Source of the DNA: a virus
Length of the DNA: 64,000 nt
Strand: one strand, 5' to 3'
Virus record (IMG/VR): IMGVR_UViG_3300008262_000018
Span: 57,097 to 121,096 of that record
Part shown: in pieces, positions 1 through 64,000 of the stretch
Position numbering within the stretch: the first letter of the stretch is position 1
Layout of the letters: every line of letters starts with the position of its first letter
Made by a program: the position numbers and the translations under genes
The notes under the pieces: generated by a model
Databases searched by the model: none
The model's input: only the letters and a program-made list of their open reading frames with translations
Told to the model about the DNA's origin: nothing

Positions 1-2322
1 AAAGAGCAACAGTATAATAGTGGATTTAGCAAACTAGCTAATCAATGGGCGTATATTTCAAGACCTGTAACAAATCCTGAAAATGCAAAGGTTAGGGATG
101 CTTTTTTAAAACAGGCTAAAGAAAATTTAAAAAATCTTTCTACATTAGATTTATCTGAGTATCAAAATGTTGAGGCAGCTATGAACGTTTTTGCTCCTTA
201 TCAAAACAATGAAAATCTTATTGGAGATCAAGAACTTACAGCATTTTATAATGAGCAAGAAAATATAGCTGAAGGATATAGAAATACAGAAGGAGGTAAG
301 TATTTTAATGAAGATAATTTAAATGATATTAGATTACAAAGATCTTTATTTGCTCAAGCTAAACCTACTGATTGGAAATCATTTTATAGTGGTAAAAGAC
401 CTTATAATCCCTATTATGATACTCAAGATGAGTATACTAAATTAATGGAGAAATTCAAACCATCAAGTGTTACAACAATTAATAAAAATGGTTTTTATAT
501 TACAACAATCACTGATAAGTCTTGGTATAAAGAAGATATCCAAAGGTATTTAAATGGAATGCTTTCTGAGAAAGCTAAAAACCAATGGGAAATTGAAGCT
601 CGTGTTAGGCTTAATTCTAATCCAGATGGCGTTAAAGAATTATATTTACAGCAATCTAAAGAGAGACTTCCTGCTATTGATAAAGAACTTAATAGAATAA
701 ATGTTGAACTTGTAAAAGCAAAAACACAAGAAGAAAAAGATGCTTTATTAAAAAATAAAGATTACTTTATAAATCTTAAAAAAGAGCTTTCTGATAATGT
801 TTCTAAAATTGAAAAAGGTGATCAAAACTTTATAAGACAAAATTTAGAGTCATTTTCAAAATCAGTGTATATAAATGGTGTTATAGATAAAATAGCAACT
901 GCAAATCAGCATAAAGATATAGATCAAAAACTAGACTTTGATCAAGCTGCTTTAACTGTTTATCAGCAGCAACAACAAAACTGGAGAACTAAATATTCTG
1001 AAGATGCACAAACCTATAGAACAAAATTAGCAATTGCAGCAGATGAGCGTAAGCGTAAAAGTGGTAGTGGTGATGATGGTGACGTACCTCCTATAACAGT
1101 ATCTGACCCTGGTGGCACTTCAGATGTTAATGAACCATTAAATTTTGAACAACTAAAAGAAAAAGCAAGTCAAGCTAAAACAGAAACTGCTATTAAACAT
1201 GATGAACTTGTAACTTATATTAAAAGTAGTACTAATAAAAAAGATTTAAGTGAAACAGAATTTCAAAGTTGGGTAGCAAGTCATCCTAATAATCAATTGG
1301 TTAAAGAGTATGTACAAAAAGCTCATAATCAACAAGCTTGGGAATCAATGGGTGAAAGAAGAAAAGAGGATGCGATGAGATTTGCTATTAATCAAATAGG
1401 AGAAGAAAATTATAATAAATTGGTCGAATGGAATAAGACAAAACAATATTATTCTCCCAATGAATCTGCTCCACCTGAACAAATTGTTCAATCAAGGGGG
1501 GATATGTATAATCTTAATCGTGGACAACGTTTACAAACACAATTTCAAATAGACAAGTTTGCAAGGGAGCAAGCAAATACACAAACAGGTTTTGATGGAA
1601 ATGCTTATAATAAACAATTCGATGCTTATGTTAAATCGTATCTTGCAGAAAAAAAGGATGTTGCTCTTAACACTAAAGGTTCTATGTATACAAAAAATGT
1701 AATAGGATTTAAACCAAGACAAGCAACTATAGCTGGTTTAGCAGGATTAGATGTAGATGATGTAACAAGCATTGTTGCAGTACCTACAACTAATGGATTA
1801 AACATTAGTTTTAAAATTAATGAAAGTAAAGAAAATCCTTATAATGAAGACAAGCATACTATTATTGCTAATAGTATAACAACTAGACTTTCAGGTAGTG
1901 GAGCATCTGTAGGAGAATATAATTCAGAAACTAAAACAATAACAGTTAGAAATGTACCTACATTAGATGCATTTATGGATGATGATGTTTACGGATCTAT
2001 AGATCATTCATATCATGTGCAAGTTAATGATATTGTTAACTGGAGAGGTAATATTCCAGGTGCAGATAAAATAATTCCTCTTGCTGTTAAAGATGCTGGA
2101 GGTAAAAATCGTGTATTTGAAATTAAAAAAGTAACAGGTTATAGTCCAGATTCTGATTTTTATATGTTATTAAATCCTCTAGATAGAAGTAATTTACATG
2201 AAGATGTAACATATAGAAATATAGTTGCTCCATATAACGCATTAGCTTATTTATTAAATAATAATTCTGATGATATAGATCTTATGTTACAAACAAAAGC
2301 TAATAAAAATAAAGGCCAGTAA
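1..2322 (+). CDS. Large virion-associated protein, C-terminal part (5' end outside window)
   Basis: The reading frame is open from the first base of the window, so the gene starts upstream; the first internal ATG is at 181 but 60 codons before it are open and look coding. The visible part is about 773 residues, hydrophilic, rich in Lys, Asn and Gln, with long predicted helices and a glutamine cluster followed by a Ser/Gly/Asp linker around 1055-1130. I recognise no catalytic motif. It lies 24 nt before the giant RNA polymerase gene on the same strand. In crAss-like phages this position holds large proteins packaged in the virion and ejected with the DNA, so a cargo or internal virion role is inferred from context only. 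Confidence 0.75.
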   Translation, partial: KEQQYNSGFSKLANQWAYISRPVTNPENAKVRDAFLKQAKENLKNLSTLDLSEYQNVEAAMNVFAPYQNNENLIGDQELTAFYNEQENIAEGYRNTEGGKYFNEDNLNDIRLQRSLFAQAKPTDWKSFYSGKRPYNPYYDTQDEYTKLMEKFKPSSVTTINKNGFYITTITDKSWYKEDIQRYLNGMLSEKAKNQWEIEARVRLNSNPDGVKELYLQQSKERLPAIDKELNRINVELVKAKTQEEKDALLKNKDYFINLKKELSDNVSKIEKGDQNFIRQNLESFSKSVYINGVIDKIATANQHKDIDQKLDFDQAALTVYQQQQQNWRTKYSEDAQTYRTKLAIAADERKRKSGSGDDGDVPPITVSDPGGTSDVNEPLNFEQLKEKASQAKTETAIKHDELVTYIKSSTNKKDLSETEFQSWVASHPNNQLVKEYVQKAHNQQAWESMGERRKEDAMRFAINQIGEENYNKLVEWNKTKQYYSPNESAPPEQIVQSRGDMYNLNRGQRLQTQFQIDKFAREQANTQTGFDGNAYNKQFDAYVKSYLAEKKDVALNTKGSMYTKNVIGFKPRQATIAGLAGLDVDDVTSIVAVPTTNGLNISFKINESKENPYNEDKHTIIANSITTRLSGSGASVGEYNSETKTITVRNVPTLDAFMDDDVYGSIDHSYHVQVNDIVNWRGNIPGADKIIPLAVKDAGGKNRVFEIKKVTGYSPDSDFYMLLNPLDRSNLHEDVTYRNIVAPYNALAYLLNNNSDDIDLMLQTKANKNKGQ

Positions 2323-2346
2323 ATAATTTTATAACCAGTTTAGGAT

Positions 2347-5300
2347 ATGGCAGAAAATAAACTTTTTGAGGGAATGCAGTTAGATCAAAAACTAGGAATG
2401 GATGAGTTTGAACAACAACTTGATCTAGAAGGTTTGGATAAAAAACCTTTTGAAGTAACTGCTGACACTTCATTACCAAGAAGAATTAAAACTGAAGAAC
2501 AAGCTTTAAATGCACTTAATGATGCTTTTGTAAGAGGCACTCAAGCTACAAGAGGTGGTTCATCAGGATTGTACAATCCTAAAATTGTTCCTTACAATAG
2601 TGTAAAGAAGTATTTAGACATGCCTTATGGCTACAACTATGGTCTTGATAATGATAATTTTTACGCTAATCAAGAACATTGGTTAAAAACAGCTGGTAAA
2701 GGTATTATGCGATTTGGTATAGGTACAGTTGCTAAAGTTGGTGAAGGTGCAGGTTTTTTATTAGGATTATCTAATCCATTAAACTGGGATGGTGATGTTA
2801 TTTCTAATGCTGCTGATAATGGAATATCACAACTGTTTGGAGCACTTGACCAAAAAACAAAAGAAGATTGGTTTCCTCTTTACCAAGAAGCTGAAGATAG
2901 AGAAAAAGGATTTTGGAATAGACTATTTACTGATGGAGATTTTTGGGCTGGAGATATTGCAGATGGATTTGCATTTGCAGTATCTGTTTTTGTTCCAGGT
3001 ATGGCATTGAGTAAGTTAGGATTAGGTGCAAAAGTATTAAGAGCAACTGCTCCTCTTAGAATTGGTACAGGTATTGCTGAAGATGCTGTTATTAATGCAG
3101 GAAAAGTTCAAAACTATCTCACAAGAGGTGCTCAAATAGCAAAAGGAATAGATAAGTTTACTGCATGGGGAACTATGACAGCAAGTGAATCTTTATTTGA
3201 AGCTGCTGAAATAAAAAGAAATATTATAAATTCTCTTACGCAAGATGAATTTGGAAACTATGTAATAAATAAAGAAACAGGTCGTCCATATACAGAAGAA
3301 GAAAAGAAAAGAATTGCTGGTCAAAACGCCCAAGGTGCTTTTTTGTTAAACACTGCACTTCTTGGAATGACTAATATTATACAGCTGAGATGGCTTGGTA
3401 AAATATTTAATGAAGGTGCTGAGTTAAGCACTAAACGTATTATAGGAACAAAAAATTTAACTGATGTTTTAAAACTTCCATCAGCATCAGGAAAAATATC
3501 AAAATTTTTAGATGGTAAGTTAGGTGCGTTTTTTTCAGGTTTACCAACAGCTATTGCATCAGAAGGTTTTGTAGAAGAAAACTTTCAGCTTGCTATTCAA
3601 AGGTTGACCGAATCTTATGGTAAAAAAGGTAAAGTTAGAGACTATTTAAATGTAAAAGAACTTTTAGGTCAAGTTGGTAGTCAAACATTAAAAGCAATTT
3701 TGGGTGATGATCCTGAAGCTTCTACAAGTATTGGACTAGGTGGTTTGATTGGTACATCTATGTCAGGTGTATCTAATGTAATGAACTTTTCAAGAGAAAA
3801 AGTTAATAATGAAAACTTAGTAACATCATACAATAATGCACAACAAAATTGGTTAAAGTTTGGTAACATTTACAAAACACAAACAGTTGAAACAACAGAT
3901 GATAGTGGAAATATTGTTAAAACAGAAAAAATAGTATTTGATCCTCAAGGTAGACCAGAAGAAGATGTAGAAAAAGTAGCTGGTGTTTTAACAGGATATA
4001 GAGCTGTTACATCAATGCTTGATGAGTCTGAAAAATTAAAAGATGGTTTGATAAAAACCACAATGCGCGATATGGCTTTTGCTGAGTTTGTAAAAGCACA
4101 CATTAACGCTGGAATTGAAAGTAATCTTTTGGAGAAACTTGATGATGTAATAAAAGCATCACCAGAAGAAGTTGTTAAACTTGGGTTTATTCTTGATGAT
4201 AATGTTGCAGATCAAGTAAATAGATATAAAAACTTGGCTTCAAAAATAATGAAGCAAGATAAGTTAATAAATAGAGATATTTTATTTGATAATACACCAG
4301 AAGATTTAGCAAGAAAAAATACATTAATTGACTTAGCTTCTAAACAAGCTGTTTATGAAAACCTTAGAGATGAAATATCTAAGTCACAAACAGAATTAAA
4401 AAATGAACTAATTGATACTAAAAATACATCTTTATCAGATGGATTAGTAGATCAACTTAATGATCTTGTTTATAGAATTAATGCACAAGAAGAGAAGTTA
4501 AATTCTTTAAAAAAGACTGGCGAGCAATCTTTTGCTTATACAATGGCTAATGATGTTCTTAATGATCTTAAATCTGACCTAAATGATTTATTAAAAAATA
4601 ATGAGTTATCTGTTAAAGATATAAAGAAAGGAAAAGATGGTTTTTATAAATATGAAAAGAAGAGAAGAAATCGTCCTGGAATAGTAGATCAATATAATAA
4701 GAAATCAAAAGTAAAAAGCGAATTAGAAAATTATATTGATGAGCTAGGATATGAGTGGGCAAAATATGCTGATGCAATAAATGGTAAGGATAACTTTCTT
4801 AAAACTTATAATGAAGAAGTTATAGAACCATTAAATAATGATCTTACTAAAAAAGAAGAAGTAGAAAAAGAATTAGCATCAAGACCAAAGGTAGCTTCTG
4901 CAACTATAAAGGATAGTGAAGGAAATGATGTAGATATTTCTTTTTCTGAAAAAGATGTTTACACAAGAGTTAATCCCACTACTAAAAAAACAGAAAAAAT
5001 ACAAGTTGAAAGTATTGACCTTGAAAAAGGTATGGTTATAGTTATTGCTCCTAATGGAACTTCAATAACTGCTCCCATTAAAGATTTTTCACAGGTGCTA
5101 TTTAATGAGCAATGGAAGTTAGAGAAAGTAAAAGAAAAACCAAAAGCTGAACCTAAAGAAGGACAAGATCCTTCTGAAACAGAAGAAGGTTTGTTTACAG
5201 AAATTGAAGATGGTAAGCTTACAGCTGAAGAAGAAAAGTATGCACAAAGACCTAAGTTTCAAGAAGTAGGATTTGGTAAAACATTTGGTAGACAATTTAA

Positions 5301-8300
5301 CGATCCTCCTGCAAATACTATTCCAAACACTGAGAATGGCTCTGATAGATTCTACTATTTTACGGCTAAGCATAATGTTTACAATCGTTACTACTTTTTA
5401 AAAGTGGTAACAGCTGATAATGATGAGTTTAAAATTAGAGACTCAAAGCAGAATCCAGATGATATCAAAGTAGTCTTGATGAAGAGAACTAAAACTGGTG
5501 AAGATCAGTTTAGGTATGACTATGTAGATAAAGATAATAAAATAATTCCTGAAGGATCTGCTACAAAAAATAATATTATATATAGATCTTTAATTGATAT
5601 TAATAATCTTGATATTGATAGAGTTAAAAGAGATTATACAATTGGAGGATTGACAGATGCTGAGATACAAAAAGCAATTGATGAACACATTGCTTTTCAA
5701 AAAGATTTAGCTAAGAGGATAAAAGAAGGTGAGGAAGTATTTTTAAAAGCAGTTTCTACTTCTCCTGGTGTACATACAATAATGTACTCTAATGAGTTTG
5801 ATGAAAAAGGTAATCCAAAACCAGCAGAGCAACCTTTAGAAGGTCGTATTATTGCTCGTGATCCTGACTTTGATGATTTAAGAAGTGCAAACAATCCTGA
5901 AATTAATATTGACTTAAGAGTTGTTACAGCAGATAATGTACCAGCTCAAGGTATTAGAGCAGGTCGTCTTGTTATGCAAGAGTACACTCTTGAGAATGGT
6001 AGAAAGATTTGGGGTGATAATATTTATAGAGTATTTAATAGACAGCTTGATGAAAATGAAAAGGAGAACATATATAATGCTCTTCTTAGACTTTCTGATT
6101 TGTATATTAAAAAATATGGTAAGAAGAATTTCTTTGGTAAGAAAGTAAAAAAATCAACCAAACTTTCAAAAGAAGAAGAGTCTGAGTTAAATCTCATCAC
6201 TGGATATTTAAAAGGTGTTATTAATTGGTCTAAACCAAAGGCTAAAGAAAAGGTTTCTGATAAGAACTTTTGGATAAGCAATGGTTTGCATAGAGGTAGC
6301 ACAGTTGTTCCTTTTGATAGAGCTAGTATTACAAAGAATAAAGAAAAACTTACAAAAGGACTCTACCATAATGTAAACAGTACATATCTAAAGGAAGATA
6401 TGTCTTTTACTACTCTTAAATTTGACAAACTTGGGAAAGCTTCTAAAGATGTTAAATATGATACATATACAGAATACCTTTTAGCAAAAAGAGAAAAAGG
6501 TGCACCACCTGTATACACATCTCTTCCTTTAGCAAATTCTGATATTCCACAAAGAACAAATGCTTATATTAAATGGCAAGAGGTTGGTGTTAAAGAAGAT
6601 GTTGTTGAGGATACAAAGAAGAGAGAAGAGAAAATGGATGCTGCTTCATCAGCTCTTCCAAAAATAGATAGAGAGATCAATGAATTTGTTTCTTTAAAAA
6701 GAAAGTATTTAAAGATTAGAGGTGTCGAGTTTAAATTTACAATATCAAAAGATAGTGTTGTATTTAGTTTTAAAACAGAGAAAGGATATGAACAAAAGAC
6801 TGATCCTATTCCTTTAAGTGAAGTTCCTAAAAGAAGAGATGATTTAATTCAAGTTATTTCAAAAAGAACAGGGTATAAATACGGAGCTACAGCTGCTTTT
6901 CATAAATTAACATTAGAGACATTAGAAAAAGAAAAGAAAAGAAAAGAAGAAGCTAAAAAGAAAGCAGAAGAAGCTGCTAAGAAAAAGCCTAGTGTTTCTA
7001 CAGATGCTAAAGTTAAGATAGAAGCTAAGAAAGCTGAAATACAAAAATTAGAGAAAGAAAAATCTGATTTATTAACAGAAACTAAAACTTCTGAGAAAAG
7101 TGAAATAGATGCCATTCGAGATTTATTAAAAATTGGAAATAAATTTAAAATAGATGGTATAGATGTTACTGTTATTCCTTATGGTACTGGTATGATGATT
7201 TCTGCGGATGGTGTACTTCCAATAAAAGGATATGTTTTTCGTACTAAAAATTTAAACGAAGACGAATTAAATAATCTTACTTATATTTTATATCAAAATA
7301 ACTTTAAAGGAAATAAAAATGTACCTTTAAGTACTTCTGAAATAGATGCTAAAATAAATAAAGCAAAACAAGAACTAGCTGTTTTAGAAGGTGGTGCTAA
7401 ACCTACTGAAGTAACAACAGAAGGTCCTTTCTTTTCTATTGAAGATGCTGTTAGCAATGCTACTATCAAAGATGGTATTGCCACTGCTGTTGTTTCTACA
7501 AAAAATATAACAACTAATGAGGTAGCTGAACTATACAGAGCAGAAGTTAAAATTGTAGGTGGAAATGTACAAGCTGCAAAAAGAGAATTAAGTAAAAAAC
7601 TTCTTGCACAAATTGATACAATAGATGATAACGATATTCCTTTTAGATTAGCAACTGAGCAAGAAGTATCTGAACTTGAAGATTTCGATGAGTATCAGAA
7701 ATTTATGGGAGAAAAACTTCCTCAGATTCCAATTCAAAGAGTTAATAATTTGATTTATGGAAAAGCATTGGGTGCTTTTTTAAAAGGTGGTATTTATATT
7801 TATAATAAAGCAAGTAAGGGTACAGGATATCATGAAGCATTTGAAGCTGTATGGGCTAGTTATCTTACTGATGATGAACAGTTTGAATTAATAAAAGAGT
7901 TTAGACAACGCGAAGGTTCTTTTACAAACCCTTATACAAACATCACTAAACCTTACGCAGAAGCTACTAGATATGATGTAAGAGAGATGTTAGCAGATGA
8001 GTTTGGACCTTATATTGAAAACGAGTCATTTAGTCCTAAAACAGTAGGAGAAAAAACTAAAAACATCCTTCAAAAACTTTGGGAGTTTATTAAATCTATA
8101 TTTGGTCTTAGCAAAAAAGATAGAAAAGATTTTGATACTTATGTTAATAAGATATTTAAGAAAATTTCTAAAGGAGGATATAAGAATGCTAAACCTATTA
8201 GAGATGTAATGACGTTAGCTCCTTCTTTTAAAGTAGCTCCTGGTTTAAATCAACAACAAACCTTAGATGCTTTAGAAGGAATTAACTTTTATTTCTTTAA

Positions 8301-11300
8301 GGAACTCTTCTTAAGAGGGAACACTGTAGATAGTATTATTAGAGGTTTAGATAAGAATGAGATTAACAAGCTTTTAACAAATACTTTTGATACTGCTTTT
8401 AATCAAGTTGTGGCTAATGCCAATGTTGTAAATACAGGTGTTGCTAAAATAGTTAGTGAGCAAAAGAAAGCTCTTTATGATATTTTTAAAGCTAACTTAA
8501 AAAGATATGGAGTTCGTTTTTTTGAGTTAGAAGAACAAGATGAAAGTAAAACAAATGACCCTCTTGGTATTAGAGACTCTATTACCATAGATCCTAGAAA
8601 AACAACCTCTGTAAACGTTTCGTTGCTATTGCTTTCATTGCCAGATATAAGAACTATAAATGGTAAACTAAAACATCAGTTGAATGACTTAGGTCAACCA
8701 ACGCTTGTTGATTCATCAAGAGTGCATACACTTCTTCTAAACGAATTAAGTAATGTATCTTTTATAGTAAAGGAAGATGGTACTAAGGTGAATGCTTTTG
8801 ATCAAATGATTGAAAAGCTTGATGAAAAGTACATGAATACTAAACTGGTTGATGGTAAGCTTGTAAAAGATGGTACATATAGAGAAGGCTATCAATGGGT
8901 TAATAGTTTAAAAATTCGTTTAAAATATCAAGACTTAAAAGGTAATCGTATACAAACAAATGAACTTGATATAGATGATATTAGTCTTCGCGTAGCATTT
9001 ATTAAGAGTTTTTCTAATACTAAGTTTATCCCTGATAAAATGATTGTAGAGAGCGATGGCTTTATCTACAACTTTAATCCTTTGATTAATGTTAATGAGG
9101 ATAGAATTAGAAAAGATTGGGCTAATAATATCAAAAAACAATTAATTTCTAATAAGTCTAAACTATTTAAGTTACAGAAATCTGGTAGATATACTGTCAA
9201 CCAAGCATCTGATGATTACTTTATGCTTGTTGATTACAAAGATAGTGTTGGATTGGAACCTGTCTTAGAAGGATTTAGAAAACTAGGAATAGAATTTTCA
9301 GCTACAACCACTGAACTTAGCAGATACGAAACAACTTTAAGAGAACAATATATTCAAATAGTTAATCGATTTGAAGATAAGACTATTACAGACTTAGAAG
9401 ACTTGTTTGCAAAAGATGTAATTGGTGGTCGTATAGATACACTAATTGGAATAGAGTCTAAGTTTGAAGGAGAAGATAATGTATTAAGCTATTACAATGC
9501 TGATGGGGAAATACAATACTCAGTGGGTATACCTTCTCTCTTTGGTACAACAATTAATATATTAAATAAAGTTAATTCGCTTGAAGAACTTGTTACAACA
9601 GCACCTTGGTTAGGGTTTATTAATAATGAAGGTAAAGCAGAACTCCACCCCTACCAAACTAACTCTATGCTTTTGAAACCTGGTGGATTGTTGTTTAATA
9701 AAGATGGTAAAAGAAAAAGAGCTTCTAAAGATCAAGAGCTCACTTATCGTGTAATTTCAGGTACAGGTGTTTCTAACGTAGATGGTACAAATACTGCTAA
9801 GCTTCAGTTTCCTGAACGTATAGCACTAAAGATTCACTATCTGCTTAATAACGTAACCTTTACACTAATCAACTCTGATAAGAGTACAGAGTATGGAATA
9901 TCTCTACCTAGTAAGTTATTTGTCGAAACTTCTGATGTAGATAATCTTCTTAATGATGAAGATCAAAAAATAACTAACATCTATATAGATCAGCTTAAAG
10001 ATGAACTTGCAGCTGCTGTTTTCCAAAAGACTGATCCTCAGAACATTCAATATTATAGCAAAGGTGTATTTGATCTTGGTCATTTTAGAGATATACTATC
10101 TGATAAAGTGAAAGATAAGTTTAAGAAAAACATATTAGATGAAGAGTCTAAAGACTTTGGCGACTATGAAAAGTTTGTAGAGGATAACCTTAAGGATATT
10201 GAGAAAGATATTAGAACTTATTTAAAAGCTAAGGTAGAAGAGACATATAACTTCTTATTAGAAAATGATATATTCTACAAACCAGGATCTAGAGGTTTCT
10301 GGACTGATTTAAAAATTACAGATGCTATTGATAATGAGCTTTTAAATAAAGTGTTGTCAATAGAGCCTAAGACTGTTAAAGACAGGGATGGATATACTAG
10401 CGATGACATTATGAAAATTGCTGGTTATCTAGCTATTAATGAAGAGATATCAGTTACTGAGCAACACAAGATTGTATATGGTCATCCTGCTATGTATAAA
10501 GATTTGCCAAAACGTGCAAATGGTCCCACTTCTACAAAAGAAGCATTAGTTGAAGATAGTGATATTGTTTCTTGGCAAGATAATAATATGCCAAGGCATG
10601 ATCTTAAAAAGAGATCAGAAGATGTAAATCAAACTATCAATGTGGTATCTTATAAAGACATGGATGTTGTTAGTATCTTTTATAAGGAAATAGCTGAAAA
10701 CATATATAAAGATCTTCGTAATGCAGGTCTTTCACAAGAAGAAGCTGAGAAGAAAGTGGGGGCTAGATTTGATGAATCTAACAATATAACTGGTTTTATA
10801 ATTAAGAATGGAGAATATACAGGATCTGTAAGTGCATATCTTAAACTAACTGAATCTGATGCGATGGCAATGGGTATGCCTGATGCTATTAGAGATTTGC
10901 TATTTGCAAGTAGTAAGTTTACTGATGAGAGAGCTGCTCAATGGGATTATGAAATTGCATATGAAAAGCTAGTTAGATCAGGAACTATAAAAGCAAAAGA
11001 TGGAACTACTATTAAAAAATCAGATCCTAGATATAGAAAGTTTTCAAAAGCTGAATTAGCAGATGCTCTTGAAATATATAAAGTTGGAGATCCAGGATAT
11101 ATATTTGAAGTACTTAAGCCTCAATACTTTGGATATGGAGTCACTAAAAATATATCACATCCTGTCTTTTTGAAACACGCTGTTCAACCTAAGTTTTACA
11201 GACATGTTGAAGGAACACAATTTGAAAAGCTGTATATAGCTGCGCAAAGTAATAAAATAGATATTATTGGATTTGAGTCTGGTGAAAAAGTTGGTAATGT

Positions 11301-14300
11301 CACTACAGAATCAGGTGACTTTGTTCCTGTTTACAATGATCTAGGTGGTACTAATATAGATGAGACTGATGGTAAATACGCTTTTCCTGAAGACTTACCT
11401 ATTCAAACTTTGTATAGTAGGTTCTATGGTATACAAGTGGAGCAAAGTAATAAACCTAAGAAGTCAGTTGTAAGAGGTACACAGGTGACTAAAATCATTA
11501 TGACAAACTTCTATGAAAATGGATTACCAATTAATGAAAGTATTGGAACATTAATAGAAGACTATAATAGCACAATTGATTCTATTATAAAATTAGGAAA
11601 AGAAAAACTTTTAAAAGATCTTGGTTTAGAAAGAGATGGTAAAGATTATAAAACAAAGGATCTTTCTAAGCTTATTGAAATTTTAAGAGCAGAAGCTGAA
11701 TCTCGTGATCTACCAGATAATATCATAGATGCAATTGATTATATAGAAGATATAGAAAATGAAGAGCAAAGCCTTCTCTATTCTTTTGATACAATTATAA
11801 CTAGAGAGAAAATTGATAATATTCTAAACTCAATAGTTGATTCAAGAGTGATTTCTGAAAAGATGAACGGTAAATCATCTCCACAGGTGGCTTCTACGCT
11901 GTATGAAAGTAATCCTCGCAGCTTTATGTATGTTAAAGATGGAGTGTATACACAGCTAAGCAAGTCTGCTCTTAAAACTTTAACAGAAGAAGAGCGCAAG
12001 AGCATTAAAATGACTTCATCAGATTTGAAGTTTTATCGTAAAGGAAAAGATGGTAAAACTTTGAGTATGGAAGTTTATATAGCATGGCCTTTTGGAGATC
12101 AAGTTACACCTGAGCAAATGGGGCTAAAGTTAGAAAATGGTATTTATAAGGTGCCAGAAGGTGCTCTTCGTAACATGGATAAAGAAATTTTAAGAATTAT
12201 TGGCTTCCGTATTCCTACACAGGCTCCTAACTCAATTGAAAGTATTATTATCAAAGGATTTACACCAGCAACAAATGGTGATATGATTGTTGTACCATCA
12301 GAAATAGTTGGTAAATCAGGATCTGACTTTGATATTGATAAACTCAATCTTTACATGCCTAATGTTGAAATAGACGTTGATGGTAATAAATATTATGGAG
12401 AAACTGAGTTTAATGATTTTCTTTATAATAATCTTGTTAAAAGAGGACTATCTGCTGATAAAGCTAAACAAGTAATTGACACATTTACTAAAGATGACTA
12501 TGTACAACTTAATCGTACAACCTTTGCAGAAGCAGGTAAGTATCAAAAGAATGCAGAACTTAGCTTAAATGATATCTCTAAAAGAATGCAAGCTTCTGAT
12601 CAAACATTAGAATATATTAAAAAAGGTATACAAGCTTATAACTTAAATTCTAAAAACAGAAAATATATTAGATATATTCCTGAAGATACTACCACTAAAC
12701 AAGGTCTTCAGAATAGACTTATAAGAATAATGTCTGATCTTATTCTTTCTCCTGAAAACTATGTACAGCTTGTAACCCCTAATAGTACAGCTACATTAAA
12801 AGGATTGGCTAATAGAATGTCTAGACTTGAAGCAATAGCTAATCCAGATAGCTTAAAACAAAATGAAAAATCATTAACGTATTTAAGAAGTTTTATTGGT
12901 ACAACAAAAACAAGGGAGAGATATCTTACAGCTAAACAAATGGTGGGTATTTCAGCATTACATAGTACATTTCATGCTATGGCTCAAAAAGTTGGATTAA
13001 AAGTTAAGGCTGAATATAAAACTAAAAACATAGGATATTTAATTCCTAAAGAAGAAGAAACTACAGGTAAAGGACGTAATAAAACTACCACTCTTAAAGC
13101 TAAAACTGTAGAACCTATTGTAATTAAACTTCCTCATCATCCTGCTGATGAAAAAACTGGGTTGTTTAGTATAGGCTATAAAAAAGCTGTTGATGGTCAA
13201 GATATTTCTGAAATGAATTCAGAATCTACATCAGGATTTGTTGATGGTGCAAAAGATCCATTTGTATTTGATTTGAAGCTATCAATGAATACAGCATCTA
13301 CATGGTTCTACCTTAGACACATGGGTGTCCCTGAATCATATATAGCAGCGTTATTTAGCCAGCCTATTATTGTAGATTATTTTAAAAAGTTTGCAAAGAA
13401 CAGATCTAACTTTAAAAAACAGAATGGAGAGAATCTTTCTAGAGAAGAGCTTATGTTTGAAGCAGTGGCTCCCTACTATGATAAGGTTGTAAAAGGTGGA
13501 TCATTGTTAGCAACGCTTAATTCAATAGAAGAATCTACATTTAATGTTTCTTTTAAAAATCAAAGAAAGAACGATATATTAAAACAACTAGATGTAATAT
13601 ATAATACATTTGACGAGTTTACACTTTCAGAATTAGAAGAAGCTATTACATTAGGTGAAAAGGCTGATCCTAAACTTCAGATTGCAGCGCTATTAAGTTA
13701 CTTAAGATATAATGCTCAAGCTAGTTATTTAAGTAGTTTTATAGCTGGAATTGGTTTTGATACAGGAAAAACAGCAACTACACAGGAAGCTATCTTACAG
13801 ATGTCTAAATGGAAAAAAGCAGAGAAACAAGAGTTTATTAATAATCCAAATGCAATAATGGATGAAACATTTTTAGGACAACTTAAAGCACAAAAAGAAG
13901 ATGTCTTTAATATGTTTAGACGTTTCTTTATTACGTTGTCTCCAGATATTCTAAATGTATTTCAAAAACTTTATGATAAACTTGATGATCCTGATACATT
14001 CTTGATGAGAGATGATGCTTATAATTTAATTACAAGATATCAAAATCACGTATTAGGATATATTCTCCACACTACGCCATTCAAAACATTTGATGGCACA
14101 GAAAAAACACTGAATCAAATGTATGAGGATATGTTCAAGGGAGATAATTCTATAGCAAAACGTTTGTTAGATTTAAAGAATTCTAAAGACGACACTATAT
14201 CAGAAAATTTATTTATAAAAGAATTAATGCCATTATTAACAAATAACGATATTAAAACAAATAATATATCCTTATTTAGAAATAGACTTGATACTTTTGA

Positions 14301-15174
14301 AATAAATAGTATTGTAGAAGCATTAAAAGAATTGGATGAACATGCAGATGCAATTGCTGATAACAACCTCAAAAAAGATATCAACGATATCATGTTATTT
14401 AGTATCTTGCAATCTGGTTTACAGAATAGTAATATAGATTATAGAAAGGTGCTTAGCATTGAGCTTTATTCTGAAACATTAAAGAATATATTTGATTCTT
14501 TCAAAAACAATAATGTAACGTTAGATGCTGATCAAGTTTGGAGAACATTCCATCAAAACAACTGGAGTAACCGAGGTATAGTGAGTAAAGCGCCAGCTTG
14601 GTTAAAAGTAAAAGATGGTGGATTGATTACAGTTGGGTCAAGTAGTGCAATGGCTAAGGTTGATTACTTTGTTAAGTATGTAAAGAAAGATAATTTTACT
14701 AAAGAAGAGTTTAAGCAGTTACAGAAAGAAAAAAGAGCGTATGAAGCATTTGCACCTGTATTATATGAAAATACACAAGCTGTTGATGATAAAGGAAGAA
14801 TAGTGTTTATGCCTATTAATAAACTTGGAGATGGTCCTAGATTCTTAGAAATATACACTGATCCTGATACAGAATCAATACTAGAAGAAAACGACCATAA
14901 GAAATTAACAATTAATAAAAAGTCAAAAATGACACCTGGAGGTGGATGGTTTAAAGTGAGTGATATGCTTAATTCTGTTAAAGAGCAAAAAGATATGAAC
15001 ACTCTTGAATCTGAAGAAACAGAACAAGAAGGGATCAAAGAAGATGAATTCTTTAAACCAGCAGGTGATATTAAAACATTTGCAGATCTTCAAGCAGAAG
15101 CTGTAAGACAATTTAAAGAGCAACAGAAAAAGAAAAAGGACGATGAAGGTAATCCTTTCAAATGTAAAAAATAA
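2347..15174 (+). CDS. Giant crAss-like virion DNA-dependent RNA polymerase (single polypeptide)
   Basis: This 4275-aa protein is a multi-subunit-type RNA polymerase fused into one chain. The catalytic signature GSDFDIDKL is at 12319-12345 (Asp 3327, 3329 and 3331), the metal-binding DxDxD motif of the second double-psi barrel in crAss-like and YonO-type polymerases. Upstream is the matching segment GFRIPTQAPNS, and downstream is SGFVDGAKDPFVFDL, both typical of crAss-like enzymes. The N-terminal 300 residues hold hydrophobic stretches that may help membrane passage. A segment near residue 1820 reads YHEAFEAVW, like a decayed HExxH metalloprotease motif, followed by EMLADEF. Related phages often split this function over several proteins; here it is one ORF. 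The enzyme is presumably packaged, ejected, and transcribes early genes. Confidence 0.92.
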   Translation: MAENKLFEGMQLDQKLGMDEFEQQLDLEGLDKKPFEVTADTSLPRRIKTEEQALNALNDAFVRGTQATRGGSSGLYNPKIVPYNSVKKYLDMPYGYNYGLDNDNFYANQEHWLKTAGKGIMRFGIGTVAKVGEGAGFLLGLSNPLNWDGDVISNAADNGISQLFGALDQKTKEDWFPLYQEAEDREKGFWNRLFTDGDFWAGDIADGFAFAVSVFVPGMALSKLGLGAKVLRATAPLRIGTGIAEDAVINAGKVQNYLTRGAQIAKGIDKFTAWGTMTASESLFEAAEIKRNIINSLTQDEFGNYVINKETGRPYTEEEKKRIAGQNAQGAFLLNTALLGMTNIIQLRWLGKIFNEGAELSTKRIIGTKNLTDVLKLPSASGKISKFLDGKLGAFFSGLPTAIASEGFVEENFQLAIQRLTESYGKKGKVRDYLNVKELLGQVGSQTLKAILGDDPEASTSIGLGGLIGTSMSGVSNVMNFSREKVNNENLVTSYNNAQQNWLKFGNIYKTQTVETTDDSGNIVKTEKIVFDPQGRPEEDVEKVAGVLTGYRAVTSMLDESEKLKDGLIKTTMRDMAFAEFVKAHINAGIESNLLEKLDDVIKASPEEVVKLGFILDDNVADQVNRYKNLASKIMKQDKLINRDILFDNTPEDLARKNTLIDLASKQAVYENLRDEISKSQTELKNELIDTKNTSLSDGLVDQLNDLVYRINAQEEKLNSLKKTGEQSFAYTMANDVLNDLKSDLNDLLKNNELSVKDIKKGKDGFYKYEKKRRNRPGIVDQYNKKSKVKSELENYIDELGYEWAKYADAINGKDNFLKTYNEEVIEPLNNDLTKKEEVEKELASRPKVASATIKDSEGNDVDISFSEKDVYTRVNPTTKKTEKIQVESIDLEKGMVIVIAPNGTSITAPIKDFSQVLFNEQWKLEKVKEKPKAEPKEGQDPSETEEGLFTEIEDGKLTAEEEKYAQRPKFQEVGFGKTFGRQFNDPPANTIPNTENGSDRFYYFTAKHNVYNRYYFLKVVTADNDEFKIRDSKQNPDDIKVVLMKRTKTGEDQFRYDYVDKDNKIIPEGSATKNNIIYRSLIDINNLDIDRVKRDYTIGGLTDAEIQKAIDEHIAFQKDLAKRIKEGEEVFLKAVSTSPGVHTIMYSNEFDEKGNPKPAEQPLEGRIIARDPDFDDLRSANNPEINIDLRVVTADNVPAQGIRAGRLVMQEYTLENGRKIWGDNIYRVFNRQLDENEKENIYNALLRLSDLYIKKYGKKNFFGKKVKKSTKLSKEEESELNLITGYLKGVINWSKPKAKEKVSDKNFWISNGLHRGSTVVPFDRASITKNKEKLTKGLYHNVNSTYLKEDMSFTTLKFDKLGKASKDVKYDTYTEYLLAKREKGAPPVYTSLPLANSDIPQRTNAYIKWQEVGVKEDVVEDTKKREEKMDAASSALPKIDREINEFVSLKRKYLKIRGVEFKFTISKDSVVFSFKTEKGYEQKTDPIPLSEVPKRRDDLIQVISKRTGYKYGATAAFHKLTLETLEKEKKRKEEAKKKAEEAAKKKPSVSTDAKVKIEAKKAEIQKLEKEKSDLLTETKTSEKSEIDAIRDLLKIGNKFKIDGIDVTVIPYGTGMMISADGVLPIKGYVFRTKNLNEDELNNLTYILYQNNFKGNKNVPLSTSEIDAKINKAKQELAVLEGGAKPTEVTTEGPFFSIEDAVSNATIKDGIATAVVSTKNITTNEVAELYRAEVKIVGGNVQAAKRELSKKLLAQIDTIDDNDIPFRLATEQEVSELEDFDEYQKFMGEKLPQIPIQRVNNLIYGKALGAFLKGGIYIYNKASKGTGYHEAFEAVWASYLTDDEQFELIKEFRQREGSFTNPYTNITKPYAEATRYDVREMLADEFGPYIENESFSPKTVGEKTKNILQKLWEFIKSIFGLSKKDRKDFDTYVNKIFKKISKGGYKNAKPIRDVMTLAPSFKVAPGLNQQQTLDALEGINFYFFKELFLRGNTVDSIIRGLDKNEINKLLTNTFDTAFNQVVANANVVNTGVAKIVSEQKKALYDIFKANLKRYGVRFFELEEQDESKTNDPLGIRDSITIDPRKTTSVNVSLLLLSLPDIRTINGKLKHQLNDLGQPTLVDSSRVHTLLLNELSNVSFIVKEDGTKVNAFDQMIEKLDEKYMNTKLVDGKLVKDGTYREGYQWVNSLKIRLKYQDLKGNRIQTNELDIDDISLRVAFIKSFSNTKFIPDKMIVESDGFIYNFNPLINVNEDRIRKDWANNIKKQLISNKSKLFKLQKSGRYTVNQASDDYFMLVDYKDSVGLEPVLEGFRKLGIEFSATTTELSRYETTLREQYIQIVNRFEDKTITDLEDLFAKDVIGGRIDTLIGIESKFEGEDNVLSYYNADGEIQYSVGIPSLFGTTINILNKVNSLEELVTTAPWLGFINNEGKAELHPYQTNSMLLKPGGLLFNKDGKRKRASKDQELTYRVISGTGVSNVDGTNTAKLQFPERIALKIHYLLNNVTFTLINSDKSTEYGISLPSKLFVETSDVDNLLNDEDQKITNIYIDQLKDELAAAVFQKTDPQNIQYYSKGVFDLGHFRDILSDKVKDKFKKNILDEESKDFGDYEKFVEDNLKDIEKDIRTYLKAKVEETYNFLLENDIFYKPGSRGFWTDLKITDAIDNELLNKVLSIEPKTVKDRDGYTSDDIMKIAGYLAINEEISVTEQHKIVYGHPAMYKDLPKRANGPTSTKEALVEDSDIVSWQDNNMPRHDLKKRSEDVNQTINVVSYKDMDVVSIFYKEIAENIYKDLRNAGLSQEEAEKKVGARFDESNNITGFIIKNGEYTGSVSAYLKLTESDAMAMGMPDAIRDLLFASSKFTDERAAQWDYEIAYEKLVRSGTIKAKDGTTIKKSDPRYRKFSKAELADALEIYKVGDPGYIFEVLKPQYFGYGVTKNISHPVFLKHAVQPKFYRHVEGTQFEKLYIAAQSNKIDIIGFESGEKVGNVTTESGDFVPVYNDLGGTNIDETDGKYAFPEDLPIQTLYSRFYGIQVEQSNKPKKSVVRGTQVTKIIMTNFYENGLPINESIGTLIEDYNSTIDSIIKLGKEKLLKDLGLERDGKDYKTKDLSKLIEILRAEAESRDLPDNIIDAIDYIEDIENEEQSLLYSFDTIITREKIDNILNSIVDSRVISEKMNGKSSPQVASTLYESNPRSFMYVKDGVYTQLSKSALKTLTEEERKSIKMTSSDLKFYRKGKDGKTLSMEVYIAWPFGDQVTPEQMGLKLENGIYKVPEGALRNMDKEILRIIGFRIPTQAPNSIESIIIKGFTPATNGDMIVVPSEIVGKSGSDFDIDKLNLYMPNVEIDVDGNKYYGETEFNDFLYNNLVKRGLSADKAKQVIDTFTKDDYVQLNRTTFAEAGKYQKNAELSLNDISKRMQASDQTLEYIKKGIQAYNLNSKNRKYIRYIPEDTTTKQGLQNRLIRIMSDLILSPENYVQLVTPNSTATLKGLANRMSRLEAIANPDSLKQNEKSLTYLRSFIGTTKTRERYLTAKQMVGISALHSTFHAMAQKVGLKVKAEYKTKNIGYLIPKEEETTGKGRNKTTTLKAKTVEPIVIKLPHHPADEKTGLFSIGYKKAVDGQDISEMNSESTSGFVDGAKDPFVFDLKLSMNTASTWFYLRHMGVPESYIAALFSQPIIVDYFKKFAKNRSNFKKQNGENLSREELMFEAVAPYYDKVVKGGSLLATLNSIEESTFNVSFKNQRKNDILKQLDVIYNTFDEFTLSELEEAITLGEKADPKLQIAALLSYLRYNAQASYLSSFIAGIGFDTGKTATTQEAILQMSKWKKAEKQEFINNPNAIMDETFLGQLKAQKEDVFNMFRRFFITLSPDILNVFQKLYDKLDDPDTFLMRDDAYNLITRYQNHVLGYILHTTPFKTFDGTEKTLNQMYEDMFKGDNSIAKRLLDLKNSKDDTISENLFIKELMPLLTNNDIKTNNISLFRNRLDTFEINSIVEALKELDEHADAIADNNLKKDINDIMLFSILQSGLQNSNIDYRKVLSIELYSETLKNIFDSFKNNNVTLDADQVWRTFHQNNWSNRGIVSKAPAWLKVKDGGLITVGSSSAMAKVDYFVKYVKKDNFTKEEFKQLQKEKRAYEAFAPVLYENTQAVDDKGRIVFMPINKLGDGPRFLEIYTDPDTESILEENDHKKLTINKKSKMTPGGGWFKVSDMLNSVKEQKDMNTLESEETEQEGIKEDEFFKPAGDIKTFADLQAEAVRQFKEQQKKKKDDEGNPFKCKK

Positions 15175-15183
15175 GCAAACACT

Positions 15184-18100
15184 ATGGCAACTACAAATTG
15201 TGATGTAAAACAGAATGCTATTAGCTATTTAAAAAAGAAGAACGTAATTGATGATAGATTATTTATCACTAGTCCTCGTTTTTATATTGAGAATGATAAG
15301 CTTACCCAATATGCTAAACAAAAGTATGGATTGAAGATAGAAGGAAGCTTATTTGATAGAACACGTATTGTTTTTAAAGATGTCAATGTTCAAGATAAAT
15401 ATAAAGTAGTGCCGAATGATGAGCTCTTTAATGAGCTTCAAGAAAGATATGATGAAGTAGAAGCTGTAAAAGAAGAAACTAAAGTTGTAGAAGTTAAACC
15501 AGGAGTAGAAGAACTATTTGATTCTAATCCTGAATTAGCTAATCAAGTATATGAAGCTTTAGAGTTTAATACGTCAATAGTTCCTAATAAAGTAGTTAGT
15601 ATTAATAATACTAATTTTGGAGATGAAACACCAAGTAATGAAAATGAAATAAGTTTTAATCTAAAAGATATAGAAATTGAAGAGTTCAATGATATTATTA
15701 CTAAAAATAAAGCAACTATATACTTTACTATATCTGATAAAAAAGCATTAACATTTGGAAAAAGGGCAAATGGCACTATAGGTCAAATGATGCTGCAAAA
15801 AAAAGATAATATTGTTACTATATCAAGTGTAGCCCTTTATAGTCCTAATGTAAGAGTTGGAGAAATACAGTTAAAAATTAATGAAGGAAAAGGAATAGGT
15901 AAATATATTTATGAACTAGTAGGTGATAAACTTTTAGATAACGGATTGATTTTAAAATCTGACACCTCTATGAGTATAGGTGCAAAGAATGTTTGGGATT
16001 ATTTTGTAAAAAACAATAAAGCTGAAAAAACAAAAGATAACACATATTTTTATAAAGGTAATCAAATAACCCCACAACAAAAACAACAAGCTTTACAACT
16101 ATACTCTCAATACTTAGATACTATATTTCCTGATAGTAAAGTAAAAGATATTGTTTATAGAGGAGGTAATTTAGGATCAAAACAACCCCAAGATGTAGAA
16201 GCTTTTACTACTAATAAATTTTATGCTGAATATAGAGCAGGACAAAATAACACAAATGTTTATCCTGCTGTTTTGAATATAAAAGATTCTGAATTAATTG
16301 AGAAAAAAGAAACTAGAACTTTATCTTTAGATAGAGATGAATTTCAATATGAAGATTATGGGTTTACTGATAACAAAGATCAAACTAAACAACTTGGTAA
16401 TTTTTACACAGTAAAAGAAAATAATAGACATATACTAGGAAACAAACAAGACATAGAAGGATTTAAAGAGTTTGTAAAAGAACAACCCAAAGAAAAAAAA
16501 GAAGAAGAAGTTTCTAAAGTAGATTTAGCAGAAGCTCTTGATGATGACTTTATATTTAATGACGATACATTTGGAGATACAATACAAGATGAATCAGAAG
16601 ATGGTATTGAATACCAACTCACTGAAGATGAGCCTATTGTAAATACTCCACCTGATATGTCTATAGATGAGAAGATAGAAAGATTCTTACAAAAGATAGG
16701 AGTATCTGTAAATACAGTGCAAGAGATTAGAGACTCCACTGGTAGACTTGTAGATGCAAATGCTAAAGCAGATATGCTTAATAAAGTGATAGAAGTTGTT
16801 TCTGATAGACAGCTTCTTGATACTCTACCTGAAGAAGCAGCTCACTTTTTTGTAAACATGCTAGGCACTAGCAACCCTCTTTATAAAAAGATGTTTGATA
16901 AGATTACTGATTATCAAATATATGCACGCACTGTTGAGGTTTATAAAAAGAATAAAGATTATAGAAATGCTGATGGCACACTTAACATTAATAAGTTAAA
17001 GAAGGAAGCTATTGGTAAAGTGATTGCTCAACACATTATAGGAAATGAGAAAGGTATTGAATCAGAGAAAAACTTAGGTTTTTTAATGAATATCTGGAAT
17101 CAAATCTGGGACTTTGTTAAATCATTCTTTATTCAAGCTGAAGAGAATCCTTTTGAAACTTCTGCAAAAGCAATAGTGGAAGCTAATGTTGATGAGCTTA
17201 GTACAGACTTCACTGAGAACGAGTTGTTTTATCAGATGAATGAACCTCTAACAGGATTGTTAGCTGATCAAGAAAATATTAAACTAGATGATACTGTAGA
17301 CCCACGTACAGGTCAAAAAAGACACATCTACACTTATAAAGGAGAACAAGCTAAAGGTAGTGTAACAACATATTATGTTGATGCTTGGCTAAAAAAGATA
17401 TTTAGATCAGATCAAAGGTCGCAGGTTCAAAAAATGATTGACTTAGCCAAAGCTGATTATGGTGATGTTATTCATGATCAAATAAAAAAATTGTTTCAGA
17501 GTTGGACTAATGAAGATGGTACAAAAAGAAGTGTGCAAGCTTCTATAGAAAAAGTTGTACCAGCTGGTCCTATATATAATTTGTTGAATACATATGTTCA
17601 ACAAATTATGAATCAATACGATAGTAACACTAAGTTTTTTGCTGAGATGAAAATATTTGATCAGCAAAAGAAAATTGCAGGTAGTGTCGATTTAGTTGTA
17701 GTGAAGCTTAATGAATATAACGAACAAGTTGTAGATATATACGATTGGAAATCTCAGGAAATATTTAGAGATCAAGAAGACATAAAGCCATACAAAGAAC
17801 CAATGTATAGAATTCAGCTTGAAAACTACAAGAAGATTCTTCAGAAACAATATGGGTTTAAGAATTTTGATAGGGTGAGGGCTATTCCTATTAGAACAAG
17901 CTTTATATACAAAGACAATCAAATATATAATATAAAGTCTATTGAAATAGGTAGTGTAGATCCTACTAAAATTCCTGATGATAAAAACTATTTGCTTCCT
18001 GTCACTTTAAAAACTGAATCTACAGGACAAGAGGATTTGGATAGATTGATCTCTAAGCTGAACGCTATTCTTTCAAAGATTGAAAACTTTAAATACTCAT

Positions 18101-21100
18101 CAGAAGAAAGATATAAGAAGAGAGAAGAGATAAATCAGTTGAGAGTTGCTATTAGAGACTTACAATTAAGAAATAGGATTGATAAGTTTATTGCTGTTGG
18201 TTTAACTAATTACAAAAAGTATAGTGAAAGACTAGCTTCTGAAAAGCTTACAGGTAAAGAGATATTTGAAGCTCTTAGAATATTAGGTGTATTTACAGAA
18301 AGTAGTGAGTTGTTAAGAGATATGCGTGAGGAATATTACAAAGTGCTTTCAGAAAAAGGTGATAAAAAAGAATTAGCAAAGTTTGAAGCTGTTAATAAAA
18401 ACTTTGCAACAATGGTGTCAAAAGTTAATGGTCTTATTAAAGATATTAACAGATATCAAAATGAAAAAGTAAAAGCAAAAGCAGATGAAAAAGGTATAAA
18501 GAACATACTTGATCCTGAATCTGCTATAGGTGTGTTACCAGGATGGTTACAAGCTTTAAGTAATATCAATAGAAATTCTTTTAAATTATTCTCAAATCTG
18601 TTACGAAGAGCTCAAACAAAAAGAGATGTTAAATATGAAGATTCTCTTAAGAAATTAAAACAGCTAAAAGTTAATTATATTAAATGGGCTGAATCAAAAG
18701 GTCTTAGTGCAACTCAAGGTATTAATAAGATTCTTCAACTAGATGAAAAAGGAAACTGGAATGGTAACTTTATAAATAAGTATAAGAAAGAGTTTAGAGA
18801 TTTAAAAAAGGAAAGTATTCAAAAAGAAGATATAAAATGGCTTTTAGAAAATCTTGAATATGATGAAGAAGCATATAAACAAAAAGAAAAAGAACAAATA
18901 GATTTTATAAAGTCTGTTCAATATTATCTTGATGAAAAAGAAAATGAAGAAGTAATTAAAAAAAGGATAAAAGAGTGGGTTGATTTGCATAGAGTTATAG
19001 ATCCTAATGGTAAAATTAATCGAAAAGCATTATTAAATAAACAAAATAGATTTTTAAAAGGAAGTGATAAATGGTTAAGTAATGAGTGGAATGATCTACA
19101 AAAAGCTGAGAATAAACCACTTAAAGAAATGTATGATTATTTTCAATCTTTGTTAGAGTATTCTAAGAAGCTTGGAATGTTAGATGGTAATGTTCGTGGA
19201 TTTATTCCAGCAATGAATGCTGATAAAATTGATCAGTTTGCTTTTGGATCTATATCTGATTTGTTTAGTAAAAAAGGATTCTTTGAAGATTTAGAGATAG
19301 ATAGTGGTACACAATACACTCCGCAAATTGACCCAACAGATGGAACTATAGTGAATAAAATACCAGTGTATTTTACTAAAGATCTTGGTGTTAAAAGAGA
19401 GGATGGAACAATGGATTATTCTAAAAAGTCAAGAGATCTTTTTAAAATATTTGGAGTGTGGGCTGGGCATATGTACAACTATGAACAAATGCAACAGCTT
19501 GAGGATGATGCAATTATGATAGTAAATGTTGAAGCAAATAAGAAAAGCTTAGTTACAAATATGTTTGGTGATCCTGTTTCAGAAAATGGAATTGTAAAAA
19601 CAATAGATAAAAATGATAGAAATGCTAAATTATTAGAAGATTTTGTAAACTATTATTTATACGATAAACAAAGCGACACTTTAAATGATGTTAAATTTAA
19701 GGTGGGCAAAAAAGAGTATTCATTGCTTAAGACAACACAATCAGCAATGAGCTGGTTTAGTTTAAAGACACTTGGTTTAAATCCTATATCTGGTACTGCA
19801 AACTTTGTAGGTGGTCTTGGTAATATACTATTCACTGCACAAAAAGGTATAATGTATACCAAAAAAACATGGGCAGAAGCTACTTATAAATTAACGTCTA
19901 GAGATAAAAAAACTTGGGCAGCACTAGATTACTTTAGTGTTTTAGCTGAAGGAAAAGGTCAATCGTTAATTCAGCAACTATCTTTATCATCAACAAGTAA
20001 GATTTTAAATAAAAATAATGCATATATCATTCAGAGAATTTCAGATAGAGGAGTTGAATACCCATCAGCTGTAGCTTTGATGTTAGAACATATGTTAGAT
20101 GGTGATAAAATAGTTAGTATTCAACAGTATGTAAAGAATAAATATAACTACAATGAAACTTTTTACAGTCTTCCTAAAAGTGAACGTAATGATTTAAAGA
20201 AAAAAATAGAAGATGAGGTGGGTGAGTTGAAAAAAACAAAAAGTTTATTAGTTGTAGGACAGGTGAATAAAGAAGGCGAATTTGAATTACCAGGTATTAC
20301 AAAAGAAAGCGAGGCATATGCTGCTTTTAGAGACAAGATAAAAGGTGTTAATAAAAAGATCATTGGTAACCAAACGCGTGAAGATATAAATAAAGTAAGA
20401 ACTACTATGCTTGGTAATGCGATGATGCAATTTAGAAACTGGATTCCAGAAATGGTGGAAGAAAGATTTGATGGTTTAAAGTTTGATGAAGAATTGCAGA
20501 CATGGACATATGGAAGAGCTAATGCTTTTTTTAGCGATCTATTTTCAAAGAGAGCCTTGCTTTTAGGTAAAGCATTAATAACAGGACTTGGTGAAGGATC
20601 TGTAATAAAACTTGCTAAACAGAAATATCAAGACATGAAAGCTGAAGCCTATGAAAAAGGAAAGTCTTTTGATATTACAGAAGGAGAGTTTATAGACTTA
20701 TATATAGGTAATATTAGAGCTTTAATGAGTGAAATAATGGTAATTATTGGTGTTTTAACTTTATTAACTTCAATTACTGGTGGAGATGATGATAAAAAAA
20801 CAGGAGTTAAAAAATACTTATCAAGAGCTTTGAAAAAATATTATAATGAATTTGCTTTTTATTACAATCCAAAAGAGTTAACAAAAATTATAGACCAACC
20901 ACTTCCTGTACTTGGTTTAGCTAATGATTTTATGACATTTGGTTATGACTTTACAAAAGAAATTGTAGCTAAAGGTGTAGGAAATGAAGACTGGGAAAAA
21001 GAAGCTAAACCTTTAAAATACTTTAATAAAATGGTTCCCATAGGTAAAGAAGCAATGATGTGGATGGCAGTGTATGATGATGACTTTAGAAAAGAATGGG

Positions 21101-21117
21101 ATATAAGAATTCAATAA
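15184..21117 (+). CDS. Large polyvalent virion cargo protein with PD-(D/E)XK nuclease, GNAT-like and membrane segments
   Basis: This 1977-aa protein follows the polymerase after 9 nt. Modules seen in order: near residues 220-285 a segment EGKGIGKYIYELV resembling the acetyl-CoA loop of GNAT acetyltransferases; then VYRGGN...AFTTNKFYAEYRAG, which weakly recalls ADP-ribosyltransferase-type phage domains; near 540 LPEEAAHFFV, a helical motif common in crAss-like cargo proteins; then a PD-(D/E)XK core GSVDLVVV (Asp836) with DIYDWKS (Asp854, Lys856) and a downstream QLENY; long coiled coils; and a C-terminal hydrophobic stretch IMVIIGVLTLLTS. It is probably ejected with the RNA polymerase. The nuclease could act on host DNA or process phage DNA; that is inference. 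Confidence 0.85.
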   Translation: MATTNCDVKQNAISYLKKKNVIDDRLFITSPRFYIENDKLTQYAKQKYGLKIEGSLFDRTRIVFKDVNVQDKYKVVPNDELFNELQERYDEVEAVKEETKVVEVKPGVEELFDSNPELANQVYEALEFNTSIVPNKVVSINNTNFGDETPSNENEISFNLKDIEIEEFNDIITKNKATIYFTISDKKALTFGKRANGTIGQMMLQKKDNIVTISSVALYSPNVRVGEIQLKINEGKGIGKYIYELVGDKLLDNGLILKSDTSMSIGAKNVWDYFVKNNKAEKTKDNTYFYKGNQITPQQKQQALQLYSQYLDTIFPDSKVKDIVYRGGNLGSKQPQDVEAFTTNKFYAEYRAGQNNTNVYPAVLNIKDSELIEKKETRTLSLDRDEFQYEDYGFTDNKDQTKQLGNFYTVKENNRHILGNKQDIEGFKEFVKEQPKEKKEEEVSKVDLAEALDDDFIFNDDTFGDTIQDESEDGIEYQLTEDEPIVNTPPDMSIDEKIERFLQKIGVSVNTVQEIRDSTGRLVDANAKADMLNKVIEVVSDRQLLDTLPEEAAHFFVNMLGTSNPLYKKMFDKITDYQIYARTVEVYKKNKDYRNADGTLNINKLKKEAIGKVIAQHIIGNEKGIESEKNLGFLMNIWNQIWDFVKSFFIQAEENPFETSAKAIVEANVDELSTDFTENELFYQMNEPLTGLLADQENIKLDDTVDPRTGQKRHIYTYKGEQAKGSVTTYYVDAWLKKIFRSDQRSQVQKMIDLAKADYGDVIHDQIKKLFQSWTNEDGTKRSVQASIEKVVPAGPIYNLLNTYVQQIMNQYDSNTKFFAEMKIFDQQKKIAGSVDLVVVKLNEYNEQVVDIYDWKSQEIFRDQEDIKPYKEPMYRIQLENYKKILQKQYGFKNFDRVRAIPIRTSFIYKDNQIYNIKSIEIGSVDPTKIPDDKNYLLPVTLKTESTGQEDLDRLISKLNAILSKIENFKYSSEERYKKREEINQLRVAIRDLQLRNRIDKFIAVGLTNYKKYSERLASEKLTGKEIFEALRILGVFTESSELLRDMREEYYKVLSEKGDKKELAKFEAVNKNFATMVSKVNGLIKDINRYQNEKVKAKADEKGIKNILDPESAIGVLPGWLQALSNINRNSFKLFSNLLRRAQTKRDVKYEDSLKKLKQLKVNYIKWAESKGLSATQGINKILQLDEKGNWNGNFINKYKKEFRDLKKESIQKEDIKWLLENLEYDEEAYKQKEKEQIDFIKSVQYYLDEKENEEVIKKRIKEWVDLHRVIDPNGKINRKALLNKQNRFLKGSDKWLSNEWNDLQKAENKPLKEMYDYFQSLLEYSKKLGMLDGNVRGFIPAMNADKIDQFAFGSISDLFSKKGFFEDLEIDSGTQYTPQIDPTDGTIVNKIPVYFTKDLGVKREDGTMDYSKKSRDLFKIFGVWAGHMYNYEQMQQLEDDAIMIVNVEANKKSLVTNMFGDPVSENGIVKTIDKNDRNAKLLEDFVNYYLYDKQSDTLNDVKFKVGKKEYSLLKTTQSAMSWFSLKTLGLNPISGTANFVGGLGNILFTAQKGIMYTKKTWAEATYKLTSRDKKTWAALDYFSVLAEGKGQSLIQQLSLSSTSKILNKNNAYIIQRISDRGVEYPSAVALMLEHMLDGDKIVSIQQYVKNKYNYNETFYSLPKSERNDLKKKIEDEVGELKKTKSLLVVGQVNKEGEFELPGITKESEAYAAFRDKIKGVNKKIIGNQTREDINKVRTTMLGNAMMQFRNWIPEMVEERFDGLKFDEELQTWTYGRANAFFSDLFSKRALLLGKALITGLGEGSVIKLAKQKYQDMKAEAYEKGKSFDITEGEFIDLYIGNIRALMSEIMVIIGVLTLLTSITGGDDDKKTGVKKYLSRALKKYYNEFAFYYNPKELTKIIDQPLPVLGLANDFMTFGYDFTKEIVAKGVGNEDWEKEAKPLKYFNKMVPIGKEAMMWMAVYDDDFRKEWDIRIQ

Positions 21118-21120
21118 TAA

Positions 21121-21143
21121 AAGGGGAGAATTTATCTCCCCTT
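21121..21143. terminator. Bidirectional terminator between the late + block and the replication - block
   Basis: A 9-bp stem AAGGGGAGA / TCTCCCCTT with a 5-nt loop, followed by a T run on the + side and an A run (T on the other strand) on the - side. It lies 3 nt after the stop of the 1977-aa gene and just before the stop of the converging - strand gene, so it can stop transcription from both directions. Confidence 0.9.
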
Positions 21144-21146
21144 TTT

Positions 21147-21365
21147 TTACCACCATGTGTAGCTTACACTAAAGAAAATAAAGCCTACTGTTACTGTATG
21201 ATATGGATTGACAATAACTTCATTGTTTTTTGTTACACCATCGCATTTATTTATGCATTCATAACTAATTCCTAATAAACATAATTCTTTACTTAAAAAA
21301 CCAATATGAATTCTTTTCATATTGAATTTTCTGTTATCTACTTTTAAATCACTTGCTTTAATCAT
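21147..21365 (-). CDS. Hypothetical small protein at the end of the replication operon
   Basis: A 72-aa protein with no recognised domain. Its start overlaps the stop codon of the preceding 90-aa gene in an ATGA arrangement, which suggests translational coupling. The C-terminal half is hydrophobic (TVTVGFIFFSVSYTWW) and could touch a membrane. It is the last gene before the convergent terminator. Confidence 0.6.
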   Translation of the reverse strand: MIKASDLKVDNRKFNMKRIHIGFLSKELCLLGISYECINKCDGVTKNNEVIVNPYHTVTVGFIFFSVSYTWW

Positions 21366-21634
21366 AACTGTTTGTTTTTTAAAGTTTTATCAATTAATAA
21401 ATCATCTCCCTCTTTTACAGAACTAAATCTCACTGCTACATCTTTATTGTAATAGTCGATATAGATTCTTTTTTTGGATTTAGCCCTAGTCTGTAAGATA
21501 TTAACTGTGACTCCTAATTTTTTACTAGCTGTTCTATAATTAGAAAATACACCAATTAATTTTTTGTTTTCTGGGTCATAAATTTTAACACACGTTCCTG
21601 CATCTAAATATTCGCATAAATCTTGTACAAGCAT
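21362..21634 (-). CDS. Small protein resembling a NUMOD1-type DNA-binding module
   Basis: A 90-aa protein. Residues 17-60 (KIYDPENKKLIGVFSNYRTA and onward) follow the pattern of NUMOD1-like helix-turn-helix modules, which usually accompany homing endonucleases: a 'variable, Tyr/Asp, Asn/Gly, Phe, Ser, Ala-Ala' strand-helix followed by a second helix with Leu-Gly-Val. No nuclease domain is attached. It lies 9 nt after the radical SAM gene and overlaps the next gene. A DNA-binding role is likely but not proven; the family assignment is tentative. Confidence 0.5.
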   Translation of the reverse strand: MLVQDLCEYLDAGTCVKIYDPENKKLIGVFSNYRTASKKLGVTVNILQTRAKSKKRIYIDYYNKDVAVRFSSVKEGDDLLIDKTLKNKQL

Positions 21635-21643
21635 GTTTCAAAA

Positions 21644-22495
21644 TTAAAAAATGTATCTGATATTGTCTGGATTAAAATATTCACAATATAGTGCAGTAAA
21701 ATCTTTTACCATTTGTTTCTTAAGCTGCCATTGATATCTAATGTTATCTGGTGCATATTGCGAGTCTTTAGATTCTTGTATTTCAGGTTTCCATAGAAGC
21801 TCTCTCACTTCTTCTGAATTCCTTTCATGCTGAAACTTATTATGTGTCAAAAATATACATTCGCATTTAACATCTATACCTGCAGCCTTCACTTCTTCAA
21901 ATAGTTTTCTGTACTCATCTAACCATCCTTCTTCATAAATAATAGGACTGTAATTTATATGCACTTCCATATACTTCTGAAGATGGGGTATAGATTTTAT
22001 TCTATCTGATATAAGATCTGTACCTGGTTCTAGTACACTAGAATACTTCTGAGGCATCAAGCTCACCCTAATTCTGTGCTTACCTGGTAACAAATTGTAG
22101 TCATCTATAGGAAATCTAGTAGGATATTTAGTGGCAAATGTACTCTTAGCTTGTATAGAGCCATTAAAAAAGTTAAATACCTGCTGCCAATCATAATGTT
22201 TAGACATTAAAGCTACATCTGTACTACATCCTATATCTATAGTATAATACTTATTATCTGTTTGATTAGGAACTTTGGGCCAGGGTTGCTTCTCTATCCA
22301 GTTAAGCATAGAAAGCTTTATATCATTTATATTCTCATTTATATATACCTTATCATGATTATATCGTCCTACATAACAATAAGACTTCATACAACCTCCT
22401 AAACATCCATAAATAAAATTGGGCGCAATTGCATCTGAACTGCGCCCATTGTCTCTAGTTTTTAGGGTCTTTGTTTTTTGCTTTATTATCTTCAT
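21644..22495 (-). CDS. Spore photoproduct lyase-like radical SAM protein
   Basis: The 283-aa protein carries YGCLGGCMKSYCYVGRYN at residues 29-46 and later DIGCSTDVAL and RVSLMP, the layout of the phage branch of the spore photoproduct lyase-like radical SAM family. Members of the wider family use a [4Fe-4S] cluster and S-adenosylmethionine to repair or modify thymine or nucleic acids; the phage branch has no proven substrate. The cluster cysteines would be Cys31, Cys35 and Cys40, a C-x3-C-x4-C spacing that differs from the usual C-x3-C-x2-C. It overlaps the preceding membrane protein gene by 4 nt (ATGA), so the two are co-transcribed. Confidence 0.8.
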   Translation of the reverse strand: MKIIKQKTKTLKTRDNGRSSDAIAPNFIYGCLGGCMKSYCYVGRYNHDKVYINENINDIKLSMLNWIEKQPWPKVPNQTDNKYYTIDIGCSTDVALMSKHYDWQQVFNFFNGSIQAKSTFATKYPTRFPIDDYNLLPGKHRIRVSLMPQKYSSVLEPGTDLISDRIKSIPHLQKYMEVHINYSPIIYEEGWLDEYRKLFEEVKAAGIDVKCECIFLTHNKFQHERNSEEVRELLWKPEIQESKDSQYAPDNIRYQWQLKKQMVKDFTALYCEYFNPDNIRYIF

Positions 22496-23238
22496 AATAG
22501 TAGTAATAGTAATACAGTTAATACACTTCCTCCTACAGCTCCTTGAACCAAGCCACTTCCATAAGAAGGTTTAGGTTTCTTGTCAAATAGAAACGCATCC
22601 ACACCTGTGTTTTGAAAATACGGATTGGTATGTTTAATCTCAACTCTTGTCCTTGAAGGAACATAAAGTTTGAACTTACCTTTTGTGTTTTTACGAAAAA
22701 GACCCCCTTTCATCTCTGTTAATGCAACATATTGAGAATCAATGAATTTAACTTCATTCATTCTAATTCCTTGCTTTTCAACAGTGGCATCTATTTTGTA
22801 ATATGCTGTAGAGTCTTTTGCTTTAGATCCTATCCTTACAGTGCTATCTTCGTAGTATTTAATTACATCTGCACAAATAGCTAATACACTATCTTCCCAC
22901 TGTTTCATTTTAGAAGTATCAACATAAGGGATAGGCTTGTCTTTAATAACAACTTCTGTACCTTGCGCTATAAGAGCTTGCACTTCTTTTACTTTTTTAT
23001 TATACTCATCTCTAGTTTTAAAAAGTCTAGCTCTTAAATCTTGTATACTTTCTTGATTTGTAACTATTTCTACATCTTTAACAGTGATAATATTACCAAG
23101 ACTATCTTTAATTTTATTAGCTTGTGTCAACTCAATCTGTAATTTTTCAAATTGTTCTTGTTGATCACAACTTTTAATTAATAAAGAAACTAAAATAGCA
23201 ATAAGTGCTATAATAAATAAATCTTTAACCCATTTCAT
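22492..23238 (-). CDS. Membrane-anchored coiled-coil protein (spanin-like topology)
   Basis: The 248-aa protein begins MKWVKDLF followed by a transmembrane helix (IIALIAILVSLLI), a Cys directly after it, then about 80 residues of heptad-like coiled coil, a beta-rich middle and a second hydrophobic stretch at the very C-terminus ending in a run of leucines. This layout resembles inner-membrane spanins or membrane tethers of phages. Its neighbours are dNMP kinase and the radical SAM gene rather than lysis genes, so a lysis role is only a possibility. Confidence 0.65.
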   Translation of the reverse strand: MKWVKDLFIIALIAILVSLLIKSCDQQEQFEKLQIELTQANKIKDSLGNIITVKDVEIVTNQESIQDLRARLFKTRDEYNKKVKEVQALIAQGTEVVIKDKPIPYVDTSKMKQWEDSVLAICADVIKYYEDSTVRIGSKAKDSTAYYKIDATVEKQGIRMNEVKFIDSQYVALTEMKGGLFRKNTKGKFKLYVPSRTRVEIKHTNPYFQNTGVDAFLFDKKPKPSYGSGLVQGAVGGSVLTVLLLLLL

Positions 23239-23252
23239 CTTTTAATTTTTTT

Positions 23253-23882
23253 TTAATTTGTTAATAATTTTTGTTCTATTAATATACCTTCTACAGTAAA
23301 AGCAAGTGATACTAAATCTGAAACATTCCCTACTTTATAATCAAAGTTCCAACTATCTAGTGCAGTTTCAGAAGCGTGAGCATTAATTGGTTTACAAAAA
23401 GGTCTATCAACTCTTATGATTATTCCTCCTTTATCTTTAATAGCTTTAGCTTCATTAGGAAATCTAACATCTGTTATAATCCATTTTGATAAAGGAGTAT
23501 AGTCACACATTAAAGCATTCACCCATGTGTTAGTATGCAAACATTCTCTTAATGCATTTGTACCAAGTATTTGAAGAAACTCACGATGTGTAAGTGGTAT
23601 TCCATGAACGTTCCATTCTGGTCCAAGTTTTTCTTTTTTAAACTCTTGATCTTCGAATTTTTCAATAGGAATACCAGTAAGCAAGGAAGCTACTTGTTTT
23701 AGCTTCCCTGCAAACTTTTTAATTTCCCATTCAGATTGTTCTTCAAGCATCCACTCATATTCAATATAATTATCTAGTATTTTTTTTAGATCAACGCCAT
23801 TAAAAGCACTTAACAAATACTGAATAATTTTTCCTACTGTGTCTTTACCTGAGCCTGCGTAGCCATTAATTCCAATTAGCAT
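23253..23882 (-). CDS. Deoxynucleoside monophosphate kinase-like P-loop protein
   Basis: The 209-aa protein opens with MLIGINGYAGSGKDTVGK, a P-loop at residues 7-15, and later shows FAGKLKQ, REFLQILGT and WIITDVRFPNEA, the pattern of T4 gp1-like dNMP kinases. These enzymes phosphorylate dNMPs to dNDPs and supply precursors for phage DNA synthesis. It directly follows the DNA polymerase gene (2-nt gap), which fits a nucleotide-supply role. Confidence 0.85.
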   Translation of the reverse strand: MLIGINGYAGSGKDTVGKIIQYLLSAFNGVDLKKILDNYIEYEWMLEEQSEWEIKKFAGKLKQVASLLTGIPIEKFEDQEFKKEKLGPEWNVHGIPLTHREFLQILGTNALRECLHTNTWVNALMCDYTPLSKWIITDVRFPNEAKAIKDKGGIIIRVDRPFCKPINAHASETALDSWNFDYKVGNVSDLVSLAFTVEGILIEQKLLTN

Positions 23883-23883
23883 A

Positions 23884-25818
23884 TTAAAAAAGAGTTAGTT
23901 GTACAGAATGTCTTTGGGATATAACTTCAATTTGTTCTATCTGTTTGTAAATCTCTTCTAGATAGTATTTTACATTGATATTATAATTCTCAAAAGGGAT
24001 TGTTTCATCGATAGTATTTATAACTGTTTGCATCCACTCTCCTGCTTCCACTTGTATTTGTCTACCATCCGTGTGCTTTTTAATAAGCTTACATCCATTA
24101 TTAGATATATAATATCTTACTATTTTTTGAAGAGGTGTTCTAGATAGTTCTCCTTTCTCAACACATGTTTCTTCAAACTTCCATCCAGCTTTAGCTTTAA
24201 CACCTGCGCAATAGTCATATATGTTTTGATTCTGTTCTAAGAACTCTTCTGGTTTTATACCATGAACAAAATATCCATATATAGCTTTAGGAATGATGAG
24301 AAAACTTTTGTTCTTGTGAAACACACTTACCTTTTTCTTTTCTAAGTCTTCCCATTCAAATGCGCCTTTACACTTCACTTTCCCTGACTTATGTACAGCA
24401 ATATAGTTATTAACATCTCTAATAATCATCTTACTATATTCATCGTGTTCAAGACTTAGTTGTGTAAGCTTTTCCCATTTCTCACATACTTTCATGTACA
24501 AAGGTACAGATTCTGTTGGAATCATCATCTCTAAACCATCTGTATTTTGCATAAGAGGTATACCATCTGGAATAGCCAAACTTAACATTTCGTAGAGTTT
24601 AGAAAGAAGAAGTTGCCCATTAATGGTAATCTGCATAGTCATCTTTGGATCATACAGAAAACTATTCTCATCACCTGTCAAACCATATGTACTATTAAGA
24701 ATAATCTTATATACATAGTTTTTAGGGTCTGTTTTAGGTAGTTTCTTTCTTTCTTCAAAGAACCACTCATACAGCTCACAGAATTCTTTTTGAGGGAGAT
24801 GTGCTGGATGAAATCCATTTTTAATAGCTAGATTGGGATAGAAGCTTGTAACATCTGAAGTCATAATAGTCCATCCAGGTTGGGCTTCATAAACTCCTGT
24901 ATCAGCAGCACCGTGGATACCACCTAAACCATAATCTGTTTTAACACCTTTATGATTTATAGTAAATTTAAACCCATCTTTTGTAGAAGTTATCACCTTA
25001 CTTTTAAAGTAGTTATAAACTTTCTGAAATTCTGATGTTTCAAAACTTACATAAGGAAGGATGCAAGATCCAAGATCAATCATAGAACGCTTTGTTCTAA
25101 GCTGCTTAATCTCAGACTTATCCATTTGAATCTTCTCTTCTAAGAAATGAAGAAACAACTCTTTAGATATTCTAGGTTCTGATGCTGAATAAAGATCTAT
25201 ACCATATTCTGCTGTAAGAGTTTGTCTAAGAGCTATTTGTTCTTTAGAATGTTCTAGCACTTTCTTAGTAGACATTACGTCATTAACACAATACTTAACA
25301 ACAGAATTTAAAGTGTGAGAATCTGTCACAGGTTCAAAGTGAGGATGTGGCATATCTTCTACATTCTGCCAATCCATAGAGAATTGTATCCATTTTAAAC
25401 TACTCATCTTAGCTTTATTATCCCAGTGATTCATTTTAAATAAATCTATCTGTCTAATCTTAAGCTTGTTTGGTGAATACTTTTGAAACTCGCCTTTGTC
25501 TGTACGCTCTATCACTTCTTGTGCAAACTTATATAACTCCTTAGCTAAGTCTTCACCAGATAGTTTAGCAAACTTAGATTCGTTATTAAGAATGTGCTGA
25601 GTTATTTGAGCGTCAAATGCCAAACCATTATAAGAGATGTGCCACTCTTTATGTTTGACATTTCCTTTTAAGAAGCTTATAAAACGAGTGAAGTCATTTG
25701 TCGATTTATTTATGACAAATGTCCTTTTAACAGAGTCATCTTTATAGTGAACAAATACACCTACGAAACAATTACAAATGGTTTCGTAGTCCATTACCCA
25801 ATGATTTTTCTTTTCCAT
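23884..25818 (-). CDS. Family B DNA polymerase with 3'-5' exonuclease
   Basis: The 644-aa replicative polymerase shows exonuclease motifs Exo I (MDYETIC), Exo II (SYNGLAFDAQ) and Exo III (YCVNDVMS), then polymerase motif A DVTSFYPN (Asp322 region), motif B KIILNSTYGLTG and motif C QNTDGLEM. The first aspartate of the usual motif C D-T-D is Asn (about residue 425), while the second, metal-binding Asp is kept. The thumb region is short. It lies behind a terminator that separates it from the upstream genes, so it may have its own promoter near 25820-25860. Confidence 0.95.
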   Translation of the reverse strand: MEKKNHWVMDYETICNCFVGVFVHYKDDSVKRTFVINKSTNDFTRFISFLKGNVKHKEWHISYNGLAFDAQITQHILNNESKFAKLSGEDLAKELYKFAQEVIERTDKGEFQKYSPNKLKIRQIDLFKMNHWDNKAKMSSLKWIQFSMDWQNVEDMPHPHFEPVTDSHTLNSVVKYCVNDVMSTKKVLEHSKEQIALRQTLTAEYGIDLYSASEPRISKELFLHFLEEKIQMDKSEIKQLRTKRSMIDLGSCILPYVSFETSEFQKVYNYFKSKVITSTKDGFKFTINHKGVKTDYGLGGIHGAADTGVYEAQPGWTIMTSDVTSFYPNLAIKNGFHPAHLPQKEFCELYEWFFEERKKLPKTDPKNYVYKIILNSTYGLTGDENSFLYDPKMTMQITINGQLLLSKLYEMLSLAIPDGIPLMQNTDGLEMMIPTESVPLYMKVCEKWEKLTQLSLEHDEYSKMIIRDVNNYIAVHKSGKVKCKGAFEWEDLEKKKVSVFHKNKSFLIIPKAIYGYFVHGIKPEEFLEQNQNIYDYCAGVKAKAGWKFEETCVEKGELSRTPLQKIVRYYISNNGCKLIKKHTDGRQIQVEAGEWMQTVINTIDETIPFENYNINVKYYLEEIYKQIEQIEVISQRHSVQLTLF

Positions 25819-25867
25819 GTCCTTTGTGTTCAGTTAAGCTGTTCCCCCTTAAAATGTAAAGATAAAA

Positions 25868-25894
25868 AAAGGAGAGATATAAAATCTCTCCTTT
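25868..25894 (-). terminator. Intrinsic terminator upstream of the polymerase gene
   Basis: An 11-bp stem AAAGGAGAGAT / ATCTCTCCTTT with a 5-nt loop and, on the - strand, a following T run. It ends transcripts of the 133-aa gene before the DNA polymerase gene, or reduces read-through. Confidence 0.85.
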
Positions 25895-25913
25895 CTTATT
25901 TTTTATAAACTTT

Positions 25914-26315
25914 TTACAGAGCTGTAAGAAGTGACTTCTGTGGTTGTGCTTCTTTAATCATCAGTGTTTTGAAATCAAAATCATCTGCATTTAATGCAAA
26001 ACGATTTACAATTGTTTCAATCTCTTCAGGAACTTCTACAAAATATTCGTAGTAAGTGTCAAGAGTCTTACGCTCTTCTGCATAGTCTTTACCATTAGAA
26101 CGCTTTCCTACTTTCATAGGAACTACGTCTCCCCACTCATTAAGTTTAGCCATCATGTGCATTGTTTGCTTTTGTTCTTTAGAAATAAGAGCAAGAACAC
26201 CTGCTTGAGGATCATAAATAGCTTCGTTGTAAGGACATTCAAGTGTGATTGGGATCATTTTGAATGTCTTTTGTTGTCCCCATGTGGACGTTACTAACAT
26301 CATTGAATCTTTCAT
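25914..26315 (-). CDS. Conserved hypothetical protein of the replication operon
   Basis: A 133-aa protein with no recognised motif. It is moderately acidic at the C-terminus and ends QPQKSLLTAL. It contains LECPYNEAIYDPQAGVLAL and a run of Met/His residues around position 53. It is the last gene before a strong terminator, directly downstream of the 185-aa gene, in a block of replication and recombination genes. An accessory replication role is possible, but nothing in the sequence fixes it. Confidence 0.7.
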   Translation of the reverse strand: MKDSMMLVTSTWGQQKTFKMIPITLECPYNEAIYDPQAGVLALISKEQKQTMHMMAKLNEWGDVVPMKVGKRSNGKDYAEERKTLDTYYEYFVEVPEEIETIVNRFALNADDFDFKTLMIKEAQPQKSLLTAL

Positions 26316-26333
26316 AATAGTTTTTTTGTAAAG

Positions 26334-26891
26334 TTAATTATCTTTTTTTGAAAGTTCCAAACTTTTTATTGGAACAGTTAATGTTTCTTTGTCAAGATCG
26401 CAAGGATCACACAGCTCACCTATCTTTTTAAGATCTACAATATCTACGTCTAATAGTTTAGCATAGACATCAAAGTATTTCTCTGGAAAAAGATAGCTTT
26501 CCATATACTCATATTCTGCAGACTTCTCTCCATAATATGACTTAATTGCTTTCTTAAATGTTGAAGACAACTTGGAATATTTACCTAAGAGAAAGTTAAA
26601 CCAATCAGATTCATAAACTCTAAGATCAAATATATAAAGTTTATAACCTTCCAACTCAATGATTCTATCAAAAAGTGGATTAGTTATTAACATTTGTTCT
26701 TCAAAGTTTTTGAATTCAGCGGTATCTTCTTGCTTAAAAGTACATATTAGTTTGACATCAACAGCATCTATAAGATTTTCAATAGCAATATATGTTCCTG
26801 TAGGAGCTGTGTAACTTCCTTTTTTTATACCTAAAATAGGGTATAAAAAAGATTTTGACTTTTGGAAATATTTAGAATAGATGCTATTCAT
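26334..26891 (-). CDS. Hypothetical protein between exonuclease and polymerase genes
   Basis: A 185-aa protein without a recognisable domain. It is rich in Tyr and Phe (for example the segment around YMESYLFPEKYFDVY) and has a Lys-rich end. It follows the PD-(D/E)XK exonuclease gene after 10 nt and precedes the 133-aa gene after 18 nt, so it is part of the replication operon. Confidence 0.65.
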   Translation of the reverse strand: MNSIYSKYFQKSKSFLYPILGIKKGSYTAPTGTYIAIENLIDAVDVKLICTFKQEDTAEFKNFEEQMLITNPLFDRIIELEGYKLYIFDLRVYESDWFNFLLGKYSKLSSTFKKAIKSYYGEKSAEYEYMESYLFPEKYFDVYAKLLDVDIVDLKKIGELCDPCDLDKETLTVPIKSLELSKKDN

Positions 26892-26901
26892 TGATTTCTT
26901 T

Positions 26902-27960
26902 TTACAACACGACCTTTCCTAGTGCAAATTCGTATGGTAGGTCGTATCTTTTGTTTATATAATGCCATTCGGCTTTTTCCAAACACGTTAAAAATCTTGT
27001 TAACCAATCTCCTAATGTTTTAGTGCTTACTAAAAACGGGTAGACATTGAACATTTTATCTATTACAATAAATCTAAATTCAACAGAATACCCTTCAGTA
27101 TCAATATAATTAAAAAACTTGGTAGTAACAAGAGTTGTGTATATCACTGCTTGCATCCAATAAGAGTAAAATTCAACAGAATCCTGGAAATCTTTTAGAT
27201 CTTTACTTGTAGTTTTAACATCATTAATACGAATAACTTTTTTATCGTGATCTACTACAATGTTATCAATAATACCTTTAAGACCAAAAGGTTTGCCATT
27301 CATTTGTGCATTTAACAAAACCTCGTTATAAACATCTTTATTGTCAAACTCTGTTACGTTACATCCTATAAGTTCACATATTTGAACATCTGTCTTAATA
27401 AGATCTACAGCATTTTTACAAAACTCATACGTTTGTTGATCTATTAATGTTTTATTTCCTTTTGTTTTAAGAAAATCCCAATAGTTAATAGCATCACCTG
27501 TAAGAATTTTATCAAGACGCTGCTGATCTGTTTTTAAAGATTGATGTAAGTTTATATCTTTAAGAACATCTAATATTGCTTGATCAAAATCTTCTAGTCT
27601 ATCTCTTTCATCTCCGTTTTTCTCAAGTTCAAGGTGATGAAAAAATACTCTATCAATAACTAATTTAAGATTACCTGTAGGAAGAACACCAGGGCTAATA
27701 ATAAACAAGTCATTGAATTTATTTTCTTCTAGCAATAAAGCGTGTATAATTTTACCATGTACTAAATGTGCATCAGTTTTTTCTTCTTTCATTTTAAGAA
27801 TGTATAGCTGATGAAACACAACAGGGTTCCACAATAGTTTGTTCAAACTACTGTAAGAAAATTCAAAAGGTTTACTATAAAACTCATCTTGCAGAATCTT
27901 AACTGATTCTGTAGCTAAGTCTGCGATCATTTTGTCTTCAAAAAATTCATCTAGTTCCAT
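26902..27960 (-). CDS. PD-(D/E)XK exonuclease (RecB/Cas4-like)
   Basis: The 352-aa protein has the PD-(D/E)XK layout: an N-terminal helix YSSLNKLLWNPVVFHQLY, HGKIIHALLLEE, then Glu213, Asp232 in KGIIDNIVV and Asp247-Val-Lys249 in RINDVKTT, followed by YSYWMQAVIYTT, the downstream Gln-Tyr helix. Phage members process DNA ends for recombination and replication. It pairs naturally with the Sak4-like ATPase and SSB encoded upstream. The start codon overlaps the stop of the preceding small gene by 10 nt. Confidence 0.88.
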   Translation of the reverse strand: MELDEFFEDKMIADLATESVKILQDEFYSKPFEFSYSSLNKLLWNPVVFHQLYILKMKEEKTDAHLVHGKIIHALLLEENKFNDLFIISPGVLPTGNLKLVIDRVFFHHLELEKNGDERDRLEDFDQAILDVLKDINLHQSLKTDQQRLDKILTGDAINYWDFLKTKGNKTLIDQQTYEFCKNAVDLIKTDVQICELIGCNVTEFDNKDVYNEVLLNAQMNGKPFGLKGIIDNIVVDHDKKVIRINDVKTTSKDLKDFQDSVEFYSYWMQAVIYTTLVTTKFFNYIDTEGYSVEFRFIVIDKMFNVYPFLVSTKTLGDWLTRFLTCLEKAEWHYINKRYDLPYEFALGKVVL

Positions 27961-28133
27961 ACTCCTAATTCTTTTAAAATTATTGTAATTCTTGATGCAG
28001 TGTCTTTGTCTTTTGTTAACGCTTCTTCATATTCTAAAAAGTCTGTTAACACTTTAATTTTTTTTCTTTGATTCTCAAAGTGTTCTATAATTATTTCATC
28101 TGCTGGTCGATTATCATCATTATGCATTTCCAT
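27951..28133 (-). CDS. Small hypothetical protein overlapping the HNH gene
   Basis: A 60-aa protein starting MEMHNDDNRPADE. A longer frame is open upstream, but it would lie wholly inside the HNH gene, so the ATG at 28133 (or 28127) is preferred; this overlaps the HNH stop by 14 nt. It is acidic and helical, ends ITIILKELGVWN, and has no recognised function. Confidence 0.6.
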   Translation of the reverse strand: MEMHNDDNRPADEIIIEHFENQRKKIKVLTDFLEYEEALTKDKDTASRITIILKELGVWN

Positions 28134-28530
28134 TTTTTTCAGTTTTAGTTTTAATATCGTGACAACCAGAGCATAACACTTGCAAGTTGTCTGCTTCACA
28201 AAATAGTCTTTCTACAAACCCAGGAAGATCATTAGCACACTTTAGTGTACCAGCAGGAATGATGTGATCAACATTGATATTCTTTTCAGGATGCCATTGT
28301 TTACACTCGTTACACTGATACTCAAACTTTTGTCTTTTGTTTGGACCCTTATATGCTCTACGTGCTTTCATCTTACACTGAGTGATAGGTTTCCACCATC
28401 TAGACTTTTGTCGTAACGCGCTTCTAATAAAACTCCAAAAAGCTGATTCTGTCATAGTTCCTGCGTTTCTTGGCTTAGGAGTAACAGCTCTTACTTTTCT
28501 AGGTTTTTTATATACCTTCTTGCGTTTCAT
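28120..28530 (-). CDS. HNH endonuclease
   Basis: A 136-aa protein with a very basic N-terminus (KKVYKKPRKVRAVTPKP) and a C-terminal HNH domain: a CxxC pair in YQCNECKQWHP, the catalytic VDHIIPAG, then NLQVLCSGCHDIK with the second zinc-binding CxxC and final His. Phage HNH proteins of this type nick or cut DNA, either as packaging-related nucleases or as free-standing homing enzymes. It sits between primase and exonuclease with overlaps on both sides, which favours a built-in replication or recombination role over a recent homing insertion. Confidence 0.88.
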   Translation of the reverse strand: MKRKKVYKKPRKVRAVTPKPRNAGTMTESAFWSFIRSALRQKSRWWKPITQCKMKARRAYKGPNKRQKFEYQCNECKQWHPEKNINVDHIIPAGTLKCANDLPGFVERLFCEADNLQVLCSGCHDIKTKTEKNGNA

Positions 28531-29497
28531 TTATTTTCTTATTTATTATAGGGACAATATAGTCTCTCACCTTCTTTGCACCATGATCTCTGATACTATC
28601 TGATATATCCTTACTCAAAGGTAGCAAAGCTGTTTTAATAAAACTATATCTTTCTCTATATTTTTCCATTGCTTCAATACCAGCTTTATCATTGTCAAAC
28701 ATTACAATAATGTTCTCATATTCATTTTGCCAGCATTCTATATCAGAAGATGGTAACATTGAATTCTCAGAAGCTGCTGCAACTATGTTTAAATTAGCTA
28801 GCTTTAATGATTTTAAAGACATAACATCTTTTAAACTAGATGTAATAATAAGATGCTTATACGGAGGTTTGCATTGTTCTGCACCTTGTATATGACTCTT
28901 AATATTTATAAACTTCTTGTCTAAATTCTTTGGTTGGTATATCTTATAAAGAGTGCCATCTTTTTTAAAATAACCATAAATATAACTTCCTTTGATTTCA
29001 ATTGTATCAGAATCTTTTGTCATAACATATTTTTCCAATGGGAAAACACAATGTTCTTCTAAAAGTCTAGATCCAATATTAAATTGGGTCCAATAATACT
29101 GATCTTTTGTTGTCCAGTCTCTTTTTACAAAAGAAGTCACTTTAAATTTAGAGAATTGTTTTATCTCTTTAGACTCGTATCCGCAGCCACTTTTAAGAAT
29201 ACAATCATTATATTCTTCTATTATCTTTTGACATACATGATGGTACTTGAGTCCTGATATCTCTTTTACAAGATCTACAGCAGACCCATACTTTCCAGAT
29301 GAGAAATCTTTATACCTATAAGTATTATACTTATCAGTATAAAAAATACACATACTGGGAGTTCGTTCTTGATTAAACATAGATTTAATCTTAACGTCTT
29401 GACCTTCAAGCTTTTGATTTAATTTACAATAATGTTCAAATATCCATGTATCTGGGACATCTTTTATATCGTGAACCAAATTTCTTATTCTAAACAT
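28508..29497 (-). CDS. DnaG-type primase with Toprim domain
   Basis: A 329-aa protein starting MFRIRNLVHDIKD. The frame is open further upstream, but that part covers a terminator hairpin, so the ATG at 29497 is chosen. The N-terminal half has a CHC2-like fold pattern (NQERTPSMCIFYTDKYNTYR, FSSGKYGSAVDLV) but lacks the zinc-binding cysteines. The Toprim part has LIITSSLKDVMSLKSL and the metal-binding IIVMFDNDKAGIEAM. It synthesises RNA primers at the fork together with the DnaB helicase encoded upstream. Confidence 0.88.
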   Translation of the reverse strand: MFRIRNLVHDIKDVPDTWIFEHYCKLNQKLEGQDVKIKSMFNQERTPSMCIFYTDKYNTYRYKDFSSGKYGSAVDLVKEISGLKYHHVCQKIIEEYNDCILKSGCGYESKEIKQFSKFKVTSFVKRDWTTKDQYYWTQFNIGSRLLEEHCVFPLEKYVMTKDSDTIEIKGSYIYGYFKKDGTLYKIYQPKNLDKKFINIKSHIQGAEQCKPPYKHLIITSSLKDVMSLKSLKLANLNIVAAASENSMLPSSDIECWQNEYENIIVMFDNDKAGIEAMEKYRERYSFIKTALLPLSKDISDSIRDHGAKKVRDYIVPIINKKINETQEGI

Positions 29498-29512
29498 AGG
29501 CTTAAAAATTAA

Positions 29513-29533
29513 GGGGGTGTAAAAACACCCCCC
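29513..29533 (-). terminator. Hairpin terminator between SSB and primase genes
   Basis: An 8-bp GC-rich stem GGGGGTGT / ACACCCCC with an AAAA loop. It lies 26 nt after the SSB stop and 16 nt before the primase start. There is only a weak T run, so it may attenuate rather than fully stop transcription, giving SSB in excess over primase. Confidence 0.7.
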
Positions 29534-29558
29534 ATGGACATGTTGGTTTTCTTCTAAA

Positions 29559-30185
29559 CTATAGATCAAAATCGCTACCAGCAGCTTCAAAACTCTTTAC
29601 AGAAGAGTCTTTAGCTAATGGCTTATAATGATATTGATTATTTTTATCAAATGTATCTATTTCAGATGTAAGATTACCACAGAACTTAAACTTAGGTAGA
29701 GAAAGTTTTACAATAGTTTTACCATTGTATTCTTCTTCGTTACCTTTTAAGAACCAATAAAGATCATGACCTTTGATGATTTCTGTAGCTTTTTCAACCC
29801 ACTGCTCAATAGAAGTGATTTGATGTTGCTCAGAAATATTATCAAGCTCATCTTTAAGTCCAAGCTTTTGTGCAATAACAACAAAACGATTTAAGATTTG
29901 ATTTTTATTGATATCATCTTCGTTATATTGATCAGTCCAAATAGTTCCACTTACACGTGAAGATTGACCTTTAAACTTTGGTCCTTCTAGATCGTTCTTG
30001 TCAATAGCCCATCCTTCAAAGTTCTCAAGTGCTGGTCCTTCCAACACAAACTCAAGCATTTTCTTACCTGTCTTTTCAGATGATTTGATTGTTGCACTAT
30101 GCACGTGAGCTAACACTACACCTGGTTGCAGAGATTTTGAAGGTCCACTGCTGCCTTTGACTTCTTGTCCTTTTGTACTAAACAT
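29559..30185 (-). CDS. ssb: Putative single-stranded DNA-binding protein
   Basis: A 208-aa protein with beta-rich segments (GVVLAHVHSATIKSSE, MLEFVLEGPAL, VSGTIWTDQYNE, IVKLSLPKFKFCGNL) in the arrangement of phage SSB-like OB-fold proteins, and an acidic C-terminal tip SFEAAGSDFDL, like the protein-interaction tail of SSBs. It is encoded between a Sak4-like ATPase and the primase, the usual place for an SSB. The family call rests on this pattern and context rather than on a unique motif. Confidence 0.65.
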   Translation of the reverse strand: MFSTKGQEVKGSSGPSKSLQPGVVLAHVHSATIKSSEKTGKKMLEFVLEGPALENFEGWAIDKNDLEGPKFKGQSSRVSGTIWTDQYNEDDINKNQILNRFVVIAQKLGLKDELDNISEQHQITSIEQWVEKATEIIKGHDLYWFLKGNEEEYNGKTIVKLSLPKFKFCGNLTSEIDTFDKNNQYHYKPLAKDSSVKSFEAAGSDFDL

Positions 30186-30218
30186 AATTGTTGTTTTTAA
30201 AATGTAAAAATAAGAGAA

Positions 30219-30902
30219 TTAATTTTCATAATCAAGAATTGCATCACGAACAATTTGCAAATTATTTTCAATTTCCAAACTGTTGAACATCCCTCTAGGA
30301 GACTTACAAGTGTTCTCGCCATTTGTTTGTGTTTCAAACACATAACGAATAACACCTTCTTTGTTTTTCTTCACCTTGCCAAATAGAACAATAGAGAATA
30401 AACCTTCTAATGTAAGTTTTTCATCTACCATACGTCCTATTGTTTTAGCTTTGAATTTACGTTTACCTTCCATATCAGTAGATTCTTCTGCATGCGTTAG
30501 AATAAAGATCATAAGATCATCTCTTAGATCTTTAGGTAGTCTAGCAACACGTGCAAGATGAGCACCAATTTTTGTAAACTTCTCATAGCCTTTTTCATCT
30601 ACCTTGTCAAAAAATTCAAAACTGCTCATGTATTGAAAATCATCAATCACGACATTTTTGATTTCTGGACGTTTCTCACTTATGTAACGTAAGCAAGCTT
30701 CAATACTTTCAGGAGTGGCTTTATCATAAAGATTGCCTCCTAAGTTTTCTTTGCTCCATGCTACATACTTTTTTCTCCATCCTTTAAAAGGAAGAGGTTT
30801 GTTTGCTACATTAATAATGAACGTTTCTTTTGGATCTAGAGCTTCAATACTTGTAGACTTACCTGCTCCAGATTCTGCGATAATGAGGATTCCTTGTCCC
30901 AT
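30219..30902 (-). CDS. Sak4-like/AAA_24 RecA-fold ATPase
   Basis: The 227-aa protein starts MGQGILIIAESGAGKSTSIE (Walker A at residues 10-17) and has VVIDDFQYM as Walker B, then ILTHAEES and a sensor-like region. This matches phage single-strand annealing or RecA-like ATPases of the Sak4/AAA_24 type. It probably works with the neighbouring SSB and exonuclease in recombination-dependent replication. Confidence 0.82.
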   Translation of the reverse strand: MGQGILIIAESGAGKSTSIEALDPKETFIINVANKPLPFKGWRKKYVAWSKENLGGNLYDKATPESIEACLRYISEKRPEIKNVVIDDFQYMSSFEFFDKVDEKGYEKFTKIGAHLARVARLPKDLRDDLMIFILTHAEESTDMEGKRKFKAKTIGRMVDEKLTLEGLFSIVLFGKVKKNKEGVIRYVFETQTNGENTCKSPRGMFNSLEIENNLQIVRDAILDYEN

Positions 30903-30904
30903 AT

Positions 30905-31456
30905 TTACGGTATTTGTTTAATTAGTTCATTGAGCCATCCTTTACTACTAACTGGTTTACCTGTATGAATAGCAATGTAATCTCTTATAGTCATATCACT
31001 ATAAGGAGCATCATCAACAGTTGTGTTAGTACTAAAAATTTTTACAGTGGAAGGTGACTCATCCTTCATCTTTTTTAGAATACTATCTCCACTTAAAACA
31101 GCAGCATCTTTACTAATTGCTACAGAGTGAGGATCAACAGTTCTTAATACTTCTAAGGGTACTAAATATCTATCAGCGTATATAGGATCTGGTATAGCTT
31201 CTTCTTTTTCAGAATTAGGAAGTCTATACACTGTTCTATTTTCATCTGCAAAACCACTATAGTCTCCTTTTACCACTTCAAAGTAGAGACCTTTTGGTTT
31301 TGTAAATTCATACCCCATAATTGGAACCACTATAGTTCCTTCGTGTCTAAAGATTTTCTTGATTGTGAAATCTGTTTCACTAATTCTTAAATCGTTAATT
31401 AAATTTCGATGATAACGTCTTGCTTCAATGAGCAATTCTTCTCTTTCTTTACTCAT
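30905..31456 (-). CDS. Hypothetical protein between DnaB and the Sak4-like ATPase
   Basis: A 183-aa protein beginning MSKEREELLIEARRYHRN; an upstream ATG at 31498 would overlap the helicase gene, whereas 31456 leaves a 10-nt gap. It contains beta-rich stretches (FEVVKGDYSGFADENRTVYR) and a conserved-looking end VSSKGWLNELIKQIP. No known domain is seen. It is tightly packed between two ATPase genes, so it may be an accessory factor of the replication machinery. Confidence 0.7.
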   Translation of the reverse strand: MSKEREELLIEARRYHRNLINDLRISETDFTIKKIFRHEGTIVVPIMGYEFTKPKGLYFEVVKGDYSGFADENRTVYRLPNSEKEEAIPDPIYADRYLVPLEVLRTVDPHSVAISKDAAVLSGDSILKKMKDESPSTVKIFSTNTTVDDAPYSDMTIRDYIAIHTGKPVSSKGWLNELIKQIP

Positions 31457-31466
31457 AATTATTTTT

Positions 31467-32504
31467 TTATAATTCTTCGCCAATATCAGCGGATACATTT
31501 CTTGATGATCTACGTATATACGCTGTAGAAGTTGTGCTTATAGGTTTTGGTATTTCTACCAATTTTTGTAAACTAAACTCAGCACGCATATATAATAGTT
31601 CATTTTCGTTTTTGGAATTTCTAAGTTTTAAAGGATGTAAATATACTAAATTAGTATCACATGGAAGCTTATCTGGACCATATTGTTTTATACCATTTAT
31701 ACCAGGTCTAGCCATTGCAATAACGGCATCTGAACCTTGCATAAGAGCATCACCTCCAAATATATCACTACTAGTGGGGTAGTTAGCAATAGATCCTGGA
31801 GTTTTTCTTGAAGCTTCATCAAGAGTTCTGTTAAGCTGGGTGATCATCATAACAATAATAGGAAGCTCATTTTTAAGATTCATGAGCATTTCTACAGTGT
31901 TATAAAGAGTATTTAGCTTTTCTTTCTCATCACTTGCTTGTTTGATAAGCCAGCTATGATCTATAGTGACAATAAGAGGTTTAGATCCCATGTCATCATA
32001 ATAGTAGTGAACATATTCTCGTATCTGTTTCCAATTACAAGGTTTGTTAATCTGAAGTCTAAACACTCCTTTACTAGCCAACTCTCTAGAATGTTTTGTA
32101 AACTTTTCTAGGTGTTGTACAGCAAAGTCACTGAGTTGTTCTTTAGTACTCAATACTTGGTTATAGTCTAAAGCCACTTGAGCTGCAAACTCTCTAGAAG
32201 CAGATTGCTTAGGACCCATCTCAAATTGAAACTCTAATATGTTAAAATGCTGATCTGGATTTTGTTTGTAGCTTTCTCTCAAAATCTGACCTACCATTAG
32301 AGTTTTACCTTGACCAGGTCTAGCTCCTATAGTGAGTAGTGATCCCCATTCTAATCCATTAAGAGTAGCATCATTCAAACCAATCCATGGAGTTTTAAAT
32401 GATTTAATTCTTCCATCCCTTCTATCTTTAATATACTGCAAACCTTCTTCGTATATTTCGTGTATAAACTTAGCACCACCAGGTCTGCTATCATTTTTTA
32501 TCAT
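31467..32504 (-). CDS. Replicative DNA helicase (DnaB-like, SF4)
   Basis: A 345-aa RecA-fold helicase core without the DnaB N-terminal domain. Walker A is GARPGQGKT at residues 60-68; later LIVTIDHSWLI (Walker B region), MMITQLNRTLDEASRKTPG (motif H3) and SDIFGGDALMQGSDAVIAM (motif H4), all typical of DnaB/gp41 helicases. It unwinds the fork 5'-3' and would recruit the primase encoded downstream. The start overlaps the preceding small gene by 4 nt. Confidence 0.93.
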   Translation of the reverse strand: MIKNDSRPGGAKFIHEIYEEGLQYIKDRRDGRIKSFKTPWIGLNDATLNGLEWGSLLTIGARPGQGKTLMVGQILRESYKQNPDQHFNILEFQFEMGPKQSASREFAAQVALDYNQVLSTKEQLSDFAVQHLEKFTKHSRELASKGVFRLQINKPCNWKQIREYVHYYYDDMGSKPLIVTIDHSWLIKQASDEKEKLNTLYNTVEMLMNLKNELPIIVMMITQLNRTLDEASRKTPGSIANYPTSSDIFGGDALMQGSDAVIAMARPGINGIKQYGPDKLPCDTNLVYLHPLKLRNSKNENELLYMRAEFSLQKLVEIPKPISTTSTAYIRRSSRNVSADIGEEL

Positions 32505-32719
32505 GATAATACTCTTTTAATTTCTTTTTGAACAGAATCCATAGTTTTTTTAGCTCCTGCTTCAAGTCCTTTAATAAACGCATGTTGTATAACTAATCTA
32601 AACATATCATATCTAGTTAGTCTTACATCATCATCTTCTTTCTCAATATTAGCAGTGCATCTATTAAAGTATTCTTTTATTGATACTTCTGGTAATAGTT
32701 CATCAATATCTAGTTCCAT
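32501..32719 (-). CDS. Small hypothetical protein preceding DnaB
   Basis: A 72-aa protein, MELDIDELLPEVSIKEYFNR at the start, acidic then basic, probably all helical. It is linked by 1-nt and 4-nt overlaps to both neighbours. Its place directly before DnaB would suit a helicase-associated factor, but there is no motif to support this. Confidence 0.65.
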   Translation of the reverse strand: MELDIDELLPEVSIKEYFNRCTANIEKEDDDVRLTRYDMFRLVIQHAFIKGLEAGAKKTMDSVQKEIKRVLS

Positions 32720-33303
32720 TACATTTCATTTAATTCGTTAACAATATTGGGGTTATCTAATAGTTGCTGACAAGTATCAGCTAGCTTTGAAGTGTACGTA
32801 TTATCAGGGTTCTTTTTCTTAATAAAATAGCTACTAGTTTGCATATAGAGATAGTCTGCTTTTGCATATCTAGCTACATAATAATCTGTAGCATCTAGTA
32901 CGAGTTCCCATGTAAATTCAGGATAGGTTTTAAAGAACCACACAAACTTGTCCTTTAATTCATTTACTGTTTGTCTAGCCAACTCACCAGATGGAAGACG
33001 CTTAGCTGGAAAGATCTCACGATATTCTTTAATCTTTGTCATAAAATCTTCACCTAATACAGAAGCAGCTACTTTCTTTTTAGTTTTAACAATATAAAGA
33101 TCTAGTTCTTCTAGTATTTGTAATGCCTTGGGAGTGAGCACGTTATCATCAGTTATGAGTCCTTTAGCTTGACATATCATAGCTTCTGCGTTCTTATTTA
33201 TAAGACTATCAGGTTGAATACGATATCTACAACAATCAAGGAAGTAGAGCTGATTCATCGTTATCCTGTGCCTGATTGCTACATTCCAGAAGTTTTGGGT
33301 CAT
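32719..33303 (-). CDS. Hypothetical protein between the DnaA-like and DnaB genes, possible helicase loader
   Basis: A 194-aa protein, or 179 aa if it starts at the internal ATG (33258), which would reduce the overlap with the upstream gene from 68 to 23 nt. It has a helical C-terminal part, ELVLDATDYYVARYAKADYL...SYFIKK, of the kind seen in phage replisome organisers or helicase loaders. The gene order DnaA-like, this gene, small gene, DnaB supports a loader role, but the assignment is inference. Confidence 0.65.
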   Translation of the reverse strand: MTQNFWNVAIRHRITMNQLYFLDCCRYRIQPDSLINKNAEAMICQAKGLITDDNVLTPKALQILEELDLYIVKTKKKVAASVLGEDFMTKIKEYREIFPAKRLPSGELARQTVNELKDKFVWFFKTYPEFTWELVLDATDYYVARYAKADYLYMQTSSYFIKKKNPDNTYTSKLADTCQQLLDNPNIVNELNEM

Positions 33304-33757
33304 AATTTTCTAATTTTTGTTTTACGTGTTGAAATATCTCTTTATAAAGTTCTATGATTTGAGGGTTTGTTTCCATTAAATTCTTAAATGTGTCTACATT
33401 ATGAATAATAGTACTATGGTCTCTAGAAATTGATCTAGCTATTCTAACAAGAGAGTGACCCATCATTCTTGCTATAAAACAATACACCATTCTCACTTGA
33501 ACTATTTCTCTATACCTTTTTTTACTATCTAGTGGCATTCTAGCTCCATTTTTGAATGGTGTAATTTCTTCAAACCATTCTCTAAGCACTCTTAAGTTTA
33601 CAGGTTTAAGATCAGAATGACCTTTCTTTTCTGGATCAATTTCTTTGTGGTTTCTAGAGATAACAACGGGCTCATATCCCATCTTTCTATAAAACAATCT
33701 TTTAAACTCTCCAATGAGTTTAAGTTCTAATCTTTCTTCGTAAGCAATTTCATTCAT
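33236..33757 (-). CDS. DnaA domain IV-containing replication initiator
   Basis: The 173-aa protein has the bacterial DnaA C-terminal DNA-binding domain at residues 80-135: RYREIVQVRMVYCFIARMMG, then the signature SRDHSTIIHNVDTF (residues 111-124), where Arg-Asp-His-Ser-Thr reads the DnaA box. The AAA+ domain of DnaA is absent; the first 75 residues are unrelated. A perfect DnaA box lies about 105 nt upstream of its start in the divergent region. It probably marks the phage origin and may regulate itself or capture host replication proteins. Confidence 0.9.
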   Translation of the reverse strand: MNEIAYEERLELKLIGEFKRLFYRKMGYEPVVISRNHKEIDPEKKGHSDLKPVNLRVLREWFEEITPFKNGARMPLDSKKRYREIVQVRMVYCFIARMMGHSLVRIARSISRDHSTIIHNVDTFKNLMETNPQIIELYKEIFQHVKQKLENYDPKLLECSNQAQDNDESALLP

Positions 33758-33916
33758 CAGCGTTAAATTTTAATAGTTAATAATAGGAAAAATCCTTAAA
33801 AAATTGTATATTATATTGTAATCTCCATACTTCTAAGGTTCCGCATGCTGTAAAGGTATGGTGTGGATAAGAAACCAACAAATCTTTTTTATGTAAACAT
33901 CTATAATTTTTTAAAA
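33758..33916. promoter_or_regulatory. Divergent control region with DnaA box; candidate replication origin
   Basis: This region separates the leftward replication operon from the rightward lysis/fibre operon, so it must hold promoters in both directions. It contains a perfect DnaA box TGTGGATAA at 33862-33870 (complement TTATCCACA) and an AT-only stretch around 33797-33821 (TTGTATATTATATTGTAA) that could serve as an unwinding element. A GTG start for the rightward gene at 33863 would overlap the box; the ATG at 33917 is preferred. Confidence 0.6.
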
Positions 33917-34243
33917 ATGGTAAGGGTTAAAAATTCTGCATTAGACGAGGTAAAAGCATGGCTATTTCCATCTATAGTAGGTATTTTAGGCGTAATTATT
34001 TGGCAAGATATTAAGGAAATTAAATCTGACATAAAGTCTCTTATTGCTCAGTCTAATATAGACAAAACCAGGATAGATAATTTAGAAAGAGTTATATATA
34101 AAAAGACAACTTTTACAGAATTTGAAAAAAAAAGCAAGGATTCTGGGAGTAATAGTTTACTCGTAGAATTATATACGTGTTGTTTATTAGAAAATCGTAA
34201 GAAGCGTGTATCACCCGATTCAAGGGAAGATTTGTTAGGATGA
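33917..34243 (+). CDS. Single-pass membrane protein with coiled coil, lysis cluster
   Basis: A 108-aa protein starting MVRVKNSALDEVKAW. One transmembrane helix (LFPSIVGILGVIIW) is followed by a heptad-like region (IKEIKSDIKSLIAQSNIDKT). A GTG start at 33863 would add 18 residues but would cover the DnaA box. It overlaps the next gene by 4 nt and stands two genes before the endolysin, so a holin, antiholin or lysis-regulator role is likely. Confidence 0.7.
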   Translation: MVRVKNSALDEVKAWLFPSIVGILGVIIWQDIKEIKSDIKSLIAQSNIDKTRIDNLERVIYKKTTFTEFEKKSKDSGSNSLLVELYTCCLLENRKKRVSPDSREDLLG

Positions 34244-34551
34244 AAAAACTATTTAAATATATAGAACCTTTATGGTTGGGAACCAACAGTAAGATTTCTA
34301 TAAGAAGAGTGCTAGCCTTAGTTTTTTCAATAGATTTAGTGAGAAATCTTTCTCACATTATACATAAGTGGGAAATGGGTAAATCATATGCTGATGTTGC
34401 TATGTTACTTGGACTTGAAGCTGCTCTCATAGCAGCTCTTTTATCTTTAACTACATATTCAGCTATGATTAACAAAAAGGTTGATAATCAATCAAATATA
34501 TCAGTGGTTAACTCAAGAACCTGCGCCTCGACATCTATTAAAAGCTGTTGA
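34240..34551 (+). CDS. Holin-like membrane protein
   Basis: A 103-aa protein with two hydrophobic segments: RVLALVFSIDLVRNLSHII and ADVAMLLGLEAALIAALLSL. It is overlapped at its 3' end by the endolysin frame (71 nt). Size, topology and position fit a class II holin that permits endolysin release. No family motif proves it. Confidence 0.7.
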   Translation: MKKLFKYIEPLWLGTNSKISIRRVLALVFSIDLVRNLSHIIHKWEMGKSYADVAMLLGLEAALIAALLSLTTYSAMINKKVDNQSNISVVNSRTCASTSIKSC

Positions 34552-35008
34552 GCTTTTTGGTGTTACAGAAAGTGTAGGAAATATTAACAATCCTGTTATT
34601 ATGGGATGGGCTAAAGAACTTGGATTAGAGAAAGTTTACACAGCAGATTCCATTCCTTGGTGTGGATTGTATGCTGCTGTTGTTATACATAGAGCTCAAA
34701 GACCTGTTGTAGATCAACCTTTATGGGCTCTTAATTGGAATAAGTTTGGTGTAAGAGTAACAGAACCTATGCTTGGTGATGTTCTTACATTTACAAGAAA
34801 ATCAGGAGGACACGTTGGTTTTTATGTAGGAGAAGATGCTACAGCATATCATGTACTAGGTGGTAATCAAGGAGATAAAGTTTGCGTATCGCGAATTGCG
34901 AAATCAAGATTATCACAAGCAAGACGTCCTCAATATAATTCACAACCTACTAATATTAGGAAAGTGGTGTTAGCATCTAATGGTGCTCTATCTACTAATG
35001 AAGCTTAA
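34481..35008 (+). CDS. Endolysin, Cys/His peptidase-amidase (NlpC/P60-CHAP type, TIGR02594-like)
   Basis: The 175-aa protein has catalytic Cys61 in SIPWCGLYAAVVIHRA and His111 in KSGGHVGFYVG, then YHVLGGNQGDKVCVSRI, which is the layout of the TIGR02594 family of phage cell-wall hydrolases. The beginning SVGNINNPVIMGWAKELGL also fits. No ATG is available; the first possible start is TTG at 34481, inside the holin gene, and an in-frame stop lies just upstream (34466). Translation may depend on coupling with the holin. Confidence 0.88.
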   Translation: MIINQIYQWLTQEPAPRHLLKAVELFGVTESVGNINNPVIMGWAKELGLEKVYTADSIPWCGLYAAVVIHRAQRPVVDQPLWALNWNKFGVRVTEPMLGDVLTFTRKSGGHVGFYVGEDATAYHVLGGNQGDKVCVSRIAKSRLSQARRPQYNSQPTNIRKVVLASNGALSTNEA

Positions 35009-35013
35009 ATACT

Positions 35014-35505
35014 ATGGCAAAGAAACGCGCTTTTGTTAGATATACTAAATCTGGGGACATAGTTCCTGGTAGTCTTGTTGTTACAACTAATGGAGGATAT
35101 CCTGATAAGTCTTCTCTTTGGGAAGAAGTTACAGTAAGTAAGTGTTGTCCTGATGTATGTGGTTGTGAAAAAGAAACTATAACTCTACCTTTTCTTATTA
35201 CTCCAGAAATAGGTTTTCCTTATTATTCAATACAAGTAATGATTTCGTGTAAAACTCCAGCGCTTGAAGAACGATATATTGCAGGTTATAATCCTGGTTT
35301 TACAACATTAGAAGATCTTTTTTCTTATTTTAATCAAACTACAGAAAATATTCAAATATCTTTAGCTTCTTTAACTGAAATATCAGTTACTTTTTGTAAA
35401 CGCAAAATTGAGTGTTTACATGAAGATGCTCCTTGTTTTGGGTATGTTTTAGGTGTATATATCAATGGTGATTCGTTTGCATCAGTATGTAATATAAATA
35501 ATTAA
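35014..35505 (+). CDS. Tail or fibre-associated protein with MAKKRAFVRY N-terminal module
   Basis: A 163-aa protein beginning MAKKRAFVRYTKSGDIVPGS, a module of about 45 residues shared with the protein at 41042 (ending in a Cys-Cys pair there and CCPDVCGC here). The C-terminal part is beta-rich (ITPEIGFPYYSIQVMISC) with no recognised fold. The shared N-terminal module probably attaches different C-terminal domains to the same place in the virion. Confidence 0.75.
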   Translation: MAKKRAFVRYTKSGDIVPGSLVVTTNGGYPDKSSLWEEVTVSKCCPDVCGCEKETITLPFLITPEIGFPYYSIQVMISCKTPALEERYIAGYNPGFTTLEDLFSYFNQTTENIQISLASLTEISVTFCKRKIECLHEDAPCFGYVLGVYINGDSFASVCNINN

Positions 35506-35516
35506 AATATATAATA

Positions 35517-37097
35517 ATGCCAATTAGAAAAATTAAAGCACAAAGTCCTGATCCTTATTTAGGTAAAATAGCAGGAGACACTGAACTAGCACGTTTAGCC
35601 CATCTTAACTATGTTATTGATGCAATTAATAATGGTGGTGGGGGTGGTTCAATCACTGTTAACGGTAATTCTGATATAACTAATATAACAATTAGTCCTA
35701 CATTATCAACTTCAGTTGGAGGAGGTTCTATAGAACTTACAATTGATCCCTATCCAGGATATAATGTGTATAGAGCTAAAATAGCTACACAAGCTATTGA
35801 TTGGCCTGGATATGGTTATTTGTATAATTGGTATGCAGTAGATGATGCAAGAGGGTTAGCTAATCCAGATGGTGGTACAGGATTAACAGCTCCTAATGAA
35901 TGGAGAGTTCCTAGTGATACAGATTGGGATACATTAGCAACATTTGCTGGTGGTAGTAGTGTAGCAGGTGGTAAATTAAAATCTACATTAACTTCTACAG
36001 CTTATCCTTTTTATGGATGGGCTAGTGCTGCAGGAACAAATGATTATAATTTTAGCGCATTACCAGGAAGTTTTCGAGATGAAGGAGGAAGTTTTAGTCC
36101 ATTAATTAGTATTTTAGGAGTTTTTTGGACTAGTAATTCAACAGGTGGTTCTGTAGCAATAGCTCGTATACTTGATGGTTCACAAAATCTTGGTGGTTTT
36201 TCTATAAATAAAAATAGAGGAAATTCAGTAAGACTAGTAAGAGAAGCTACAGCAGGAGAACTTCTTCTTCCTGATGGAACAACTTCAGATAGTATGTTAT
36301 TACCTGTTTATAATGGAAATAATGGGTTTACATATGTTACAGTTAAAATAGGTACGCAAATATGGCTTGCTCAAAATCTTAGAGAGACAAAGTATAACGA
36401 TAATAGTGATATATTTAATGGAACAATGTTTGGAGGTGATACTACTAACTCTTGGTGGCAAGCAAGAGGAGCAGCTCAAGAAGGTGCTTATACAGGTTAT
36501 TTATTTGATGGTACTATTGTAGCATATAATCCAAATACTATTGTTAATTTTTACAATGATGTATTAGAAAATACATTTGAAACTGATCTTATTTGGGTAC
36601 GCTCAACTGATGGGTATGGATCATTATATAATGTATCTATCGGTGGTGGATCAAGACCTTGGAATAAAACACATATTAAAGTTACACCTGCTTGGAAAAA
36701 TGATGATCCAAGTATATCTACTGTAGTAAAAACATTAACAGAAAAAAGTCTTGTTGTACAAAATGCAGAAGAAGGATTATATTTTATAAAGTTTTTTCCA
36801 TTTGAAAGAGATATTACTGGAGCAGCATCTTCAAAAGATTTAAATAATTACTCTCCAACAGGATTTGATAAAAGTTATGTTTATGTTGAAATTATAGAAT
36901 ATGGATCTGAATCGCCTTACTATTACAGTGGACTTTTCTCAGGAATTGGTATTTCAAATCTTGAAGAAGAAGAGCTTCTTACTTATGAAATAGATGGTGT
37001 AACATATACAGAAGATCCTGAGGTTAAACGTCTCTCTAAGATTTATGTAGAAATATATAAGCAATTAGGCATTGATTTAAACCCTAGTGGTGTATGA
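35517..37097 (+). CDS. Tail fibre protein with Fibrobacter succinogenes major paralogous domains
   Basis: A 526-aa protein. After MPIRKIKAQSPDPYLGKIAG and a glycine linker comes a domain with GYLYNWYAVDDARGLA, GWRVPSD-like EWRVPSDTDWD, FSALPGSFRDEGGSF and SVRLVREA, which is the Fib_succ_major (TIGR02145) pattern. A second partial copy starts at KIGTQIWLAQNLRETKY. In Bacteroidota and their phages these domains occur on cell-surface and receptor-binding proteins, so host recognition is likely. The stop overlaps the start of the glycosyltransferase gene (ATGA). Confidence 0.88.
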   Translation: MPIRKIKAQSPDPYLGKIAGDTELARLAHLNYVIDAINNGGGGGSITVNGNSDITNITISPTLSTSVGGGSIELTIDPYPGYNVYRAKIATQAIDWPGYGYLYNWYAVDDARGLANPDGGTGLTAPNEWRVPSDTDWDTLATFAGGSSVAGGKLKSTLTSTAYPFYGWASAAGTNDYNFSALPGSFRDEGGSFSPLISILGVFWTSNSTGGSVAIARILDGSQNLGGFSINKNRGNSVRLVREATAGELLLPDGTTSDSMLLPVYNGNNGFTYVTVKIGTQIWLAQNLRETKYNDNSDIFNGTMFGGDTTNSWWQARGAAQEGAYTGYLFDGTIVAYNPNTIVNFYNDVLENTFETDLIWVRSTDGYGSLYNVSIGGGSRPWNKTHIKVTPAWKNDDPSISTVVKTLTEKSLVVQNAEEGLYFIKFFPFERDITGAASSKDLNNYSPTGFDKSYVYVEIIEYGSESPYYYSGLFSGIGISNLEEEELLTYEIDGVTYTEDPEVKRLSKIYVEIYKQLGIDLNPSGV

Positions 37098-37927
37098 TAG
37101 AAAGAGTAGTGTATTCATTATGGACAACTCCTATGGATGGTGAACATGTAGGGTTTAATACAGAGGAAGCATTGTTTAATTGTTTTAAACTATCTCTACA
37201 TTATGCCAAAAAGTGGTTTAAAGAAGTACATTTAGTTACAGATGTGAAAGGAAAAGTTCTTGTAGAAAAACATGGATTAGAGTTTGACAATATAAACACT
37301 GATTTAGAACATGTAATGAAAGGTGTTTATAGAAATCATTGGTCTTTAGGTAAGATATATGCGTGTAAGATACAGGATAAGCCTTTTATGCATATTGATA
37401 TAGATGTTATATGGTTTAAGAAACCTCCACAAAGTATATTAACATCAGATGCTAGTTTTCAATGTATAGAAGATCAGTCTCAAGAATATTGGTATGAGCT
37501 TCTTATAGATCATGCTGATAAACATTACAAAAACAAACCTTCTTGGTTTAATTGTAAAGAGATAAAAGCATACAATTGTGGGTTTATAGGATTTAACAAA
37601 CTTGGTATAGTTAGTGAATGGTGGGATGAAGCTATTAAATATATAAAATATTTAGATAATTCAGGGTTTGATTACAACCATCACTTATCATGCTTGATAT
37701 ATGAACAGTTTGCTATATACCACTTGTCTAAATATAGAAAATATCAAGTGGATATTTTATCAAATCACCATTCAAGTTCTAAAGGAAAAGGATGGCTTCC
37801 AGAAGATGCTGCTAAAGAATTAGGATATACACATCTTATTGCTGCTTCTAAAAGAGATAAAAAAATAGAGGATTTAGTTAAAAGAAAACTAGAAAAAATA
37901 GATAAAGAATCATTAATATCTGCTTAA
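37094..37927 (+). CDS. DxD-type glycosyltransferase within the fibre cluster
   Basis: The 277-aa protein begins MIERVVYSLWTTPMDG and has the nucleotide-sugar/metal motif HIDIDVIWFK with Asp102 and Asp104, then YNCGFIGFN and a late DYNHHLSCL. This fits a GT-A fold glycosyltransferase of the type often seen as a conserved protein in Bacteroidota (resembles DUF6734). It is translationally coupled to the fibre gene before it, so it may glycosylate fibres, or alter host surface glycans to block superinfection. Confidence 0.78.
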   Translation: MIERVVYSLWTTPMDGEHVGFNTEEALFNCFKLSLHYAKKWFKEVHLVTDVKGKVLVEKHGLEFDNINTDLEHVMKGVYRNHWSLGKIYACKIQDKPFMHIDIDVIWFKKPPQSILTSDASFQCIEDQSQEYWYELLIDHADKHYKNKPSWFNCKEIKAYNCGFIGFNKLGIVSEWWDEAIKYIKYLDNSGFDYNHHLSCLIYEQFAIYHLSKYRKYQVDILSNHHSSSKGKGWLPEDAAKELGYTHLIAASKRDKKIEDLVKRKLEKIDKESLISA

Positions 37928-37928
37928 T

Positions 37929-39302
37929 ATGTACAACGATCCACAAATATTATATCTTCTTAAGAATATAAACAGACAAATCTGTTGTATTAATGGAGGT
38001 GATGCTCCTACTACACCAACAGAAATTACCTTTGCTCCATCTACATCTCAAGATTCTTTTGGAAGACTTAGAGTATCTGAGCCTTTTACAATGTTTGATT
38101 CTAGTCATAGATTTGATGACAATGATCTTTGGTCTACAGCTGTTAATGGAGGCACAGCTACATTTAATGCTAACCAAGGACTTGTAGACTTAACTGTTAC
38201 AAGGTCAGCTGATATAATAACTCCTAATTATGTTATTAGAGAAACAAATAAAGTGTTCTCTTACCAACCAGGTAAGTCACTTCTCACTTTAAATACATTT
38301 GTTTTCAATCCTGCTCAAGCTGGTCTTAGACAGAGAGTGGGATATTTTCGTGAAAATGGAATAATAGGGGGTGGAGTGATTACACAATCTAATGGTTTTT
38401 ATTTACAATTAGCAGATAAAAGCTTTGCAGGAGGTACTGTAAATACACTTAGTTTTGTTAAAGCTAGCACTGTAACAGGAACACCTGTATATACAGAAGT
38501 TAACCAAGCAGATTGGAATGGTGATAAGCTTGATGGAACAGGTCCTTCAGGACTCACTCTTGACATCACTAAAGCACAAATTCTTTGGATGGATATGGAG
38601 TGGTTAGGAGTGGGATCTGTAAGAATGGGATTTGTTATTAATGGACAATTTATTCTTTGTCACACATTTCATCATGCTAACATCATAACTTCTACATACA
38701 TTACAACTGCTTCACTACCACTGCGTTATGATATAATCACTACATCTGGTGCAGGTGGAACAGCTACATTAAAGCAAATTTGTTCTACAGTGATATCAGA
38801 AGGTGGGTATGAACTTAGAGGTAAACAGCAGTCTATTGGTAGACCTATCACTGCACCAATGACATTTGCTGTAGCAGGTACATACTATCCAGTTGTAGGA
38901 ATAAGACTTAAATCTACAAGACTAGATGCTATTGTAATTGCAACAGCTATTTCTCTCATAGGACTTGGTAATGGTAAAAACTATCAATGGAGAGTGGTGA
39001 ATGGCAATGTAGCAATTTCTGGAGGAAGTTGGGTGCCTGCTGGTGGTGATTCTGCTGTAGAATATAATATTACAGGAACAAGTGCTACAGGTGGGAGAGT
39101 GTTAGCTAGTGGATATGTTAACTCCTCTAACCAAGGATCTCCTAGTATAAACATCCTTAAAGAAGCTCTTTTTTCTAACCAGCTTGAGAGAGACGCTTTA
39201 TCAGGTGTTCCTTATGAGCTTGTTATAGAAATGGCTATTGATGCAGTGGGAGGAGTGTTAGGTGCTTATGCTTCTATAGATTGGGAGGAAATTAGTAGAT
39301 AA
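37929..39302 (+). CDS. Tail/baseplate-associated fibre protein (QDSFGRLRVSEPFTMFD type)
   Basis: A 457-aa protein. The N-terminus MYNDPQILYLLKNINRQICC carries the short tag shared with the genes at 39310 and 40364. Residues 42-62 read SQDSFGRLRVSEPFTMFDSS, a motif found in many phage fibre or adsorption proteins, followed by long beta-rich stretches typical of jelly-roll fibre domains. A structural, host-binding role is likely. Confidence 0.82.
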   Translation: MYNDPQILYLLKNINRQICCINGGDAPTTPTEITFAPSTSQDSFGRLRVSEPFTMFDSSHRFDDNDLWSTAVNGGTATFNANQGLVDLTVTRSADIITPNYVIRETNKVFSYQPGKSLLTLNTFVFNPAQAGLRQRVGYFRENGIIGGGVITQSNGFYLQLADKSFAGGTVNTLSFVKASTVTGTPVYTEVNQADWNGDKLDGTGPSGLTLDITKAQILWMDMEWLGVGSVRMGFVINGQFILCHTFHHANIITSTYITTASLPLRYDIITTSGAGGTATLKQICSTVISEGGYELRGKQQSIGRPITAPMTFAVAGTYYPVVGIRLKSTRLDAIVIATAISLIGLGNGKNYQWRVVNGNVAISGGSWVPAGGDSAVEYNITGTSATGGRVLASGYVNSSNQGSPSINILKEALFSNQLERDALSGVPYELVIEMAIDAVGGVLGAYASIDWEEISR

Positions 39303-39309
39303 TAATAAT

Positions 39310-40113
39310 ATGGCACAAGGTATATACGATTTATTGCAAGAAACATTAAAGCTTACAACTAACTTAAATAAACAGTTGTGTTGTAATGAAGTTCCTATTA
39401 CTACCACTACTACAGTAGCACCTACTACAACTACTACTTTATTAGTAACAAGTAGAAAAGCTTGGATTGTTGAAGTTCTTTTTGCAGGAAGAAGTATGAC
39501 AATTCCAAATAAAACAGCTTATTATACAGGAAACACTGTTGCAAACATTACAGCATTAAATCCTGATTTAATTTTAGCAGCTATATTTAGTCAAGATATT
39601 GGAGGATCGTTTGGTATTAATATATCTAGAACAATATCTGAAAGTGTATCATCTCCATTTACAACAGTAACTCCTACATATACTTTTAATGATGGAAATG
39701 GTTTTCCAATATTAAGATCTATTAAACAAGCTTACGCTTTTTGGACTAAAGTTATAAATGATACATTTTTATCAACTAGAAATGCCCAAATTGTTATAAA
39801 AAGAGTTAGTATACCTGTTGGTGGAACACCCTCTGTAAATGATGGATGCTTTTTGATTGCAATTGAATTTGATTCAACAAATCAAGAACGTGATGGATAT
39901 ACTTTTCTTGGAAAAACTTATGACTTTTTTAACATTCCAGGAACAGTAAATCCATCATCATTTACCTATACTAATGAATTTAGTAATGTTTCAGGTAGTG
40001 GTTCAAATTTTCCAATGTTTCTTGCATCACCTAGCTCAACTTGGGTAAATAATGTAACAGTTGTTGCAGGTGCAACAATAAGAGAAGATTTCCCAATTCC
40101 TTTAGGATGGTAA
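39310..40113 (+). CDS. Tail fibre-associated protein with tag and threonine linker
   Basis: A 267-aa protein. The N-terminal IYDLLQETLKLTTNLNKQLCC resembles the tag of its neighbours and is followed by a Thr-rich linker (ITTTTTVAPTTTTTLL), then a beta-rich domain without recognised homology. The layout 'anchor, linker, binding domain' suggests an exchangeable receptor-binding or decoration protein. Confidence 0.75.
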   Translation: MAQGIYDLLQETLKLTTNLNKQLCCNEVPITTTTTVAPTTTTTLLVTSRKAWIVEVLFAGRSMTIPNKTAYYTGNTVANITALNPDLILAAIFSQDIGGSFGINISRTISESVSSPFTTVTPTYTFNDGNGFPILRSIKQAYAFWTKVINDTFLSTRNAQIVIKRVSIPVGGTPSVNDGCFLIAIEFDSTNQERDGYTFLGKTYDFFNIPGTVNPSSFTYTNEFSNVSGSGSNFPMFLASPSSTWVNNVTVVAGATIREDFPIPLGW

Positions 40114-40125
40114 AAAATTATAATT

Positions 40126-40362
40126 ATGGAATTTAATATTGAAGATCAATTAATTAATGGAATTCAATTTAATACAATTGAATGGACTTTTACACCTGAA
40201 GTTTTAATTTCAGATGCATTTATTAATGTAGGCGCATATGGAATACGTTATTATAATGGTGTATTAATAATTGAAGATAATAATATTGGATTATTACAAA
40301 GTTCATCACCTTCTGGTTTAGAAGCATACGTAGACGAAAACAAAATTTTAAAACTTAGATAA
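40126..40362 (+). CDS. Small hypothetical beta-rich structural protein
   Basis: A 78-aa acidic protein (MEFNIEDQLINGIQFNTIEW). It ends 1 nt before the next gene. It has no known motif. Its position between two tagged fibre proteins suggests a fibre accessory or chaperone. Confidence 0.65.
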   Translation: MEFNIEDQLINGIQFNTIEWTFTPEVLISDAFINVGAYGIRYYNGVLIIEDNNIGLLQSSSPSGLEAYVDENKILKLR

Positions 40363-40363
40363 C

Positions 40364-41020
40364 ATGGCACTACCATTATACGATTTAATAAGCAATATTA
40401 ATAAACAAATAAAATCTATTTGCTGTAAAATAGATACAATACTAAATGGTGGAGGATTACGTCCATACAAAGTGTACACAGCTTTGTTAACACAGAGTGG
40501 TGGAGATTTCTCTAGTACTACTTTTGGAGATGAACCTTTACTGTTAGGTGTAACGTATATTATCACTGCAAATCCTGATAATTACGATTTGACACCATAT
40601 GGGGCTCCTAATAGTAATGTTGGTACATCTTTTGTTTCAACAAGTGATGGTGTCCCATTACCATATACAGTATCTTTAGAATTAAGCTTCAATCAAGGAG
40701 CTCCAGTAGTAACAGTGTTAGAGAATACTATTGGGAATATTTGGTGGACTTATGCTACTACTGGGGTATATCAAATGATATCTAATGGATTATTTATTAC
40801 CAATAAAACTTTTATTTTAAATGGAACTATATATGAAAATGTTTTATATAACAAATTTATAGGTGGAGATGGTAGTGGATTTATACCAGAACAAGGATAT
40901 AGTATATCATACAATACTGATTCAACAATAACACTTAGGTCAATTTCAGGAGTTGAAAATTTAAGTGATTCTGTCATTACACCACAACAAATAATGATAG
41001 AAATCAGAGTGTATAATTAA
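40364..41020 (+). CDS. Tail fibre-associated protein with N-terminal tag
   Basis: A 218-aa protein starting MALPLYDLISNINKQIKSICC, the best-preserved copy of the tag shared with the genes at 37929 and 39310. It is followed by a glycine spot and a beta-rich domain with no recognised family. It presumably docks on the same virion component as its neighbours. Confidence 0.75.
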   Translation: MALPLYDLISNINKQIKSICCKIDTILNGGGLRPYKVYTALLTQSGGDFSSTTFGDEPLLLGVTYIITANPDNYDLTPYGAPNSNVGTSFVSTSDGVPLPYTVSLELSFNQGAPVVTVLENTIGNIWWTYATTGVYQMISNGLFITNKTFILNGTIYENVLYNKFIGGDGSGFIPEQGYSISYNTDSTITLRSISGVENLSDSVITPQQIMIEIRVYN

Positions 41021-41041
41021 ATAATATAAAAACAAAACAAA

Positions 41042-41338
41042 ATGGCAAAGAAAAGAGCATTTGTAAGGTACAGCAAACAAGGAAAAATTGTACCTGGGAG
41101 CTTGATCCTAACAGCAGGATCTTATCCTAATGGACCTTCTACTTGGAAAGAAGTTCCAGCAGACTTATGTTGTAACACTGTTCAAGATGGTGGGTACACA
41201 TGCTGCATAGCAATACAAGCTATTGCAGATGAAGAAACTGGATTGTATGGTTTTACGTTAGAGGTTAGAAATGGAGGACCTAATTTAACAGGAAGTATTC
41301 AATGGACACCTACAGTGAGTTGCTGTTTACATCTTTAG
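41042..41338 (+). CDS. MAKKRAFVRY-module protein, possibly the N-terminal half of a frameshifted gene
   Basis: A 98-aa protein with MAKKRAFVRYSKQGKIVPGS, the same module as the 163-aa protein at 35014, then CCNTVQDGGYTCC and a short beta segment ending SIQWTPTVSCCLHL. It overlaps the next frame by 37 nt, and the next product (a leucine-rich-repeat-like domain) lacks an anchor of its own. A -1 shift would fuse the two. Confidence 0.7.
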   Translation: MAKKRAFVRYSKQGKIVPGSLILTAGSYPNGPSTWKEVPADLCCNTVQDGGYTCCIAIQAIADEETGLYGFTLEVRNGGPNLTGSIQWTPTVSCCLHL

Positions 41339-41619
41339 ATTTTACAGGAATAACTACAATAACACAGTTATTTAATATAGGTACAGGATTGCAACATATA
41401 AATATCACAGGTTGTGTAAACTTGGATGATGTTGATTTATCTAGTAATGCTTTAACAGAAGCTTCTGTGGATCATGTTCTTATTGCACTTGATGATAATG
41501 GTCTTACTGATGGTTTTCTTTATCTCGATGGAGGAACTAATGCTACACCATCTGCTTTAGGTTTAGCAGCTAAGTTAAGTTTAGAAGCAAAAAATTGGGA
41601 CGTATTCATTAACCCTTAA
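41302..41619 (+). CDS. Leucine-rich-repeat-like domain protein (C-terminal partner of the preceding gene)
   Basis: A 105-aa protein. The repeats TQLFNIGTGLQHINITGC and VNLDDVDLSSNALTEASVDH, then ALDDNGLTDGFLYLDGGTNA and the ending SLEAKNWDVFINP, follow the pattern of LRR-type domains at the ends of Bacteroidota phage tail proteins. It lies in the -1 frame relative to the preceding gene. It may be made separately from its ATG by coupling or as a frameshift fusion. Confidence 0.7.
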   Translation: MDTYSELLFTSLDFTGITTITQLFNIGTGLQHINITGCVNLDDVDLSSNALTEASVDHVLIALDDNGLTDGFLYLDGGTNATPSALGLAAKLSLEAKNWDVFINP

Positions 41620-41631
41620 AATTTAAATATC

Positions 41632-41781
41632 ATGCCAATTAAAAAAGTAACCCCAGAAGAACAAGCAATTAGAGAAGCTCAAGATAAAAGAGTGTCTGAT
41701 TATATAAAAGAAGGTAAGACTCTTGAAGAAGCTAGAGCTTTGGTAGAAGCTGCAAAAGCTTTGTCTAACAATCAAAATTAA
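41632..41781 (+). CDS. Small helical protein MPIKKVTPEEQ
   Basis: A 49-aa charged, helical protein: MPIKKVTPEEQAIREAQD at the start and ARALVEAAKALSNNQN at the end. It follows the fibre genes after 12 nt and precedes the basic 41-aa gene by 5 nt, so it is co-transcribed with the late genes. Function unknown. Confidence 0.7.
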   Translation: MPIKKVTPEEQAIREAQDKRVSDYIKEGKTLEEARALVEAAKALSNNQN

Positions 41782-41786
41782 AAACA

Positions 41787-41912
41787 ATGGCAAAAGGTAA
41801 AATCACAGACTCTAAAAAAATTACATTTGGTAAACGTAAAGGTGGTAAAGCTGCTAAATCACGTGGACCAAAAGACAAATCTGTTTCCCAATATAGGGGA
41901 CAGGGACGTTAA
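41787..41912 (+). CDS. Very small basic protein ending YRGQGR
   Basis: A 41-aa protein rich in Lys, Gly and Arg: MAKGKITDSKKITFGKRKGG at the start, SRGPKDKSVSQYRGQGR at the end. The strong basic charge suggests nucleic-acid binding or a small structural role. Similar tiny basic proteins with a terminal YRGQGR occur in other Bacteroidota phages as far as I recall; the function is not known. It is the last gene of the + block. Confidence 0.7.
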   Translation: MAKGKITDSKKITFGKRKGGKAAKSRGPKDKSVSQYRGQGR

Positions 41913-41923
41913 TTTTTTCTATC

Positions 41924-41980
41924 TTTCTGGCAATTACAATTGATCTTTCTCCATACCCTCCTCTCAAAGATCACCAGAAA
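41924..41980 (+). other. Nested hairpin in the 3' UTR of the late operon
   Basis: TTTCTGG (41924-41930) pairs with CCAGAAA (41974-41980), and inside it TGATCTTT (41941-41948) pairs with AAAGATCA (41966-41973), leaving a 10-nt bulge and a 17-nt pyrimidine-rich loop. It precedes a normal terminator hairpin, so it is an additional RNA structure, perhaps stabilising the 3' end of the late mRNA. Confidence 0.5.
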
Positions 41981-41986
41981 AGAAAT

Positions 41987-42012
41987 AAAGCCCTCTTATT
42001 ACAGAGGGCTTT
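41987..42012. terminator. Bidirectional terminator between the fibre block and the accessory block
   Basis: A 10-bp stem AAAGCCCTCT / AGAGGGCTTT with a 6-nt loop, with a T-rich tail on both strands. It lies between the convergent 41-aa gene (+) and the VWA gene (-). Confidence 0.9.
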
Positions 42013-42017
42013 TCTCT

Positions 42018-43514
42018 TTATTTAATCACTTGACCTTTTTCATTCACCTTCATTATTTTTATTCCATCAAACACTACTAAATGATCATTATCAATATATT
42101 GTTTTAGTGTTTTTTCTTCAAAATAATGAAACTTACATCCTTTAATACCTATAAAGAATGCTTTATCAGAATAGTTTTGGCAACGATCTTCAGCATCTGT
42201 AATAATAATAGCATTATTACCATGGGCGTTAATGCTATGAATTACATTGTTTATGTTAGTACCATTATTTCCCTCTAGAATAGCTATACTAAATTCATCT
42301 TTTTTATATTTTTTAACTCTTGTATCAAAAACATAAATTTCATTTAGCAAATCTAACTCTTTCATTTTTAAAGCAAAAGACTTAGCAAATTCCATTCTAG
42401 ATATTCTATTCCCATCTACTTCTACACATGGTGAGTTCATTGATCCAGATATATCTACGTAAAGATCTATTTTACCAATAGACTTTGTTTCTTTTACAGT
42501 TATATCTTCAATCATCACCTTTCTTAATCTAGGATGAAGCTCTATATAATCTTCTAGCCCAGCAATACTATCTGCATTAAACAAATCTTCTACAATTGTT
42601 TCTTTCTTAGCAGAGAAATAAGAGGTACTTTTATCCATAAGTTTTTTAATTCGTTCTCTTAAAGAGCTCATAGATATCTTCACCTTGCTCATTTTTGCTG
42701 CTGCAGATGTAATAAATTCTGTAGAAAGCTTATCAGCACCATTAGACTCTTTACAATTATCAAAAAGCATATCTTGAACTTCTTGATCTGCTGTTTCATC
42801 CATCCTTTTACATAGATTAGATGCTTGATCTATTGCATCTTGTAAATCTTTTTGAGCATCTTCACTTTCAAACATTGTATTCATTAAGTCTTCAAACTTA
42901 GAATCATCTGTTTTACTAGAATCTTGTAATGCTTTAGAAAGATCATTAGCTTTTTTAGGATCTTGAAGTTCAAGTTTAGTAAGTTGAAGAGCAAAATAAA
43001 AAATGATATTTCTTGTAAATATTGCACTTTTTAAATTAGATCCTTCAGTCATAATTTTACCTACAGGACTATTACTCTTTTCTAAAAACTGATACTTCAT
43101 TCTATTTGCATCTGTTCTATCCTGAAAATCTATCTTTTCAATTTTATGATAATACATTTTAAATATATCATAATAGAGATGCTCTGGAATTTTTCTAAAG
43201 TTATCTAATAAAGCTCTATGAAAAGCTTTGTCGCCCACTTGCTTTGCAACGGGTAGTTTGTGTGTAATAAATGATTTAAGTTTGTCATATTCTCTTCTTA
43301 TTTCATCTGAGTCATGCATGAAATTAATTATAATAGATTGTATTTTTGTTTCATCTATATAATGTACATATGGCTTTAGAAGATCAGGCTTTTTATAAAA
43401 TTCTAATCTAGAAAATAAACTATCTTCTTCTTTATAATAAGATTGTATCTCACCTTTCTTTACTTTTTCAAGAATAGTATAGACATTTTTATATTGTCTT
43501 CCTCCTGATTTCAT
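42018..43514 (-). CDS. VWA-domain protein, partner of the adjacent MoxR-type ATPase (pair 1)
   Basis: A 498-aa protein. The C-terminal third is a von Willebrand factor A domain with a complete MIDAS start, KIDLYVDISGSMNSP (near residue 350), then EIYVFDTRV and a late NAIIITDAEDRC. The N-terminal part is helical and acidic. Genes of this kind next to a MoxR AAA+ ATPase act as metal-dependent adaptors that present client proteins to the ATPase (CoxE/CobT-like). The ATPase gene lies 72 nt upstream, with a terminator between them. Confidence 0.85.
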   Translation of the reverse strand: MKSGGRQYKNVYTILEKVKKGEIQSYYKEEDSLFSRLEFYKKPDLLKPYVHYIDETKIQSIIINFMHDSDEIRREYDKLKSFITHKLPVAKQVGDKAFHRALLDNFRKIPEHLYYDIFKMYYHKIEKIDFQDRTDANRMKYQFLEKSNSPVGKIMTEGSNLKSAIFTRNIIFYFALQLTKLELQDPKKANDLSKALQDSSKTDDSKFEDLMNTMFESEDAQKDLQDAIDQASNLCKRMDETADQEVQDMLFDNCKESNGADKLSTEFITSAAAKMSKVKISMSSLRERIKKLMDKSTSYFSAKKETIVEDLFNADSIAGLEDYIELHPRLRKVMIEDITVKETKSIGKIDLYVDISGSMNSPCVEVDGNRISRMEFAKSFALKMKELDLLNEIYVFDTRVKKYKKDEFSIAILEGNNGTNINNVIHSINAHGNNAIIITDAEDRCQNYSDKAFFIGIKGCKFHYFEEKTLKQYIDNDHLVVFDGIKIMKVNEKGQVIK

Positions 43515-43540
43515 AGTAATAAATTTAAAATTAAAAAAAT

Positions 43541-43567
43541 AGAGGCAGATGTAGACACATCACCTCT
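43541..43567 (-). terminator. Terminator between MoxR and VWA genes of pair 1
   Basis: AGAGG...GATGT pairs with ACATC...CCTCT around a 4-nt loop, and a T run (ATTTTTTT on the - strand) follows. It lies directly after the MoxR stop, so the VWA gene may be expressed from read-through or from its own promoter. Confidence 0.75.
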
Positions 43568-43586
43568 TTTATCGTATACACTCTAA

Positions 43587-44741
43587 TTAAAAATCGTGTT
43601 GAGCATTAATAGCTTGGTTTGCACCATTTTCTATTTCAGCATTAATAAACAAAGTGTCAAACTCACCATTATCAAGCTTACTCTTGTATGATGGATGATT
43701 ATTAAGTATGTAGGACATAGATGTTTCTATTTCCATCACTTGAGATTCATCAAGTTGACCTCGTGTAGCATACATATTAATCAAGCTTTCAATTTCTGCA
43801 ATTGCAAGTTCAAGTTGCTCAGAAGTTGTATAACTATGTAGCATCTCTACTTTATTAACAACAGCTTTCATTTCTGCATTCATAAGTTTGCTGGAAAGTT
43901 CACTACCTGCTGTAGAGTTAATCATAATCTGTGCAGTTTTAACAAGAGCTTTGTCTACACTTATATCCCAGATATAGCTAATAGATTTAGCCAACATAGG
44001 AACAAATGTCAAAGTTCTATCTGAACTGCTTTGATAACCCACTTCTAGATATTTCTCAAGCTTGTTTGTAGGAATCTCAATAGCTGCTATTTCATCTTTG
44101 TTAGGAATACTAATGTCAAACTTCTCACGATAATCACGCGTTCCTTTTTGATAATACTTACTCATTTCACCTGCAGATACTCTACTTACATTCATCTTAA
44201 GAATAAATCTATCCCAGAATGGAGAATCCACCTCATCTTTTGGAATATCATTACAAGTAGCTACAAATAGTTTCCATTTACAAGGAATTTTATGTTTACC
44301 GTTAAAAAGAAACTTCTCGTTCATAACACCAAGCATTGCATTACGAATAGCAGAACTAGCTTTATCTACCTCGTTAATAATTACAATCTCAGCATCAGCT
44401 ATTGGTGCGTGCACTTCATACTTGTTTTCTGTAAATAACTTACCAAGATCTGGCATACCTTTAATCTCTGATGCCTTGGTTCCTTCATCAGTTTCTAAGA
44501 TGTACATTTTATTAGCAAAGTCTTCAGCTGTCATCTTACCATCTTTATTTAACCATGCTTTAGCATATTCTATGATAGTCTTGGTTTTAGCAACACCTGG
44601 TGCACCTATTAGTAAACATGGTAATCCTGTAGATTCTGCTAATGCTAACATTTTAAATACTTCTTCCTTATTAATCAAGGAAGTTTCAATTGTTCTTGTT
44701 TCTAATGCTTTACGTTTTGTAATAGATTTTGTTCTAGCCAT
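43587..44741 (-). CDS. MoxR-type AAA+ ATPase (pair 1)
   Basis: A 384-aa ATPase when started at MARTKSITKRKALE (44741), 10 nt after the preceding gene; the open frame extends further but overlaps that gene. Walker A is GAPGVAKT (about residues 46-53), Walker B VIINEVDKAS, sensor 1 FVATCND, and an arginine-finger-like SPFWDRF. MoxR ATPases are chaperones that insert metals or remodel complexes together with VWA partners; that partner is encoded directly downstream. Confidence 0.9.
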   Translation of the reverse strand: MARTKSITKRKALETRTIETSLINKEEVFKMLALAESTGLPCLLIGAPGVAKTKTIIEYAKAWLNKDGKMTAEDFANKMYILETDEGTKASEIKGMPDLGKLFTENKYEVHAPIADAEIVIINEVDKASSAIRNAMLGVMNEKFLFNGKHKIPCKWKLFVATCNDIPKDEVDSPFWDRFILKMNVSRVSAGEMSKYYQKGTRDYREKFDISIPNKDEIAAIEIPTNKLEKYLEVGYQSSSDRTLTFVPMLAKSISYIWDISVDKALVKTAQIMINSTAGSELSSKLMNAEMKAVVNKVEMLHSYTTSEQLELAIAEIESLINMYATRGQLDESQVMEIETSMSYILNNHPSYKSKLDNGEFDTLFINAEIENGANQAINAQHDF

Positions 44742-44751
44742 TGTTTTTAGT

Positions 44752-45108
44752 TTAAAGTTGTGCAAAGATGTTTGCTGCTTCGTTTGTATTACTTCCCATT
44801 TTTGTGTTGTTGTCATCCAATGATACCATTGGTTGTTCCAAAATTTCTGTTGACCTAACAACTCTTTGTTGTTTGGGGGATAAGGAGGTTGATTCATCAA
44901 TATCATCAATTACGTTAAAAATAGTAATGTTTGTTTCTAAGTCTTTAAGCTTAGGATGTTTTCTGATAGCTGCAATTTGTACAGCATTTGCTCCATATTT
45001 ATTTTCTATACTGCCATATCCTAGGTTATCTTTTTCTAACCATGTATATCCTTGGTCTAATAACTCTTTAATTTGACTTACATATACGTCTACTTTGTTA
45101 ACTGCCAT
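44752..45108 (-). CDS. Hypothetical protein upstream of the MoxR gene
   Basis: A 118-aa protein, MAVNKVDVYVSQIKELLDQG at the start, with a likely helical N-terminal domain (DNLGYGSIENKYGANAVQIA resembles a small helix-turn-helix) and a disordered Asn/Ser-rich end. It lies 10 nt before the MoxR start. It could be a DNA-binding regulator or a client adaptor; unproven. Confidence 0.6.
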   Translation of the reverse strand: MAVNKVDVYVSQIKELLDQGYTWLEKDNLGYGSIENKYGANAVQIAAIRKHPKLKDLETNITIFNVIDDIDESTSLSPKQQRVVRSTEILEQPMVSLDDNNTKMGSNTNEAANIFAQL

Positions 45109-45109
45109 T

Positions 45110-45277
45110 TTATTTTGATTTTGGGTTTAAATGTTCTTCTGCATATTCAATAAGATATTTAGCAAATTTTACTAGAATTTCTTGTCCTTCAAATGTAAAA
45201 TATGCTTGATTTTCTTCAACTGCTTTATTATAAGCATCTATAAAACTAGGAATGTTTTCTTCTGTTACTTGTGCCAT
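45110..45277 (-). CDS. Small acidic protein coupled to the UDG gene
   Basis: A 55-aa protein: MAQVTEENIPSFIDAYNKAV, then EENQAYFTFEGQEILVKFAK and YLIEYAEEHLNPKSK. Its ATG overlaps the UDG stop codon (TAATG), a typical coupling arrangement. It is strongly acidic. A DNA mimic that regulates the glycosylase would be possible by analogy with phage Ugi, but there is no similarity to support that. Confidence 0.65.
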   Translation of the reverse strand: MAQVTEENIPSFIDAYNKAVEENQAYFTFEGQEILVKFAKYLIEYAEEHLNPKSK

Positions 45278-45996
45278 TACCATTCAATTTTAAAATCTTT
45301 ACCATTGTTTTTTTCTATAATCTCATTTGCTTTATTAAATACATCATTACAATCCCATGTACCTCCACTATATACAGCAGATGCTGGGTGAGATGCTTTT
45401 AATACATAATGATTATCTCCTATAAGAGACTCAAGCTCTTGTGCTTTAGAGCCAAATAGAATAAACACAAGTCCACTATTTGTAAGATTGAGCATATCTA
45501 TAACATAAGAGATAAAATCTTTCCATACATCATAATGAGATCCTATTTTATCTATTTGACAAGTGAGCGCTGTATTAAGTAATAACACACCTTGGTTAGC
45601 CCATCTTTTTAAATTAGGGTCTTGGTGGGTGGGAAAATCTTGATATACTGTTTTTTCAATTTCTTTAAATATATTCTTAAGACTTGGTTGTGGTTTACCT
45701 GTTAAACTACAAGAAAATGCTAATCCATCTGCAACACCCATATGAGGATATACATCTTGTCCTACAACAACCACTTTTAATTTATCTAAAGGACACTCTT
45801 CAAACGCTCTAAATACATACTTTAGTGGTGGAGTGAACCTTTTTCCATCTTCTCTTAGTTTATGAAGGTTTTCTAATATTTTGCTAAAGTCATCACTTTT
45901 TATAAAAGATCTGAGTTTAATATCCCAACCAGTTCCTTCAAACTTTTTAATAAGTTTTTCTTTAATTTCTTCTAAATTAATTGCTATTTGTTCCAT
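45277..45996 (-). CDS. ung: Uracil-DNA glycosylase (family 1)
   Basis: A 239-aa enzyme with the water-activating loop VVVVGQDVYPHMGVADGLAF (Asp81), LLLNTALTC for uracil stacking, FILFGSKAQ, and the leucine-loop equivalent ASHPASAVYSGG with the catalytic His. The usual GQDPYH reads GQDVYPH here, an altered spacing at the Pro/Tyr-His positions. It removes uracil from DNA; crAss-like phages often carry such a gene. It is transcribed divergently from the small + strand gene at 46027. Confidence 0.9.
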   Translation of the reverse strand: MEQIAINLEEIKEKLIKKFEGTGWDIKLRSFIKSDDFSKILENLHKLREDGKRFTPPLKYVFRAFEECPLDKLKVVVVGQDVYPHMGVADGLAFSCSLTGKPQPSLKNIFKEIEKTVYQDFPTHQDPNLKRWANQGVLLLNTALTCQIDKIGSHYDVWKDFISYVIDMLNLTNSGLVFILFGSKAQELESLIGDNHYVLKASHPASAVYSGGTWDCNDVFNKANEIIEKNNGKDFKIEW

Positions 45997-46026
45997 TTCT
46001 GCTTAGATTTGTAAAAAATAATATAA

Positions 46027-46326
46027 ATGCAAAAAGTTACAGTCATCAAAAAAGATGCTACAACAGATATTACAATTGGTACTGGTTTTTTAGGAGCATT
46101 ACAAAAACTTCTTTACTTCATTTTAGCTGATAAAACTGAAGAAGAATTATCTAAATATAAAGAAGAAGTTGAAAAGCATAAAACAGTACAAGAAACTTGT
46201 AGTCAAGAATGGATGGACCATGTAAAAGTTCTTAGTGTTTTTATTTCATCTGTTGAAAAAAAGATGATTGATGAAAATAAAACAGAAGAAAAAGAAATGT
46301 TAGATACTATCCAACCAGAAAATTAA
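46027..46326 (+). CDS. Small + strand protein inside the - strand block
   Basis: A 99-aa protein starting MQKVTVIKKDATTDITIGTG, helical after residue 20, acidic end. It is the only + strand gene between 42 and 64 kb. It starts 30 nt from the divergent UDG start and overlaps the converging gene by 20 nt. The start context (AAAAAATAATATAAATG) and the clear protein-like composition argue that it is real. Short conserved proteins of this type occur in Bacteroidota phages; function unknown. Confidence 0.7.
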   Translation: MQKVTVIKKDATTDITIGTGFLGALQKLLYFILADKTEEELSKYKEEVEKHKTVQETCSQEWMDHVKVLSVFISSVEKKMIDENKTEEKEMLDTIQPEN

Positions 46327-46702
46327 CTTCTTCACCTATTTCTATTGCTGCTTGTATTGCAAGAGATAGTTCTTGTTTAGAACATTCTGCAAATGATTTT
46401 GCAAGAAAATATTCTTTGCCTGACACTTCTCTAACAATACAGAGTCCTGCTCTATCTTTTACCAATAGTTTCATATTTTCTGCTGTTTCACCTATGTGTG
46501 TAGCTAATGCTTTTATCATTGCATGAAGCTTAGCTAGTTGTGGTAATGTACCATCATCATGCGTAGCTTCATAAAAACATTCTACAAGTTGTCCTTCTGG
46601 TAGACGTGAAACAAATAACTCATATTGTTTAGAAGAAGAAAGGCTAGTAAATTCTAGCCTCCCATTCTTCTTAATATATTTACCTACAAAATGTAAATCC
46701 AT
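46307..46702 (-). CDS. Hypothetical protein, weakly NinB-like
   Basis: A 131-aa protein. The pattern 'SRLPEGQLVECFYEA ... LAKLHAMIKALATHIGETAEN ... LLVKDRAGLC' weakly recalls NinB-type recombination proteins (a basic N-terminal strand region, then a helix with an 'HTG/HIGET' turn). It is directly downstream of the SF2 helicase gene. The assignment is only a suggestion. Confidence 0.5.
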   Translation of the reverse strand: MDLHFVGKYIKKNGRLEFTSLSSSKQYELFVSRLPEGQLVECFYEATHDDGTLPQLAKLHAMIKALATHIGETAENMKLLVKDRAGLCIVREVSGKEYFLAKSFAECSKQELSLAIQAAIEIGEEVNFLVG

Positions 46703-46704
46703 AA

Positions 46705-47805
46705 TTATACGTTTACATCGTAAAACATAATTTTTTCTTGATCAAGATCTTTAAGAGCTTCTTTCACCCATTTCTCGTCTACTGTTCCAGCATAACACAA
46801 TATATGTACAGTAGATGTTTCTGTTGGGTTAAGTCTTAGTAATCTACCAATTCTTTGATTTGCTTTTCTTTCATTTCCATAAGAATGTAAAATAATTCCT
46901 GCTCTTAAATTAGGAACATTTACACCTTCATTGAGTTGCATTACACAAGATAGTTTATATATATCGCCTCTTTTAAATCTTTCTAAATTATCTTCAGAAT
47001 CTGGATTATTAGAGTGATATGAATCTTTACATAACTTATCAGCTTGTTCTTGTGTATTACAAAATACTATGCATTTATCTTCAATACTTGCTAGTAGTGA
47101 TTTTGCATACTTTTCTTTTGTAGGAAACTCCATAATTGCTCTCATTCTCATTACAGCAGCAATTTGTTGTTGCTTCTTTGTCTGAGCATCTAAAACTCTG
47201 TAGTTCCAATATTCGTAGCTTTTAACTTCTGATGTATAAAACTGTTTATCTTTAAGCTTCACTGGAATATTTAGATCTGTAGAAAGGGCCATTCTATGTA
47301 CAATGATTCTATAATCATTTAGAATTTCATCTTCTACAGCATCATCTGTAATATACTTATATCGTATAGGACAGAATTCTTTTACCATTTTTCCTTTTTC
47401 GCTATCTTGATATCTAGGTGGTGTACCTGTCAATCCTAATATGCGTCCAGGAAATGTTCCAAGAAAGTTTAAATGTGAAGAAAGTAAAGAATGACATTCG
47501 TCTAATACAACAATGTCATATTCATGTTCTTCCTTATGTAATGATAGATAAGTTGTAAATTTTATACAGTCTATCATATCAGGATTAATACCAAATTTTA
47601 CAGCATCATCTTTCCAAGATTGAAATATTGATAACTTTGGGGCTACAACGAGAGCATTTATCATGCCCCCGTTGTCCCAAAAGTGTTTTAGATATTTAAG
47701 ACCAATGAGAGTTTTTCCTACACCCATTGAAATTGCCAAACCACATTTTTTATGTTGCAAGGCAATATCTAGAGCTTCTTGTTGTACTTGCTCTCTCTTG
47801 TTCAT
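46705..47805 (-). CDS. SF2 DNA/RNA helicase (DECH box)
   Basis: A 366-aa helicase: motif I SMGVGKT (26-32), motif Ia VVAPKLSI, motif II LDECHS (101-106), motif III GLTGTPPR, then KCIVFCNTQEQADKL and motif VI KANQRIGRLLRLNP. It is a short RecG/UvsW-like branch common in crAss-like phages, likely involved in fork or recombination intermediate remodelling. Its ATG overlaps a TAA stop in another frame (TAATG), which is relevant for the gene before it. Confidence 0.9.
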   Translation of the reverse strand: MNKREQVQQEALDIALQHKKCGLAISMGVGKTLIGLKYLKHFWDNGGMINALVVAPKLSIFQSWKDDAVKFGINPDMIDCIKFTTYLSLHKEEHEYDIVVLDECHSLLSSHLNFLGTFPGRILGLTGTPPRYQDSEKGKMVKEFCPIRYKYITDDAVEDEILNDYRIIVHRMALSTDLNIPVKLKDKQFYTSEVKSYEYWNYRVLDAQTKKQQQIAAVMRMRAIMEFPTKEKYAKSLLASIEDKCIVFCNTQEQADKLCKDSYHSNNPDSEDNLERFKRGDIYKLSCVMQLNEGVNVPNLRAGIILHSYGNERKANQRIGRLLRLNPTETSTVHILCYAGTVDEKWVKEALKDLDQEKIMFYDVNV

Positions 47806-48127
47806 TAATATCCAAGTTTTTGTTTCCTATACTGCATAGCAGCTTTTTTGCTTGTGAAAAACTTACTAAAGCGTTTGCCATTTTTTTGATAGCGAACACG
47901 ATAGAGATTGTAAACGGATTAAACTCTACTTGATTATAGCTACGATAGCTACCTGCTTCAAATACCATTTTAGCATGCTCATCATGTGTAAGCACACCAA
48001 GATCTTTTAACATAAAGTCGATAGAAGTAGCATTCTCTTGATATTGCATTTCTTTTTTACTTTCCAAGATGTGTTTGTGACCTACAATTTCACCTTCTCC
48101 TAATACAATGCGTTTTGCTTTTTGCAT
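47805..48127 (-). CDS. GEIVGHKH-type phage protein with apparent -1 frameshift to a YNLYRVRY domain
   Basis: The first frame encodes MQKAKRIVLGEGEIVGHKHI up to YNQVEFNPF, a known small phage family ('GExxGHxH ... LTHDEHA ... AGSYR ... QVEFNPF'). In that frame the sequence then becomes non-protein-like and runs into the helicase gene (stop at 47750). From 47912 the -1 frame encodes YNLYRVRYQKNGKRFSKFF, TSKKAAMQYRKQKLGY and a TAA that overlaps the helicase ATG. That tail resembles AP2/integrase-arm DNA-binding modules. I therefore draw the gene to 47805 with a shift near 47912. It could be programmed frameshifting or a base error. Confidence 0.65.
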
Positions 48128-48138
48128 AGTTTTAAATT

Positions 48139-48384
48139 TTAATTGTTTTCTGATATTTCATCAATATAAGGAATATGATCTTCTACAGCATCATATAACT
48201 TGTCATAAGCTAAATCGAGTCTAGCAAAGATTTCTCCAGCTTTATATCCTACACTACCTGATGCTGTAGTGTCATGTCCAATTTCTTCTGCTAAATCTTT
48301 TGCTGTTTCTACAGCAAATCTAGCATCAATTAATAAACTACGTAGTTCATTAGTTGTAATTGTAATTGTCTGTGAACTTTCCAT
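48139..48384 (-). CDS. Small helical hypothetical protein
   Basis: An 81-aa acidic, helical protein: MESSQTITITTNELRSLLID, then ARFAVETAKDLAEEIGHDTT. It lies 11 nt before the GEIVGHKH gene. No known motif. Confidence 0.65.
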   Translation of the reverse strand: MESSQTITITTNELRSLLIDARFAVETAKDLAEEIGHDTTASGSVGYKAGEIFARLDLAYDKLYDAVEDHIPYIDEISENN

Positions 48385-48398
48385 TTTTTTTTTTGTTT

Positions 48399-49121
48399 TT
48401 AGGTTTCTGAATACATTAATTGAAGATATTGATCCTTGTCTAAGTGATAAGGCATTGTATCTTTACTTTTATTAGACTTTTTTACAACAATAATATCACC
48501 TTGTCTGTAGATCTTTTCAGGATTTGTAACATCTATACGTATAGTCCAAGCAATTGCACGTATAGCATCATAGTTTACACTATCTCTATCACCCCACCAT
48601 CTATTTCCTGTAGCTGCTTCATGGTTAACATATAACCAATATTCCCTATTAGTTGTTGTACACCAGCATCTTACAGCATATACAGGATTTGGTTCTCTAC
48701 CCCACTTGTCTTTTTCAAAAAGCTTTTTTCCCTCTATTTTATAGAGTTCATATACATCTTCAAATGTACGAAAACTTTCTTTATTTTCATCGTCCCAGTT
48801 AGCTCTTTTTTTTGTAATAGTTTGTTTATCTAAAAGCTTGGGCTTCAATGACTTAAACAGTTTTACTACACCAATACAGTCAAAATATGTACGTCTTACT
48901 TCTGCATTTTCTTGTTTAAGAGCTTCTTCAACGGTAACTGGTTCTATATTATTCCATGTTTCTTCTACAAACTTTCCAAAGTCTTCAAGACTTGGATGTA
49001 CAATAACATCTTTCTTAAAATCTATAAATTCTGGATATTTAGCTTTCCAGAGTTTAAGGGCTTCACTTAATTTGAAGCCCCCTTGACCACTAACAATATA
49101 ACTTTGTTTGTCGTACTGCAT
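48399..49121 (-). CDS. Hypothetical protein, weakly DUF6745-like
   Basis: A 240-aa protein. The C-terminal part, YAVRCWCTTTNREYWLYVNH followed by AIRAIAWTIRID and IYRQGDIIVVKK, recalls the 'CPSTGR.Y.LRVP ... A..AVAWTF' pattern of DUF6745, whose function is unknown. The N-terminal half is charged and helical. It lies in the accessory block between two small genes. Confidence 0.6.
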   Translation of the reverse strand: MQYDKQSYIVSGQGGFKLSEALKLWKAKYPEFIDFKKDVIVHPSLEDFGKFVEETWNNIEPVTVEEALKQENAEVRRTYFDCIGVVKLFKSLKPKLLDKQTITKKRANWDDENKESFRTFEDVYELYKIEGKKLFEKDKWGREPNPVYAVRCWCTTTNREYWLYVNHEAATGNRWWGDRDSVNYDAIRAIAWTIRIDVTNPEKIYRQGDIIVVKKSNKSKDTMPYHLDKDQYLQLMYSET

Positions 49122-49132
49122 TGTTAATTAAT

Positions 49133-49834
49133 TTAAATGTCAACTAATGTATCTTCTTCTGTAATTTCTAAATAAATATCTTTAGGTTCTGAAGATGTCG
49201 TACCTATACCTAAATGATCAATAGTGTATTCTAGAAAATCTCCTTTAATAACTCCATCTTGAGGTTCTAAATTAATAGTTTCCCAAATGCTACGATAATC
49301 TCTATCTGAAGTGTCAATAAAGTCTTCTATAACAGCATTCACCTCTTCTTCCATTTTTTCTTCAAGACCACTAATAAATACAGTGTGTTTATCAGATAAA
49401 AAACCATTTTTAATACCAAATCTTGCTTCTATCCTTGTTCTATCACCGTTATCACCTTCAATACCAATAGAAAGACTATCGTGCCATAATTCTTTAGGTA
49501 CTTGTATAATAATATTACATTCATGTGTGATTCTTTCATCTTCGGAATATTCATCTATTCCTTCAAATGATTGACTTTCTGGATTATATTCAGCACTACC
49601 TGAAGCACTAAACTCACCAGCCCAAGATCCATAATCTAATACATCATACATCATACTCACTAAATACTCTGTATATTCATTATCTACAGATTCTCCATCT
49701 ATTTGAAAATATACCCAACCTGAGTCTCCACCACCTTCCCAGTGGATAGATAATTCGTGACCATCAGCTACTTGTTTATTACACCATTCTAACACTGATG
49801 GTTTTACTTCTAATTTTTTAGGTTTTTTTGCCAT
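49133..49834 (-). CDS. Hypothetical acidic beta-rich protein
   Basis: A 233-aa strongly acidic protein starting MAKKPKKLEVKPSVLEWCNK, with aromatic Gly-rich SIHWEGGGDSGWVYFQIDG and later YGSWAGEFSASGSAEYN. No domain is recognised. It could be a client or partner of the neighbouring VWA/MoxR proteins, based only on location. Confidence 0.65.
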   Translation of the reverse strand: MAKKPKKLEVKPSVLEWCNKQVADGHELSIHWEGGGDSGWVYFQIDGESVDNEYTEYLVSMMYDVLDYGSWAGEFSASGSAEYNPESQSFEGIDEYSEDERITHECNIIIQVPKELWHDSLSIGIEGDNGDRTRIEARFGIKNGFLSDKHTVFISGLEEKMEEEVNAVIEDFIDTSDRDYRSIWETINLEPQDGVIKGDFLEYTIDHLGIGTTSSEPKDIYLEITEEDTLVDI

Positions 49835-49836
49835 AA

Positions 49837-50460
49837 TTAATTATTTTTAATGTAATCTAATTTTTCATCAGCTATTTCTTTCATAACCTTTCTTCCTTCT
49901 CCTGGTTTATACATCCATCCAACAACATTCATATTGTCTAAATAGTCCTTAATAGTGGGTATCCAGCCTATGTCTTCTTTGACATGTTGTTCTCCAAGAG
50001 CTCTAACAGGAACCATTTTCCCATCAGAGTTTGTTATATACACTCCAAACTTCTCTTCACACCAGAAAATACCCTCAGCGTGATGTTCACTAAATCCTAA
50101 CTCTTTAGCTTCTAAAGGATTAGTTTCTATCCAAGAATGGCATGATCTACATACAGATAACCAAGCACTCATTTTTAAATAGCTATCTCCTGTTCTACCT
50201 TGTTTATGATGTACATCAGTGGCTTTACCTGTACAACCAACAAGTTTTGCTTGACAGTTGGGATTAGCAATTAAAAATATATTGCGTTTCTTAGAATACT
50301 CATCTATTTCCACCTGCCTCTTTTTAGAGACAGGGGAAATAGATTTTGGCTTATCTATAGAGTACCAGCATTCTTTACAATATTTCTCTTTACCATGTGA
50401 CTTCCAAATGTGTTTTTCTTTTTCACATCCTGCACATTTCTTAAGCTTCGCTTTGATCAT
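49837..50460 (-). CDS. NinG/HNH-type recombination nuclease
   Basis: A 207-aa protein. The N-terminus has a zinc ribbon (KKCAGCEKEKHIW...YCKECW), followed by SPVSKKRQVEIDEYSKKRN and an HNH core: PNCQAKLVGCTGKATDVHHK with the DVHH catalytic pair, then LSVCRSCHSWIETNP. This is the pattern of NinG/Rap-like proteins, which cut branched recombination intermediates. It overlaps the preceding 76-aa gene by 20 nt. Confidence 0.82.
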   Translation of the reverse strand: MIKAKLKKCAGCEKEKHIWKSHGKEKYCKECWYSIDKPKSISPVSKKRQVEIDEYSKKRNIFLIANPNCQAKLVGCTGKATDVHHKQGRTGDSYLKMSAWLSVCRSCHSWIETNPLEAKELGFSEHHAEGIFWCEEKFGVYITNSDGKMVPVRALGEQHVKEDIGWIPTIKDYLDNMNVVGWMYKPGEGRKVMKEIADEKLDYIKNN

Positions 50461-50671
50461 TGCTTAATTGTTTTTCTGTAACTGTTTGACGCTTTCTACG
50501 TATAATAACACCACTAGTAATAGATTTACTAAGAATACCTACAGGTTGTCTAATCCATTCTATTTCTATTGGACCATTATCCATAAGTTCTCTTAATAAT
50601 CCCTTATCGATGTCATTTTCTGGAATTAACGCAAGCTGCGTTTCTCCATTTGATACAAATATGTGTTCCAT
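50441..50671 (-). CDS. Small hypothetical protein before the NinG-like gene
   Basis: A 76-aa protein (MEHIFVSNGETQLALIPEND). It has a short beta-rich N-terminal half and a basic stretch SGVIIRRKRQTV. It overlaps the NinG-like gene and lies 2 nt after the 174-aa gene, so it is in the same transcript. No recognised function. Confidence 0.65.
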   Translation of the reverse strand: MEHIFVSNGETQLALIPENDIDKGLLRELMDNGPIEIEWIRQPVGILSKSITSGVIIRRKRQTVTEKQLSNDQSEA

Positions 50672-50673
50672 TT

Positions 50674-51198
50674 TTATGCATTAATTTTGAAAAAATATTG
50701 TGGCAATAAGTTGTTTTTCATAAGGAGTTCTGCAATTTTAATTTTACTAAGACCAACTTCTTTAAAGCTAAATGTAGACAAATAATCTTTATCAAATCCT
50801 TTAATTGAAGAAAAATGTTCAACTAATTTAGATTTGGGGAATAATTTTGTAAGAAAAGAATCAATATAAGAATTAGTAATTTCTTGCTTCCATCTGTTAA
50901 TAAGTTGTTGAGCTTTTGTATATCTAACTTTAATAAATCTTTTTGTCTTAGGAGACATTTCTTTAATTGCTTGAGTTTCATATGCATCAAAACCATAAAC
51001 CACTTGTGCATATAACTTTTCTTGTACAGGATTAAATACATTTTTTTCAAATTCTTGATACTTAGCTGTACCTTCAATTTGAATTTTAGAAAGGTCAATT
51101 GTTGATTCATACTTTTTAAAAGCATGTTTATTATTATCTACAAAATAGATAGTTATACCGTTTTGACCAGCACTAATTGTTTTGTGAGAGTTGTACAT
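50674..51198 (-). CDS. Hypothetical basic protein
   Basis: A 174-aa Lys-rich protein (about 15% Lys by eye), MYNSHKTISAGQNGITIYFV at the start and LLMKNNLLPQYFFKINA at the end. It contains RFIKVRYTKAQQLINRWKQE, a helix that could bind nucleic acid. It follows a strong terminator. Function unknown. Confidence 0.65.
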   Translation of the reverse strand: MYNSHKTISAGQNGITIYFVDNNKHAFKKYESTIDLSKIQIEGTAKYQEFEKNVFNPVQEKLYAQVVYGFDAYETQAIKEMSPKTKRFIKVRYTKAQQLINRWKQEITNSYIDSFLTKLFPKSKLVEHFSSIKGFDKDYLSTFSFKEVGLSKIKIAELLMKNNLLPQYFFKINA

Positions 51199-51223
51199 TT
51201 TTAAAATATTTATAATTAAAAAA

Positions 51224-51246
51224 AGCCTGGGAATAACTCCCAGGCT
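51224..51246 (-). terminator. Strong intrinsic terminator
   Basis: A 9-bp stem AGCCTGGGA / TCCCAGGCT with a 5-nt loop, and a T run on the - strand. It lies 18 nt after the stop of the 164-aa gene. Confidence 0.9.
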
Positions 51247-51263
51247 ATTATCATTTACTATTC

Positions 51264-51758
51264 TTAAAGATCAGCTTCTTGTTTAACAGATCTTGATTTA
51301 TTCATAAGACCTGATAAAGAAGATAGTTCTTTTTGCGCTTGCATAACATCACGAATTTCATCGCTATTTGTATGCATAATAAGCTCATCTATTGCACTTT
51401 CATTTTGTGTATAAAATGTTTGACGATAGATTGGTTGATCATTATATCTGCAAATAATACCTGTTGAACCAGCAATTTTAAAGTTTTTATCTGGGTTCTC
51501 ACTATTAAATGGTTCTAATGACTCTTTTACTACAATTTTACCAGATAAAACTTGTTCTGCTTTAAAATTAGTAGCAACTAAATCTTCAACTTTACCTTTA
51601 ATGAGTGCTGTTCTTAATACAGGTCTTAACCAACCTTCTTCATTAATTTGTACACTAAACTGCTGCACTTTTACATATCCATATTCAGGATTGTTTTTTG
51701 ATAAGCCAATAACATTACCTTGTTCATCAGCTTTTACTACAACTTTACCTTCATTCAT
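51264..51758 (-). CDS. Hypothetical protein in a single-gene transcription unit
   Basis: A 164-aa protein with terminators on both sides, so it is expressed alone. It starts MNEGKVVVKADEQGNVIGLS, has a beta-rich middle, and a helical tail NSDEIRDVMQAQKELSSL. The tail matches the C-terminus of the partial gene at the window end (NSNAEVREVMQAAQEA), so the two may be paralogues. A stand-alone unit with strong terminators suggests high expression. Function unknown. Confidence 0.7.
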   Translation of the reverse strand: MNEGKVVVKADEQGNVIGLSKNNPEYGYVKVQQFSVQINEEGWLRPVLRTALIKGKVEDLVATNFKAEQVLSGKIVVKESLEPFNSENPDKNFKIAGSTGIICRYNDQPIYRQTFYTQNESAIDELIMHTNSDEIRDVMQAQKELSSLSGLMNKSRSVKQEADL

Positions 51759-51790
51759 AGCTGTTAAATTTTAAAAATTAAAAATAAAAA

Positions 51791-51810
51791 AGGGCTTATT
51801 TCTAAGCCCT
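51791..51810 (-). terminator. Intrinsic terminator after the 85-aa gene
   Basis: An 8-bp stem AGGGCTTA / TAAGCCCT with a TTTC loop, followed by a T run on the - strand (A run at 51782-51790). Confidence 0.9.
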
Positions 51811-51834
51811 TTTTGTGTTGTAAATAGATTCTAA

Positions 51835-52092
51835 TTAATCTACTATATCATCATAGTTTATATCCAAATCTAATAGTTTATCATTTTCAGATAAATCTGT
51901 TATTTCAGGTACATCTTGAATAGCAGCATCATCTTCTTTTTCTTGTTTCAGCAATACTGATCCAAACCAAGGATCTTCTTGCACATCACCATAGTTATAA
52001 GCAATTAAATATTCTAATTCTTCATCAGACATTTCAAAATATTGTTCTGTGCTTATTTCTATGACTTTACCATTAGGTAGTTGGTATAGCAT
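51835..52092 (-). CDS. Small acidic phage protein (QLPNGKVIEIS type)
   Basis: An 85-aa protein starting MLYQLPNGKVIEISTEQYFE at 52092; a start 6 codons upstream is possible but less likely. It continues MSDEELEYLIAYNYGD and has a very acidic end. Similar short proteins occur in Bacteroidota phages with unknown function. It is followed by a terminator. Confidence 0.7.
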   Translation of the reverse strand: MLYQLPNGKVIEISTEQYFEMSDEELEYLIAYNYGDVQEDPWFGSVLLKQEKEDDAAIQDVPEITDLSENDKLLDLDINYDDIVD

Positions 52093-52182
52093 AAGTATAT
52101 TTATATACAATAAAGATAGATATGTTATATTAACTAACCAATGTTAAGATATACTATTACTGGATAATAGAGCTATAATTCT

Positions 52183-52341
52183 TTAGTTTTTATTAGAATT
52201 GTTGTGTTTATAAAACTTTTTCTTCCAAAAAGCATTTGTTTTATTAATATGCTCTTGTTTTTCTACTAATTTTTGTTCAAGTTCTGCTATTTTTTCCTTG
52301 TATTTTTTTCTAGGAAAAAATAAATCCTTAACCCACGTCAT
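52183..52341 (-). CDS. Small basic coiled-coil protein
   Basis: A 52-aa protein: MTWVKDLFFPRKKYKEKIAE, then LEQKLVEKQEHINKTNAFWK and a basic end. Its start overlaps the stop of the 212-aa-frame gene by 14 nt. The beginning resembles that of the 248-aa membrane protein (MKWVKDLF), but no transmembrane helix follows here. Confidence 0.6.
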   Translation of the reverse strand: MTWVKDLFFPRKKYKEKIAELEQKLVEKQEHINKTNAFWKKKFYKHNNSNKN

Positions 52342-52945
52342 CATAGTTTACATCATTTAGTTTATTAAATAAACCTGAAAATCTACCACCAACTGCTTTA
52401 TTAGAAGCTAATCCTTCACCAAAATCAGTAGATGGTATAAGATCAATCTTATCTACTAAATCGCCCTCATTGTTTATTTGTTTACCATTCCTTTCAATGT
52501 GATATACTAACACTTCGTTATCGTAGGTTGATTGAATGTTAATAAACACAGCTTCTTCTTTATTTACTTTTTCTTGGGCAATTTTAAAAGCTTCTTCTTG
52601 CGTTTTTGCTTCATCTTTAGAAACTTTTTTAACCCATACCTCTGAAGACCAAGCTAAAGCATATGGAATAAACTTTTTTTTAATTTCTTTAAATATTTTA
52701 GGAAGAACTTCAGCTATCAATTCATCTTTTGAATCACCATCTTCCATAAATGAAGAAGGAATGGGTATGTGAACCATACCCAATGCCTTTTCATCTGTTT
52801 CTTCATCAAGTTTTTCTTTCAATTCACAAAAAATAGTGAAACTTGGATAAAGTTCACCCATTTCTTGAATTGTATCTTTTACAAAATTTACATAATCGTT
52901 TTTAAGCTTATCAATAAGCTCATTTTTATCATTATCCTTCATCAT
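52328..52945 (-). CDS. Hypothetical acidic protein downstream of VWA pair 2
   Basis: A 205-aa protein when started at MMKDNDKNELIDKLKNDYVN (52945), overlapping the VWA stop by 14 nt. It has ALAWSSEVWVKKVSKDEAKT, which resembles the core of small phage or host proteins of unknown function, and an end with NKAVGGRFSGLFNKL. It is co-transcribed with MoxR/VWA pair 2, so it may be a third component or a client. Confidence 0.65.
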   Translation of the reverse strand: MMKDNDKNELIDKLKNDYVNFVKDTIQEMGELYPSFTIFCELKEKLDEETDEKALGMVHIPIPSSFMEDGDSKDELIAEVLPKIFKEIKKKFIPYALAWSSEVWVKKVSKDEAKTQEEAFKIAQEKVNKEEAVFINIQSTYDNEVLVYHIERNGKQINNEGDLVDKIDLIPSTDFGEGLASNKAVGGRFSGLFNKLNDVNYDDVG

Positions 52946-54326
52946 TTTGAAATTCGAGTTTAACAACTTTGTTTACTAAGGTACTTACCAGTTTAGAAGT
53001 ATCTTCTAAATCGTTTATTACAGTGGAGTAGCTGTAAATTTCTTTCACTCTATCATAACGTAAACCAATACCTACAGTTACAAAGCCATCACGTCTACAT
53101 CTTTCTATAACACGTTTCATTTCATCAATAGCTTTTTCTCCACCATAATTATTACCAGATGGTTGACCATCAGATACTGATATAAAAAGAATATTCTCAG
53201 AAGTTTTACTTCTAATACTATCGTATATTTTTTCTATAACAATACCATCATAGTTTTCATTAAAACTTATATGACTTTGTGCTTCAAAAACATCCTCAAA
53301 ATTCTGATTATATGGATCATGATAAATTCTTATTTCTGGATCATCATGAGATTCTTCATCACCACTATGTCCATAAATATAAATTTTATCTTTTGGTATA
53401 ATCTCAGAAAATGTTTTATATAAAATTTTAACTATAGAATGTTGATAGTCAGCATTTGAACTAAGTCTACCTGGTCTATATAAATCCATACTTCCACTTT
53501 CGTCCATAAGAATACAAACAGCAAAAGGCTTAGTAGATATATTCTCTTCCACTTTGTAATAAACTCTTGTATTACCACTATGAACTGTTGCAATTTTTGC
53601 AATATCAAGTTTACCATTGCGAAGATTATCCACTTTATCTGCTTTAGGATCAAAGCTTATATCTAATAAGTTTATAAGTCGTTTAGCAGATGCTTCTTCT
53701 TCAGCACTATACTTAACTTTCTTTTTTTCAATCTTATGCTTAAGCATGTTTACAAAATATGCTTTTTCTTTAAGTTCTTTAGCATCTGCATCAAAAAGAG
53801 TTACACCTGACTTAAATCCCTTATGTTCAAACTTTTTAGTTTCACCAATAATTTCTTCAGCTTTTTCTTTTGCTTCTTTAAGAGTCATACTTTTTGTTGG
53901 TGCCCCACTATCTTCCGATTTACTGTCTTCATCATCTACTATATATTGTATAGTGGCATCTAAAAGTTCCTTTTCATAATGATCAAACAAACTACCTAGT
54001 TCTGTATCAGATTCTTTGATGTAGTTAATAGTTCTTTGTACATCTTCTTTTGCAGGAACTAAACATTTTGATTTTATAGAAGAACCATAAAATAAAGGAA
54101 GTTCTTTTACTTCAGCATTAGCTAATAAATAATCACTTACACCAAACTCTTTAACTTTTAATTGAAATAAGTCTGCAAGTTTAGATTTAGAATTCCATGG
54201 AAGTTTAGATGCAGGATTAAAACTTGTTCTAACATCAAAACTTGTTTTTATTGTGGGAAAGTCATGGAGGATTTTTTCAAATCCCCCATATAATGACCCT
54301 TCCCAGTTTGTACTGGACCAGAACAT
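52932..54326 (-). CDS. VWA-domain protein (pair 2, CobT-like)
   Basis: A 464-aa protein. Its VWA domain starts with the MIDAS motif CILMDESGSMDLYRPG (near residue 272), then YIYGHSGDEESHDD, and SVSDGQPSGNNY with the late Asp. The N-terminal half is charged and has SKSEDSGAPTKSMTLKEAKE, a low-complexity acidic hinge as in CobT. It lies 8 nt after the MoxR/CobS-like gene, so the pair is co-transcribed. Confidence 0.88.
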   Translation of the reverse strand: MFWSSTNWEGSLYGGFEKILHDFPTIKTSFDVRTSFNPASKLPWNSKSKLADLFQLKVKEFGVSDYLLANAEVKELPLFYGSSIKSKCLVPAKEDVQRTINYIKESDTELGSLFDHYEKELLDATIQYIVDDEDSKSEDSGAPTKSMTLKEAKEKAEEIIGETKKFEHKGFKSGVTLFDADAKELKEKAYFVNMLKHKIEKKKVKYSAEEEASAKRLINLLDISFDPKADKVDNLRNGKLDIAKIATVHSGNTRVYYKVEENISTKPFAVCILMDESGSMDLYRPGRLSSNADYQHSIVKILYKTFSEIIPKDKIYIYGHSGDEESHDDPEIRIYHDPYNQNFEDVFEAQSHISFNENYDGIVIEKIYDSIRSKTSENILFISVSDGQPSGNNYGGEKAIDEMKRVIERCRRDGFVTVGIGLRYDRVKEIYSYSTVINDLEDTSKLVSTLVNKVVKLEFQNDEG

Positions 54327-54334
54327 ATTATTTT

Positions 54335-55480
54335 TTATTTAGATTGATCTAATATGTCTTCAATAGCTTTCAAACCTTCTTTGCTACCAAGACCTTTACA
54401 AATTGCATAGAAACTGTCGTAGATAGTAAACCCATCAGATACTAAATCAACAATATTTTTTAGATGTCTAATAGACAAACTAAAATTAACACGAAATTCT
54501 TCGTGAGATTGATTAATACGATTATAAATGTTTACAATAGTTTTCACTTGCTCTGGAGTAAGTGTTTTCCCGTAATTAGTAACAACTTGTTTAGTCATTT
54601 CTTCATTAAGGGGATCAACTTCTATCAAAACAAATCTATCTAATAACGCTCTATCTAACTTATGTGTACCTGTATATTGACTACCCACGTTTGCTGTAGC
54701 AATAAATACACAATCAGGATGTACTTTCACTGGCTCACAATTGTGAAAGCAATATTCCATAGGAAGCTCACGTCTAAAGTCAAGACAAGGAAACAACAAG
54801 TTATTTGCTGTTACCACTGCACGTGAAAGTTCATCCAATAGAATAATACCAGGTTTCTGTATCATCTCAGAAAATCTTGAAGGAATAAACTCACTGATTG
54901 TTTTATCATCCTTTACACTAATTGTATGTGTACCTACAAGAGACATAATAGGATCGCTCATAGTACCCATATCAAATATTGTAAGAGGAAGTCCCAACGA
55001 ATCAGCAATATTCTTTACAAGTTCTGTTTTACCTACACCTGTTGGACCAAGTAACATAGTGCTACGTCTTGCTTTTACATTAGAAAGCAAAATTTGATAT
55101 GTAGCCTTATTCACTTTAAAATATCCACCAAGAGTTACAAATCCTTCAGTGCTTATTTCAGAAACAGGAGTTAATGCTACAGGAGCTTCATATACCATTT
55201 CAAGATCACATTCTGGAGATATAGTTTCTAATGTACGCTTAAGCGTTTTAACATCTCCTGTTTTCATATTTTCTACAATATACCCATGAGTATCAATAAT
55301 TTGTCTCACTTCCTTAATATCTTTTTCTATAAATGATGATATCACTTTAGCAAGAGCAACAGGATTAGTACCCTGATGATTTACTTTTAACCACGCACGT
55401 GTTCTACGAGTGCGTTTTGCATCATCAATGTCACTTGTAATAACTTCAATCATTTCTTCTGGAGCTGTTAATTCTTCCAT
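54335..55480 (-). CDS. MoxR/CobS-like AAA+ ATPase (pair 2)
   Basis: A 381-aa protein. About 140 N-terminal residues of unknown type precede the ATPase: Walker A LLGPTGVGKTELVKN (about 143-157), Walker B IILLDELSRA, sensor 1 FIATANVGSQYTG, arginine finger LDRALLDRF. It resembles the CobS subunit of cobaltochelatase and MoxR chaperones. It is distinct from pair 1 in sequence. It could remodel a host complex with the VWA partner. Confidence 0.9.
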   Translation of the reverse strand: MEELTAPEEMIEVITSDIDDAKRTRRTRAWLKVNHQGTNPVALAKVISSFIEKDIKEVRQIIDTHGYIVENMKTGDVKTLKRTLETISPECDLEMVYEAPVALTPVSEISTEGFVTLGGYFKVNKATYQILLSNVKARRSTMLLGPTGVGKTELVKNIADSLGLPLTIFDMGTMSDPIMSLVGTHTISVKDDKTISEFIPSRFSEMIQKPGIILLDELSRAVVTANNLLFPCLDFRRELPMEYCFHNCEPVKVHPDCVFIATANVGSQYTGTHKLDRALLDRFVLIEVDPLNEEMTKQVVTNYGKTLTPEQVKTIVNIYNRINQSHEEFRVNFSLSIRHLKNIVDLVSDGFTIYDSFYAICKGLGSKEGLKAIEDILDQSK

Positions 55481-55514
55481 TTTGTTTGTTTTTTTTTAAA
55501 TTAATAAAAATTGA

Positions 55515-56087
55515 TTAATCCCACCAAGATTCAATATGCTGATTAAGCATTTTAAATAATAAGCTCTTGGCACGCTTGTGATTTTCTCGCGATATATTCA
55601 TAGCAATGTATGATTTATCGTCTTTTCTTGATACCACTCTATCCATTTTTATTACTTGTTTATAAACAAGAGGATACTTTTTAAAGTAGTCATCAAAGTT
55701 TTCTGATAATTCTTCTATACGAAGTTGTTTGTGATCTGGATCATCTTCAATATCATCCCAGTGATATACAGATTTATGATAATCCATATATTCCATATGA
55801 TAATATTCTCCTTGGACACGCTGTATAAGACGAACACATGTCATCATTCTTTGAACATCTCTTTTTGCATTAAGATGTATACTATATCTACTAATATACC
55901 TAGCTTGTTTTATAAGCTTTTTCTCCAACAGTATCCATATGTAATAGTCATCCCAATCTCTATCTTTCCAGATAGTTGGAAACCATTTCCATAGGTTTTT
56001 TACACCTGTTATAAAATGTTTATGCGCATATCTAGCTTCATGTCTAAGCCAATATTCAAATCTCTTGATTATTTTTTTTACGCTCAT
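55515..56087 (-). CDS. Hypothetical basic, Trp/Tyr-rich protein
   Basis: A 190-aa protein starting MSVKKIIKRFEYWLRHEARY, with many Tyr, Trp, His and Arg residues, and internal RDWDDYYIWILLEKKLIKQA. It overlaps the upstream gene by 32 nt. Its style is similar to the 208-aa protein at 56419 (both have WK/YW-rich helices and basic surfaces). Function unknown. Confidence 0.65.
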   Translation of the reverse strand: MSVKKIIKRFEYWLRHEARYAHKHFITGVKNLWKWFPTIWKDRDWDDYYIWILLEKKLIKQARYISRYSIHLNAKRDVQRMMTCVRLIQRVQGEYYHMEYMDYHKSVYHWDDIEDDPDHKQLRIEELSENFDDYFKKYPLVYKQVIKMDRVVSRKDDKSYIAMNISRENHKRAKSLLFKMLNQHIESWWD

Positions 56088-56295
56088 ATGCTCTTTTTAT
56101 AATTTCTAAGGTTTCATTATCAGTCATATAATCAATTCTTGGATCATCATCACCTAATTCTGCATGTTGTGCTCCTATTTTATAAGCAATATTTTGAATT
56201 TCGTGATCTGATTCTACTCTTGATCTACCTGATAATTCATCATTAAATCCATAAGCATACCATAATAATAGTTCTTTGTCTGTAAGTTCTGTCAT
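56056..56295 (-). CDS. Small acidic hypothetical protein
   Basis: A 79-aa protein: MTELTDKELLLWYAYGFNDE, then LSGRSRVESDHEIQNIAYKI. The motif 'WYAYGFNDELSGRS...E....AY..G..HA..GDD' has the look of a small conserved phage protein. It overlaps the downstream gene. No function is known. Confidence 0.65.
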   Translation of the reverse strand: MTELTDKELLLWYAYGFNDELSGRSRVESDHEIQNIAYKIGAQHAELGDDDPRIDYMTDNETLEIIKRAYERKKNNQEI

Positions 56296-56298
56296 ATA

Positions 56299-56403
56299 TT
56301 ATAGTTTTACTAAGAAATACAATCCAACTGCTGCTGCAATCCAAAGTGTTGTAAACACAATAGTTTCAATTACTAATTTTCGATCTTTTGTTTGTGGTTT
56401 CAT
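56299..56403 (-). CDS. Tiny single-pass membrane protein
   Basis: A 34-aa protein: MKPQTKDRKLVIETIVFTTL followed by WIAAAVGLYFLVKL. It has a basic N-terminus and one transmembrane helix. Its stop lies 3 nt before the next gene. Tiny membrane proteins of this kind often modulate host membrane functions. Confidence 0.55.
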   Translation of the reverse strand: MKPQTKDRKLVIETIVFTTLWIAAAVGLYFLVKL

Positions 56404-56418
56404 TCTATTTGATTTTTG

Positions 56419-57045
56419 TTAATAATTTGGTTGTAATCTTTCCCATTCTGCTTCTAAAACATTTAACATCCAATACTCATATTCGCTTTTAGATTTACCT
56501 GTAATATCACTTATTCTTTGAGCTAAATCTTGTCTTCTACCATCTCTATAGAATTTATATTCAATAGCATCAGCTAACCAATGCATTTCATCATTACCAG
56601 CTATACTAATTCTAAGATCATATGATTGCCATTTAGTTTTATAATCCCATATCATATAACCTTTAGTAAGCCTTCTTAATAAATCGTGTAATACCCAATT
56701 TCTAACTCTTATTATAGAGTTATCACTTCCAAAAAGATGAAGAAATCTAAGAAACCATCTTGGGCACCACCAAGGTTTAGCTTTTTTATCCATATATATC
56801 ACTAATGGTTCCATAGCTTTAAAGATTTCATTTTCTTCTTTCCAAGGAATTACACCTAAATACTCATATTTCTTATGAAAGCCTTTAGGAAAAAATACAG
56901 ATTTTACATCATTCCATTTGATATCTTTGGTGTGTATTATTCCTTTTTTTCTACCTTTCCAAAATAATAAACTCTTAAAGAAATCTACCACTCGTTCTTT
57001 AAGTGGCGTAGGTTTATAAAATTTACTTTTTTTATTTATTACCAT
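56419..57045 (-). CDS. Hypothetical protein, Trp/Arg-rich
   Basis: A 208-aa protein, MVINKKSKFYKPTPLKERVV at the start, with a WWCPRWFLRFLHLFG segment, and EYEYWMLNVLEAEWERLQ at the end. The middle SIAGNDEMHWLADAIEYKFY suggests a helical fold with possible metal-binding His/Glu residues. No assigned family. It is 3 nt after the zinc-ribbon gene. Confidence 0.65.
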   Translation of the reverse strand: MVINKKSKFYKPTPLKERVVDFFKSLLFWKGRKKGIIHTKDIKWNDVKSVFFPKGFHKKYEYLGVIPWKEENEIFKAMEPLVIYMDKKAKPWWCPRWFLRFLHLFGSDNSIIRVRNWVLHDLLRRLTKGYMIWDYKTKWQSYDLRISIAGNDEMHWLADAIEYKFYRDGRRQDLAQRISDITGKSKSEYEYWMLNVLEAEWERLQPNY

Positions 57046-57048
57046 ATT

Positions 57049-57387
57049 TTAACTTTTACATTGTTCACAATAAAGAGGTTCTAAATAATCTATTTCTCCT
57101 TTTGAAAATTTGTTTTCTTCTTCATTAAAATCCACACCTGTTTTAACAACTCTTCTACACATAGAACATAACAAAGCAAGATTACCACTATTAAATTTTA
57201 TAATAGCTTTTTGTTTTTCAGGTTCTTCCCAATATCTACAATAGAAATGTTCTCCAAAACTATCTATTAAATCTTTAGGATAGCCTTGTTCAACAAGCCA
57301 CGCTATTGTATCTTTTTGTCTATCTTCAGGAATAGTTTTAGGAAAACCATATAACCATCCTGATGGTGGATCAATCATTGTTGCCAT
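57049..57387 (-). CDS. Small zinc-ribbon phage protein (DPPSGWLYGFPK type)
   Basis: A 112-aa protein. It begins MATMIDPPSGWLYGFPKTIP and has DTIAWLVEQGYP, then a C-terminal CxxC pair ALLCSMCRRVVKTG and PLYCEQCKS, which form a zinc ribbon. The N-terminal sequence is a recurrent small-protein pattern in crAss-like phages. The role is unknown. Confidence 0.72.
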   Translation of the reverse strand: MATMIDPPSGWLYGFPKTIPEDRQKDTIAWLVEQGYPKDLIDSFGEHFYCRYWEEPEKQKAIIKFNSGNLALLCSMCRRVVKTGVDFNEEENKFSKGEIDYLEPLYCEQCKS

Positions 57388-57445
57388 AATAAATGTTGTT
57401 TATTTTCAACAAAAAGTGCCAAAATGTGGTGTATTGTTGACATTT

Positions 57446-57724
57446 TCATACATTAGATTTAAATCTTAGTAAATACATTAAACATCCTTTGTATATTAAC
57501 AATTTAGCAAACCAATAAGGTATACCACTTGCTCCATACTCATCTTTAGTTGTATAAAGAACATATTTTTTTGAAATATTTACTATATCCCAATCATGTT
57601 CAGAATCAGCAAATTGTATTACAGCATATCTATACCTACTTCTAAAATAGAAGTATTTACCCATAAACCATCCTTCAGCTTGTACAGGAGCTACTCCTGA
57701 AGGTTTGTGTTTCCATTTAATCAT
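57446..57724 (-). CDS. Small hypothetical protein, aromatic-rich
   Basis: A 92-aa protein, MIKWKHKPSGVAPVQAEGWF at the start, with FYFRSRYRYAVIQFADSEHD and a hydrophobic C-terminal segment IPYWFAKLLIYKGCLMYLL that may be a membrane helix. It is 2 nt downstream of the tiny membrane protein. Confidence 0.65.
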   Translation of the reverse strand: MIKWKHKPSGVAPVQAEGWFMGKYFYFRSRYRYAVIQFADSEHDWDIVNISKKYVLYTTKDEYGASGIPYWFAKLLIYKGCLMYLLRFKSNV

Positions 57725-57726
57725 AA

Positions 57727-57819
57727 TTAATATTTTTTAGTTTGTTTCCATACATCAATAACTCCCCATACTACAAGAATTAATGATAATACTATAAATC
57801 CTAATATTATATATCCCAT
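57727..57819 (-). CDS. Tiny single-pass membrane protein
   Basis: A 30-aa protein, MGYIILGFIVLSLILVVWGV then IDVWKQTKKY: one transmembrane helix and a basic tail. The stop lies 2 nt before the next start, so the two genes are coupled. Confidence 0.55.
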   Translation of the reverse strand: MGYIILGFIVLSLILVVWGVIDVWKQTKKY

Positions 57820-57851
57820 AATAAATTTTTTAATAAAATTAAATAAAAAAT

Positions 57852-57871
57852 CCCAGTGTAGAAACACCAGG
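57852..57871 (-). terminator. Terminator of the tRNA/tmRNA transcript
   Basis: CCTGGTGT pairs with ACACTGGG (- strand; two G-U pairs) around a TTCT loop and is followed by ATTTTTT. It lies 30 nt beyond the tmRNA 3' end. Confidence 0.8.
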
Positions 57872-57900
57872 ATGTTGCTAACCTATGAAAAACACCTTAG

Positions 57901-58301
57901 TGGAGGTGAGGGGAATCGAACCCCTGTCCAAACAAACAAACAATGCATACAACGTATCACATGCTTAGTCAAGAGATAGCTTGACAACTATGTACTAAAA
58001 GTAAAGATATATCCTTACTTTTTGCACCGTAATAGGAACTAGCACGGTAATGCTCCACCACTTGATTTTATGACTATCAAGAAAACTATTACTATTTTCT
58101 GTTGCCAAGCATAGATGCTCCGTAGGATTAAGCAGCGATTGCTACTTCACCAAAGATAGAAGCTAAGATAGCTTCACCTTCTGCTACACGGTCAACATTA
58201 GATGTGCCGTTTAAAGATTGAATCATTGATTATAGAGGAATAGACCCTTACCTCTGCATGTGTACACACCTTTGATTTGCTGTCAAATCCTTGGCACCCC
58301 C
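57901..58301 (-). ncRNA. ssrA: Phage-encoded transfer-messenger RNA (tmRNA)
   Basis: The 5' end reads GGGGGTGCCAAGGATTTGAC, matching the tmRNA start (GGGGGUGACU-GGUUUCGACAG type), with ATGCAGAGG soon after. The 3' end has a T arm AGGGG-TTCGATT-CCCCT, then CACCTCC, which pairs with GGGGGTG (one G-U) as a 7-bp acceptor stem; the discriminator is A and CCA is not encoded. AGAGG...CCTCT with GGGTC...GATTC fits pseudoknot 1. The tag frame seems to resume at GGC (58206-58208) after TAAAC and runs 26 codons to TAA (58128-58130): it starts GTSNVDRVAEGE and ends FGEVAIAA. tmRNA rescues stalled ribosomes and tags their products for degradation. Confidence 0.92.
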
Positions 58302-58306
58302 ATTAG

Positions 58307-58416
58307 TAGTCAGGACAGGATTCGAACCTGTATGTCGTATCGCACCTCATTTATTAGCATTCTTGAATCAACGACTATCCCAAATGCCTTAGCGTCTACC
58401 ATTCCGCCACCTGACT
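58307..58416 (-). tRNA. tRNA-like gene, probable class II (Leu-type) with abnormal anticodon region
   Basis: Acceptor stem AGTCAGG / CCTGACT is perfect, the D arm is GCG-GAATGGTAGA-CGC, and the T arm is ACAGG-TTCGAAT-CCTGT. The 5' half matches Leu-type tRNAs (TGGCGGAATGGTAGACGC). The central 59 nt are too long: the best anticodon stem is GGCAT/ATGCT with a 23-nt loop. If 16 nt of this loop are left out, the loop reads TTCAAGA, giving anticodon CAA (Leu). It ends 5 nt before the tmRNA starts, so both are probably cut from one transcript. It may be a pseudogene, or carry an insertion. Confidence 0.65.
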
Positions 58417-58418
58417 AC

Positions 58419-58518
58419 ATTGTTAACACTAATTCCTCTTCATTGATCGACCAACTTACTAACCAAAACTGTTTTTTAATTGTTTTGAATTGATTGATAA
58501 ATAATTAGTGCTAACAAT
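58419..58518 (-). repeat. 16-bp inverted repeat upstream of the tRNA/tmRNA unit
   Basis: ATTGTTAACACTAATT (58419-58434) and AATTAGTGCTAACAAT (58503-58518) are inverted copies with one mismatch, 68 nt apart. The right copy touches the stop codon of the winged-helix gene, the left copy is 2 nt from the tRNA 5' end. It could be an RNA processing stem or a binding site for the neighbouring regulator. Confidence 0.6.
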
Positions 58519-58793
58519 TATTTTAATATAGTTGTTAATTTCGTCATTCCAGATCCTCTTGACTCTCTCATTATTATACCCTTTTTTTCCAATTTACGCA
58601 AAATCCTAATAACAGTAGATTGTGTGTTTCCGCATTCACTTGCTATTCTATCTACACTCACAAAAAGCGTGTTATCAGACCCTGCATATGTACAAAGATA
58701 AGCATATATTGCTTTCTCTGGTAGAGATATTTCAGGATCTTGAATAACTGTTTTAGAAACTTGTCCAAAACCTGCTTTTAATCTAGAATTCAT
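58518..58793 (-). CDS. Winged helix-turn-helix DNA-binding protein (HTH_36-like)
   Basis: A 91-aa protein: SKTVIQDPEISLPEKAIYAYL, then VSVDRIASECGNTQSTVIRI as the helix-turn-helix and KLEKKGIIMRESRG as wing. This matches the HTH_36 domain found at the N-terminus of replication initiators and in small phage regulators. Only the wing domain is present, so a transcription regulator is likely. It lies directly upstream of the inverted repeat and tRNA/tmRNA. Confidence 0.82.
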   Translation of the reverse strand: MNSRLKAGFGQVSKTVIQDPEISLPEKAIYAYLCTYAGSDNTLFVSVDRIASECGNTQSTVIRILRKLEKKGIIMRESRGSGMTKLTTILK

Positions 58794-58805
58794 TAGATGA
58801 AATTA

Positions 58806-59423
58806 TTACAAAGATAGATCAACTGTATTTGAATGACTAGTTGTAGATGGTTTCATTTCTGTAATAGAAACAAGATCATAACAACCAAACTCACCATTGT
58901 TTGTTGGTCTAAATGAACCAATGCCTATATATTCTCCTGCATATTGCACAATATTTTTTATCATTTCTTCTGTAATTGTGTCAATTTTTACTCTTAAAGT
59001 AAATTCAGCTTCCCAACCTACATTCCATTTAGGACGAACTGTAATAATACGAGCTTTTACATTTCTATTTACAGCTGATCTTTTATCAAAACAATCATAA
59101 TCAGGCATTAAAATTTGTTCTGGTGTTACTAAAAACATACCAGCAACAATATTCTTCATAGATTTAGTGGCGCTTCCCACTTTACCTTTTACCAATTTAC
59201 CTGCTTCAATAAGCGCTGCTTTAATTTGAGAAGAAGGAATAAAACAATGACCATCATTGTTTCTATAACAATGAAACTCAGCTTTAACTTGATCAGGAGT
59301 ATTTAATCCTAATCTTTCAATAATCATGTGTCTTTCTTTTTCCCATTTGTCTAATGTTTGATCGTCCATACGATGTTGCATGTAAGGACTAGATCCTTTA
59401 ATTTTTACTTTGTAAGATTTCAT
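58806..59423 (-). CDS. Cas7/RAMP-like conserved phage protein
   Basis: A 205-aa protein starting MKSYKVKIKGSSPYMQHRMD at 59423 (the frame is open upstream, but that part lies in the array region). It has HCFIPSSQIKAALIEAGKLV, a middle NIVAGMFLVTPEQI, and near the end EYIGIGSFRPTNNGEFGCYD. 'KIKG..P..MHR', 'IPssqIkaAL..AG' and the glycine-rich 'GIGsfRp..nGeFG' recall the fold pattern of Cas7/Csm3-type RAMP proteins. The similarity is from memory of motifs and is not proven. The gene follows the pentanucleotide arrays with a 32-nt leader, so both are probably on one transcript. Confidence 0.7.
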   Translation of the reverse strand: MKSYKVKIKGSSPYMQHRMDDQTLDKWEKERHMIIERLGLNTPDQVKAEFHCYRNNDGHCFIPSSQIKAALIEAGKLVKGKVGSATKSMKNIVAGMFLVTPEQILMPDYDCFDKRSAVNRNVKARIITVRPKWNVGWEAEFTLRVKIDTITEEMIKNIVQYAGEYIGIGSFRPTNNGEFGCYDLVSITEMKPSTTSHSNTVDLSL

Positions 59424-59455
59424 TTTTTTTGATTTTAAATGATTATTAATAAAAA

Positions 59456-59515
59456 ACATTACTAAACAATACTTAACAAAACAATACGCCACCCCACGGC
59501 ACTATACCGCACTCA
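59456..59515 (-). repeat. Pentanucleotide-phased array 3: twelve NNNGT units
   Basis: On the + strand, AC occurs at exact 5-nt steps 12 times (ACATT ACTAA ACAAT ACTTA ... ACCGC ACTCA); on the transcribed strand this is NNNGT. The three variable bases differ from unit to unit. The phase is perfect through 60 nt and ends 32 nt before the ATG of the Cas7-like gene. A 5-nt step cannot be coding. Confidence 0.85.
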
Positions 59516-59570
59516 AAATCTCTGCATTTTTTCAATTGGACTTGTAACCAACTTTGGTAGCATTACCTTT
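59516..59570 (-). ncRNA. Conserved inter-array element B
   Basis: On the - strand it begins after array 2 with AATGCTACCAAAG, has the hairpin GTTGG-TTACAAGT-CCAAT and ends AAAAAATGCAGAGATTTT, directly before array 3. It matches element A in its flanks (AATGC[A/T]ACC, AAAATGCAGAG[G/A]TTTT) and loop (CAAGT), while the stem bases differ but still pair. One ACCTT unit at 59565 is 6 nt out of phase with array 2. Confidence 0.65.
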
Positions 59571-59635
59571 ACTTTACGCTACGTAACACTACGCCACTCG
59601 ACCTCACCTTACGTCACACGACATAACCATACATA
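59571..59635 (-). repeat. Pentanucleotide-phased array 2: thirteen NNNGT units
   Basis: Thirteen consecutive + strand units ACTTT ACGCT ACGTA ... ACCAT ACATA with perfect 5-nt phase. GC content is higher than in the surrounding genome. Variable triplets in transcript order start ATG TAT CGT GAC AAG, with no obvious meaning. Confidence 0.87.
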
Positions 59636-59684
59636 AAACCTCTGCATTTTACAAACAGACTTGGACTGTCTTAGGTTGCATTAC
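59636..59684 (-). ncRNA. Conserved inter-array element A
   Basis: On the - strand: AATGCAACCTAA, hairpin GACAG-TCCAAGT-CTGTT, then GTAAAATGCAGAGGTTTT before array 2. The compensating stem changes relative to element B (GACAG/CTGTT against GTTGG/CCAAT) suggest a selected RNA structure. Confidence 0.65.
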
Positions 59685-59729
59685 ACTATACTTCACCTAA
59701 CACCACAACACCAAACCCCACCACACTAA
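59685..59729 (-). repeat. Pentanucleotide-phased array 1: nine NNNGT units
   Basis: Nine consecutive + strand units ACTAT ACTTC ACCTA ACACC ACAAC ACCAA ACCCC ACCAC ACTAA, phase perfect. Transcription order places it first, 9 nt after the terminator hairpin of the ParB-like gene. It is preceded by ATGC and followed by GTAATGC like the other arrays. Confidence 0.85.
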
Positions 59730-59738
59730 GCATAAAAA

Positions 59739-59756
59739 GGGGAGATTTCTCTCCCC
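59739..59756 (-). terminator. Terminator of the ParB-like gene
   Basis: A 7-bp stem GGGGAGA / TCTCCCC with a TTTC loop; the - strand has a following TTTTT. It separates the ParB-like gene from the arrays, so the arrays need their own promoter or depend on read-through. Confidence 0.88.
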
Positions 59757-59761
59757 AATTT

Positions 59762-60697
59762 TTATTTAATCTTATTGAAAAACTCTAAAAGTTTACCTTC
59801 TTCTTGTGTAGCAAGGACAAACATATCAGATTTTTTCTTTAACTGTGTAACAAAACGCTCATGATTGTAATCACAACCAACAGAATTCAAAAACTTAACA
59901 TACTCTGAACAAGCATATTTGTTTTCAAATCTATTCATTCTTGGCAACACTTTAAATACATCTGTCATATAGTTTAAGATTTTGAGAGCTTTGCTTTCGT
60001 TATTGATTACAAACTCACCTTTCTTAATTTTCTTAGTAATAGAACTACCACTAGTTGTAACAGATTGATTTGAAAGAATTTGTGCTAAAGTACCAATCTC
60101 AAAATCATATCTTTCAAAATATTGATTAAGTTTTACATAATCTTCTTTTAAAGAAGACCATGCTGTAACATAATCTTGCATAGACCATGACTTTGAGCTA
60201 GCATTTAAAAGAGCAATAGCTTCTACAAGTTCTTGTTTATTCTTAATATCAATAACAACATATGGTATTTCTTCACCTAAACGCATTAAAGCATTAAACT
60301 TATGTTGCCCATCAAGAATGTAATACTGCTTTTTACCATTGATAAAATCAATTTGTGTTACAATAATTGGTTGTAAACAGCCTAATTTATCAATAGATGT
60401 AGCCACTTTTGTTACATGTCCTGGAGCTATAGGACGATTAATACCTGCTAAAAGGGAAAATGCAACTTTTGATAGTTCGTTTAACCATTTAATATTTTTT
60501 AATGGTTGTTTACGAGCATCTCTTACTCTTTTTTTAACACTGCTGGTTTTTTCATTTATGACATCAGCTACATGTTGAGCAAATTTTTTAATTTGTCTTT
60601 TATGAGTGACAGTTAATTCAATATCAGGAGTGAGTGTGTGAATAGAGGCTTTTCTTTTTGTTGTTACTTTTGCTTTTGCAATTGATTTTCTTTTCAT
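59762..60697 (-). CDS. ParB/Srx-fold nuclease-like protein
   Basis: A 311-aa protein with a very basic N-terminus (MKRKSIAKAKVTTKRKAS). The ParB N-terminal fold is seen in NRPIAPGHVTKVATSIDKLG, QPIIVTQ and YYILDGQHKFNALMRLGEEI (ParB box II 'DGxHR'). The C-terminal part is helical, with no clear ParB HTH. Such phage ParB-like proteins may have CTP-dependent DNA clamp, ADP-binding or nuclease activity. It is followed by a terminator. Confidence 0.83.
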   Translation of the reverse strand: MKRKSIAKAKVTTKRKASIHTLTPDIELTVTHKRQIKKFAQHVADVINEKTSSVKKRVRDARKQPLKNIKWLNELSKVAFSLLAGINRPIAPGHVTKVATSIDKLGCLQPIIVTQIDFINGKKQYYILDGQHKFNALMRLGEEIPYVVIDIKNKQELVEAIALLNASSKSWSMQDYVTAWSSLKEDYVKLNQYFERYDFEIGTLAQILSNQSVTTSGSSITKKIKKGEFVINNESKALKILNYMTDVFKVLPRMNRFENKYACSEYVKFLNSVGCDYNHERFVTQLKKKSDMFVLATQEEGKLLEFFNKIK

Positions 60698-60718
60698 TTT
60701 TAATGAATTTAATGATTG

Positions 60719-60835
60719 TTAACGAATAGATCCACATCCACACTTCTGTGGTCTTGAAGCAGCTCGCTGTGGACTCATTGGTCTACAGCAAGCTGCTAAT
60801 AAAAACATAATAATGATTGCTAATTTAACTTTCAT
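60719..60835 (-). CDS. Small lipoprotein
   Basis: A 38-aa protein, MKVKLAIIIMFLLAACCRPM, then a Ser/Arg/Pro-rich end with CGCG. The lipobox LLAAC follows a short hydrophobic signal, so it is a probable outer- or inner-membrane lipoprotein. Size and type recall Rz1-like outer-membrane spanins. It overlaps the stop of the upstream gene by 11 nt. Confidence 0.65.
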   Translation of the reverse strand: MKVKLAIIIMFLLAACCRPMSPQRAASRPQKCGCGSIR

Positions 60836-61283
60836 CGTCATCTTTTTTAAATTTACCCAACATCTTCATCATCTTCATCATTCTAGCCATATCACCCATT
60901 TGTGAAGCTGATTCAGCCATTTCAAGAGCATCTTGAACTGTTTTTACAGCAATAAGAAGAAGAAGATTGGGATGTTCAATAGTAGCATCTATAACACCTT
61001 CAACTACTTTACTAACTGTAGAATTGGGTTCGTTAATAAGTTTTAGCTTATCAACCATTACAGCTCCTAATTCATCCACTTCATTTTTAGTCAATCCAAC
61101 AGCTTCCCATACACTTTGTGCTTCATGATTAAATTCATGTTTTACTGCACTACTACCTTTACTATAATCTCCATGATTTTTACCATCTGGAAGATTAGAC
61201 ATAGCCCAAATAAGAGCATCTTTACTAACTTTTACTGAAGAATCAAAAAGAGCTTCAGCAATTTCTGTTTTAAAGTTTTGCAT
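60825..61283 (-). CDS. Hypothetical helical protein with Met-rich end
   Basis: A 152-aa protein: MQNFKTEIAEALFDSSVKVS, then KDALIWAMSNLPDG and a Met/Lys-rich tail DMARMMKMMKMLGKFKKDDD. It is probably all helical. It lies between a small basic gene and the lipoprotein gene. No known family. Confidence 0.65.
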   Translation of the reverse strand: MQNFKTEIAEALFDSSVKVSKDALIWAMSNLPDGKNHGDYSKGSSAVKHEFNHEAQSVWEAVGLTKNEVDELGAVMVDKLKLINEPNSTVSKVVEGVIDATIEHPNLLLLIAVKTVQDALEMAESASQMGDMARMMKMMKMLGKFKKDDDES

Positions 61284-61294
61284 TTTAATTGTTT

Positions 61295-61465
61295 TTAGTT
61301 TAAGTAAATTGGTTTTCTATTATGTAATACTGATACATTAAGTTCTTTACACCATTTATAAAAGTCTTCAGTGTTAAAAGGCCTTTCTTTAAATGGCTTA
61401 ATTGGTAAAAGCTTTTCTCCTTTTGTTCTTTGTCCAAAGATTAATATTTTAATTTTCTTTTTCAT
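61295..61465 (-). CDS. Small basic protein
   Basis: A 56-aa protein, MKKKIKILIFGQRTKGEKLL, then PIKPFKERPFNTEDFYKWCK. It is very basic. It lies between a terminator and the 152-aa gene. Probable real gene by its start context (TTAAAATG) and codon pattern; function unknown. Confidence 0.55.
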   Translation of the reverse strand: MKKKIKILIFGQRTKGEKLLPIKPFKERPFNTEDFYKWCKELNVSVLHNRKPIYLN

Positions 61466-61488
61466 TTTAATGATTTAGAATTAAAAAT

Positions 61489-61521
61489 AAACCCCTACGT
61501 CTTATTAAGATTTCGGGGTTT
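61489..61521 (-). terminator. Intrinsic terminator after the 73-aa membrane protein gene
   Basis: AAACCCC / GGGGTTT pair over a 19-nt loop; the - strand continues ATTTTT. The same stem is flanked by A and T runs on both sides. Confidence 0.7.
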
Positions 61522-61538
61522 GTTTTTCTCACCAATTA

Positions 61539-61760
61539 CTAATGTTTAGCATAAAAATTGCCATCAAAACATTCGTTAAATAATACACCAAGCATAACAA
61601 AAATAGTTGTACCTACAAATAATACATGCATTGGATGTTGAGCAACTTCTGTAAAGCTACCACCAAATATCCATGTAATTGCTGGTATTACACTATAAAA
61701 GCATATAGCTAATACAATGTAAAAGAATGCCAATAACAAAAATCTACCTAACTTTTTCAT
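61539..61760 (-). CDS. Small membrane protein with two transmembrane helices
   Basis: A 73-aa protein: MKKLGRFLLLAFFYIVLAIC begins the first helix, and HVLFVGTTIFVMLGVLFNE is the second. The ends are short and charged. It is followed by a terminator. Function unknown; it could influence host membrane or superinfection. Confidence 0.68.
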   Translation of the reverse strand: MKKLGRFLLLAFFYIVLAICFYSVIPAITWIFGGSFTEVAQHPMHVLFVGTTIFVMLGVLFNECFDGNFYAKH

Positions 61761-61769
61761 AATAATGAT

Positions 61770-62093
61770 TTAATAATTTGAGAATAATGATACCAAATTT
61801 TGTTTTTTCTTTTGTTCTTCCTTGATTTTAAAATCTGAGGATTTGATCATAATAAGCAACATCCAATGTTTAACTTTTTTAAAGTCACTACTAGATCTTA
61901 CATACAATGATTTAAATCTACCACGTTTATCCTTCACTTGATAAACGTGATCGTGTTCATCTGGTTCTTGTGTTTGAAGATACCATTTGAACTCTTTACT
62001 AATAGGATAAGTGAGTCTATAATCTATAAGCTCACCTTCTCTTGTTAAATAGGTTTGAATACACTTGTTTTGAAGTTTGATGTTGTTACGCAT
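61770..62093 (-). CDS. Small hypothetical protein
   Basis: A 107-aa protein starting MRNNIKLQNKCIQTYLTREG at 62093. The frame is open for 21 codons upstream, but that part is hydrophobic and overlaps another candidate gene. It contains KEFKWYLQTQEPDEHDHVYQ and a Lys-rich tail. It has no recognised domain. Confidence 0.62.
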   Translation of the reverse strand: MRNNIKLQNKCIQTYLTREGELIDYRLTYPISKEFKWYLQTQEPDEHDHVYQVKDKRGRFKSLYVRSSSDFKKVKHWMLLIMIKSSDFKIKEEQKKKQNLVSLFSNY

Positions 62094-62200
62094 TTTAATT
62101 TTTTTAATGGTAAGAGAAAAACTAAAACCCAGCAAGAAGATACAACTCCTTCCCATACATAGCTGTTTAGTGGTAAATCTTCGAGCTTAAGGTTATTCAT
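62045..62200 (-). CDS. Possible small membrane protein overlapping its neighbours
   Basis: A 51-aa frame: MNNLKLEDLPLNSYVWEGVV, then a hydrophobic SSCWVLVFLLPLKKLK. Its start overlaps the upstream stop by 8 nt, and its end overlaps the start of the 107-aa gene by 49 nt. It fills a gap that otherwise has no gene, but the long overlap makes it uncertain. Confidence 0.4.
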   Translation of the reverse strand: MNNLKLEDLPLNSYVWEGVVSSCWVLVFLLPLKKLKCVTTSNFKTSVFKPI

Positions 62201-62477
62201 TATCTTTTATAAGTACTTGTGCTAATTTACCAGCACTATCCAAGTGAATGCTATCTACAAATCTTCCAAATGATTCAATAATAAGCTTATCATCCTCAAT
62301 AATGAGTTGATATTCATATTCAGGAGTGGCACGTAAATACACTTTAGAACCATTACTTCTACCTATTTTAAAGTAGTTTCCTGGTTTACTAACAACATCA
62401 TACAAAAAAACAGAACTAATAAGCAAAACAATTAAGCCAATAGTAATAATGTAGGCTTGTAAATAAATCTTTTTCAT
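62193..62477 (-). CDS. Small membrane-anchored protein
   Basis: A 94-aa protein: MKKIYLQAYIITIGLIVLLI gives an N-terminal signal anchor, then a small beta-rich external domain (GSKVYLRATPEYEYQLIIED). It lies directly downstream of the structured RNA candidate at 62509-62651. No known family. Confidence 0.68.
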   Translation of the reverse strand: MKKIYLQAYIITIGLIVLLISSVFLYDVVSKPGNYFKIGRSNGSKVYLRATPEYEYQLIIEDDKLIIESFGRFVDSIHLDSAGKLAQVLIKDNE

Positions 62478-62508
62478 TTTTAAATGATTTTAAATTAACG
62501 ATTTCTAA

Positions 62509-62651
62509 TGTATTAGGTTGTAGTAGTACATGTCCTCTCGCTAAAGAGTATCGAGATACCATTGCATAGCTCTAAGTCTGTATCCTTGGTTGCAACACAG
62601 GACGTTATACCTGTTTCTAGATACCTACTATACTACTACAACCCAATTACA
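62509..62651 (-). ncRNA. Structured non-coding RNA candidate closed by a 20-bp stem
   Basis: TGTATTAGGTTGTAGTAGTA (62509-62528) pairs with the sequence at 62631-62651 (near-perfect, one bulge and one mismatch). Inside are hairpins CTCT...AGAG (62534-62547), TATC-GA-GATA, and more pairing around TTGCAACACAGGA. There is no open frame of gene-like quality. The long closing helix with several internal arms looks like a folded ncRNA or a cis-element in the leader of the 94-aa gene. Confidence 0.6.
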
Positions 62652-62659
62652 TAAGATTT

Positions 62660-63055
62660 TTAGTCTTGTTTTACTAATGCATTAAATGCTTCAACAGAAA
62701 TGGTTTTTTCCCAATCTATTCCACCATGTTTTTCAAACACTTCTTCCATAACAGAAACAGGTATTCTACCCACTGTGTCTGTAATATTGAAAGTATCTTC
62801 TTCAAATGGAATATATTCCACATTTAATTCTCCATCAAAGTGTGGTTTGGTATGACCATACATTTCTGAATACTTATGCATAAGTGGCTCATTTTCTGAT
62901 GGAAAACCAAATTCCACATCTTGCATGGTATGTCCAAACTCGCGATAACCATTCTCTGATGAGCAATAGTTACCACTGTGTATCTGAAGAGATACATTAA
63001 AACCATCTTTAGCCCATACTCTTGGACAATGAAAGAGTTGGTTGTCATAAGACAT
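62660..63055 (-). CDS. Conserved phage protein (SYDNQLFHCPRVW type)
   Basis: A 131-aa protein starting MSYDNQLFHCPRVWAKDGFN; the frame is open 32 codons further but the family normally starts here. It continues SLQIHSGNYCSSENGYREFG and VEFGFPSENEPLMHKYSE, and ends TDTVGRIPVSVMEEVFEKHG. This small protein is common in Bacteroidota phages as far as I recall, with two or more conserved Cys and His residues, and has no known function. Confidence 0.72.
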   Translation of the reverse strand: MSYDNQLFHCPRVWAKDGFNVSLQIHSGNYCSSENGYREFGHTMQDVEFGFPSENEPLMHKYSEMYGHTKPHFDGELNVEYIPFEEDTFNITDTVGRIPVSVMEEVFEKHGGIDWEKTISVEAFNALVKQD

Positions 63056-63195
63056 TCCTTTTTTAAATGGATTGTCTCTGTTTTTGTCATAAGTGACCTG
63101 TGATTGAAACAAGGTTGACAAAATTAGTCTGAAGTAAAGTGTCAGATTCATGATATTTAAATTTTAATTGGTGACAAAATTGTTCCCTCTGCACT

Positions 63196-63307
63196 CAGAT
63201 GTAATACTCCCGTATACCCGCAGTTTACACCAAACCGTAGATTTTAACCTATGTTGGACTGTACGGTGTTATTTTCACATAGTCGGCTAACTATGATATT
63301 ACATCTG
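63196..63307 (-). ncRNA. Second structured non-coding RNA candidate
   Basis: CAGATGTAATA (63196-63206) pairs with TATTACATCTG (63297-63307), 11 bp. Inside, ACCGTA (63234-63239) pairs with TACGGT (63262-63267) and CATAGT (63278-63283) with ACTATG (63290-63295). The loop of the first arm has ACAGTCCAA on the - strand, the same 9-mer as in inter-array element A, and TGCAGAGG lies just outside the closing stem, as in the array elements. Confidence 0.6.
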
Positions 63308-63349
63308 CTATCCCTTGGAAAGATAGTGTGCAAGAGAGAATTATATGAA

Positions 63350-63371
63350 AAGAGCCTTGTTACAGGCTCTT
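63350..63371 (-). terminator. Terminator of the zinc-ribbon gene
   Basis: An 8-bp stem AAGAGCCT / AGGCTCTT with a 6-nt loop. The stop codon of the 80-aa gene overlaps the stem; the - strand continues TTTTC. Confidence 0.75.
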
Positions 63372-63612
63372 AATCAAATATACTCTTTGGTTCATCGTAA
63401 GTGTCCTGAAATATATCAAACTCACAATCAGGACAAATCATCCTATTTTCCTGAGTACCATCAGAATACACTCTTCTCACACTTACTCTTGGATCACCAA
63501 AGCTATCATTCACTTCATTACCACAATCATCACATACACATTTGTGCTTTTGAGGTGCATCAGGAAGTGTAATTTTTCCTACAACCTTTGGCTGATAATA
63601 AGGATGTGCCAT
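63370..63612 (-). CDS. Small zinc-ribbon protein
   Basis: An 80-aa protein beginning MAHPYYQPKVVGKITLPDAP at 63612. KCVCDDCGNE and MICPDCEFD give two Cys pairs for one zinc ion. Acidic end with DEPKSIFD. Probably a protein- or nucleic-acid-binding zinc ribbon; the function is unknown. Confidence 0.7.
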   Translation of the reverse strand: MAHPYYQPKVVGKITLPDAPQKHKCVCDDCGNEVNDSFGDPRVSVRRVYSDGTQENRMICPDCEFDIFQDTYDEPKSIFD

Positions 63613-63659
63613 AATATATATAGTTTTAATTGGTGACAAAAGAAAAATGCATAACATTA

Positions 63660-63800
63660 TTGGTTAGTTATGCTAGTTGCGACAAGGATTACTGCCTTGC
63701 ACTGTAGAAATTGTACATCTAAGATTGCGCTATTGGTTATAATTATAGCTATCTAATGCCGCGCAAAATTGGCATTCTTAAGCTATTTTGTGTTAATAAA
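63660..63800. other. Gene-free region with local hairpins
   Basis: No credible gene is seen here. CAAGG-ATTACTG-CCTTG (63683-63699) and AATGCC...GGCATT (63755-63776) form small hairpins. It sits between the terminator of the last partial gene and the zinc-ribbon gene, so it must at least hold the promoter of the latter. It may contain another RNA, but the signal is weaker than in the two candidates above. Confidence 0.35.
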
Positions 63801-63807
63801 AGAAAAA

Positions 63808-63850
63808 AGAGTGGTTGTCTCGCACACAATCATACACACACAACCACTCT
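63808..63850 (-). terminator. Strong terminator after the partial gene at the window end
   Basis: An 11-bp perfect stem AGAGTGGTTGT / ACAACCACTCT with a 21-nt loop, followed by TTTTTT on the - strand. Confidence 0.85.
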
Positions 63851-63906
63851 TGGAAAACGTTTTATTTGATAGGGATAACGCTTAAAACCCCAGATGAGCA
63901 CAAGAA

Positions 63907-64000
63907 CTAAGCTTCTTGTGCAGCTTGCATCACTTCTCTTACCTCAGCATTGCTATTGCAACGTACAAGCACGCCATCGATTAGGACAAATTGTATTGTC
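63907..64000 (-). CDS. C-terminal end of a gene entering from outside the window
   Basis: The last 30 codons are visible: TIQFVLIDGVLVRCNSNAEV then REVMQAAQEA and a TAG stop. The end resembles the tail of the 164-aa protein at 51264 (NSDEIRDVMQAQKEL), so it may be a paralogue. A strong terminator follows. Confidence 0.65.
   Translation of the reverse strand, partial: TIQFVLIDGVLVRCNSNAEVREVMQAAQEA

What the first reader, a model, noticed from the sequence alone, without database searches (positions are those of the whole stretch)
57901..58301. Phage-encoded tmRNA with an unusually long tag
Both tmRNA ends and the acceptor pairing are clear. The tag frame, if it resumes at GGC (58206), has 26 codons ending GEVAIAA, whereas known Bacteroidota tags are about 9-10 residues ending in ALAA-type sequences (established knowledge). 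A phage tmRNA may replace or redirect host trans-translation; the altered end (AIAA) may change recognition by ClpXP.
Basis: partly seen in the sequence, partly recalled or inferred. Interest (0 to 1): 0.82.

Follow-up and report, generated by a model that had tools for sequence, protein, structure and literature searches.

The report
Phage tmRNA with long swappable tag
This virus of (probably) Bacteroidota bacteria carries its own ribosome-rescue RNA, which would add a 26-residue tag to unfinished proteins instead of the 9-10 residues its host's kind uses; related phages keep the same kind of long tag, and close relatives carry different versions of it in otherwise matching genes.

Summary
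Window 57898-58301(-) is a one-piece tmRNA: RF00023 at 90.8 bits (cut-off 47), ARAGORN, an acceptor stem with the alanine G3-U70 pair, and a resume motif UAAAC exactly before GGC (58206-58208). The 26-residue tag GTSNVDRVAEGEAILASIFGEVAIAA is supported by comparison: 43 related phage tmRNA genes (38 distinct tags) keep long tags, about 22-27 residues, in three classes with a hydrophobic core, and the core is under purifying selection as a peptide (class A: pS 0.32, pN 0.05). Resumption at the late GGT is disfavoured. All 52 Bacteroidota tags read here are 9-10 residues; the class-A core was found in no tmRNA of 84,980 prokaryote genomes. Close relatives carry different tag classes on matching backbones: the window and L182 are 98% identical up to the resume codon, then differ inside the tag, so the tag ORF behaves like an exchangeable cassette. 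Cultured Flavobacterium psychrophilum phages (29 records) hold an unannotated tmRNA with a predicted 35-residue tag. No SmpB is encoded, so host SmpB must serve. Phage tmRNAs are known; conserved, exchangeable long tags appear to be a new variant. The role of the extra residues is inferred, not shown.

The parts
57898..58301 (-). one-piece tmRNA gene (5' end at 58301; A73 at 57901, C74 at 57900, CCA not encoded)
   Evidence: RF00023 90.8 bits; ARAGORN
58295..58301 (-). acceptor stem, 5' strand GGGGGUG
   Evidence: pairs with 57902-57908, G3-U70; acceptor pairs co-vary in relatives while G3-U70 stays in 42 of 43
57902..57908 (-). acceptor stem, 3' strand CACCUCC
   Evidence: as above
58209..58213 (-). 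resume motif UAAAC just before the first tag codon
   Evidence: read from sequence; TAAAC is the commonest -5..-1 word in relatives; compare UAGUC in E. coli (PMC2481249)
58128..58208 (-). tag reading frame, 26 codons plus UAA: GTSNVDRVAEGEAILASIFGEVAIAA
   Evidence: frame conserved
58191..58208 (-). tag codons 1-6 (GTSNVD), resembling the start of class C tags (DNTNVE)
   Evidence: alignment of window with L182 and L174
58152..58190 (-). class-A tag core RVAEGEAILASIF
   Evidence: conserved peptide, pS 0.316, pN 0.047
58128..58151 (-). tag C-terminus GEVAIAA and stop
   Evidence: 34 of 38 distinct tags end in AA

Best explanation
It is a working one-piece tmRNA of a crAss-related phage that most likely infects a Bacteroidota host. 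Host AlaRS charges it (G3-U70 shown, charging inferred), the host CCA-adding enzyme finishes the 3' end (CCA not encoded), and host SmpB carries it to stalled ribosomes (no SmpB found in the phage; inferred). Translation resumes at GGC 58206-58208, set by the UAAAC motif, and adds 26 residues. The tag has two parts: a generic C-terminal small-hydrophobic-AA end that should feed ClpXP, and a conserved extension with a hydrophobic core (RVAEGEAILASIF here) that I infer is a second recognition element, for a host or phage factor that handles tagged proteins during infection. Discrete versions of this element sit in closely similar tmRNA backbones of close relatives, as if exchanged by recombination. 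Shown: gene, frame, conservation, peptide-level selection, mosaicism. Inferred: charging, tagging, proteolysis, the role of the extension.
For: RF00023 score and full-length match; G3-U70 kept in 42 of 43 genes while other acceptor pairs co-vary; UAAAC motif before GGC; 25 of 25 pattern hits in viral contigs lie in the same tag frame; pS 0.316 against pN 0.047 in the class-A core, third-position excess p 0.005; 34 of 38 tags end AA; class-A core in no tmRNA of 84,980 genomes; Bacteroidota tags 9-10 residues, 52 of 52; window and L182 98% identical before the tag, different tag class, similar again after it; tag class does not follow TerL kinship.
Against: No expression, charging or tagging data. 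No adaptor or receptor for the extension was identified; neighbouring genes give no clear candidate. Four class C tags end LELA, not AA, so the ClpXP step may not hold for all. tmRNA is patchy among relatives (9 of 50 contigs, many fragments). Host inferred, not known.
Confidence: 0.62

Rival explanations
1. Resumption occurs at the late GGT, giving a short tag GEVAIAA; the upstream codons are an untranslated spacer.
For: GEVAIAA alone would look like a usual short tag; Bacteroidota tags are 9-10 residues.
Against: Late GGT is preceded by UCUUU, without the A that E. coli needs at -4 (PMC2481249); the upstream frame is open and conserved as peptide in relatives; the late codon is GCT, CAG or TAC in relatives.
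Confidence: 0.04
2. The long tag is an ordinary degradation tag and the extension is a tolerated spacer inherited with the RNA, with no function of its own beyond the C-terminal degron.
For: 34 of 38 tags end AA; the tag sequence of E. coli tmRNA can be changed with little effect on rescue (stated in PMC2481249).
Against: The core is the most conserved part of the tag, under purifying selection, and is shared by phages whose TerL is only 30% identical.
Confidence: 0.2
3. Passive carriage or rescue backup: the phage tmRNA serves only to keep ribosomes free when host ssrA is limiting, and tag differences reflect drift and recombination.
For: Patchy presence in relatives; proposed for other phage tmRNAs (PMC9004378).
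Against: Drift does not give low pN with high pS in the core nor a few discrete tag classes.
Confidence: 0.1
4. Decoy: the RNA titrates host SmpB or inhibits host tmRNA, as reported for the tRNA-like domain of mycobacteriophage DS6A.
For: No SmpB in the phage records, so it must share the host's; DS6A precedent described in PMC4131195.
Against: A complete mRNA-like part with a selected tag peptide, which a decoy would not need.
Confidence: 0.04

Closest known systems
Standard one-piece bacterial tmRNA (Rfam RF00023), Bacteroidota ssrA
   Same: Acceptor stem with G3-U70, T arm, resume motif, stop-terminated tag, full-length model match.
   Different: Tag of 26 instead of 9-10 residues, different tag sequence, CCA not encoded, variable middle domains with low posterior in the model alignment.
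Other phage tmRNAs (mycobacteriophages Bxz1 and others, Bacillus phage G, marine phage Melnitz, cyanophages)
   Same: tmRNA in a phage genome; listed in PMC4131195, PMC9004378, PMC11915505.
   Different: Melnitz and S-CAM1 types are permuted two-piece forms; no conserved long-tag family with exchanged tag classes was found described in the papers searched. Some mycobacteriophage tags are also long (from memory, not checked).
Mollicute ssrA (Mesoplasma florum), longer tag read by Lon
   Same: A longer tag tied to a different receptor protease (PMC9382460).
   Different: Ends NYAFA; unrelated sequence; encoded by the bacterium. Here most tags keep the AA end expected for ClpXP.
E. coli ssrA tag AANDENYALAA with SspB and ClpX sites
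   Same: Model of a two-part tag: adaptor site upstream, ClpX site at the end (PMC9382460).
   Different: 11 residues, no similarity in the upstream part; no adaptor identified here.

Membership tests
tmRNA (RF00023) | covariance model score above gathering threshold, full length | tested here: met
   90.8 bits, cut-off 47, model 1-374
tmRNA (RF00023) | alanine acceptor stem with G3-U70 | tested here: met
   GGGGGUG/CACCUCC; kept in 42 of 43 related genes
tmRNA (RF00023) | resume motif and open tag frame ending in a stop, C-terminal AA | tested here: met
   UAAAC-GGC ... GCUGCUUAA
tmRNA (RF00023) | aminoacylation, SmpB binding, tagging of proteins | not testable with these tools
   needs experiment
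tmRNA (RF00023) | partner protein SmpB encoded in the same genome | tested here: not met
   no PF01668 match in this record or 28 related records; SmpB is a bacterial partner and not defining for a phage-borne RNA
permuted two-piece tmRNA | permuted gene order (RF04321 and relatives) | tested here: not met
   RF04321 19.2 bits, gathering score 47
Crassvirales (the phage that carries it) | crAss-type TerL, portal, MCP and DFDxD RNA polymerase | tested here: inconclusive
   PHROG matches, DFDID in the 4275-aa ORF, TerL only about 25% identical to crAss phages; no tree built

The most novel reading that the evidence does not exclude
Aquatic Bacteroidota phages carry tmRNAs whose long tags are exchangeable cassettes: each class holds an internal peptide signal, read by a specific host or phage factor, that gives proteins rescued during infection a fate different from host ssrA tagging, and phages swap the cassette while keeping the RNA backbone.
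Probability: 0.3. Interest if true: 0.85.

Novelty: new variant of a known kind. Interest (0 to 1): 0.64.

Why it matters
Why phages carry tmRNA is an open question. A long, peptide-conserved and apparently recombining tag, not found in bacterial chromosomes, suggests that in these phages the tag itself is selected and not only ribosome rescue. The question becomes testable because cultured Flavobacterium phages carry an unannotated RNA of the same kind. Such tags might also serve as degradation tags in Bacteroidota.

Tried and rejected
Late GGT resumption (rejected by motif and comparison). Host-derived tag: a genome-wide scan for the class-A core gave 34 hits, none in a tmRNA; classes B and C were not scanned. 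Phage SmpB: none in 29 records. A tmRNA-linked adaptor: neighbours are a winged-helix replication-type protein, a ParB-like protein and proteins without matches, none a clear candidate. A first pattern for phage tmRNA 3' ends found nothing because its spacer was miscounted; corrected. The Bacteroidota promoter motif TAnnTTTG is not visibly enriched by a rough count. A DNA match of the region to phage records found only 49 bases of S-CAM1's tmRNA 3' end. The tmRNA region was not found by DNA in the nearest relatives' contigs, which are fragments.

Full report
OBSERVATION. The window is bases 57097-121096 of a 121,096-base IMG/VR virus record. ARAGORN finds one gene in it, a tmRNA at 57900-58301 on the minus strand with tag GTSNVDRVAEGEAILASIFGEVAIAA. 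RF00023 matches 57898-58301(-) over its full length with 90.8 bits, gathering score 47, E 5e-34. The permuted model scores 19.2 bits, below its threshold. The acceptor stem GGGGGUG/CACCUCC holds the G3-U70 alanine pair, and the 3' end reads A73-C74-U, so CCA is not encoded.

WHERE TRANSLATION RESUMES. In E. coli the five bases UAGUC before the resume codon set the frame; A86 is critical, a purine is favoured at 87 and a pyrimidine prevails at 89 in natural sequences (PMC2481249). Here UAAAC stands exactly before GGC 58206-58208. The late GGT proposed as refutation is preceded by UCUUU, without that A. Relatives settle it. A search of IMG/VR for DNA encoding VAEG[ED]AI[LF]A gave 25 stretches, and every one reads as a tag in the same layout. 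Among 13 distinct class-A cores synonymous differences far exceed nonsynonymous ones (pS 0.316, pN 0.047); variation is concentrated at third positions (permutation p 0.005 for class A, 0.002 for class C), and the shifted frames hold stops. Length changes near the C-terminus are whole codons. Related sequences are not independent, so these p-values are indicative only.

THE FAMILY. Relatives were found through DNA polymerase; 9 of 50 of their contigs gave a tmRNA match, 6 over the cut-off. A scan for the phage-type 3' end added more. In all, 43 genes with 38 distinct tags were read, the window's included. Class A has RV[AE]EG followed by EAILASIF or ASIIAMAF; class B has IINMAFANxRVAVAA; class C has ELSNYTVESLLAELECSELELA or DEMSTMTFEDLMSFVGADYAVAA. 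Lengths are about 22-27 residues; the start of class B and of some class C tags is uncertain because the resume motif is less clear there. 34 of 38 end in AA. All classes have a hydrophobic stretch some 7-12 residues before the C-terminus; that these stretches are homologous across classes is not shown. ARAGORN missed 11 of the 25 loci, so annotation pipelines will under-report such genes.

COMPARISON WITH BACTERIA AND OTHER PHAGES. RF00023 matched 189 of 198 Bacteroidota genomes. Among the loci fetched, with four, 52 tags were read and all have 9 or 10 residues. A degenerate pattern for the class-A core over 84,980 bacterial and archaeal genomes gave 34 hits, none in a tmRNA found by ARAGORN; this was exact pattern matching for class A only, and ARAGORN can miss long-tag genes, though none of the hit contexts reads as such a tag. 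Other tmRNAs in viral contigs, many of them prophage ones, mostly encode 8-13 residues, with a few unrelated tags of 16-25. The curated tmRNA database lists 79 phage sequences among 97,179 and gives 10 as the most frequent tag length (PMC11915505); 402 of 18,146 phage genomes were reported to hold tmRNA (PMC9004378).

TAG CASSETTES. TerL of phages with class A tags (G277, G253, G254, G005, G258), class B (G267, G041) and class C (G268, G018) is 70-86% identical to that of the window's phage, while other class-A phages have TerL only about 30% identical over part of its length. Tag class thus does not follow phage kinship. The window and L182 share 91 of 93 bases from the 5' end to the resume codon, and again the 3' end and its flank, yet their tags are class A and class C. 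The first six codons of the window's tag (GTSNVD) resemble the class C start (DNTNVE), so the window's tag itself looks like a chimera joined near codon 6. L102/L166 and L084/L170 are further pairs with similar 5' backbones and unlike tags; L089/L102 is the reverse, 95% identical tags on backbones 67% (5') and 45% (3') identical. Overall the nearest 5' backbone has the same tag class in 36 of 43 cases, so exchange is occasional. Recombination is the simplest reading; no formal test was run.

PHAGE AND HOST. TerL, portal and MCP match PHROG families; TerL is nearest to Crassvirales, Flavobacterium and Cellulophaga phages at about 25% identity; the 4275-aa ORF has a DFDID motif, which I recall as typical of crAss-like RNA polymerases. 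MCP is nearest to Leptolyngbya phage Lbo-JY46 at 28%, whose stated host is a cyanobacterium. Genes mostly lack Shine-Dalgarno sites and have an A-rich patch near -12, and a Fib_succ_major protein is present. A Bacteroidota host is likely, not proven. No SmpB is found in this record or in 28 related ones.

A CULTURED RELATIVE. Flavobacterium phage FpV4 has an RF00023 match of 58.2 bits, over the cut-off, at 81947-82361(-) where no feature is annotated; 29 F. psychrophilum phage records hold this stretch at 99% identity or more. The frame after UAAUU reads GNTNNSVVSLEDNAQVEANMNMAFSLIREDVAVAA, 35 residues, with a class-B-like NMAF...VAVAA end.

MECHANISM. Shown: gene, frame, peptide-level conservation, mosaics. 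Inferred: host AlaRS, CCA-adding enzyme, SmpB and ClpXP complete the pathway, and the extension is a second recognition element. A neutral extension, rescue backup and SmpB titration are the rivals. The finding adds a variant to the known phage tmRNAs; what the tag does remains open.

Noticed in passing
window 58307-58416 (-): tRNA-like gene directly upstream of the tmRNA (Rfam tRNA 37.8 bits) with a 51-nt stretch in place of the usual anticodon arm region; ARAGORN calls it only with a 14-nt intron in the anticodon loop. By eye leucine-like. L161, L182 and L119 have similar, partly degenerate tRNA-like elements at the same place.
   Followed up: partly
L082:1278-1592 (Synechococcus phage S-CAM1, HQ634177): Unannotated permuted tmRNA with cyanobacterial-type tag ANTSDSAANNIVAFSRSTVAA predicted by ARAGORN.
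   Followed up: no
L377:2448-2862 (Flavobacterium phage FpV4, NC_041872): Unannotated tmRNA with a predicted 35-residue tag in 29 records of cultured F. psychrophilum phages.
   Followed up: partly
3' ends of the related tmRNA genes: A73 and C74 are kept in all genes listed while the rest of CCA is mostly not encoded.
   Followed up: no
window 37929-39302 (+): Virion structural protein 58% identical to one of T4-like cyanophages, far closer than the phage's other genes are to any isolate; looks horizontally exchanged.
   Followed up: no
window 43587-44909 (-) and 52932-55480 (-): MoxR-type AAA ATPase (bpMoxR) and a neighbouring pair resembling the CobS and CobT families.
   Followed up: no
L209, L231, L223, L279, L375: Unrelated long tmRNA tags of 21-26 residues in other viral contigs, e.g. 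GETIAKLQAVGLVRTEEVYAA and GNEFDIDENFLDTASVEVGTGEVAFA; L375 lies in a 380-kb contig with a second tmRNA match over the cut-off.
   Followed up: no

What the first reader, a model, noticed from the sequence alone, without database searches (positions are those of the whole stretch)
59456..59729. Three strictly 5-nt-phased NNNGT arrays (34 units) in a gene-free region
On the - strand, GT recurs every 5 nt with free triplets between: 12, 13 and 9 consecutive units with no phase error inside each array. The variable triplets differ between units, so this is not a simple tandem repeat, and a 5-nt period is not coding. The arrays are richer in GC than the region around them. Possible explanations: a binding track for an oligomeric RNA-binding protein that contacts 5 nt per subunit (TRAP binds (G/U)AG repeats at similar spacing), a scaffold or guide-like RNA for the Cas7-like protein encoded next, or a DNA element with a contact every half helical turn. 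I know of no described element with this pattern. The pattern is directly seen; the function is inference.
Basis: partly seen in the sequence, partly recalled or inferred. Interest (0 to 1): 0.93.

Follow-up and report, generated by a model that had tools for sequence, protein, structure and literature searches.

The report
Phage guide-RNA array with three-letter code
The odd 5-base rhythm is the coding part of phage guide RNAs of the recently described VIPR system, made next to their own Cas7-like protein, but this branch varies three letters per repeat instead of two and separates its guides with what look like twister self-cutting RNAs.

Summary
In detail: three strict NNNGT arrays (9, 13 and 12 units) lie on the minus strand, far beyond chance. 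They sit just upstream of a 205-aa RAMP/Cas7-like gene whose family matches the solved SUSP1 Vipr protein (PDB 36pp, E=1.2e-16). All 14 IMG/VR records searched that encode this protein (the window's own included) carry GYNNN arrays; the reversed pattern gives none. This is therefore a locus of the VIPR system (bioRxiv, April 2026, PMC13142463): guide RNAs of 5-nt repeats that direct a Vipr protein to DNA, probably to silence rival phages.

Two features go beyond that paper's main text. (1) Published vrRNAs have three fixed and two variable bases per repeat (GGY/NN). In this Vipr clade only GY is fixed and three bases vary. Statistics say the third base is informative; whether the target is read contiguously is not settled. 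(2) The two spacers between arrays match the twister-P1 ribozyme model (E=0.0019 and 0.017) with compensatory stem changes, so the precursor probably cuts itself into single guides.

No target was found, and no transcript or cleavage data exist. Verdict: new variant of a known kind.

The parts
59685..59729 (-). Guide array 1, first in transcription order: 9 NNNGT units (plus one in-phase GC unit, TATGC, at 59730-59734)
59634..59687 (-). Twister-P1-like element A, predicted self-cleavage between U59683 and A59682, just after array 1
   Evidence: Rfam RF03160, E=0.017, 23.2 bits, below the gathering score; motif scan; hairpin arms differ from element B by compensatory changes
59571..59635 (-). 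Guide array 2: 13 NNNGT units, followed by one slipped unit AAAGGT
59514..59569 (-). Twister-P1-like element B, predicted self-cleavage between U59565 and A59564, just after array 2
   Evidence: Rfam RF03160, E=0.0019, 26.6 bits, below the gathering score; motif scan
59456..59515 (-). Guide array 3: 12 NNNGT units, followed by T6 and the vipr leader
58806..59423 (-). vipr gene: 205-aa RAMP/Cas7-like protein (P0001)
   Evidence: profile hits PDB 36pp SUSP1 Vipr, E=1.2e-16; 24% identity to SUSP1 Vipr; Foldseek to Csm3 and type VII Cas7; phrog_4652
59739..59756 (-). Terminator-like hairpin between the ParB-like gene and array 1 (GGGGAGA-GAAA-TCTCCCC, then T5)
58518..58793 (-). Winged-helix (HTH_36) protein immediately downstream of vipr; possible accessory (vap-like) gene, but not found next to vipr in the relatives
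   Evidence: Pfam HTH_36 4e-13; no homologue in 14 related loci

Best explanation
This is a phage VIPR locus. The minus strand encodes a precursor RNA with three guide RNAs (vrRNAs) followed by the vipr gene. Vipr subunits should assemble along each vrRNA, one subunit per 5-nt repeat, holding the fixed GY and presenting the variable bases to double-stranded DNA, mostly to block transcription of a competing phage or other element. In this clade three bases per repeat vary, so each subunit probably presents a triplet. The simplest reading, inferred and not proven, is that 5 guide nt match 3 contiguous target bases (in published VIPR two are read and one is skipped). The twister-like elements would cut the precursor after arrays 1 and 2, leaving one array per RNA. 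Shown: the arrays, Vipr homology, co-occurrence, three variable letters. Strongly suggested: twister elements. Inferred: transcription, processing, Vipr assembly on the RNA, contiguous reading, action against rivals.
For: Vipr homology to PDB 36pp and to the SUSP1 gene; Cas7/Csm3 fold; arrays in 14 of 14 related records and none for the reversed pattern; protein-blind array scan recovers Vipr in 35 of 80 loci; three variable positions in this monophyletic clade against two in nearly all other VIPR loci examined; the third base carries context information; both spacers match twister-P1. Mechanism by homology to the published system (PMC13142463).
Against: No target was found for any guide. The statistics do not separate contiguous reading from a gap between N1 and N2, and N1-N2 itself shows only a weak adjacency signal. 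Twister scores lie below Rfam's gathering threshold, folding energies are not better than shuffles, and no other VIPR locus scanned has one. No expression data.
Confidence: 0.9

Rival explanations
1. Ordinary VIPR decoding: only two bases per repeat (N1N2) are read with a 1-nt skip, and N3 has merely lost its conserved G and drifts freely.
For: Within related guides most differences fall at N3 while N1N2 are kept; the same protein family follows the 1-nt skip rule elsewhere (PMC13142463).
Against: N3 is not independent of its neighbours: N2-N3 z 3.3 and N3-next N1 z 5.1, robust to leaving out any phage; ignoring N3 gains 9 bits, using it 34.6 bits. In one related set (KNQHV) N3 differences in two-fold codon boxes are all synonymous.
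Confidence: 0.35
2. A triplet code with spacing other than contiguous, for example N2N3N1' read as a block with one or two skipped bases before the next block.
For: A gap of 1-2 bases between N1 and N2 scores as well as contiguous reading; the N1-N2 adjacency signal is weak.
Against: Needs a target period other than 3 per 5-nt repeat, unlike the published family. A gap between N3 and the next N1 scores clearly worse, but that does not exclude the other gaps.
Confidence: 0.2
3. A binding track or attenuator (TRAP-like) in the vipr leader that regulates the gene rather than guiding it.
For: Regular spacing beside a protein of an oligomeric RNA-binding family; arrays lie in the 5' leader of that gene.
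Against: Units are hypervariable and differ between phages, arrays occur both upstream and downstream of vipr in relatives, and the protein is a Vipr, whose family uses such RNAs as guides (PMC13142463).
Confidence: 0.04
4. The inter-array elements are not ribozymes but plain structured handles or processing signals.
For: Scores below the gathering threshold; other loci use different tails and none scanned has twister.
Against: Both elements independently pick the same ribozyme family over its full length, with core motifs in register and compensatory hairpin changes.
Confidence: 0.2

Closest known systems
VIPR systems (Viral Interference Programmable Repeat; PMC13142463), type II of phage SUSP1
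   Same: Homologous Vipr protein (PDB 36pp); intergenic arrays of 5-nt repeats with hypervariable letters beside vipr; 9-16 repeats per guide; phage genome
   Different: Fixed GY with three variable bases instead of GGY with two; twister-like elements between arrays instead of the SUSP1 3' tail; no conserved accessory gene found
Hammerhead-interspersed VIPR arrays (PMC13142463, fig. S19, known here only from the main text)
   Same: Self-cleaving ribozyme class proposed between guides
   Different: Elements here match twister-P1, not hammerhead
Twister ribozyme, type P1 (Rfam RF03160)
   Same: UAA, P2 helix, CAAG loop, A-rich strand and GAG core in register
   Different: Shorter, AU-rich, no P3, below the gathering score; cleavage untested
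Class 1 CRISPR Cas7/Csm3 with crRNA
   Same: RAMP fold; periodic protein-RNA geometry; guide RNA role
   Different: No cas operon, no identical repeats with unique spacers; guide information interleaved with fixed bases
TRAP and its (G/U)AG repeats
   Same: RNA repeats at about 5-nt spacing
   Different: Fixed letters are GY, not NAG; units hypervariable; protein of another family

Membership tests
VIPR system | Vipr protein (RAMP with RRM core, G-rich loop) | tested here: met
   PDB 36pp SUSP1 Vipr E=1.2e-16; SUSP1 pairwise E=4e-10; Cas7/Csm3 fold; conserved GIGS-RP-GEFG loop
VIPR system | Intergenic tandem 5-nt repeats with variable letters next to vipr | tested here: met
   14 of 14 records; window arrays
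VIPR system | GGY/NN consensus 'or a related consensus' (fig. S17 not readable here) | tested here: inconclusive
   GY fixed, three variable bases: not GGY/NN; whether it is among the related consensuses could not be checked
VIPR system | Structured 3' tail on the vrRNA | tested here: not met
   Arrays 1 and 2 are followed by twister-like elements, array 3 by T6; the tail is described for the SUSP1 and P. fulva clades, so this may be type-specific
VIPR system | vap accessory gene | tested here: inconclusive
   HTH gene directly downstream but not conserved beside vipr in relatives
VIPR system | Guide-directed dsDNA binding with 1-nt skip; targets in competing elements | tested here: inconclusive
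   No target found; spacing not determined
VIPR system | vrRNA expressed and bound by Vipr | not testable with these tools
   needs RNA-seq and pull-down
Twister ribozyme (RF03160) | Conserved core and helix order | tested here: met
   Full-length alignments of both elements, E=0.0019 and 0.017
Twister ribozyme (RF03160) | Score at or above Rfam gathering threshold (67.2 bits) | tested here: not met
   26.6 and 23.2 bits
Twister ribozyme (RF03160) | Self-cleavage at U^A | not testable with these tools
   in-vitro assay needed
CRISPR array | Identical repeats separating unique spacers, with a cas operon | tested here: not met
   Variable triplets interleaved with fixed GY; two ~55-nt diverged elements; neighbouring genes are ParB-like, HTH or unknown
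TRAP binding site | (G/U)AG repeats and a TRAP homologue | tested here: not met
   Fixed letters are GY at every unit; the neighbour is a Vipr

The most novel reading that the evidence does not exclude
This Vipr clade uses a triplet code: every subunit reads three bases (5 guide nt to 3 target nt, no skipped base), which turns VIPR into a contiguous RNA-guided DNA reader, and in this phage the guides are released by twister ribozymes.
Probability: 0.4. Interest if true: 0.82.

Novelty: new variant of a known kind. Interest (0 to 1): 0.66.

Why it matters
If VIPR-type effectors preceded CRISPR, as the preprint argues, a clade that reads three bases per subunit could be a step from gapped to contiguous guide reading. 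It would also carry 50% more target information per repeat. Swapping Vipr and guide between the NNGGY and NNNGY types would show directly what sets the skip. Twister elements between guides would add a second ribozyme class to VIPR guide maturation.

Tried and rejected
Targets: guides read as NNN or NN with target periods 2-5 against 1 Mb of 14 related phages gave only the arrays themselves. IMG/VR pattern scans for arrays of the window, L017 and L019 gave chance-level or no hits; in the two 15-nt scans for the window's arrays the mean extension was 6.3 of 27 and 5.0 of 21 bases. BLAST of concatenated guides gave nothing in INPHARED, two 23-nt chance matches in plasmids (E=0.6) and near-chance, mostly AT-rich matches in 295 genomes of the L099 order. 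Two tblastn searches with array-derived peptides in INPHARED found nothing.

Coding frames: stop depletion is nominal in one antisense frame only (p=0.01, uncorrected for six frames), so no frame is claimed.

The N3-N1' signal could in part reflect the general context of G[TC] in these genomes (correlation 0.68, against 0.57 for adjacent dinucleotides), but the likelihood test favours adjacency (z 5.5 against 3.2; 4.6 against 2.3 without common units). Contiguity is not proven: skips between N1 and N2 score similarly. In the two-letter controls the likelihood comparison recovered the published 1-nt skip (clearly in one group, by under 2 bits in the other), but the permutation test did not single it out in the C/T/G-NN-GT group, so these statistics are a weak judge of spacing.

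Twister was not seen in the other VIPR loci scanned, so it is not a clade-wide feature. Folding energies of the elements are no better than shuffles. Pfam and NCBIfam do not recognise the Vipr.

Full report
Observation. The three arrays exist exactly where described. On the minus strand GT recurs every 5 nt for 9, 13 and 12 units; no other period-5 run of 8 or more units exists in the window, and Markov simulations of the same region never exceed 8 units for any dinucleotide at periods 4-8. Array 1 has one more in-phase unit, with GC. No gene covers the region: upstream is a ParB-like gene, downstream the 205-aa gene, both on the minus strand.

The protein. The 205-aa protein has no Pfam or NCBIfam family and belongs to PHROG 4652 of unknown function. 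Thirteen relatives were found in IMG/VR at 45-64% identity. A profile of this set finds one convincing PDB sequence, 36pp 'SUSP1 Vipr protein', at E=1.2e-16. Direct comparison with the SUSP1 gene (L035:28474-29061) gives 24% identity over nearly the full length, E=4e-10. The AF2 model (pLDDT 76) matches Csm3 and type VII Cas7 chains at E about 2e-6. The protein is therefore a Vipr, a RAMP-family protein.

The system. A preprint (PMC13142463, April and June 2026) describes VIPR: a phage-encoded Vipr protein and vrRNAs made of 9-16 YNNGG repeats, in which GGY is fixed and NN pairs with DNA, one target base being skipped per repeat. Complexes repress transcription, and natural targets are competing phages and satellites. 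The finding is this system. The SUSP1 arrays, read here directly, are NNGGT with some departures.

Co-occurrence. All 14 records carrying this Vipr (G000-G013) have GYNNN runs of at least 8 units; the pattern read backwards gives none. Of the 80 loci listed, 35 have a Vipr homologue in the fetched stretch, and most of the rest are single, often low-complexity arrays.

A three-letter code. Over 34 arrays and 627 units of this clade, positions 1-3 are all variable (third position A 38, C 15, G 15, T 32%), position 4 is G in 96% and position 5 is T in 87% or C in 13%. Nearly all other VIPR loci examined have three fixed and two variable bases: NNGGT, NNCGT, NNTGT, or C/T/G-NN-GT; the exception is the distant L115. 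The NNN Viprs form one clade (support 97/99) whose neighbours are mostly NNGGT. Is the third base read? In this clade N2-N3 (z 3.3) and N3-next N1 (z 5.1) follow the dinucleotide pattern of related phage DNA, whereas N2-next N1 and N3-next N2 do not. In the two-letter groups N1-N2 follows it (z 5.2 and 1.7) and N2-next N1 does not, as the published 1-nt skip predicts. The result survives leaving out any phage and removing common units. Counting all three bases as contiguous gains 34.6 bits over permuted guides, ignoring N3 only 9.0 bits. The data do not fix the spacing: a gap between N1 and N2 scores as well, and a gap between N3 and the next N1 scores worst. Related guides (three arrays in L016 and L017; two in L019) keep N1N2 and vary mainly at N3, so N3 may be tolerated as a wobble. 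Contiguous reading of three bases per 5-nt repeat is therefore the favoured but unproven model.

Twister-like elements. The two inter-array spacers match Rfam twister-P1 over its full length at E=0.0019 and 0.017 in a 601-nt search, below the gathering score. Both hold UAA, CAAG and GAG in register with a UGC/GCA P2, and the hairpin arms differ by compensatory changes (AGACAG/CUGUUU against AGUUGG/CCAAUU, read from the sequence). Predicted cuts fall just after the ends of arrays 1 and 2. Folding energies neither support nor exclude this. The preprint's main text names hammerhead, not twister. No twister match was reported in the other loci scanned. In L099, a contig of a Draconibacterium MAG, each array is instead followed by a T-arm-like hairpin.

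Mechanism. Shown: arrays, Vipr homology, co-occurrence, three variable letters. Strongly suggested: twister elements. Inferred from the published system: transcription, Vipr subunits along the RNA at one per repeat, dsDNA binding and silencing of competitors. No target was found despite several searches, which leaves the skip rule and the role open.

Verdict. A member of VIPR by protein and array architecture; a new variant with respect to the repeat code and the intervening elements, as far as the preprint's main text shows. Its supplement, which mentions related consensuses, could not be read.

Noticed in passing
L099:5593-5990: Each of three NNNGY arrays is followed by a conserved hairpin that resembles a tRNA T-arm (CCCCUGGUUCGAUUCCGGGGG-UGGAACAAAAA); possibly a different way of ending or processing guides. 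Rfam gives no tRNA match there.
   Followed up: partly
L014:4619-4970 and L021:5589-5960: In-phase ATTTT-type units every 8-14 repeats divide one long period-5 array into successive guides, resembling the 'staggered arrays' named in the preprint.
   Followed up: no
L016:5800-5915, L017:5783-6040: Three arrays in two phages share the units AAN AAN CAN CAN GTN (KNQHV if read as codons), differing only at the third base, which suggests a common target.
   Followed up: partly
L100-L179: Other VIPR loci show several two-letter repeat codes (NNGGT, NNCGT, NNTGT, CNNGT, TNNGT, GNNGT) at different places in the Vipr tree; the fixed base moves between the first and third variable slot. L115, a distant Vipr, also appears three-letter.
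   Followed up: partly
window 57900-58301 (-): A tmRNA gene close to the VIPR locus; a relative (L020) also carries a tmRNA in its fetched flank.
   Followed up: no
window 52932-55480 (-): Adjacent genes matching a cobaltochelatase CobT-like PHROG and a porphyrin-biosynthesis ATPase PHROG.
   Followed up: no
window 2347-15174 (+): A single 4,275-aa open reading frame followed by one of 1,977 aa.
   Followed up: no
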